Source of the DNA: a bacterium
Lineage (GTDB): Bacteria > SM23-81 > DAOVCL01
NCBI GenBank assembly: GCA_029932675.1
Contig: JAOZPP010000055.1
Coordinates: forward strand, 1 to 21,833
Reading direction: 5' to 3'
Length of the DNA: 21,833 nt
Part shown: one piece after another, positions 1 through 21,833 of the stretch
How the letters are laid out: every line of letters begins with the position of its first letter
Numbering within the stretch: position 1 is the first letter of the stretch
Made by a program: the position numbers and the translations under genes
Notes under the pieces: generated by a model
The model's input: only the letters and a program-made list of their open reading frames with translations
What the model was told of the DNA's origin: nothing
The model's database searches: none

Positions 1-5
1 AGTCT

Positions 6-27
6 TCGCCTAAAGGCGAGGGTTTTT
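6..27 (+). terminator. possible short intrinsic terminator
   Basis: The bases TCGCC (6-10) and GGCGA (15-19) pair around a TAAA loop. After GG comes a run of five T (23-27). This has the form of a weak rho-independent terminator for plus-strand transcription entering from the left. It overlaps the 3' end of the small minus-strand ORF, whose TAG stop lies in the loop region. The stem is only 5 bp plus a possible wobble pair, so the call is tentative. Confidence 0.3.
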
Positions 28-264
28 CTCCCATTCCCCGAAGGGGACAATAAAGACTATAGGCCGAAATTGGGCCTTGAATATCTCCTTCGTCATGTTA
101 ACCGATTGGTAGGTCAATATTACAATAACTACCATTGCTCCTGCAGCCACAATATTAGCAAAAGACTGGCAAAGCTGAAGGTATCCTTTAAGCTTCCACT
201 TTATTACTCGCCTCACCTCAAGGAGAAACAGCTCTCTTTTTCTATGTCTGCGTTTTAAAACCAT
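10..264 (-). CDS. small single-TM hypothetical protein, probably truncated
   Basis: This 84-residue ORF has a very basic N-terminus (KRRHRKR), a hydrophobic segment at about residues 36-53 (IVAAGAMVVIVILTY), then a soluble tail ending FRPIVFIVPFGEWEKNPRL. The pattern of a membrane anchor followed by a 'RPxxFI' strand resembles the start of longer (about 150-200 residue) membrane-anchored hypothetical proteins, from memory. This copy may therefore be cut short by an early stop. No Shine-Dalgarno sequence precedes the ATG, although TATAAT overlaps the start. It lies beyond the 157-bp inverted-repeat element and is probably not part of the metabolic operon. No function can be assigned. Confidence 0.35.
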   Translation of the reverse strand: MVLKRRHRKRELFLLEVRRVIKWKLKGYLQLCQSFANIVAAGAMVVIVILTYQSVNMTKEIFKAQFRPIVFIVPFGEWEKNPRL

Positions 265-288
265 TATAAAAAAGTCACAAAAATCATA

Positions 289-445
289 GGGTCAGATCTT
301 GCTTTTTGCAGTCTTTCCTCCCTTTATCACCCTCTGGTCAAAGGGAACGAACAGATATAAATGTCCACCCCACTCAAGAAATTATGCCAATTCATTATCA
401 GGTTATGAAATAAGCCTCAAGGGGGCAAAAAGCAAGACCTGACCC
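289..445. mobile_element. 157-bp element with 21-bp terminal inverted repeats (MITE/REP-like)
   Basis: The left end (289-309) begins GGGTCAGATCTTGC and the right end (425-445) ends GCAAGACCTGACCC. The two 21-bp ends are inverted copies differing at a single base. The inside (310-424) has no convincing gene. Ends of the GGGTCAGGTCTTGC type are, to my recollection, common at REP-like elements and relics associated with IS200-like/RAYT Y1 transposases, but no transposase is present here. The element sits between the last enzyme gene (stop at 459) and the small membrane ORF. It fills most of the 265-458 gap, in which no other gene is seen. Confidence 0.6.
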
Positions 446-458
446 CGAAGTTCTCACT

Positions 459-1706
459 TTATTCAGTTTTCCTAAATGTCATTGCTACTACCGTCTTGTC
501 GCTTCCTCCCATCGAGATCAGCATACCATACGGACGATCAGGGTTTATCTCCACCTGACAATCTCCGGCTTTTCCGGTCAATTGATGGAGGATATCCACT
601 GCCTGCCTCACCCCCGAGGCGCCTACAGGGTGCCCATAGCCGATGAGTCCACCAGTTGTATTAGTAGGAATATCACCATCTGGGCGGGTTCTTCCCTCCT
701 TCACAAAGTCTGCTCCCTCGCCATATCCAACAGCACCGACAGCTTCCATTGCCAACAAACCACTAATGGTAAAGCAATCGTGGACTTCAAGCACTCCAAT
801 ATCCCGAATGGATATCCCTGCCCTTTCATATGCAAGTTTTACCGCCTTCTCCGTGGTGGTTAATTTAGTGAGATCAGGGGGCGGTTTGGTAATATCATCC
901 TCACATTGACCCCAGCTTACCACCTCAGCAGCATCTTCCTTAGAGACGCCCAATTTCTTCAGCCCCTCCTCACTGGCAAAGATAAGGGCGGATCCAGCAT
1001 CGGAAACCTTTGAACAGTCAAAGACATTAATGTGCTCGCAGAAAACCTTTGGGTTAGGGGGAGTCATTGCCAGGGTATAGAGATCCTCAGTTGAATTATG
1101 ATACTCCTGGGCCTTGGGGTTTCTCCGCGCGTTTTCAATCGCCTGAACATACCAATGGGCCATCCCTTCGCGCACCTTCTCCTTGCCAAACTTCTCAAAG
1201 CAGGCCCCGGCACGGTCGGAAAACTGGGCCGGGAAGAAATGGGCATGGCCCTGCTTCCTCTCTCCGGCATACCAACCCGCTCCGGCCAGATAATCCGCGC
1301 CATACACTGCCTTTACGGTATTCTGAACTTCAATCCCTATTACCAATACGGCATCAGCAAGATCAGCTAATATCGTCTTGCAGGCGACAACAAGCCCAAG
1401 CCCGCCTGAGCCACAGGCCCCTTCCACTCCTGTAGCCGGCTTGTATCGCAGAGCGGGATGGATCATAGGGAAGAAACCAGGCCGATTCCCCTGGCGGTTA
1501 TATCTGGCCATCATAAAATTCGTTACTACCCCTTCGTCAATATTATCTGGGTTGTTGATTTGTGCTATAGCCCCCTCACCGGCCTCTTTGATATAATGTT
1601 CAATCCCCGGCCTTGGCTCCTTGGGACGGAATTCCTTCCTTCCTGAACCGAGGGAGATCGTGTTATAGCCTGCTGTCACATAAACCTTTTTCCTCAATTT
1701 TTTCAT
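459..1706 (-). CDS. SCP2-type thiolase family protein (acetyl-CoA acyltransferase)
   Basis: This 415-residue member of the non-decarboxylating thiolase superfamily would cleave 3-ketoacyl-CoA with CoA, or run the reverse condensation. The nucleophile Cys98 lies in EGACGSGG. The His-Asp-Cys-Phe motif is at 309-312 in EVHDCF, and GHPVGASG (358-365) carries the conserved active-site His359. The HDCF signature marks the SCP2-thiolase branch rather than the classical bacterial AtoB type. The length fits the family. A strong GAGGAGG lies in the 11-base gap after the dehydrogenase gene, which fixes the ATG start. As the last gene of the metabolic run, beside a 3-hydroxyacyl-CoA dehydrogenase and a crotonase, it probably does the final thiolysis. 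The substrate chain is unknown. Confidence 0.9.
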   Translation of the reverse strand: MKKLRKKVYVTAGYNTISLGSGRKEFRPKEPRPGIEHYIKEAGEGAIAQINNPDNIDEGVVTNFMMARYNRQGNRPGFFPMIHPALRYKPATGVEGACGSGGLGLVVACKTILADLADAVLVIGIEVQNTVKAVYGADYLAGAGWYAGERKQGHAHFFPAQFSDRAGACFEKFGKEKVREGMAHWYVQAIENARRNPKAQEYHNSTEDLYTLAMTPPNPKVFCEHINVFDCSKVSDAGSALIFASEEGLKKLGVSKEDAAEVVSWGQCEDDITKPPPDLTKLTTTEKAVKLAYERAGISIRDIGVLEVHDCFTISGLLAMEAVGAVGYGEGADFVKEGRTRPDGDIPTNTTGGLIGYGHPVGASGVRQAVDILHQLTGKAGDCQVEINPDRPYGMLISMGGSDKTVVAMTFRKTE

Positions 1707-1717
1707 CTTTCCTCCTC

Positions 1718-3049
1718 TCAGATATAATCATTGATCGGTCCGTAAAGCCAATAGAACCCATTGGTAAGCACTGAATTTACATCTTCCTCTGAGTTAGCCA
1801 CCCCATCTTGGACAAGCTTCTTCGCTATCTCCTTGGTGCGCGCAAGATAGGCGCGGGCCAGTTCGGCACCAAAGGTTTTGGCCCCTTGGAGGTTTTGGAA
1901 ATAGGCCGAAAGCTTCTCTTCCTTCTTGGGCTCCCTGAGAAGGTTTCTCCAAGGGCTGAATCCGGCAGGGAGAGGCCCAATTGCCGCATCCAGGTCCTCC
2001 TTCCACTTCCCTTCAATGGGCTGGTATTCGCCCTTCTCCAGATCATACACCCCTACCGGCCTGTTTCGCTCATACTTCAGGAAACCGTCCTTCTGTGAAC
2101 CATCCACCCTTTGCCCCCCCAAGATACCTCTCTCAGCCATTCGATCGATGAGATCGCTCTGGAGGGTAGAATCCCCAAGGTGTTTTCTCATAACCTGCAA
2201 AATACACTGAAAGACATCTATTCCTACATAGTCGATGAGTTGAAAGATCCCCATCGGACGGATGAGGTAATCCTGGGAGATGCGGTTCATAATATAAATA
2301 GCCCCGGGTAAGGAGTACTTATCCTTCAACCTCTCTGCCTCACCGATGGCATAAAGGCCGTCCCGCATGAAGTGTCCATTTCCAATAAATCCGGAGATGT
2401 CATTTGCCGGCACAAGCTTCTTGCGGAGCCTCTTACCGAGTTCAGCACCAATCCCCCGAAGTTCCTGCTGGGTAGATTGGGCGGTGATCACCTCCACCAA
2501 CCTCTGTACAACTGGAGGATTGTAGAAGTGATACCCGATTATCCTCCCGGAAAGTCCAGCCTGTTCATCGAGGAATCCTATGGGTATGGAGGAGGTATTG
2601 GTGAGGAAGAGCGTCTCTTCCCCACAAAGTTCATTGAGTTCCTTAAGCACTCGGATCTTGATGGCCTCATCCTCCACTATCGCCTCGAAGATCAATAGGG
2701 AATCGGCGGCCATCTTCAGATCAGAGCCAAACCTGATTACCGAAAAGGCATCGTCAACAAACGCCTCTATCATCTCCCAGTTCTCAACAAGATCATCCCT
2801 GTCGGCATAAATAGACCTCAAGGCCACAATGGATTTCTCGGCGACCTTCGTCACCTGAGCCTTAATGAACCTCCGTAGCCCATCAAGGGCTGCATCGTTA
2901 ACATCTATTAGGTTAAGCTTATAGATCTTGCCCTGATTGTGGGCCTTCAGCTTGGCTAGCTCCTGGGCAAGGAGAACAGCAATCCCGCTGCCCATCTTAC
3001 CAGCAGCGCCGATTACAGAGACATTTTCCAACCTTTCATCAAGGTTCAT
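1718..3049 (-). CDS. 3-hydroxyacyl-CoA dehydrogenase, NAD-binding family
   Basis: This enzyme oxidises (S)-3-hydroxyacyl-CoA to 3-ketoacyl-CoA with NAD+. The Rossmann glycine motif GAAGKMGSG is at residues 14-22. The catalytic set is recognisable: Ser in TNTSS (about 150-154), His174 in GYHFYNPP, Glu186 in LVEVI, and Asn224 in DISGFIGNG. A C-terminal 3HCDH domain follows, ending GFYWLYGP. At 443 residues it is longer than the single-domain 3-hydroxybutyryl-CoA dehydrogenases (about 280-300) and matches the longer stand-alone family, with no fused crotonase domain. AAAGGGAGGTAAAT precedes the ATG. It lies between crotonase and thiolase genes, giving a complete hydratase-dehydrogenase-thiolase series. 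Confidence 0.9.
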   Translation of the reverse strand: MNLDERLENVSVIGAAGKMGSGIAVLLAQELAKLKAHNQGKIYKLNLIDVNDAALDGLRRFIKAQVTKVAEKSIVALRSIYADRDDLVENWEMIEAFVDDAFSVIRFGSDLKMAADSLLIFEAIVEDEAIKIRVLKELNELCGEETLFLTNTSSIPIGFLDEQAGLSGRIIGYHFYNPPVVQRLVEVITAQSTQQELRGIGAELGKRLRKKLVPANDISGFIGNGHFMRDGLYAIGEAERLKDKYSLPGAIYIMNRISQDYLIRPMGIFQLIDYVGIDVFQCILQVMRKHLGDSTLQSDLIDRMAERGILGGQRVDGSQKDGFLKYERNRPVGVYDLEKGEYQPIEGKWKEDLDAAIGPLPAGFSPWRNLLREPKKEEKLSAYFQNLQGAKTFGAELARAYLARTKEIAKKLVQDGVANSEEDVNSVLTNGFYWLYGPINDYI

Positions 3050-3079
3050 ATTTACCTCCCTTTAAGTCCACCTCCTAAA

Positions 3080-3115
3080 ACTCAATCGACTCAATAAACT
3101 CTATGAACTCCATTC
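3080..3115. repeat. 9-bp-period array, ACTCAA type
   Basis: Four degenerate 9-base units run in tandem: ACTCAATCG, ACTCAATAA, ACTCTATGA, ACTCCATTC. The array covers the stop codon and last codons of the crotonase gene (stop at 3101). It belongs to the same family as the arrays at 9969, 10117, 10541 and 10605. No inverted partner is seen in this gap. Confidence 0.6.
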
Positions 3116-3874
3116 TGGTTTACGCTTCTCCAGAAATGCCTCCATTCCTTCCTTTGCCTCTGGTGTAGAGAAACAGACCCCAAAGGCTTCCGATTCATAG
3201 GATGATGCGGTGGTGAAGTTGGAGTCAAGCCCCCTATTGATAACCGTCTTGGCCAGCCGAAGAGCGGTGGGACCCATCTGCAACATCTTTTGGGCAAGCT
3301 TTTTGGTCTCCTCCATTAGCTCCTCTGGCGAAACAACCCTATTCACCAGCCCAATCCTCAATGCCTCCTGGGCATCAATCGAATCACCCGTGAATATTAA
3401 CTCCTTCGCCTTTCCAATTCCCAAAATCCGCGACATCCTCTGGGTGCCTGCCCATCCAGGGATGAGCCCAAGTTTAAGTTCTGGTTGGCCGAATACCGCC
3501 TTCGTTGAGGCTATCCTTAGGTCACAGGCCATGGCGATTTCACACCCGCCTCCCAATGCATAGCCATTAACCGCGGCAATCACCGGTTTTTCCATATTCT
3601 CAATATAGGAGAGTACCCTGCACCCTAACTTCCCAAACTCCCGCGCCTGGAGTGAGTTGAACTTGGACATAGCCGCAATATCGGCACCGGCAACAAACGC
3701 TTTGCCCTCACCGGTAATGATGATCACCCTCACCGCAGCATCATCATTTAGATTATGCATTGCTCGCTCTAACTCGAGAGCCAGATCGGCATTCACTGCA
3801 TTCACCGGCGGGCGATTTATCTTCACTACAGCAATCCCCTTCTCGATTTCCACGATCAGGTTTTCATACTCCAT
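3101..3874 (-). CDS. enoyl-CoA hydratase / 3-hydroxybutyryl-CoA dehydratase (crotonase family)
   Basis: This 257-residue crotonase-fold protein hydrates trans-2-enoyl-CoA to (S)-3-hydroxyacyl-CoA. The oxyanion-hole region VAGADI is at 61-66. The second element ALGGGCEIAMACD carries the first catalytic Glu112, and GQPELKLGLIPG carries the second, Glu132. Both match the hydratase pair (Glu144/Glu164 in rat mitochondrial hydratase), so true hydratase activity is expected, unlike in the LiuC-like paralogue. AAGGGGGAAA precedes the ATG, 15 bases after the upstream oxidoreductase stop. A short-chain substrate such as crotonyl-CoA is likely from the neighbours but cannot be proved. The last codons are formed from a 9-bp repeat array. 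Confidence 0.92.
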   Translation of the reverse strand: MEYENLIVEIEKGIAVVKINRPPVNAVNADLALELERAMHNLNDDAAVRVIIITGEGKAFVAGADIAAMSKFNSLQAREFGKLGCRVLSYIENMEKPVIAAVNGYALGGGCEIAMACDLRIASTKAVFGQPELKLGLIPGWAGTQRMSRILGIGKAKELIFTGDSIDAQEALRIGLVNRVVSPEELMEETKKLAQKMLQMGPTALRLAKTVINRGLDSNFTTASSYESEAFGVCFSTPEAKEGMEAFLEKRKPEWSS

Positions 3875-3889
3875 CTATTTCCCCCTTTC

Positions 3890-4729
3890 TTAGCGGTGAA
3901 CCAATCCCAACTCCTTCTTTTTCTTAAATATTTCCCTCACCCTTTCCCTAAACCTCGGCCCCGTCTTTAGGATCCAGTTATCGAAGTGGTCCTTGAGTTT
4001 AGGCGGCGTCCAGCGATGGTTGTTCAAGTCTTCTTCCTTAAAATAGAAACCATCGGATCGCTCCTCACAGGGAGTGAGACAGACCGGGCACCTGTAGTGG
4101 CTGCCTTCAATTCGCTCAAAGAGGGTAGAGAAGTCGATGGGGCAATGGGAGGAGACCTGGGATTCAAATCTGTGAGGCACCTGGTTTCGATCTTGACAAA
4201 CCTCCCGCACAGAGGTCAACACCTGGGAAAAGGTCTCACCAAGGAGGACCTCTCCCTGCCCAGCCCCATAAGCTATGTGAGTGTTAACCACCCTGAAGCC
4301 CATTGCCAATAAGAACAGGTTCATCAGAGGGACCTGGAACTGGAACCAATCGGGGAGTGCGGCTATTCCCACACTAATTGCCGGACGCCCCCAGCGGTTT
4401 TTAAACTGCTCGTAGATGACGAGATACCGATCCAAGAGAAGTTTCAATGATCCAGGGATGGAGAGCACATAGGTAGGGGCGACTAAAAGCAGGGCATCAG
4501 CGGCCATTAGCCGCGACAGAAGCTCATATAGGTCATCCCCAAGTTTGCACTCCACACCCTTAAAGAGGCAATTCATACATCCTTGACACTGCTGAATCTT
4601 AAAGTCTTTCAGGTATAAGAGTTCGCCGGAATCTGCACCCCATCTTAAAGCCTCCTTAAGGGCCACCTCCCCTAAACAGTCCGAATTGCCTCTCTTCCGT
4701 TCAGAGGCAATTAACGATACGAAGTGCAA
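3890..4729 (-). CDS. flavodoxin-fold NAD(P)H-dependent oxidoreductase with Cys clusters
   Basis: This 279-residue protein has an N-terminal NADPH-dependent FMN reductase/flavodoxin-like domain: ASERKRGNS as a phosphate-binding loop at about 9-17, and the strand LLLVAPTYVLSIPG. The motif CQGCMNC with a further Cys in VECKL resembles the cysteine cluster of iron-sulfur flavoproteins and may bind FeS or zinc. A C-terminal extension holds a second CPVCLTPC cluster, suggesting a small metal-binding module beyond the basic fold. The start is TTG, supported by GAGGGGAAGAG immediately upstream and an 11-base gap after the biotin carrier gene. Its role could be electron transfer for acyl-CoA oxidation, but the sequence does not show the substrate. 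Confidence 0.75.
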   Translation of the reverse strand: MHFVSLIASERKRGNSDCLGEVALKEALRWGADSGELLYLKDFKIQQCQGCMNCLFKGVECKLGDDLYELLSRLMAADALLLVAPTYVLSIPGSLKLLLDRYLVIYEQFKNRWGRPAISVGIAALPDWFQFQVPLMNLFLLAMGFRVVNTHIAYGAGQGEVLLGETFSQVLTSVREVCQDRNQVPHRFESQVSSHCPIDFSTLFERIEGSHYRCPVCLTPCEERSDGFYFKEEDLNNHRWTPPKLKDHFDNWILKTGPRFRERVREIFKKKKELGLVHR

Positions 4730-4740
4730 CTCTTCCCCTC

Positions 4741-5271
4741 TTACAAGGCTTCAAGCTCTATAATGGGCTGGAGAGCATCCACTTGGTTGCCCTCCGCAAA
4801 ATTTACCCGCCTCACTACACCTTTAATTGGCGACCTCAATTCATTCTCCATCTTCATCGCCTCAACGATGGCCAGGGTTTGTCCTTCTTCCACCTCATCG
4901 CCACGGGAGACAAGCAGTTTTACTAAGGAGCCAGGCATAGGGGAAGCAACAAGGTTCCCACTTCCTCTCGCCACTTCCCTACCCGAAGTCCCCCTTGCCC
5001 TACCCTTCTCCAGCTCAAAAGCAAAGGATTGACCGGCTACAAAGATGTACACCTTCCCACCGCCTTCAACTGCATAGGCAGTTATTGGCTCACCATCCAT
5101 AAGGAAGGAGTAGCAACCTGAAGAGGAAGTGATTAACTCAACCCTTAGGGGCTTTCCATCCCCAATAGCTACCTGCCAAGATTCTTCCTTGTCCGCTACG
5201 ATGTTTACCCGATATGTCTTGCCTGAACAAACGAACCTATACTCCACTGCCACATATCTCCCATTCGCCAA
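4741..5271 (-). CDS. biotin carboxyl carrier protein of acyl-CoA (methylcrotonyl-CoA) carboxylase
   Basis: This biotinyl carrier subunit moves carboxybiotin between the biotin carboxylase and carboxyltransferase. The C-terminal biotinyl domain (about 108-175) contains PMPG and the EAMKMEN biotinylation site with Lys140. The N-terminal 100 residues (RFVCSGKTYRVNI onward) look like the BT-type linker that joins carboxylase and carrier halves in fused alpha subunits. The longest start is TTG at 5271 with AGGA just upstream. GTG codons at 5253 and 5247, with GGGAG in front, are alternatives. Every start overlaps the end of the biotin carboxylase gene in a different frame, implying translational coupling or a frameshifted fusion. 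By context it is the alpha-2 half of methylcrotonyl-CoA carboxylase. Confidence 0.85.
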   Translation of the reverse strand: MANGRYVAVEYRFVCSGKTYRVNIVADKEESWQVAIGDGKPLRVELITSSSGCYSFLMDGEPITAYAVEGGGKVYIFVAGQSFAFELEKGRARGTSGREVARGSGNLVASPMPGSLVKLLVSRGDEVEEGQTLAIVEAMKMENELRSPIKGVVRRVNFAEGNQVDALQPIIELEAL

Positions 5272-6730
5272 GTTCCTGCCAGGGGGAAGTAGCTTGTGCA
5301 GCTACGATCTCAGGTTTTGTGGGAGCTTCTGATGAAAGTATAGCTGCGACCATAAGTGCCTGATCAAGTGCGTTCCCCTTTGGCCTCCACCCTCCCATAT
5401 TTTTGCTAATAAAATTGGTATAGGTCTGGCCTTCTACAAATTGGGGGTGCTCTAAGAGATCGATGAGAAATCCCACGGTTGTGGATATCCCCAGAATCGC
5501 ATAGTTCTTCAATCCCTGGATTAGCCTTCTGCGGGCAAACTCCCTGGTTTCCCCCCAAGCAATAATTTTTGAAAGTATCGGATCATAGTAAGGCGTTACT
5601 TCACAGCCAGGGTAAATGCCAGAATCTATCCTTAACCCAGGACCCTGTGGTTCTTGCAGGTAAAGGATCTTGCCCGGTGAGGGCAGAAAGTCTTGGGTGG
5701 GGTCTTCGGCATAAATTCGCGCCTCTATGGCATGTCCCCGTTGAGAAATATCTTCTTGTCTAAGGGCCAATTTCTCCCCCGCAGCAATTAAGAGTTGCTG
5801 TTTTACCAGGTCTACACCTGTGGTGAGTTCAGTTATGGGATGCTCAACTTGAACCCTGGCGTTTACCTCAAGGAAGAAAAACCCCTTATCCCTGTCAAGC
5901 AGAAATTCAACCGTTCCCGCATTCGTATATCCGGCAGCCTTTATGGCTTTTTTGGCAACCTCACCCATCCTGGTGCGGAGTTCACCGCTCAGGGTGGGCG
6001 ATGGGGTCTCCTCGACTATCTTCTGATACCTCCGCTGAATTGAACACTCCCGTTCAAATAGGTGAATTACATTGCCGAATTTGTCCGCTAAGACCTGGAA
6101 CTCTATATGGTGCGGCTCCTCAATGTATCTCTCCAGATATACGGATTCATCGCCAAATGCGGACTTGGCCTCGCGTCTCCCGGCAGCTATGGCATTCTTT
6201 AGATCCCTTTCGTTTCTCACAATGCGCATCCCTTTGCCCCCACCACCAAGGGAAGCCTTCACCAAGACCGGATACCCCAAGCTGGATGTCGCTTTTCGGA
6301 AATCCTCAATCCCTTTACCAACAAATGTCATACCAGGGATTATAGGTATACCAGCCTTCTGCATCGTCCCCCGGGCAGCTACCTTATCACCCACCAATCT
6401 GAGGGTAGCCGAGGTTGGCCCCACAAATATAATACCTTCCTCCTCACACCTCTGGGCAAAATCAGGGTTTTCGGCCAGAAACCCATAGCCCGGATGGATG
6501 GCATCCGCACCTACCCTCTTTGCTGTTCTCACAATCCGGTCTATATTTAGGTAGCTCTCACTCGCTGGAGGAGCACCAATGGGGATGGACTCATCAGCGA
6601 TTCGCAAATGCAAAGCTTCGCGATCAGCATCAGAATAGATGGCCACCGTTTTTATACCCAGTTCCTGGCAGGCCCGCATCACCCTTATGGCAATCTCACC
6701 TCTATTTGCGACAAGTACTTTCTTTATCAT
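5237..6730 (-). CDS. biotin carboxylase subunit, methylcrotonyl-CoA carboxylase type
   Basis: This ATP-dependent biotin carboxylase (497 residues) carboxylates biotin on the carrier protein. It shows the N-terminal KKVLVANRGEIAIR motif, the HPGYGFLAEN motif (79-88), the glycine-rich ATP loop GGGGKGM (162-168), the ECSIQRRYQK motif (228-237) and catalytic LEVNARVQVEH (287-297). The C-terminus runs about 45 residues past the usual core. It ends SPWQELGEWEI, which resembles the start of the linker in single-chain methylcrotonyl-CoA carboxylase alpha subunits, and then stops. The carrier domain follows in an overlapping frame. The start ATG is preceded by a G-rich stretch. The pairing with methylcrotonyl-CoA carboxylase is inferred from the flanking LiuC-like gene and the carboxyltransferase, because the sequence alone does not separate the acyl-CoA types. 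Confidence 0.88.
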   Translation of the reverse strand: MIKKVLVANRGEIAIRVMRACQELGIKTVAIYSDADREALHLRIADESIPIGAPPASESYLNIDRIVRTAKRVGADAIHPGYGFLAENPDFAQRCEEEGIIFVGPTSATLRLVGDKVAARGTMQKAGIPIIPGMTFVGKGIEDFRKATSSLGYPVLVKASLGGGGKGMRIVRNERDLKNAIAAGRREAKSAFGDESVYLERYIEEPHHIEFQVLADKFGNVIHLFERECSIQRRYQKIVEETPSPTLSGELRTRMGEVAKKAIKAAGYTNAGTVEFLLDRDKGFFFLEVNARVQVEHPITELTTGVDLVKQQLLIAAGEKLALRQEDISQRGHAIEARIYAEDPTQDFLPSPGKILYLQEPQGPGLRIDSGIYPGCEVTPYYDPILSKIIAWGETREFARRRLIQGLKNYAILGISTTVGFLIDLLEHPQFVEGQTYTNFISKNMGGWRPKGNALDQALMVAAILSSEAPTKPEIVAAQATSPWQELGEWEICGSGV

Positions 6731-6778
6731 CCCCCCTCGGCTTTTCGCACCAAATTCTGGATATAGATCAATGATCCT

Positions 6779-7555
6779 CTATTGGCTCCACTTTGGCCTT
6801 CTTTTCTCTAAAAATGCCTTAGTCCCCTCTTGCCCCTCCTCAGAGCCCCTTAGTCCGGCAAGGACCCGAGCCGTATACTCCTTTGCTTCCTCAAAGCTCT
6901 GGTTGGGGACACTCTCCAACAGTTCCTTGCATACACCCATCGCCTGGGGTCCGCTGGAGAGGAGTTGGCCGATCAAATCATCAACCACCCCATCAAGCTC
7001 CTCTGGTGCCACAACCCGGTTAACCAATCCGGCGGACAGGGCCTTATCCGCCGATAGCCTCTCCCCAGTGAGGAAGAACTCCCTGGCCCTTCCCTCACCA
7101 CACTTCCTTATCACATAGGGAGATATGCAAGCAGGAACAAGGCCCAGTTTCACCTCACTGAAGCTAAACTTTGCCGTCGATGAGGCAACAGCCAGGTCAC
7201 AGACGGCAACGAGCCCGGTTCCTCCCCCAATGGCCGCCCCGTTGACCCTGGCAATTGTTGGCTTGGGCAAGGAGTAGATGAGATAAAATAAGTCGGCAAG
7301 CTTTAGGGAATTTTTGAAGTTCTCTTCAAATGAATAATCCTTCACTTTGCGCATCCAATTTATATCTGCCCCCGCAGAGAAGGACTTACCTGCCCCGGTC
7401 AAAACAACAACACGAACATCCGCCCGCCCTTTGATCTCGGAAAAGACAGCGGTTAACTCATCGATCATCTGGTCGTTAAAGGCATTATGCACCTCAGGTC
7501 TATTAAAGCTAATCCGGGCAACGAGTTTATCAACTGTGTAAATTATGGTCTCCAT
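6779..7555 (-). CDS. liuC: methylglutaconyl-CoA hydratase-like crotonase
   Basis: This 258-residue crotonase-fold protein is close to bacterial LiuC/GnyH, which interconverts 3-methylglutaconyl-CoA and HMG-CoA in leucine degradation. The match is seen in FSAGADINWMRK (59-70), LPKPTIARVNGAAIGGG (96-112), FSEVKLGLVPACISPYVIR (132-150) and FFLTGERLSA. The position of the first hydratase glutamate is Gly114 (GGGTGLVAVCD), while the second, Glu134, is kept. This is typical of part of the LiuC group, from memory, and distinguishes it from the crotonase at 3101. GGAGGAG precedes the ATG. The gene is 48 bases upstream of the biotin carboxylase and downstream of the carboxyltransferase, separated from the latter by the small TA-like island. 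Confidence 0.85.
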   Translation of the reverse strand: METIIYTVDKLVARISFNRPEVHNAFNDQMIDELTAVFSEIKGRADVRVVVLTGAGKSFSAGADINWMRKVKDYSFEENFKNSLKLADLFYLIYSLPKPTIARVNGAAIGGGTGLVAVCDLAVASSTAKFSFSEVKLGLVPACISPYVIRKCGEGRAREFFLTGERLSADKALSAGLVNRVVAPEELDGVVDDLIGQLLSSGPQAMGVCKELLESVPNQSFEEAKEYTARVLAGLRGSEEGQEGTKAFLEKRRPKWSQ

Positions 7556-7585
7556 CGTCCTTATTCTCCTCCAAACAGTTTTCGA

Positions 7586-7829
7586 TCAACTCTTTCGAAT
7601 TCTAATACGCCCAGGTTCAATAATTGCTAATTTCCCCCCGCAATTCTGAAACCAATTTGTCTTGTTTCAGAAAACCTTCCAGCAACTTGAGGATAAAAAG
7701 AGCTGTTGCATCCCTTGGAACGCCCAGAACGATAAGTCCTGCGTATTGGGCAGGTGGATAGTTTCGGACATCTGAAAAATCAAAATCACCTGTTGAGTGC
7801 GGCAAGTCCTCATCAATTAGAAATTGCAT
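7586..7829 (-). pseudogene. DUF5615 PIN-like toxin gene, internally deleted and frameshifted
   Basis: The open frame 7617-7829 encodes 70 residues. MQFLIDEDLPHST matches the DUF5615 N-terminus. It runs straight into GDFDFSDVRNYPPAQYAG, which normally lies about 40 residues later, so the middle of the PIN-like fold is missing in frame. Near the end, a run of six G on the minus strand (7634-7639) is followed by a premature stop. Reading five G instead restores a family-like tail, KLAIIEPGRIRIRKS, ending at 7586. The N-terminal acidic DED cluster and GDFDF acidic strand remain. It starts 9 bases after the DUF433 gene with a weak GGGTGA site. It is probably inactive; the homopolymer change could be a sequencing error, but the internal deletion could not. 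Confidence 0.75.
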
Positions 7830-7838
7830 AATTTCACC

Positions 7839-8063
7839 CTATTTCGGAAGGGGATGAAACTCCTCCTCCTCCTCGATGAGTTCACCCGCATAGATCAGAG
7901 CAGCTCGAATATCCTCCTCACTCACCTCGTATTCCCGGATGATCTCTTCCCTTGTCATCCCACCCGCAAGCCCTCCGATAATCCGGGTCACGGGGACCCT
8001 TGTCCTCTTAATAACAGGTTTACCGTGCTGTATATCAGGATCTATAATAATCCGATCATCCAT
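7839..8063 (-). CDS. DUF433 antitoxin-like protein
   Basis: This complete 74-residue DUF433 protein has the family core: RIIIDPDIQHGKPVIKRTRVPV (about 4-25), then a helix-turn-helix-like LAGGMTREEIIREYEVSEEDIRAAL segment. It ends in an acidic EEEEEF stretch. DUF433 genes are commonly paired with DUF5615 genes, which have a PIN-like fold, as presumed VapBC-like modules; this order (antitoxin first) is usual. AGGAGGTGAAAGGAAG upstream of the ATG is strong. The partner gene immediately downstream is broken, so this may be an orphaned antitoxin. It lies inside the methylcrotonyl-CoA carboxylase operon on the same strand. Confidence 0.85.
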   Translation of the reverse strand: MDDRIIIDPDIQHGKPVIKRTRVPVTRIIGGLAGGMTREEIIREYEVSEEDIRAALIYAGELIEEEEEFHPLPK

Positions 8064-8080
8064 AACTTCCTTTCACCTCC

Positions 8081-8329
8081 TCATAAACAGAGCCCATTCT
8101 GCCGCCAAACTTCAGGATATACCTCTATCCCCTTTGTCCTAATTTCGTAAATCAGAGGAACCCAAGTATCTTCCTCAGCGGAAACAATGGCGACATCGCT
8201 GTATTCATAAGTTTTCACACTGACTTGTGAGCCGTATAAGACCGCCTTAGCAACTTTTATATTTTGCCCCTCAACCAACTCTACAAACCTCCTAATCCTT
8301 TTCACAATCTCTGGCTTAACGATCCAAAC
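8081..8329 (-). pseudogene. degenerate MNT-type nucleotidyltransferase
   Basis: The reading frame (open from 8395 to 8081) shows a nucleotidyltransferase start, IVKPEIVKRIRRFVELVE, then VLYGSQVSVKTYEYSDVAIVS. The canonical pattern is GSxxxGxxxxxSDxDxxV. Here the mid-motif Gly is Val, and the second metal-binding Asp of SDxD is lost through an apparent two-residue loss. The segment between SAEEDTW and PLIYEIRTKGIEVYP appears to be missing about 40 residues compared with family members. A perfect GGAGGTGA at about 8340-8347 points to an original start near 8330, but the codons there no longer give a normal in-frame start. The upstream ATG at 8395 overlaps the carboxyltransferase gene. Probably a relic of a HEPN/MNT-like module. 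Confidence 0.6.
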
Positions 8330-8351
8330 ACCTCTCTCACCTCCAAAACCC

Positions 8352-9959
8352 TCACATCCTGAAGACCCCAAACTTATGGTCTGGTATAGGAGCATTTAGG
8401 GACATTGATATCCCCAAGGCCAGAACATTCCGGGTATCTACTGGATCGATTATTCCATCATCCCAAAGCCTGGCCGTTGAATAGTAGGCGCTTGACTGTT
8501 CCTCATACTCCTTGAGAATAGGTCTTCTCAGCTCATCTTTTTCTTCATCCGTTAATCTCTTACCTTCTTTTTCCAGAGCCCTCACTTTGACATCAGTGAG
8601 GACATTGGCTGCTTGCTCTCCTCCCATCACACATATCTTAGCATTGGGCCACATCCAGAGAAGTCTTGGCTCATACGCCCTTCCGCACATCCCATAATTG
8701 CCTGCACCATAGGAACCACCAATGATCACTGTGAATTTAGGCACGTCTGCATTTGCTACTGCATGCACCATCTTGGCACCATCTTTGGCTATCCCTTGAT
8801 GTTCATACTTTTTGCCCACAATAAAGCCAGTTATATTCTGAAAGAAGATAAGAGGAATCTTCCTCACCGCGCACATCTCTATGAAATGAGCCCCCTTAAC
8901 TGAAGACTCAGAAAAGAGGACACCGTTATTGGCAAGAATACCAACAGGATAACCCATAATTCGGGCAAATCCACAGACTAGGGTGGTCCCATATAGCTCT
9001 TTGAATTCGTGAAATTCGCTTCTATCGACGATCCTCGCTATTACTTCGCGCATATCAAACGGCTTTTTCAGCCCCTTTGGTATTATCCCGTATAGCTCCT
9101 CCGGATCATAGGCAGGATCCTCTGGCTCCGAACGCCCAAGTTCAAACCTATTAGCAGGAGAAAGGTTCTGCACGATGTTCCTTGTTATCTCTAAGGCATG
9201 TTCATCATCCACTGCATAATGGTCGGCAACCCCTGATATCCGGCAATGCACATCTGCCCCCCCGAGCTCCTCAGCAGTAACCACTTCACCAGTTGCCGCT
9301 TTGACAAGTGGTGGACCACCAATGTAGATTGTCCCTTCTCCCTTGACGATAACTACCTCATCGCTCATCGCTGGCTGATATGCACCTCCAGCCGTGCAAA
9401 ACCCCATCACTGCAGAGATCTGGGGGATATTCATTGCCGACATCCGTGCTTGGTTGTAGAAGATGCGCCCGAAGTGATATTTGTCGGGAAAGGTTCCTGC
9501 CTGATAGGGAAGGAAGATCCCACCAGAATCCACAAGGTATATACAGGGCAACCTGTTCTCCATTGCTATCTCCTGAGCCCGCACATGCTTTTTTATGGTC
9601 TCCGGAATATAGGTTCCCCCCTTAACTGTAGCATCATTGGCTACAACCATCACTTCTCTCCCATGAACAACCCCTATACCGGTGACTATTCCTGCACCAG
9701 GATGCTCGTTGTTATACATCCCCCAACTGGCTAAGGGGGAAAGCTCAAGGAAAGGCGTATTTTGATCAAAAAGTAGCTTCAACCTATCCCGGACAAAGAG
9801 CTTGCCCCGCGCTCGGTGCTTTTCATGCATCCTGGGAGGACCACCTCTTTTCACTTCTCCCAACCTCTCCTTAAGCTCCTTTACCAACGATTTCAGGTGT
9901 TCCTTGTTCGTCTTAAATTCTGGGCTATTTGGCTTTATCTTCGACTCTATGCGATACAT
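8352..9959 (-). CDS. liuB: methylcrotonyl-CoA carboxylase carboxyltransferase (beta) subunit
   Basis: This 535-residue carboxyltransferase transfers CO2 from carboxybiotin to 3-methylcrotonyl-CoA, forming 3-methylglutaconyl-CoA. The assignment to the methylcrotonyl branch rather than the propionyl branch rests on several blocks. These are [54 protein letters not shown] and [18 protein letters not shown]. The C-terminal half has [32 protein letters not shown] and [10 protein letters not shown], the acyl-CoA binding half of the crotonase-like fold. The length fits the family (about 535). AAGGA lies just upstream of the ATG, whose leader carries a 9-bp repeat array and an S23 relic. It is the only carboxyltransferase in the window although there are two biotin carboxylase/carrier pairs. 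Confidence 0.92.
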
Positions 9960-9968
9960 CTGGGTTCC

Positions 9969-10004
9969 TTGAGTTTATTGAGTTGAAGTGCTTGATTTGA
10001 GCGA
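9969..10004. repeat. 9-bp-period array, TTGAGT type
   Basis: The units are TTGAGTTTA, TTGAGTTGA, a weak AGTGCTTGA, and TTTGAGCGA, in 9-base phase. This orientation is the inverse of the ACTCAA array at 10117-10143. The two face each other across the S23 relic. The array lies in the leader of the carboxyltransferase gene. Confidence 0.55.
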
Positions 10005-10033
10005 GTAGGTAATAAATCCAGAGAGCAACTTGT

Positions 10034-10112
10034 CACTTCCTCCGCCTTCTCATAAAGCATACTAAAGGCCTCCTGCGTAATATACCCTTGATTTAAACCA
10101 ATATTTGGATTC
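10034..10112 (-). pseudogene. C-terminal relic of a four-helix-bundle (S23) protein gene
   Basis: The minus strand encodes ESKYWF at about 10112-10095 in one frame. In the next frame it encodes LNQGYITQEAFSMLYEKAEEV, ending at 10034. Together these match the last third of S23/four-helix-bundle proteins, where a 'xxYWL' helix is followed by 'GYIxxExFxxLYxxAxEV'. A frameshift separates the two parts, and no N-terminal two thirds are found, so this is a remnant. It sits between convergent-orientation 9-bp arrays, in the gap between the DUF35 and carboxyltransferase genes. Confidence 0.5.
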
Positions 10113-10116
10113 AAGG

Positions 10117-10143
10117 AACTCTACTAACCCAATGAACTCAACA
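10117..10143. repeat. 9-bp-period array, ACTCAA type
   Basis: There are three units, AACTCTACT, AACCCAATG and AACTCAACA. They overlap the stop codon and C-terminal codons of the DUF35 gene (stop at 10124). With the TTGAGT array at 9969-10004 it brackets the S23 relic. Confidence 0.5.
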
Positions 10144-10522
10144 CACACTTATATCCATAGCAGAGGATACCTGTTTTGCCTTCCTCTTGAATCTTACGAA
10201 AGACAAGCCTCACCGGCTTCCCAATTTCAACCTCCTCTGGCCGGCAATCCACCACTTGGGCGGTTATTCGCACCCCATCCCCCAACTCCACCACAGCCAC
10301 AACATAGGGGGTCTGGTCAGCGAATTGCTCTGGAGCAACCCTAATTACGGTGAAGGTAACTATCTTACCCCCGTCGCTGAGGCGCACCCCCTCAAACTCT
10401 CTCGATCCACATTTCGGACAGACAAGCCGGGGAGGGAAAAGGACCTTACCACAGGATTTACATTTCGAGGCCTCGAGCCTATATCTTTGGGGTATCTCCC
10501 TTTTATACCTTGGCACCGGCAT
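10124..10522 (-). CDS. DUF35 zinc-ribbon/OB-fold acyl-CoA-binding partner protein
   Basis: This 132-residue protein has an N-terminal rubredoxin-like zinc ribbon: CKSC at Cys21/Cys24 and CPKC at Cys35/Cys38. It is followed by an OB-fold ([28 protein letters not shown] onward). In archaea, DUF35 proteins bridge acetoacetyl-CoA thiolase and HMG-CoA synthase, passing acetoacetyl-CoA between them. Here the three genes are adjacent in the order HMG-CoA synthase, thiolase, DUF35, so the same complex is expected. AGGAGGTAATT before the ATG is a strong ribosome-binding site. The C-terminal codons overlap a 9-bp repeat array, so the last few residues may be recent. Confidence 0.9.
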
Positions 10523-10540
10523 AATTACCTCCTGATCCTT

Positions 10541-10585
10541 GGTTTATTGAGTTGATTGAGTCCTTTGGGTCAAATGGGTTAAACG
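10541..10585. repeat. 9-bp-period array, inverse orientation (AGTTxATTG)
   Basis: Five consecutive 9-base units: GGTTTATTG, AGTTGATTG, AGTCCTTTG, GGTCAAATG, GGTTAAACG. The array lies just upstream of the DUF35 ribosome-binding site. It is inverted relative to the array at 10605-10640, so the transcript of this gap could fold into an imperfect stem. Confidence 0.6.
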
Positions 10586-10604
10586 AAATCGTTCCAATAA
10601 CATA

Positions 10605-10640
10605 ATGGACTCAACGACTGAGTAGACTCAAACGACTCCA
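10605..10640. repeat. 9-bp-period array, GACTCAA type
   Basis: Four units, ATGGACTCA, ACGACTGAG, TAGACTCAA and ACGACTCCA, in 9-base register. The array spans the thiolase stop codon at 10628 and forms the other arm of the inverted pair with 10541-10585. Confidence 0.6.
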
Positions 10641-11776
10641 AGTATATGCACCACCGATGATGCACCTGAACCACCCATATTTTGGGTGAGACCAACCTTG
10701 GCACCCTTTACTTGACGCTTCCCAGCCTGGCCGCGGAGCTGTTCCACTACCTCCACCACCTGGGCCACCCCGGTGGCGCCCACTGGATGGCCTTTGGCTT
10801 TTAAGCCACCAGAGGGGTTGATGGGGATCTTCCCATCGAGGGCTGTGTAACCCTTCTCGGTAAATTCCCCACCCTTCCCCTTTTCTACGAAGCCTAATTC
10901 CTCAATCACACATATTTCCGCGATGGTGAAGCAATCATGAACCTCGGCCAGATCAATCCTCTCAGGCCCCAAGTTTGCCTGTTTAAATGCATTCTCTGCC
11001 GAAACCTTAACTGCCCTCAAAGAGGTTATATCCCCCCTCTGATGCAGGGCCAACGAGTCGGTAGCCGCTGCTGAGGCAAGTATTCTTACCGGTACGTCAG
11101 CATACCTCTTCGCCGCAGCAAGGGGGCAAAGTATCGCCGCGGCGGCCCCGTCGGTCACCGGCGAACAGTCCAACAGGGTCAGGGGGTCGGCCACCATAGT
11201 GGAGTTTAACACAGCCTCAACCTTAATCTCCCTTTGAAATTGGGCATTAGGGTTTAGGGCCCCATTCTTATGATTCTTCACGGCTACCTGAGCAAGCTGT
11301 TCCCTTGTTGTGCCGTATCGATGCATATGGGCGCGGGCAATCATTGCATACAGCCCAGGAAAGGTTACTCCATGATAGACCTCATACTCCTGATCACTGG
11401 CCGTTGAGAGGGCGTAGGTCACGTCTGCACCGTCCCACATCTTCTCCACACCGCCAACAAGGACTATATCGCTCATCCCGGAGGCAACCTCGATAAATCC
11501 CGCCCGCAAGGCCATACCCCCAGAGGCGCAGGCAGACTCCACCCTCACCGTGGGAATAGGGGCCACCCCTAAATAGTCAGCCATCAATGCCCCTATATGC
11601 TCCTGGCCCACAAAGAGGCCAGCGGTCATATTGCCCACCCACATTGAATCGATATGATCAACTCCCGCGTCGGCTATAGCCTTGAGGGAAGCCTCCACAA
11701 AGATATCCCGAATCGATTTGTCCCATAGCTCACCAAACTTAGTCATCCCGCACCCGATAATGGCTACATCTCTCAT
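10628..11776 (-). CDS. thiolase of the HMG-CoA synthase/DUF35 triad (acetoacetyl-CoA thiolase, archaeal type)
   Basis: This 382-residue thiolase probably condenses two acetyl-CoA to acetoacetyl-CoA, or does the reverse. The nucleophile Cys83 lies in ESACASGG, the EVHDCF block has His280 and Cys282, and KGHPVGATG has His330. The length and the HDCF motif match the archaeal and SCP2-like thiolases that associate with DUF35 proteins, rather than AtoB/FadA. GGGAGGGG precedes the ATG, and the gene follows the HMG-CoA synthase by 23 bases. It differs clearly from the thiolase at 459, which is longer and has a divergent C-terminus, so the two likely use different substrates. Acetoacetyl-CoA as substrate is inferred from the neighbours. 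Confidence 0.9.
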
Positions 11777-11799
11777 TTTCCCCTCCCATTCTCCAAGGA

Positions 11800-12846
11800 T
11801 TAACTATTCATTATTATCTTCCCTCTGAATTTGGCATAAAGGCCATAATTCAAGTATATCGGGCTATACTCCAGAAGTTCCTTAACCTTCACTGCCTTTT
11901 CCCTCACCTCATTGATCCTCTCCGTCATCCTGAATACGAATGCGTCACTCCCCGCCCCCGACCCAAAGGAGACGAGCAAGATAAGCTCACCAGGCTTGGA
12001 CACATCAAAGGTAGCAGAGAGACCAGTGGGCGATGAGCCAGAGTATGTATTTCCCATCAAGGGAACTATCCACCCAGGATCAAGCTGTTCCCTAAGAAAA
12101 CCAAGCCTCTTGCCCACAGTTAACGGAAACTTACCATTGGGCATGTGGAAAACAGCGTAGGCAAAATCGGCGGGCTTGAGGCCAGCCTTTTGCATGATCC
12201 CCCTACCCGCACCCAGGATATGTTTAAAGTAAGCAGGCTCACCGGTAAACCTGCCCCCATGGCGGGGATAGAACGCTCCCTCCCTTCTCCAGAAGTCAGG
12301 TGTATCGGTTGTGTAGGAGTAAGTTTCGACCACCTCAGCCACTACCCCCTCCCCCCCGAAGATGAAGGCAGATCCTCCAGCCGATGCCGAATATTCAAGC
12401 GCATCCCCTGGCGCCCCCTGAGAAGTGTCAGCACCCACTGACAAGGCATACTTGACCTCCCCCGCCTTCACTATGCTATATCCCACCCACATGGCCTCAG
12501 TCCCTGCCTTGCAGGCGAACTCGTAATCGGCGATATGGACCTCTGGAGTTATCCCCAAGGCCTCGGCAACGATTGTGCCTGAGGGCTTCACCGCATAGGG
12601 ATGGGACTCTGAGCCAACATAAACAGCTCCTATCTCTCCTGGATCAATCCCTGCCCGCTTCAGAGCATTCCTGGAGGCCTCAACCGCGATGGTCACCGTA
12701 TCCTCATCGGGAGCAGGGACCGTCTTCTCCTTTAAAAGAAGACCCCTCTTTATAGTTTCCGGATCCATCCCCCACTGGTGAGCAATCTCCTCTGCCTTAA
12801 TCCGGTACCTGGGGAGATAGGACCCATAACCTACTATGCCAACCAT
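11800..12846 (-). CDS. hydroxymethylglutaryl-CoA synthase, archaeal type
   Basis: This enzyme condenses acetyl-CoA with acetoacetyl-CoA to HMG-CoA. From the ATG at 12846 the protein has 348 residues, the usual length of archaeal enzymes, and begins [17 protein letters not shown] strong GGAGAGGGGGAAAA supports this start over the longer frame reaching 12924. The catalytic triad is visible: Glu80 in [11 protein letters not shown], Cys112 in FACKAGTEA, and His234 in [19 protein letters not shown] and [10 protein letters not shown] complete the thiolase-fold active site. It leads the synthase-thiolase-DUF35 triad. In a leucine-catabolic cluster an HMG-CoA lyase would be expected instead, so the direction of flux through HMG-CoA is an open question. 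Confidence 0.92.
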
Positions 12847-12956
12847 TTTTCCCCCTCTCCATAAAACTTGGGTTGCTACATTCGCTATGTTCTCCAGGAG
12901 GCTAACGCCCCTCTGGTGCTCCACAACCTTCCCCTTGCACGGATTGCCCGTTGCGG

Positions 12957-12971
12957 AATTTCTTAGAAATT
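12957..12971. repeat. short perfect palindrome in the gap before HMG-CoA synthase
   Basis: AATTTCTTAGAAATT is a 15-base palindrome (7-bp arms, one central base) just after the stop of the PLP enzyme gene, in the 133-base gap 12847-12979. It has no T-tract on the minus strand, so it is a weak hairpin or an operator-like site rather than a clear terminator. Nothing else definite is seen in the gap. Confidence 0.3.
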
Positions 12972-12979
12972 AGGAAAGG

Positions 12980-14149
12980 TTAAATTAACTCCAGCGCTTG
13001 GTCTAAGTCGGCGATTATGTCCTTGGGGTTCTCTAAACCAACAGAAAGCCTTACAAAACCTGGCTTTATACCCACCTTCAGACATTCCTCTTCCGAGTAG
13101 GTGGAATGGGTCATACTCGCCGGGTGCTCTATCAAAGTATCCACGTCACCGAGGCTGACTGCCAGCGTGCAGAGCTCGACCCTGTCCATCAAGGTCTTGC
13201 CCGCCTCCTTCCCCCCCTTTACATCGAACCCCAACATCCCTCCAAACCCACTCATCTGCTTGCTGGCAAGGGAGTGGCCAGGATGAGATTCCAGTCCTGG
13301 GTAATAGACCCTTTCTATCTTTGGATGGGACTGCAGGTACTCCGCTACTTGCATGGCGTTGGTTGAGTGTCTCTCCATTCGCAGGGCCAAGGTCTTCAAT
13401 CCCCTTAGGGTGAGCCAAGCATTAAAGGGTGAGATGGTAGCTCCCACCTCTATTGCCGTCTCCGCATTAAGTTCCTCGATGAATTCATCAGTCCCCACGG
13501 TAATACCGCCAATTAGGTCACCGTGGCCCCCTAAATATTTGGTCATCGAATGGACAACCACATCGGCACCAAGCTCAATTGGCCGCTGTAGGCAGGGAGT
13601 GGCAAATGTGTTATCCACTATAAGGGGAATATTGTGACGGTGGGCAATCTCAGCACAGCCAGCGATGTCCACGATCTTCAGAGTTGGATTGGCTGGAGTC
13701 TCGGTGAAGATGAGCTTGGTATTCTCCTTAATTGCCCCCTCCACCCTGTTGAGATCAGCCGTATCCACGAATGTAACGCTTATCCCTAACCTTGAAAGCA
13801 CTTGATTGAATTGGGAGTAGGTGCCTCCATAGATGGTGTCATCAGATATTATGTGGTCACCGCTGCCAGCTATGGTAATTATCGTTGAGAATATCGCTGC
13901 CAACCCTGAAGCAAAGACCACGCCTGCCTCTGCAGATTCCAAAAGGGCTATCTTCTTAGCCAAAAGATCAATAGTAGGGTTCCCTACCCTGGTATAGATG
14001 TATCCCTCCTCTTCCCCTTTAAACAGCCTGGCTCCGTGTTCTGCATCCTTAAAGGCAAAAGTAGAAGTTTGATATATTGGTGGCGTAATGGCTCCAGTTA
14101 CCCCATCCGGCTTTTGACCACCATGGACTACCTTCGTATCTATCTCCAT
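12980..14149 (-). CDS. trans-sulfuration PLP enzyme (cystathionine gamma-lyase/synthase or methionine gamma-lyase type)
   Basis: This Cys/Met-metabolism PLP enzyme of 389 residues starts from the ATG at 14149. The ATG overlaps the nitroreductase stop by one base (TGATG), with GAGGAGG in front. It shows YTRVGNPT for phosphate and substrate binding, ETPANPT, the DNTFATP aspartate strand, and the Schiff-base lysine (Lys205 with the GTG start counted) in HSMTKYLGGHGD. The hallmark Cys of methionine gamma-lyase is Gly here (YGGTYSQF), favouring gamma-lyase/synthase activity, although family labels overlap. Cleavage of cystathionine, homoserine or methionine would give 2-oxobutyrate, a source of propionyl-CoA. 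That fits the methylmalonyl-CoA genes upstream. The exact substrate is not decided. Confidence 0.88.
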   Translation of the reverse strand: MEIDTKVVHGGQKPDGVTGAITPPIYQTSTFAFKDAEHGARLFKGEEEGYIYTRVGNPTIDLLAKKIALLESAEAGVVFASGLAAIFSTIITIAGSGDHIISDDTIYGGTYSQFNQVLSRLGISVTFVDTADLNRVEGAIKENTKLIFTETPANPTLKIVDIAGCAEIAHRHNIPLIVDNTFATPCLQRPIELGADVVVHSMTKYLGGHGDLIGGITVGTDEFIEELNAETAIEVGATISPFNAWLTLRGLKTLALRMERHSTNAMQVAEYLQSHPKIERVYYPGLESHPGHSLASKQMSGFGGMLGFDVKGGKEAGKTLMDRVELCTLAVSLGDVDTLIEHPASMTHSTYSEEECLKVGIKPGFVRLSVGLENPKDIIADLDQALELI

Positions 14150-14712
14150 CACCCCTCCTCATTTAGCGGGTGCCCATACCTGTCATGGTAAACGAATGTG
14201 ACCAACTCCTTTCTTGGCGGCGGCTTTGGGCCCTCTGCTGGATAGCCTACTGGCATAAGTTCAACCACAGCGATCCCATCGGGGACACCAACTATTTGAC
14301 CGGCTCGCTTGGCGTCAAACGCACCCACATGCACCGTACCCAATCCAAGGGAATGGGCGGCAAGGGTCAGGTTTTGAAGGGCAAGCGCTACATCAAACAT
14401 AAACCAGTCGCCCTTATCTGTCCTTGGCTCGCCCTTGTAGTAGCCTGCCCTCCGTAACTCTGCACAGGCTACCAAGACAACCGGTGCCTCAACCATTGCC
14501 GGGCGGGCGGGATTCCTCTCTGATAAGGTCTGGCTGAGCTTCTTCTTCACATCCTCATCCCTCACCACAACAAATCTCCAGCATTGGGTGTTCGCCCAAG
14601 AGGGCGCCCAACGGGCCGCCTCGAGCAGCTCTTTTAGTAAATGATCAGGAACGTCGATAGACTTGTATCTCCTTATGCTTCGCCTATGTTTGATTGCCTC
14701 CATTACATCCAT
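14149..14712 (-). CDS. nitroreductase family FMN protein
   Basis: This 187-residue nitroreductase-fold flavoprotein has the N-terminal FMN-binding RRSIRRYK (10-17), LLEAARWAPSWANTQCWRFVVV, and the late GLGTVHVGAF and GIAVVELMPVGYPAE segments. Members of the family reduce diverse electron acceptors with NAD(P)H; the natural substrate here is unknown. AAGGAGAATCT precedes the ATG. The gene is 30 bases after the epimerase gene and overlaps the next gene by one base, indicating tight translational coupling with the PLP enzyme. It may serve as a redox partner, but this is only inferred from position. Confidence 0.88.
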   Translation of the reverse strand: MDVMEAIKHRRSIRRYKSIDVPDHLLKELLEAARWAPSWANTQCWRFVVVRDEDVKKKLSQTLSERNPARPAMVEAPVVLVACAELRRAGYYKGEPRTDKGDWFMFDVALALQNLTLAAHSLGLGTVHVGAFDAKRAGQIVGVPDGIAVVELMPVGYPAEGPKPPPRKELVTFVYHDRYGHPLNEEG

Positions 14713-14742
14713 AGATTCTCCTTTTCACAAAGGGATTAATGG

Positions 14743-15138
14743 TTACTTCTCACAAAGCTCTATAAGAACACCGTTGGTTGAGCTTGGATGTAAAAATGCT
14801 ATCTTTTTAGCGGACACACCTCTCTTGGGCACCTCATCCACCAGTTTGATACCCTTCGACTGGAGGGTCTCCAAAACCTTCTCGATCCCCTTGACCGCGA
14901 AGCAGAGGTGATGTATCCCCTCCCCTCTCCTCTCTAAGAACTTGGCAACCGGACTATCTTCACCCTTAGGCTCAAGGAGCTCAATCCTTACCCCCCCTCC
15001 GGCATCAAAGATGGCTATCTTCAGTTTCTGAGACTCTACCTCTCTGAGGGCAAGAAGGGGAAACCCGAAAAGGTCCTGCCAAATCTTGGTTCCCTTTTCG
15101 ATGCTCCTTGTCGCTATCCCAATGTGATCAAGCTTCAT
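14743..15138 (-). CDS. mce: methylmalonyl-CoA epimerase
   Basis: This enzyme converts (S)- to (R)-methylmalonyl-CoA between propionyl-CoA carboxylase and the mutase. From the ATG at 15138 the product has 131 residues, typical for the vicinal-oxygen-chelate epimerases. It starts KLDHIGIATRSIEKG, where the His is a metal ligand. IELLEP and GEGIHHLCFAV carry further ligand residues, and the C-terminal ELCEK contains the final glutamate. The open frame extends to a TTG at 15186, adding 16 unlikely residues. The ATG has no clear Shine-Dalgarno site and lies 14 bases beyond the CoA-transferase stop, so re-initiation after that stop is likely. Confidence 0.9.
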   Translation of the reverse strand: MKLDHIGIATRSIEKGTKIWQDLFGFPLLALREVESQKLKIAIFDAGGGVRIELLEPKGEDSPVAKFLERRGEGIHHLCFAVKGIEKVLETLQSKGIKLVDEVPKRGVSAKKIAFLHPSSTNGVLIELCEK

Positions 15139-15151
15139 AATCAATAAATAA

Positions 15152-16447
15152 TCAGGCCAGTTTTCGTTTCCTTGCCTCCTCTTCAAGCCAAGGCCGAAAC
15201 TTGGGGTGGGCCACCTTGATCAATGCCGTCGCCCTCTCCCTCAGATTCTTACCATGGAGATAGGCCACCCCATATTCTGTGACTACCCAGTGGACATCGG
15301 CCCTGGTAGTTACTACCCCAGCCCCCTGTTTAAGCCAGGGAACTATTCTGGAGACCTCCCCCCCCTTCGCCGTCGAGGGAAGGGCAATTATTGGTTTCCC
15401 CCCCTTCGATTGGGCTGCCCCCCGAATGAAATCCACCTGGCCGCCGAAGCCAGAGTAGATCCTAAATCCAATCGAATCAGAACAGACCTGACCGGTGAGA
15501 TCGACCTCTATTGCTGAGTTTATGGCTACCATCCGTTCGTTTTGGGAGATGATAAAAGGATGATTGGTGTAGTTTGCTGGATGGAGCTCAAATATTGGGT
15601 TGTTATCCGCATACTCATAAACTCTCTTTGAGCCCAAAAGGAAGGTAGCCACCACCTTATTGGGATGGAGGGTTTTCCTTGAGCCGGTTATGATCCCCGC
15701 CTCGATTGCCTCCACAATGCCATCGGAGACCATCTCAGTGTGAATCCCCAGATCCTTTTTGCCCTCCATTGCCTTAAGGGCAGCATTCGGTATTCCCCCA
15801 ATACCCAGTTGAAGCGTAGAGCCATCATCAACTATCTCAGCGATGTATTCGCCGATCTTCCTCTCTGTAGCAGTGAATTCCTTCGGTTTGAGTTCAGGCA
15901 GATCCCTGGAGACCTCCACTATCTTGTCTACCTGGGAGACATGGATGAAGGAGTCCCCCAAAGTTCTGGGCATCTTTTCGTTTACCTCGGCAATAACTAC
16001 CTTTGCACACTTGGTGGCCGCCTTGGAGACCAGACACTCCACCCCAAAGCTCATAAACCCATGCTCATCTGGGGGGGAGAGATGGACGAAGGCTACATCC
16101 AATTGCATCAGGCCGGAATAGAAAAGGTCGGGGATCTCATAGAGGAAGACAGGTATGTAATCGGCCCGACCCTCGTTTATGGCCTCGCGGTCCGCAGGGC
16201 CAACGAAGAGTGAATTGTGCCTGAAGTGACCCTCCATCTCTGGTCTGGAGAGGGGGTCTTCACCCAGCAAAAGGACATGGGTTATCTCCACCCCATGGAG
16301 CTCATCTTTACGCTCTGCTAAGGCCTCCACCAATTGAAAAGGAGTGGCCGCATTGCCACTGATATAGACCCTATCCCCATCCTTTACAAAAGCCACTGCC
16401 TCCTCAAGGGAGGAAAGCTTTTTCCTATAATCGTCAGGCCAAGCCAT
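15152..16447 (-). CDS. acetyl-CoA hydrolase/transferase family CoA-transferase
   Basis: This 431-residue protein is of the class I CoA-transferase family that includes 4-hydroxybutyrate and butyryl-CoA:acetate CoA-transferases. The glycine-rich GIGGIPNA (about 217-224) binds CoA. The glutamate in GIHTEM (residue 239 counting from the upstream GTG) matches the catalytic Glu that forms the CoA thioester intermediate. SGFGGQVDF and VVTEYGVAYL are C-terminal family blocks. The ATG at 16447 shares one base with the alanine dehydrogenase stop (TGATG). A GTG one codon upstream is an alternative. It probably exchanges CoA between acetate and propionyl-, butyryl- or succinyl-CoA. The specificity is not readable from the sequence. 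Confidence 0.88.
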   Translation of the reverse strand: MAWPDDYRKKLSSLEEAVAFVKDGDRVYISGNAATPFQLVEALAERKDELHGVEITHVLLLGEDPLSRPEMEGHFRHNSLFVGPADREAINEGRADYIPVFLYEIPDLFYSGLMQLDVAFVHLSPPDEHGFMSFGVECLVSKAATKCAKVVIAEVNEKMPRTLGDSFIHVSQVDKIVEVSRDLPELKPKEFTATERKIGEYIAEIVDDGSTLQLGIGGIPNAALKAMEGKKDLGIHTEMVSDGIVEAIEAGIITGSRKTLHPNKVVATFLLGSKRVYEYADNNPIFELHPANYTNHPFIISQNERMVAINSAIEVDLTGQVCSDSIGFRIYSGFGGQVDFIRGAAQSKGGKPIIALPSTAKGGEVSRIVPWLKQGAGVVTTRADVHWVVTEYGVAYLHGKNLRERATALIKVAHPKFRPWLEEEARKRKLA

Positions 16448-17526
16448 CACCTATATTCCTTCTCTACCCTTCCCTGACGAACATAGATCCCCCTTCTAAT
16501 TGCGGGGCACTCCTCCAGGGCCTTGTCCAAACCCAGCTCAACCAAGGATTTCAGATAGGGAAGAACAGCACCGGTCATCGCATGGGTAGCCGTTCTGGCC
16601 ACCAGGGTGGTGGCGTTGGGCATACAAAAGTGGATTACCCCTTCCACATTATAGATAAACTTGCCGGAAGGGGCAATCTTCGCTGTCTCCACACATCCAC
16701 CTTGGTCTATGGAGAAATCTAAGATCACCGCACCCCGGCGCATCGATTTGACCATCTCCTTGGTAACCAGGATGGGGGTCCTCTTCCCGGGCACCAAAAC
16801 GGCACCGATGAGCACATCGGCGAACCTGACCAGCTTCTCTATGTTCTGTTTAGTGGCGAACATAGTAGTCACCCGACGTTCCATATGGGCAGCGATGTCC
16901 TCCAATTTGTCCCGATCTGTATCAATAACATAGACATTGGCCCCGATGCCCGCAAAGCTCTTCGCTGCGTTACACCCCAGAGTCCCCCCCCCAATAATCA
17001 CCACATCAGCAGGTGGAATCCCCGGGATGCCTCCCAGCAGGATGCCGCGCCCCGGCGACTCCAACAGCCTCCCAGCTATCTGCACGGCAAGCTTGCCGGC
17101 TATCTCGCTCATCGGGATGACCACCGGGAGCTCCCCGTCATCCTCTTGAATTATCTCATACCCAATTACCGTGTTCCCTTTAGTAGTCAGCGTCTGGATC
17201 AATTCCCGAGGAGCAGTAACTAAGTGAAAGAAACCGGTGAGCGTCTGTCCCTCTTTTATATGTTTGTACTCTTCCTTCCCCTGGGGAGGCCTTACCTTGA
17301 GGACGACATCAGCCCTCTTGTAGGCCTCTTCCTTGGAGTATACTATGCGCGCACCTGCCCTCTCATAGTCGGAGTTCGAAAACCCAGCCCCCTCGCCTGC
17401 CCCGTTCTCCACATAGACTTGAGCCTTGCCCTCAACAAGTTCTTTCACCCCCATTGGAGAGAGTCCCACTCGGCACTCAGGCACCCCCTTAAACCTGGGC
17501 AACTCCCTCGGTATACCAAAAATCAT
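16447..17526 (-). CDS. ald: alanine dehydrogenase / PntA-like NAD(H) dehydrogenase
   Basis: This 359-residue protein interconverts L-alanine with pyruvate and ammonia using NAD+. The N-terminal domain shows GIPRELPRFKGVPECRVGLSP with the conserved Arg. PMSEIAGKLAVQIAG is the hinge helix, and the Rossmann loop VVIIGGGTLGCNAA sits in the middle. LIGAVLVPGKRTPILV and FSIDQGGCVET follow, matching alanine dehydrogenase over the related lysine and transhydrogenase proteins. The length (about 360-370) is normal. GGGAGG precedes the ATG. It follows the mutase gene by 61 bases and is translationally coupled to the CoA-transferase gene. Its presence fits an amino-acid-fermenting operon, where it could also recycle NADH by making alanine. 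Confidence 0.85.
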   Translation of the reverse strand: MIFGIPRELPRFKGVPECRVGLSPMGVKELVEGKAQVYVENGAGEGAGFSNSDYERAGARIVYSKEEAYKRADVVLKVRPPQGKEEYKHIKEGQTLTGFFHLVTAPRELIQTLTTKGNTVIGYEIIQEDDGELPVVIPMSEIAGKLAVQIAGRLLESPGRGILLGGIPGIPPADVVIIGGGTLGCNAAKSFAGIGANVYVIDTDRDKLEDIAAHMERRVTTMFATKQNIEKLVRFADVLIGAVLVPGKRTPILVTKEMVKSMRRGAVILDFSIDQGGCVETAKIAPSGKFIYNVEGVIHFCMPNATTLVARTATHAMTGAVLPYLKSLVELGLDKALEECPAIRRGIYVRQGRVEKEYR

Positions 17527-17587
17527 AATCTATCCTCCCTTTAGCCTCAAGCATAAGCCATCGGCGATCCTCCTGGGCTCTTCAGGC

Positions 17588-19135
17588 CTATAAGGTGCTC
17601 CTTTCCTTATATTCACCAAAGACTCCCCGCAACCTATCACAGATCTCTCCCAAGGTAGCATAAGAGCGAACACATCTAAGGATGGGTTCCATAAGGTTTC
17701 CCTCTCCCTTAGCTGCTTCGCCCAGTTGGCTAAGGGATGCCTCTACCTCCCCCTCATCCCTCCTGGCCCGCAAAGCCCGCAACCTGGCCCGCTGCCTTCT
17801 GGCCACCTCCGGATTTACCTTCAAGATCCTCCTCGGTTCAACCTCCCCTTCGGCAACAAATTCGTTTACCCCCACGATAGTCCTCTGCTTGGTTTCCACT
17901 TCCCTCTGATACCTGTAGGCACTTTCCTGAATCTCCTTTTGGAAAAAGCCGAGCTCGATCGCCTTCAACGCTCCCCCCATCGCCTCTACCCTTTTTATAT
18001 ACTCTCCGGCCTTCTCCTCTATATGATTGGTGAGCCACTCTATGAGATAGGAACCCCCGAGGGGATCGATGGCCTGAGGGACACCGCTCTCATAGGCAAT
18101 AATCTGCTGGGTCCTCAGGGCCAACCTCACCGAATCTTCGCTGGGTAAGGCCAGCGCTTCGTCAATTGAGTTGGTATGGAGGCTCTGAGTCCCCCCTAAG
18201 ACTGCAGCCAGCGCTTGGAGCGTTACCCTTACGGCATTGTTTTCGGGCTGTTGAGCAGTAAGGGTAGAACCCGCTGTCTGGGTATGAAACCTCAACCCCC
18301 AGGATTTTGGATTCTTTGCCCCAAACCTCTTCCTCATTATCTTCGCCCACATCCTCCTTGCTGCCCTGAACTTGGCTATCTCCTCAAAGAAATTGTTATG
18401 TGCGTTGAAGAAGAAGGAGAGGCGGGGGGCAAATGAATCGACGGCCAGCCCCCGATCGATCGCCGCCTGCACATAGGCTATAGCGTTGGCCAGGGTAAAG
18501 GCTAGCTCCTGGACCGCTGTGGCCCCGGCTTCCCTTATGTGGTAACCGGAGATGGATATGCTGTTCCACTTGGGAAGGTTCTTACTGCAATATTCAAATG
18601 TATCTACCACAAGCCTCATCGACGGCCTTGGTGGGAAGATGTATGTCCCCCGGGCAATATACTCCTTCAAGATATCATTCTGAACCGTACCCGACAACAG
18701 CTCCTTCGCCACCCCTTGGCGTTCGGCTACCGTGATATACATTGCCAGAAGGACGGCGGATGTGGCATTTATGGTCATTGAGGTGCTCACCTTATCCAAG
18801 GGGATCCCCTCAAAGAGGGTTTCCATATCATCAAGGGAATCAATAGCCACCCCAGTCCTCCCCACCTCCCCCTCGGCAAGGGGGTGATCCGAGTCATAGC
18901 CCATCTGGGTGGGGAGGTCAAAGGCCACCGATAACCCTGTCTGTCCCTGGGCCAACAGGTATTTGTACCTTTTATTGGACTCATCGGCTGTGGCATAACC
19001 TGCATATTGGCGCATCGTCCAGAGCCTTCCACAATACATCGTGGAATAGACCCCCCGGGTAAAGGGATATTCACCTGGGGAACCGAGATCCCTATCGTAG
19101 TCGAAATCTTTAATCTGTTCAGGAGTATAAAGCAT
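17588..19135 (-). CDS. methylmalonyl-CoA mutase, catalytic subunit without B12-binding domain
   Basis: This protein catalyses (R)-methylmalonyl-CoA to succinyl-CoA with adenosylcobalamin. Its 515 residues cover only the substrate-binding TIM-barrel half. The cobalamin domain is a separate protein in this subgroup and is not seen in the window. Substrate-specificity residues favour methylmalonyl-CoA over isobutyryl-CoA: Tyr34 in [16 protein letters not shown] (equivalent to Tyr89 of the Propionibacterium enzyme) and Arg174 in PPRPSMR (Arg207 equivalent). Isobutyryl-CoA mutases have Phe and Gln at these places. His199 in SISGYHI matches the catalytic His. The ATG lies directly at the end of a repeat array next to the S23 gene, with no good Shine-Dalgarno sequence. 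Its native leader may have been displaced. Confidence 0.92.
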
Positions 19136-19178
19136 TTAAACAACCTAAACGCCTAAATTTCTAAGTGCCTAAACTTAG
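19136..19178. repeat. 8-bp-period array flanking the S23 gene (3' side)
   Basis: On the minus strand TTTAGGCA, CTTAGAAA, TTTAGGCG and TTTAGGTT repeat with an 8-base period. The array covers the last codons of the S23 gene (KFRHLEI) and runs to the mutase start codon. It is inverted relative to the array at 19555-19590. Confidence 0.6.
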
Positions 19179-19554
19179 ATCCTTGCCTTTTCTTTTTTAA
19201 ACTCTTGTAGATTATGGTAGATAAAATCTTTATGATCTCTATACACTCTTGCAGGTCTGGCAATACCCTCTCCTTAGGGATGAGTCCTGCATCAATTATC
19301 ATCTGTAACCAATATCTTGTCTCCTTCACCTCTTTGAAAGCAATGTCTACCTTGTAGATGAAGTCATTTAAGCTTAAGGAACCATCGGCCTCCTCCAAAT
19401 TAGCCCCTACGGAGGTTCCTGCTTTGATAATCTGCCTTTTAACGGCTCTCCCCTCCTCTGTGTCTGGTAATAGCCTGCTAAGCCTCAGGATTCTCAGGGC
19501 AAAGTTGTAGGTCCTTTCCTTTAGTTCATCACTAACGCTATATTTCTTCTCCAT
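19153..19554 (-). CDS. four-helix-bundle protein (S23 / 23S rRNA intervening-sequence family)
   Basis: This 133-residue helical protein has the family core: YNFALRILRLSRLLPDTEEG, KRQIIKAGTSVGANLEEA (about 40-56), DFIYKVDIAFKEVKETRYWLQMIIDAGLIP (64-93). It ends in a basic, repeat-derived tail. Such genes occur in 23S rRNA intervening sequences and as free-standing cassettes; the function is unknown and is probably RNA- or nucleic-acid-related. It is a guest in the operon, between the biotin carrier and mutase genes, on the same strand. It is bracketed by inverted 8-bp-period arrays and has no clear Shine-Dalgarno sequence. The arrays and position suggest insertion as a mobile unit. Confidence 0.88.
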   Translation of the reverse strand: MEKKYSVSDELKERTYNFALRILRLSRLLPDTEEGRAVKRQIIKAGTSVGANLEEADGSLSLNDFIYKVDIAFKEVKETRYWLQMIIDAGLIPKERVLPDLQECIEIIKILSTIIYKSLKKKRQGSKFRHLEI

Positions 19555-19590
19555 TTTTAGGCATTTAGGTATTTTGGACTTTTAGGACTT
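19555..19590. repeat. 8-bp-period array flanking the S23 gene (5' side)
   Basis: On the plus strand TTTAGGCA, TTTAGGTA, TTTTGGAC and TTTTAGGAC follow with an 8-9-base period, from the S23 start codon to the stop of the biotin carrier gene at 19591. It is opposite in orientation to the array at 19136-19178, so the S23 gene sits inside a degenerate inverted repeat. Confidence 0.6.
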
Positions 19591-20085
19591 TCACTCTATT
19601 ACCACCAAGGTGTCGCCGCCGTTCACCGATATCCCCTGCTTTACAAATACCTCCTTGACCTTGCCCTCCCGCGGGGCTTTCAACTCATTCTGCATCTTCA
19701 TCGCCTCAATGACCACTAATCCATCGCCCTCCCTCACCCTATCACCTGGTTTTACCTCTACTCCAACCACCAGACCAGGCATAGGAGCGGTTATCGCCTC
19801 CTCCTCCAGGTGACGAGCCCCCCCGGTGAACTGGGCCAGATGTAACGCCCTTTCATCTTCCACCTTTACCCGAAATGTCTCGCCGTTTACCGTCACCATA
19901 CCCTCATCCTCAATCTGCACATCGTAGGACCTATTTCCAGCGATCAGGGAGAGGTGGGATGGATTACCAACTTCAGCAACACTCACCTCCAGGGGATCGG
20001 TGTCTACATATACTATGAACTTATTTCCCTCCCTCTTCAAATCGAGCTTGAACCTCTTCTCCTCCACGGTTACCAGATAAGCCAT
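19591..20085 (-). CDS. biotin carboxyl carrier protein, propionyl-CoA/acyl-CoA carboxylase
   Basis: This 164-residue biotin carrier has an N-terminal beta-rich domain (VTVEEKRFKLDLKREG...GNRSYDVQIED) and a C-terminal biotinyl domain with APMPG at 100-104 and EAMKMQNEL holding the biotin-accepting Lys130. The ATG directly abuts the biotin carboxylase stop (TAGATG), with GGAGG upstream, so the two are translated together. By position before the methylmalonyl-CoA mutase it most likely serves propionyl-CoA carboxylase. No dedicated carboxyltransferase is in the window, so the partner is unknown. It is a separate protein rather than a frameshifted end, because its own N-terminus and ribosome-binding site are clean. 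Confidence 0.9.
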   Translation of the reverse strand: MAYLVTVEEKRFKLDLKREGNKFIVYVDTDPLEVSVAEVGNPSHLSLIAGNRSYDVQIEDEGMVTVNGETFRVKVEDERALHLAQFTGGARHLEEEAITAPMPGLVVGVEVKPGDRVREGDGLVVIEAMKMQNELKAPREGKVKEVFVKQGISVNGGDTLVVIE

Positions 20086-21594
20086 CTAAAACCTCCGCAA
20101 TCCAGCCTGCCGGGCAGCGAGTTTCCACAGGCTATGGGCTTCCTTCCTTCCTTTGGAGGTGGCGAGTGCCTTTTCCCTTTGGATGCTCGCGATAACCGCA
20201 GCCACAGCGGCAATCCTGTGATCCCCCCTTTTCAACCTCATCCCTCCAAACATCTTCTCTATGAAGGTAGTGTTATATTCTCCCTTGACAAAATGAGGAT
20301 TATGGAGCACCTCCTGGTGAAAGGGCACACTCGTCTTTATTCCCCTTATCGTGTATTCGGAGAGTGCCCTCCTCATTCTAAATATGGCCTCTTCCCTGGT
20401 TGGGGCCCAGACGAGAAGCTTGGCGATCAACGGATCGTAAAAGATAGGAACTTCAAACCCTGCAAATATGCCGCTCTCCACCCTCACCCCAGGACCACCG
20501 GGCTCCACGAGTTCGGTTATCTTACCCATCGAAGGCATAAAGTTGTTTTCCGGATCCTCCGCTGCTATCCTACATTCTATGGCTGCCCCAAATAACCGCA
20601 CCTCCTCCTGATGTATTGAGAGGGGTTGGCCAGAGCTAATCTTGAGTTGCTCCTTGACGATGTCTATTCCAGTGACAAGCTCAGTAACCGGATGTTCCAC
20701 CTGCAGCCGCGTATTCATCTCCAGAAAATAAAAGTTTTTTTGTGGATCTACCATAAACTCCACCGTACCTGCGTTCGTATAACCGGAGACCTTCACCGCT
20801 TTGAGCGCAGCCTTACCCATCTCTTCCCTGAGCTCCTCAGTCATTATCGGAGATGGGGATTCCTCTACCAGTTTCTGATACCTCCGCTGGATGGAACACT
20901 CCCTTTCCCCAAGATGGACAACGTTCCCATAATTGTCGGCGAGGACCTGAAACTCTATATGCCTGGGTGATTCGAGATATTTTTCAATATAGATCGTCGG
21001 ATTTCCAAACGTTGAACCTGCCTCAGATGCAGCCTGTCTGATCGCCGGGGCAAGCTCCTCTCTTTTCCTCACTATGCGCATCCCCTTTCCACCCCCCCCG
21101 GCGGCCGCTTTGATGAGAACCGGCAAGCCGATCTTACCCACCACCTCCACCGCCTCCTCTTCTGTGGAGAGCTCCTTCCCACTACCGGGGATCACCGGTA
21201 TCCCTGCCCCTTCCATCGTTTTGCGTGCTTCGATCTTATCGCCAAGCAATCTGATAGCCTTCGAGCTTGGGCCCACAAAGGTTATCTTCTCGGATTCACA
21301 GGCCTGGGCAAAATGGGTGTTTTCAGCCAAAAACCCATATCCCGGATGTATCGCCTGAGCCCCTGACCTCTTGGCCACCTCTATGATCCTCTCTATTCTA
21401 AGGTAGCTCTCCGTTGCCGGTGGAGGACCTATCTCATAGGCCTCATCTGCGTATCTGGTGTGGAGGGCATTTCTATCTGCCTCTGAATAGACGGTAACGG
21501 TCGATATGCCCAACTCCCGGCAGGCCCTGAGCACCCGCACAGCGATCTCCCCCCGATTAGCAACAAGAACCTTCTTAAACATCTCCCTTTTCAT
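20086..21594 (-). CDS. biotin carboxylase subunit, propionyl-CoA/acyl-CoA carboxylase
   Basis: This 502-residue ATP-grasp biotin carboxylase shows FKKVLVANRGEIAVR, HPGYGFLAEN (83-92), ATP loop GGGGKGMRIV (166-175), ECSIQRRYQK (232-241) and catalytic LEMNTRLQVEHPVTE. The C-terminus ends WKLAARQAGLRRF, a normal end for stand-alone biotin carboxylases. The first ATG at 21594 has no ribosome-binding site. An ATG at 21582 gives the common MFKKVL start, with AAAAGGGAG directly against it, so the start is uncertain. It is the first complete gene after the promoter at 21739-21767, downstream of a truncated nucleotidyltransferase frame. With the mutase and epimerase it points to propionyl-CoA carboxylation. 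Confidence 0.9.
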   Translation of the reverse strand: MKREMFKKVLVANRGEIAVRVLRACRELGISTVTVYSEADRNALHTRYADEAYEIGPPPATESYLRIERIIEVAKRSGAQAIHPGYGFLAENTHFAQACESEKITFVGPSSKAIRLLGDKIEARKTMEGAGIPVIPGSGKELSTEEEAVEVVGKIGLPVLIKAAAGGGGKGMRIVRKREELAPAIRQAASEAGSTFGNPTIYIEKYLESPRHIEFQVLADNYGNVVHLGERECSIQRRYQKLVEESPSPIMTEELREEMGKAALKAVKVSGYTNAGTVEFMVDPQKNFYFLEMNTRLQVEHPVTELVTGIDIVKEQLKISSGQPLSIHQEEVRLFGAAIECRIAAEDPENNFMPSMGKITELVEPGGPGVRVESGIFAGFEVPIFYDPLIAKLLVWAPTREEAIFRMRRALSEYTIRGIKTSVPFHQEVLHNPHFVKGEYNTTFIEKMFGGMRLKRGDHRIAAVAAVIASIQREKALATSKGRKEAHSLWKLAARQAGLRRF

Positions 21595-21600
21595 TTCGGG

Positions 21601-21732
21601 TTATGCATTAAACACCGAAAAACACTGAAAGGAGCCATAAACTACCAAGCTGAGGAGTCCATCCCCATAGACCTTCTGGGTGAACACCAATGCCCTCTGG
21701 GCGATGGCTTTGAGGATTGAAGTTACACTCAT
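21601..21732 (-). pseudogene. truncated nucleotidyltransferase (MNT-type) N-terminal fragment
   Basis: A 43-codon frame begins MSVTSILKAIAQRALVFT and continues QKVYGDGLLSLVVYGSF, the classic start of a nucleotidyltransferase up to the GS active-site motif. It then ends in QCFSVFNA and TAA. Everything after the first catalytic motif, including the SDxD metal site, is missing. The breakpoint coincides with a 10-base tandem repeat (21611-21630). The ATG lies at the predicted transcription start of the strong promoter, so it may be read as a leaderless frame ahead of the biotin carboxylase gene. Confidence 0.55.
21611..21630. repeat. two-copy 10-bp tandem repeat
   Basis: AACACCGAAA and AACACTGAAA stand in direct tandem with one mismatch. 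They lie at the point where the nucleotidyltransferase fragment loses similarity to its family. Confidence 0.5.
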
Positions 21733-21738
21733 CCTGCT

Positions 21739-21767
21739 AAAATATATAACCACCCTTTGAATGTCAA
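21739..21767 (-). promoter_or_regulatory. sigma70-like promoter for the operon
   Basis: The minus strand has a perfect TTGACA -35 box (21767-21762) and TATTTT at 21744-21739 with a 17-base spacer. TATATT with a 15-base spacer is an overlapping alternative. The predicted start of transcription, near 21732, coincides with the ATG of the nucleotidyltransferase fragment. It is the best promoter seen in the window and faces the whole set of enzyme genes. The remaining sequence, 21768-21833, shows no gene. Confidence 0.65.
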
Positions 21768-21833
21768 GATTTTATTCCGAGGTTGCTGAAAAAGTGGGTT
21801 CTTGTAAAACGAAGGCTTTAGGTGGATTCCCCG

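What the first reader, a model, noticed from the sequence alone, without database searches (positions are those of the whole stretch)
9959..11800. HMG-CoA synthase triad embedded in a leucine-degradation cluster that lacks HMG-CoA lyase
Seen: archaeal-type HMG-CoA synthase, thiolase and DUF35 genes (10124-12846) lie directly upstream of a methylcrotonyl-CoA carboxylase beta gene and a LiuC-like hydratase, all co-directional. Known: leucine catabolism ends with HMG-CoA lyase, while the synthase makes HMG-CoA. In myxobacteria, synthase plus LiuC act in reverse to build isovaleryl-CoA precursors. Inference: the cluster may run HMG-CoA to methylglutaconyl-CoA to methylcrotonyl-CoA (a biosynthetic or reversible route). 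Alternatively, the synthase-thiolase-DUF35 complex replaces the lyase. A separate mevalonate role is the dull alternative.
Basis: partly seen in the sequence, partly recalled or inferred. Interest (0 to 1): 0.7.

Follow-up and report, generated by a model that had tools for sequence, protein, structure and literature searches.

The report
HMG-CoA synthase replacing lyase in leucine breakdown
In many uncultured anaerobic bacteria the genes for a complex known for building HMG-CoA (in archaea, the first steps towards membrane lipids) sit where the leucine-breakdown pathway normally has its final cutting enzyme, which suggests that the complex runs backwards to cut HMG-CoA into three acetyl-CoA and so saves energy.

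Summary
The window carries a complete archaeal-type HMG-CoA synthase / acetoacetyl-CoA thiolase / DUF35 triad, catalytic residues intact, co-directional with methylcrotonyl-CoA carboxylase (beta, biotin carboxylase, BCCP) and a LiuC-like hydratase. The genome (97% complete) has no HMGL-superfamily protein, no HMG-CoA reductase, and has IspG (MEP pathway). The order synthase-thiolase-DUF35-MCCb-LiuC-BC-BCCP recurs, complete or nearly so, in 25 of 80 related loci from many phyla, including cultured Desulfurella acetivorans; none of those 25 genomes has an HMG-CoA lyase over the family cut-off. In an unbiased set of 69 bacterial genomes with MCC, lyase and triad avoid each other (5 both, 16 triad only, 36 lyase only, 12 neither; Fisher p = 1e-4). 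Each sits beside MCCb in some genomes (16 lyase, 9 triad), never both. Best explanation: the triad runs in reverse (HMG-CoA + 2 CoA -> 3 acetyl-CoA) as a lyase replacement in anaerobic leucine/isovalerate catabolism, keeping a thioester that the lyase route spends. Direction is inferred from gene content, not measured. The biosynthetic (myxobacteria-like) direction is less likely but not excluded.

The parts
11800..12846 (-). archaeal-type HMG-CoA synthase, proposed to cleave HMG-CoA (retro-aldol) to acetoacetyl-CoA and acetyl-CoA
   Evidence: TIGR00748 541 bits; 61% identical to 6ESQ HMGCS; catalytic Glu82 and Cys114 kept (residues named in PMC6392133); start ATG 12846
10628..11776 (-). acetoacetyl-CoA thiolase of the complex
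   Evidence: 53% identical to 6ESQ thiolase; nucleophile Cys85, HDCF and GHP motifs kept
10124..10522 (-). DUF35/ChsH2-like zinc-ribbon OB-fold scaffold subunit
   Evidence: PF12172 + PF01796; 49% identical to 6ESQ DUF35; two CxxC
8352..9959 (-). 3-methylcrotonyl-CoA carboxylase beta subunit
   Evidence: 730-745 bits to solved MCC beta, 469 to geranyl-CoA carboxylase, 291 to T. maritima PCC beta
6779..7555 (-). LiuC-like 3-methylglutaconyl-CoA hydratase
   Evidence: ECH_1; best NCBIfam hits PRK07468 and gamma-carboxygeranoyl-CoA hydratase, both below cut-off; best solved match 3i47
5237..6730 (-). biotin carboxylase subunit of MCC
   Evidence: Biotin_carb_N/C + CPSase_L_D2; kept next to MCCb/LiuC in relatives
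4741..5271 (-). biotin carboxyl carrier protein of MCC
   Evidence: Biotin_lipoyl; biotin site EAMKM
3890..4729 (-). NADPH-dependent FMN reductase-like flavoprotein, role unknown
   Evidence: PF03358; kept in L043, L047
3101..3874 (-). crotonase (short-chain enoyl-CoA hydratase)
   Evidence: NF004475 353 bits, just below the 394-bit cut-off
1718..3049 (-). 3-hydroxyacyl-CoA dehydrogenase, long variant
   Evidence: PF02737 + PF00725
459..1706 (-). second SCP2-type thiolase
   Evidence: Thiolase_C_1; best solved match 4bi9; VEGACGSG, HDCF and GHP motifs present
12980..14152 (-). methionine gamma-lyase family enzyme (amino-acid catabolism context)
   Evidence: PF01053; TIGR01328 525 bits, just below cut-off 550
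14743..15186 (-). methylmalonyl-CoA epimerase
   Evidence: TIGR03081 142 bits over cut-off 115
15152..16450 (-). acetyl-CoA hydrolase/transferase family CoA-transferase (4-hydroxybutyrate/butyryl-CoA:acetate type)
   Evidence: PF02550 + PF13336; 616 bits to 9vag
16447..17526 (-). alanine dehydrogenase
   Evidence: PF05222 + PF01262; TIGR00518 351 bits, below cut-off 392
17588..19135 (-). methylmalonyl-CoA mutase large-subunit catalytic domain
   Evidence: TIGR00641 809 bits
19591..21594 (-). second biotin carrier (19591-20085) and biotin carboxylase (20086-21594), likely for propionyl-CoA carboxylase
   Evidence: PF00364; Biotin_carb_N/C; an mmdA-type carboxyltransferase precedes them in relatives such as L041-L043

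Best explanation
The triad is the terminal module of an anaerobic leucine/isovalerate catabolic pathway and stands in for HMG-CoA lyase. Leucine -> 2-ketoisocaproate -> isovaleryl-CoA -> 3-methylcrotonyl-CoA -> (MCC, ATP) 3-methylglutaconyl-CoA -> (LiuC-like hydratase) HMG-CoA. The synthase then works backwards: HMG-CoA is re-thioesterified on Cys114 and retro-aldol cleaved, giving acetyl-CoA and acetoacetyl-CoA, which the attached thiolase, over a CoA site shared with DUF35, splits to two more acetyl-CoA. Net: HMG-CoA + 2 CoA -> 3 acetyl-CoA. The physical coupling would let the favourable thiolysis pull the unfavourable reverse-synthase step. Payoff: no free acetoacetate is made, so no thioester is spent to reactivate it (about one more ATP per leucine or isovalerate than with the lyase). 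Shown: gene identities, catalytic residues, synteny across phyla, absence of lyase and HMG-CoA reductase. Inferred: direction of flux, complex formation in these bacteria, energetics.
For: Own genome: no HMGL-superfamily protein, no HMG-CoA reductase, IspG present, so the triad does not serve mevalonate and there is no hidden lyase. The upstream half of a catabolic route is encoded: four acyl-CoA dehydrogenases, three of them in a row with EtfBA, and five POR_N 2-oxoacid:ferredoxin oxidoreductase genes. Synteny synthase-thiolase-DUF35-MCCb-LiuC-BC-BCCP in 25 of 80 loci (full in most; some cut by contig ends or lacking one gene) from WOR-3, Cloacimonadota, Zixibacteria, Gemmatimonadota, Aminicenantes, Coatesbacteria, Desulfurella and others; HMG-CoA lyase over cut-off in 0 of those 25 genomes, HMG-CoA reductase in 4 of 25. 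Unbiased 386-genome sample: 69 carry MCC beta; lyase/triad 2x2 = 5 both, 16 triad only, 36 lyase only, 12 neither, Fisher p 1.2e-4; one genome per family p 3.8e-4; own phylum left out p 1.8e-3. Lyase lies within ~3 kb of MCCb in 16 genomes, triad within ~6 kb in 9, never both in one genome (coordinates). In 98 genomes, archaeal-type synthase in 6 of 17 with MCC vs 3 of 81 without, p 7e-4. Desulfurella's operon has a sigma-54 regulator, acyl-CoA dehydrogenase, ETF subunits, CoA-transferase-like gene and MCC around the triad, i.e. looks like a regulated catabolic operon.
Against: Direction is not measured. HMG-CoA synthase is textbook exergonic in the forward direction. Five of 69 MCC genomes have both triad and lyase, and 12 have neither, so MCC without lyase does not always mean triad. 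Many relatives (e.g. Ignavibacteria) have a triad not next to MCC, also without HMG-CoA reductase, whose role is unexplained. Four of the 25 linked genomes have HMG-CoA reductase and could use the triad both ways. Isovalerate breakdown in the anaerobe Desulfococcus multivorans uses a lyase (PMC5109826), so anaerobiosis alone does not require the swap.
Confidence: 0.7

Rival explanations
1. Biosynthetic direction: the triad makes HMG-CoA from 3 acetyl-CoA, LiuC dehydrates it, MCC in reverse decarboxylates to methylcrotonyl-CoA, and reduction gives isovaleryl-CoA for iso-branched lipids or, via ferredoxin oxidoreductase, leucine (like the myxobacterial alternative isovaleryl-CoA route).
For: Every step is in principle reversible; the window's genome has no HMGL-like protein at all, hence no isopropylmalate synthase, so a leucine-independent source of isovaleryl units would be useful; forward synthase is exergonic.
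Against: The myxobacterial route uses a CoA-transferase-like decarboxylase pair (AibA/AibB), not an ATP-dependent biotin carboxylase; here BC and BCCP are dedicated neighbours. Context is catabolic: Met gamma-lyase family enzyme, alanine dehydrogenase, methylmalonyl-CoA branch, CoA-transferase, sigma-54 regulator in Desulfurella. Desulfurella also encodes LeuA-sized (514-535 aa) HMGL-like proteins, so it probably has no need of this route for leucine.
Confidence: 0.14
2. Ordinary mevalonate module that happens to be adjacent.
For: The archaeal triad is the start of the mevalonate pathway; 4 of 25 linked genomes also have HMG-CoA reductase.
Against: No HMG-CoA reductase and IspG present in this genome; reductase absent in 21 of 25 linked genomes; two bacterial synthases from genomes with HMG-CoA reductase (L037, L038) fall outside the clade.
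Confidence: 0.03
3. Bidirectional node: the complex runs near equilibrium and is used for breakdown or synthesis as needed, with the HMG-CoA pool shared with other acyl-CoA routes (crotonase/HCDH/second thiolase in the same operon).
For: Neighbouring crotonase, 3-hydroxyacyl-CoA dehydrogenase and second thiolase could draw on the same acetoacetyl-CoA; 4 linked genomes have HMG-CoA reductase.
Against: No positive evidence for a synthetic sink for HMG-CoA in this genome.
Confidence: 0.1
4. The thiolase + DUF35 pair acts as a retro-aldolase of the Ltp2/ChsH2 or Sal kind and the synthase has another role.
For: DUF35 pairs with aldolase-like thiolases in steroid side-chain degradation (PMC12329534).
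Against: The closest solved relatives are the archaeal acetoacetyl-CoA thiolase and DUF35 of 6ESQ (406 and 123 bits) and not the Ltp2/ChsH2 pair (6ok1: 114 and 62 bits); full thiolase triad Cys/His/His kept.
Confidence: 0.03

Closest known systems
[quoted passage not shown] Methanothermococcus thermolithotrophicus)
   Same: All three subunits, in one row, 49-61% identical, catalytic Glu82/Cys114 and Cys85 kept.
   Different: Works in mevalonate synthesis in archaea; here no HMG-CoA reductase, MEP pathway marker present, linked to MCC.
Bacterial liu leucine/isovalerate operon (liuABCDE; also the Desulfococcus multivorans isovalerate cluster, PMC5109826)
   Same: MCC beta/alpha, LiuC-type hydratase, acyl-CoA dehydrogenase (elsewhere in this genome).
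   Different: LiuE/HmgL, the lyase, is missing and the triad stands in its place.
Myxobacterial alternative isovaleryl-CoA biosynthesis (MvaS, LiuC, AibA/B, AibC)
   Same: Uses HMG-CoA synthase plus LiuC.
   Different: Classical synthase and CoA-transferase-like decarboxylase (own knowledge); here an archaeal-type complex plus an ATP-dependent biotin carboxylase.
Reversed oxidative TCA cycle with citrate synthase run backwards (Desulfurella acetivorans; PMC9768450)
   Same: Same logic: a Claisen-type synthase thought one-way runs in the cleavage direction and keeps the thioester; the same organism carries the MCC-linked triad (L116), with a citrate synthase gene about 3 kb upstream.
   Different: Different enzyme and substrate; reversal of HMG-CoA synthase is not demonstrated.

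Membership tests
Archaeal-type HMG-CoA synthase complex | Synthase over TIGR00748 cut-off with Glu/Cys catalytic residues | tested here: met
   541 bits vs 353 cut-off; Glu82, Cys114 kept
Archaeal-type HMG-CoA synthase complex | Adjacent acetoacetyl-CoA thiolase and DUF35 subunits homologous to 6ESQ chains | tested here: met
   406 and 123 bits to 6ESQ A and E
Archaeal-type HMG-CoA synthase complex | Assembly into one complex with a shared CoA site | not testable with these tools
   No complex prediction offered; inferred from homology
Archaeal-type HMG-CoA synthase complex | Serves the mevalonate pathway (HMG-CoA reductase present) | tested here: not met
   0 PF00368 hits in the genome; IspG present
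liu leucine/isovalerate degradation operon | MCC beta + biotin carboxylase/BCCP + LiuC-type hydratase | tested here: met
liu leucine/isovalerate degradation operon | HMG-CoA lyase (LiuE) | tested here: not met
   no PF00682 or NF004283 hit in the genome
liu leucine/isovalerate degradation operon | Isovaleryl-CoA dehydrogenase | tested here: inconclusive
   none in the window; four acyl-CoA dehydrogenases elsewhere, substrate not assignable
Myxobacterial alternative isovaleryl-CoA biosynthesis | AibA/AibB methylglutaconyl-CoA decarboxylase | tested here: inconclusive
   absent from the window; whole genome not searched for it
Mevalonate pathway | HMG-CoA reductase | tested here: not met

The most novel reading that the evidence does not exclude
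HMG-CoA synthase, taught as a committed one-way anabolic step, works in reverse as a catabolic thioester-conserving HMG-CoA cleavage complex in bacteria of many phyla: a second example, after reversed citrate synthase, of a Claisen-type synthase run backwards, and an energy-saving leucine pathway of anaerobes.
Probability: 0.65. Interest if true: 0.82.

Novelty: new variant of a known kind. Interest (0 to 1): 0.72.

Why it matters
If true, it changes how leucine/isovalerate breakdown is predicted in anaerobic genomes (a missing lyase would not mean a broken pathway), shows that mevalonate must not be annotated from HMG-CoA synthase alone in bacteria, and gives a bioenergetic reason for the synthase-thiolase coupling: in reverse, the thiolase pulls the synthase. 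By my count isovalerate -> 3 acetate yields no net substrate-level ATP with the lyase and about one with the reverse synthase, which would matter to organisms living near the thermodynamic limit. It is testable now in a cultured species, Desulfurella acetivorans.

Tried and rejected
Mevalonate role: rejected by gene content. Hidden lyase elsewhere: rejected. Chance adjacency: rejected by recurrence in 25 loci and in 9 of 20 triad genomes of an unbiased sample (binomial about 4e-17 under random placement). A distinctive residue in the MCC-linked synthases (HMPNGKF vs HQPNGKF after the catalytic His) was tried as a direction marker and dropped: both forms occur in linked and unlinked loci. Expectation that unlinked triads would belong to mevalonate genomes failed: only 1 of 25 has HMG-CoA reductase. 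Literature searches found no report of a synthase replacing the lyase; only open-access PMC papers are held, and the 6ESQ paper is not. AlphaFold was not used: single-chain models could not decide direction.
Full report
WHAT IS THERE. The window is a whole 21,833-base contig (C37) of a 3.03 Mb genome judged 97% complete and 0.24% contaminated. Its 20 genes all lie on the minus strand. Reading downstream: biotin carboxylase and carrier (second set), a four-helix-bundle protein, methylmalonyl-CoA mutase large domain, alanine dehydrogenase, CoA-transferase, methylmalonyl-CoA epimerase, nitroreductase, Met gamma-lyase family enzyme, HMG-CoA synthase, thiolase, DUF35, MCC beta, LiuC-like hydratase, biotin carboxylase, biotin carrier, FMN reductase-like protein, crotonase, 3-hydroxyacyl-CoA dehydrogenase, second thiolase. 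Gaps are mostly short or negative; the largest, 796 bases between MCC beta and LiuC, holds an unassigned 104-aa frame, at the place where relatives carry a small cupin or a PDDEXK_3 gene.

THE TRIAD IS INTACT. The three chains that match best in the PDB are those of the archaeal thiolase/HMG-CoA synthase/DUF35 complex 6ESQ, at 61%, 53% and 49% identity for synthase, thiolase and DUF35. The synthase keeps Glu82 and Cys114 and the thiolase Cys85, the residues named as catalytic in PMC6392133, with HDCF and GHP motifs; DUF35 keeps two CxxC. The carboxylase is MCC by score: 745 and 730 bits to two solved MCC betas, 469 to geranyl-CoA carboxylase, 291 to the T. maritima propionyl-CoA carboxylase beta. 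The top hit, 9tps at 760 bits, is named propionyl-CoA carboxylase; I take that for a question of naming, not a test. The hydratase is of the LiuC/AtuE kind by nearest families, all below their cut-offs, so its exact substrate is inferred.

Neither is there: no HMGL-superfamily hit in the genome, although the same search rings in all 14 control genomes, no HMG-CoA reductase, and IspG of the MEP pathway at 496 bits.

THE REST OF A LEUCINE ROUTE. The genome has four acyl-CoA dehydrogenases, three in a row with EtfB, EtfA and a large flavin/Fe-S protein, next to a second mutase, its B12 subunit and an mmdA-type carboxyltransferase, and five POR_N genes of 2-oxoacid:ferredoxin oxidoreductases. So leucine -> isovaleryl-CoA -> methylcrotonyl-CoA is plausible, though no single gene can be pinned to isovaleryl-CoA.

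CONSERVATION. The order synthase-thiolase-DUF35-MCCb-LiuC-BC-BCCP, complete or nearly so, is kept in 25 of them, across WOR-3, Cloacimonadota, Zixibacteria, Gemmatimonadota, Aminicenantes, Coatesbacteria, an Armatimonadetes bin and the cultured, complete genome of Desulfurella acetivorans; some loci are cut by contig ends or lack one gene, and Desulfurella's hydratase is only a distant crotonase homologue. Of the 25 genomes none has HMG-CoA lyase over the family cut-off and four have HMG-CoA reductase. The best lyase-like hits among them, in Desulfurella, are 60-bit matches in 514-516 aa frames, the size of isopropylmalate/citramalate synthases. In the synthase tree (quick method) MCC-linked rows dominate two groups, and two synthases from bacteria with HMG-CoA reductase fall outside with the archaeal sequence.

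UNBIASED TEST. To avoid picking genomes by the triad, I took 386 bacterial genomes chosen only by kinship and kept the 69 with MCC beta at E < 1e-180. Lyase and archaeal-type synthase were then sought in all 69. Counts: both 5, synthase only 16 (one, G426, in two pieces), lyase only 36, neither 12; Fisher p = 1.2e-4, odds ratio 0.10; with one genome per family p = 3.8e-4; without the window's phylum p = 1.8e-3. From the coordinates, the lyase lies within about 3 kb of MCCb in 16 genomes and the synthase within about 6 kb in 9 (G000, G072, G061, G155, G325, G152, G382, G287, G216), never both. In the 98-genome sample the archaeal-type synthase occurs in 6 of 17 genomes with MCC and 3 of 81 without (p = 7e-4). 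Thus the triad goes with MCC and takes the lyase's place. Related genomes are not independent, so these p-values are guides.

MECHANISM. Forward, the synthase makes HMG-CoA from acetoacetyl-CoA and acetyl-CoA with hydrolysis of the enzyme thioester; the thiolase supplies acetoacetyl-CoA against its equilibrium. From general knowledge (not computed here) thiolysis of acetoacetyl-CoA is worth about -26 kJ/mol and thioester hydrolysis about -30, so the coupled reaction HMG-CoA + 2 CoA <-> 3 acetyl-CoA + H2O should lie within some 10 kJ/mol of equilibrium. A complex that passes acetoacetyl-CoA between the two sites would then work both ways. Run backwards it yields three thioesters, whereas the lyase gives one plus acetoacetate, whose activation costs a thioester. 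For isovalerate I count net substrate-level ATP of about +1 against 0. The parallel is citrate synthase run backwards in D. acetivorans (PMC9768450), which carries the MCC-linked triad in an operon-like row (sigma-54 regulator, acyl-CoA dehydrogenase, synthase, thiolase, DUF35, hydratase, two ETF-like genes, MCC beta, biotin carboxylase, carrier, epimerase-like, CoA-transferase-like) with a citrate synthase gene about 3 kb upstream of the triad.

WHAT SPEAKS AGAINST. Direction is not measured. The myxobacterial precedent runs HMG-CoA -> isovaleryl-CoA, and this genome lacks isopropylmalate synthase, so a biosynthetic use is conceivable; but that precedent uses a decarboxylase of another kind (own knowledge), whereas the cluster devotes a biotin carboxylase and carrier to MCC, and the gene neighbours are catabolic. 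Twelve MCC genomes have neither lyase nor triad, five have both, and many Ignavibacteria have a triad away from MCC (some with only a ~50% identical carboxylase) and without HMG-CoA reductase; those are unexplained. In the window's own phylum G003 keeps thiolase-DUF35-MCCb-LiuC without a detectable synthase, and in G002 the synthase lies on another contig, while the same-genus genome G001 (90% complete) has neither synthase nor MCC.

LITERATURE. No held paper describes a synthase replacing the lyase. The library is open-access PMC only, so novelty is provisional. Desulfococcus multivorans degrades isovalerate with Mcc, EchA2 and HmgL (PMC5109826), the canonical anaerobic case.

VERDICT. Observation confirmed. 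Lyase replacement by a reverse-running archaeal-type synthase complex is the best explanation (0.7); the biosynthetic direction is the main rival (0.14). New variant of a known kind: known enzymes, known operon, new combination and probably new direction.

Noticed in passing
window 19153-19554; also L048, L049, L050: A 23S rRNA-IVP/four-helix-bundle gene (TIGR02436) sits inside the operon, and in relatives similar genes sit at other points of the same operon (e.g. between thiolase and DUF35 in L049/L050), as if it moves as a small hitchhiker.
   Followed up: partly
L041 14480-14785, L053 12389-12784, L051, L048: PDDEXK_3 nuclease-like small genes are inserted at varying points within the triad/MCC operon of WOR-3 and Cloacimonadota relatives.
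   Followed up: partly
window 8081-8395 (-); L041 14857-15201, L049 19354-19671: Between MCCb and LiuC relatives have a small conserved cupin gene; the window has a 104-aa frame there with no Pfam match.
   Followed up: partly
L056, L057, L068, L076, L082, L107 (Ignavibacteria): Triads not linked to MCC lie next to AtuA (acyclic terpene utilisation family), MiaA and protein-isoaspartate methyltransferase genes, in genomes mostly without HMG-CoA reductase; their role is unexplained.
   Followed up: partly
L170 (G003) and L171/L033 (G002): In the window's phylum one genome keeps thiolase-DUF35-MCCb-LiuC with no detectable synthase, another has the synthase on a different contig: synthase loss, relocation or an assembly gap.
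   Followed up: partly
L116 5760-7073: In Desulfurella acetivorans a citrate synthase gene lies about 3 kb upstream of the MCC-linked synthase, with only a sigma-54 regulator and an acyl-CoA dehydrogenase gene between them.
   Followed up: partly
window 459-1706 and 1718-3049: An SCP2-type second thiolase and an unusually long 3-hydroxyacyl-CoA dehydrogenase (443 aa) at the downstream end are kept as a pair in Zixibacteria (L091) and, with the crotonase, directly upstream of the synthase in L054.
   Followed up: no
G000 C84 (L130) 3659-18999: Three acyl-CoA dehydrogenases, EtfBA and a 1010-aa flavin/Fer4_20 protein beside a second methylmalonyl-CoA mutase, B12 subunit, metallo-beta-lactamase fold protein and mmdA-type carboxyltransferase; parts of this set lie next to the triad in L052, L053 and L105.
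   Followed up: partly
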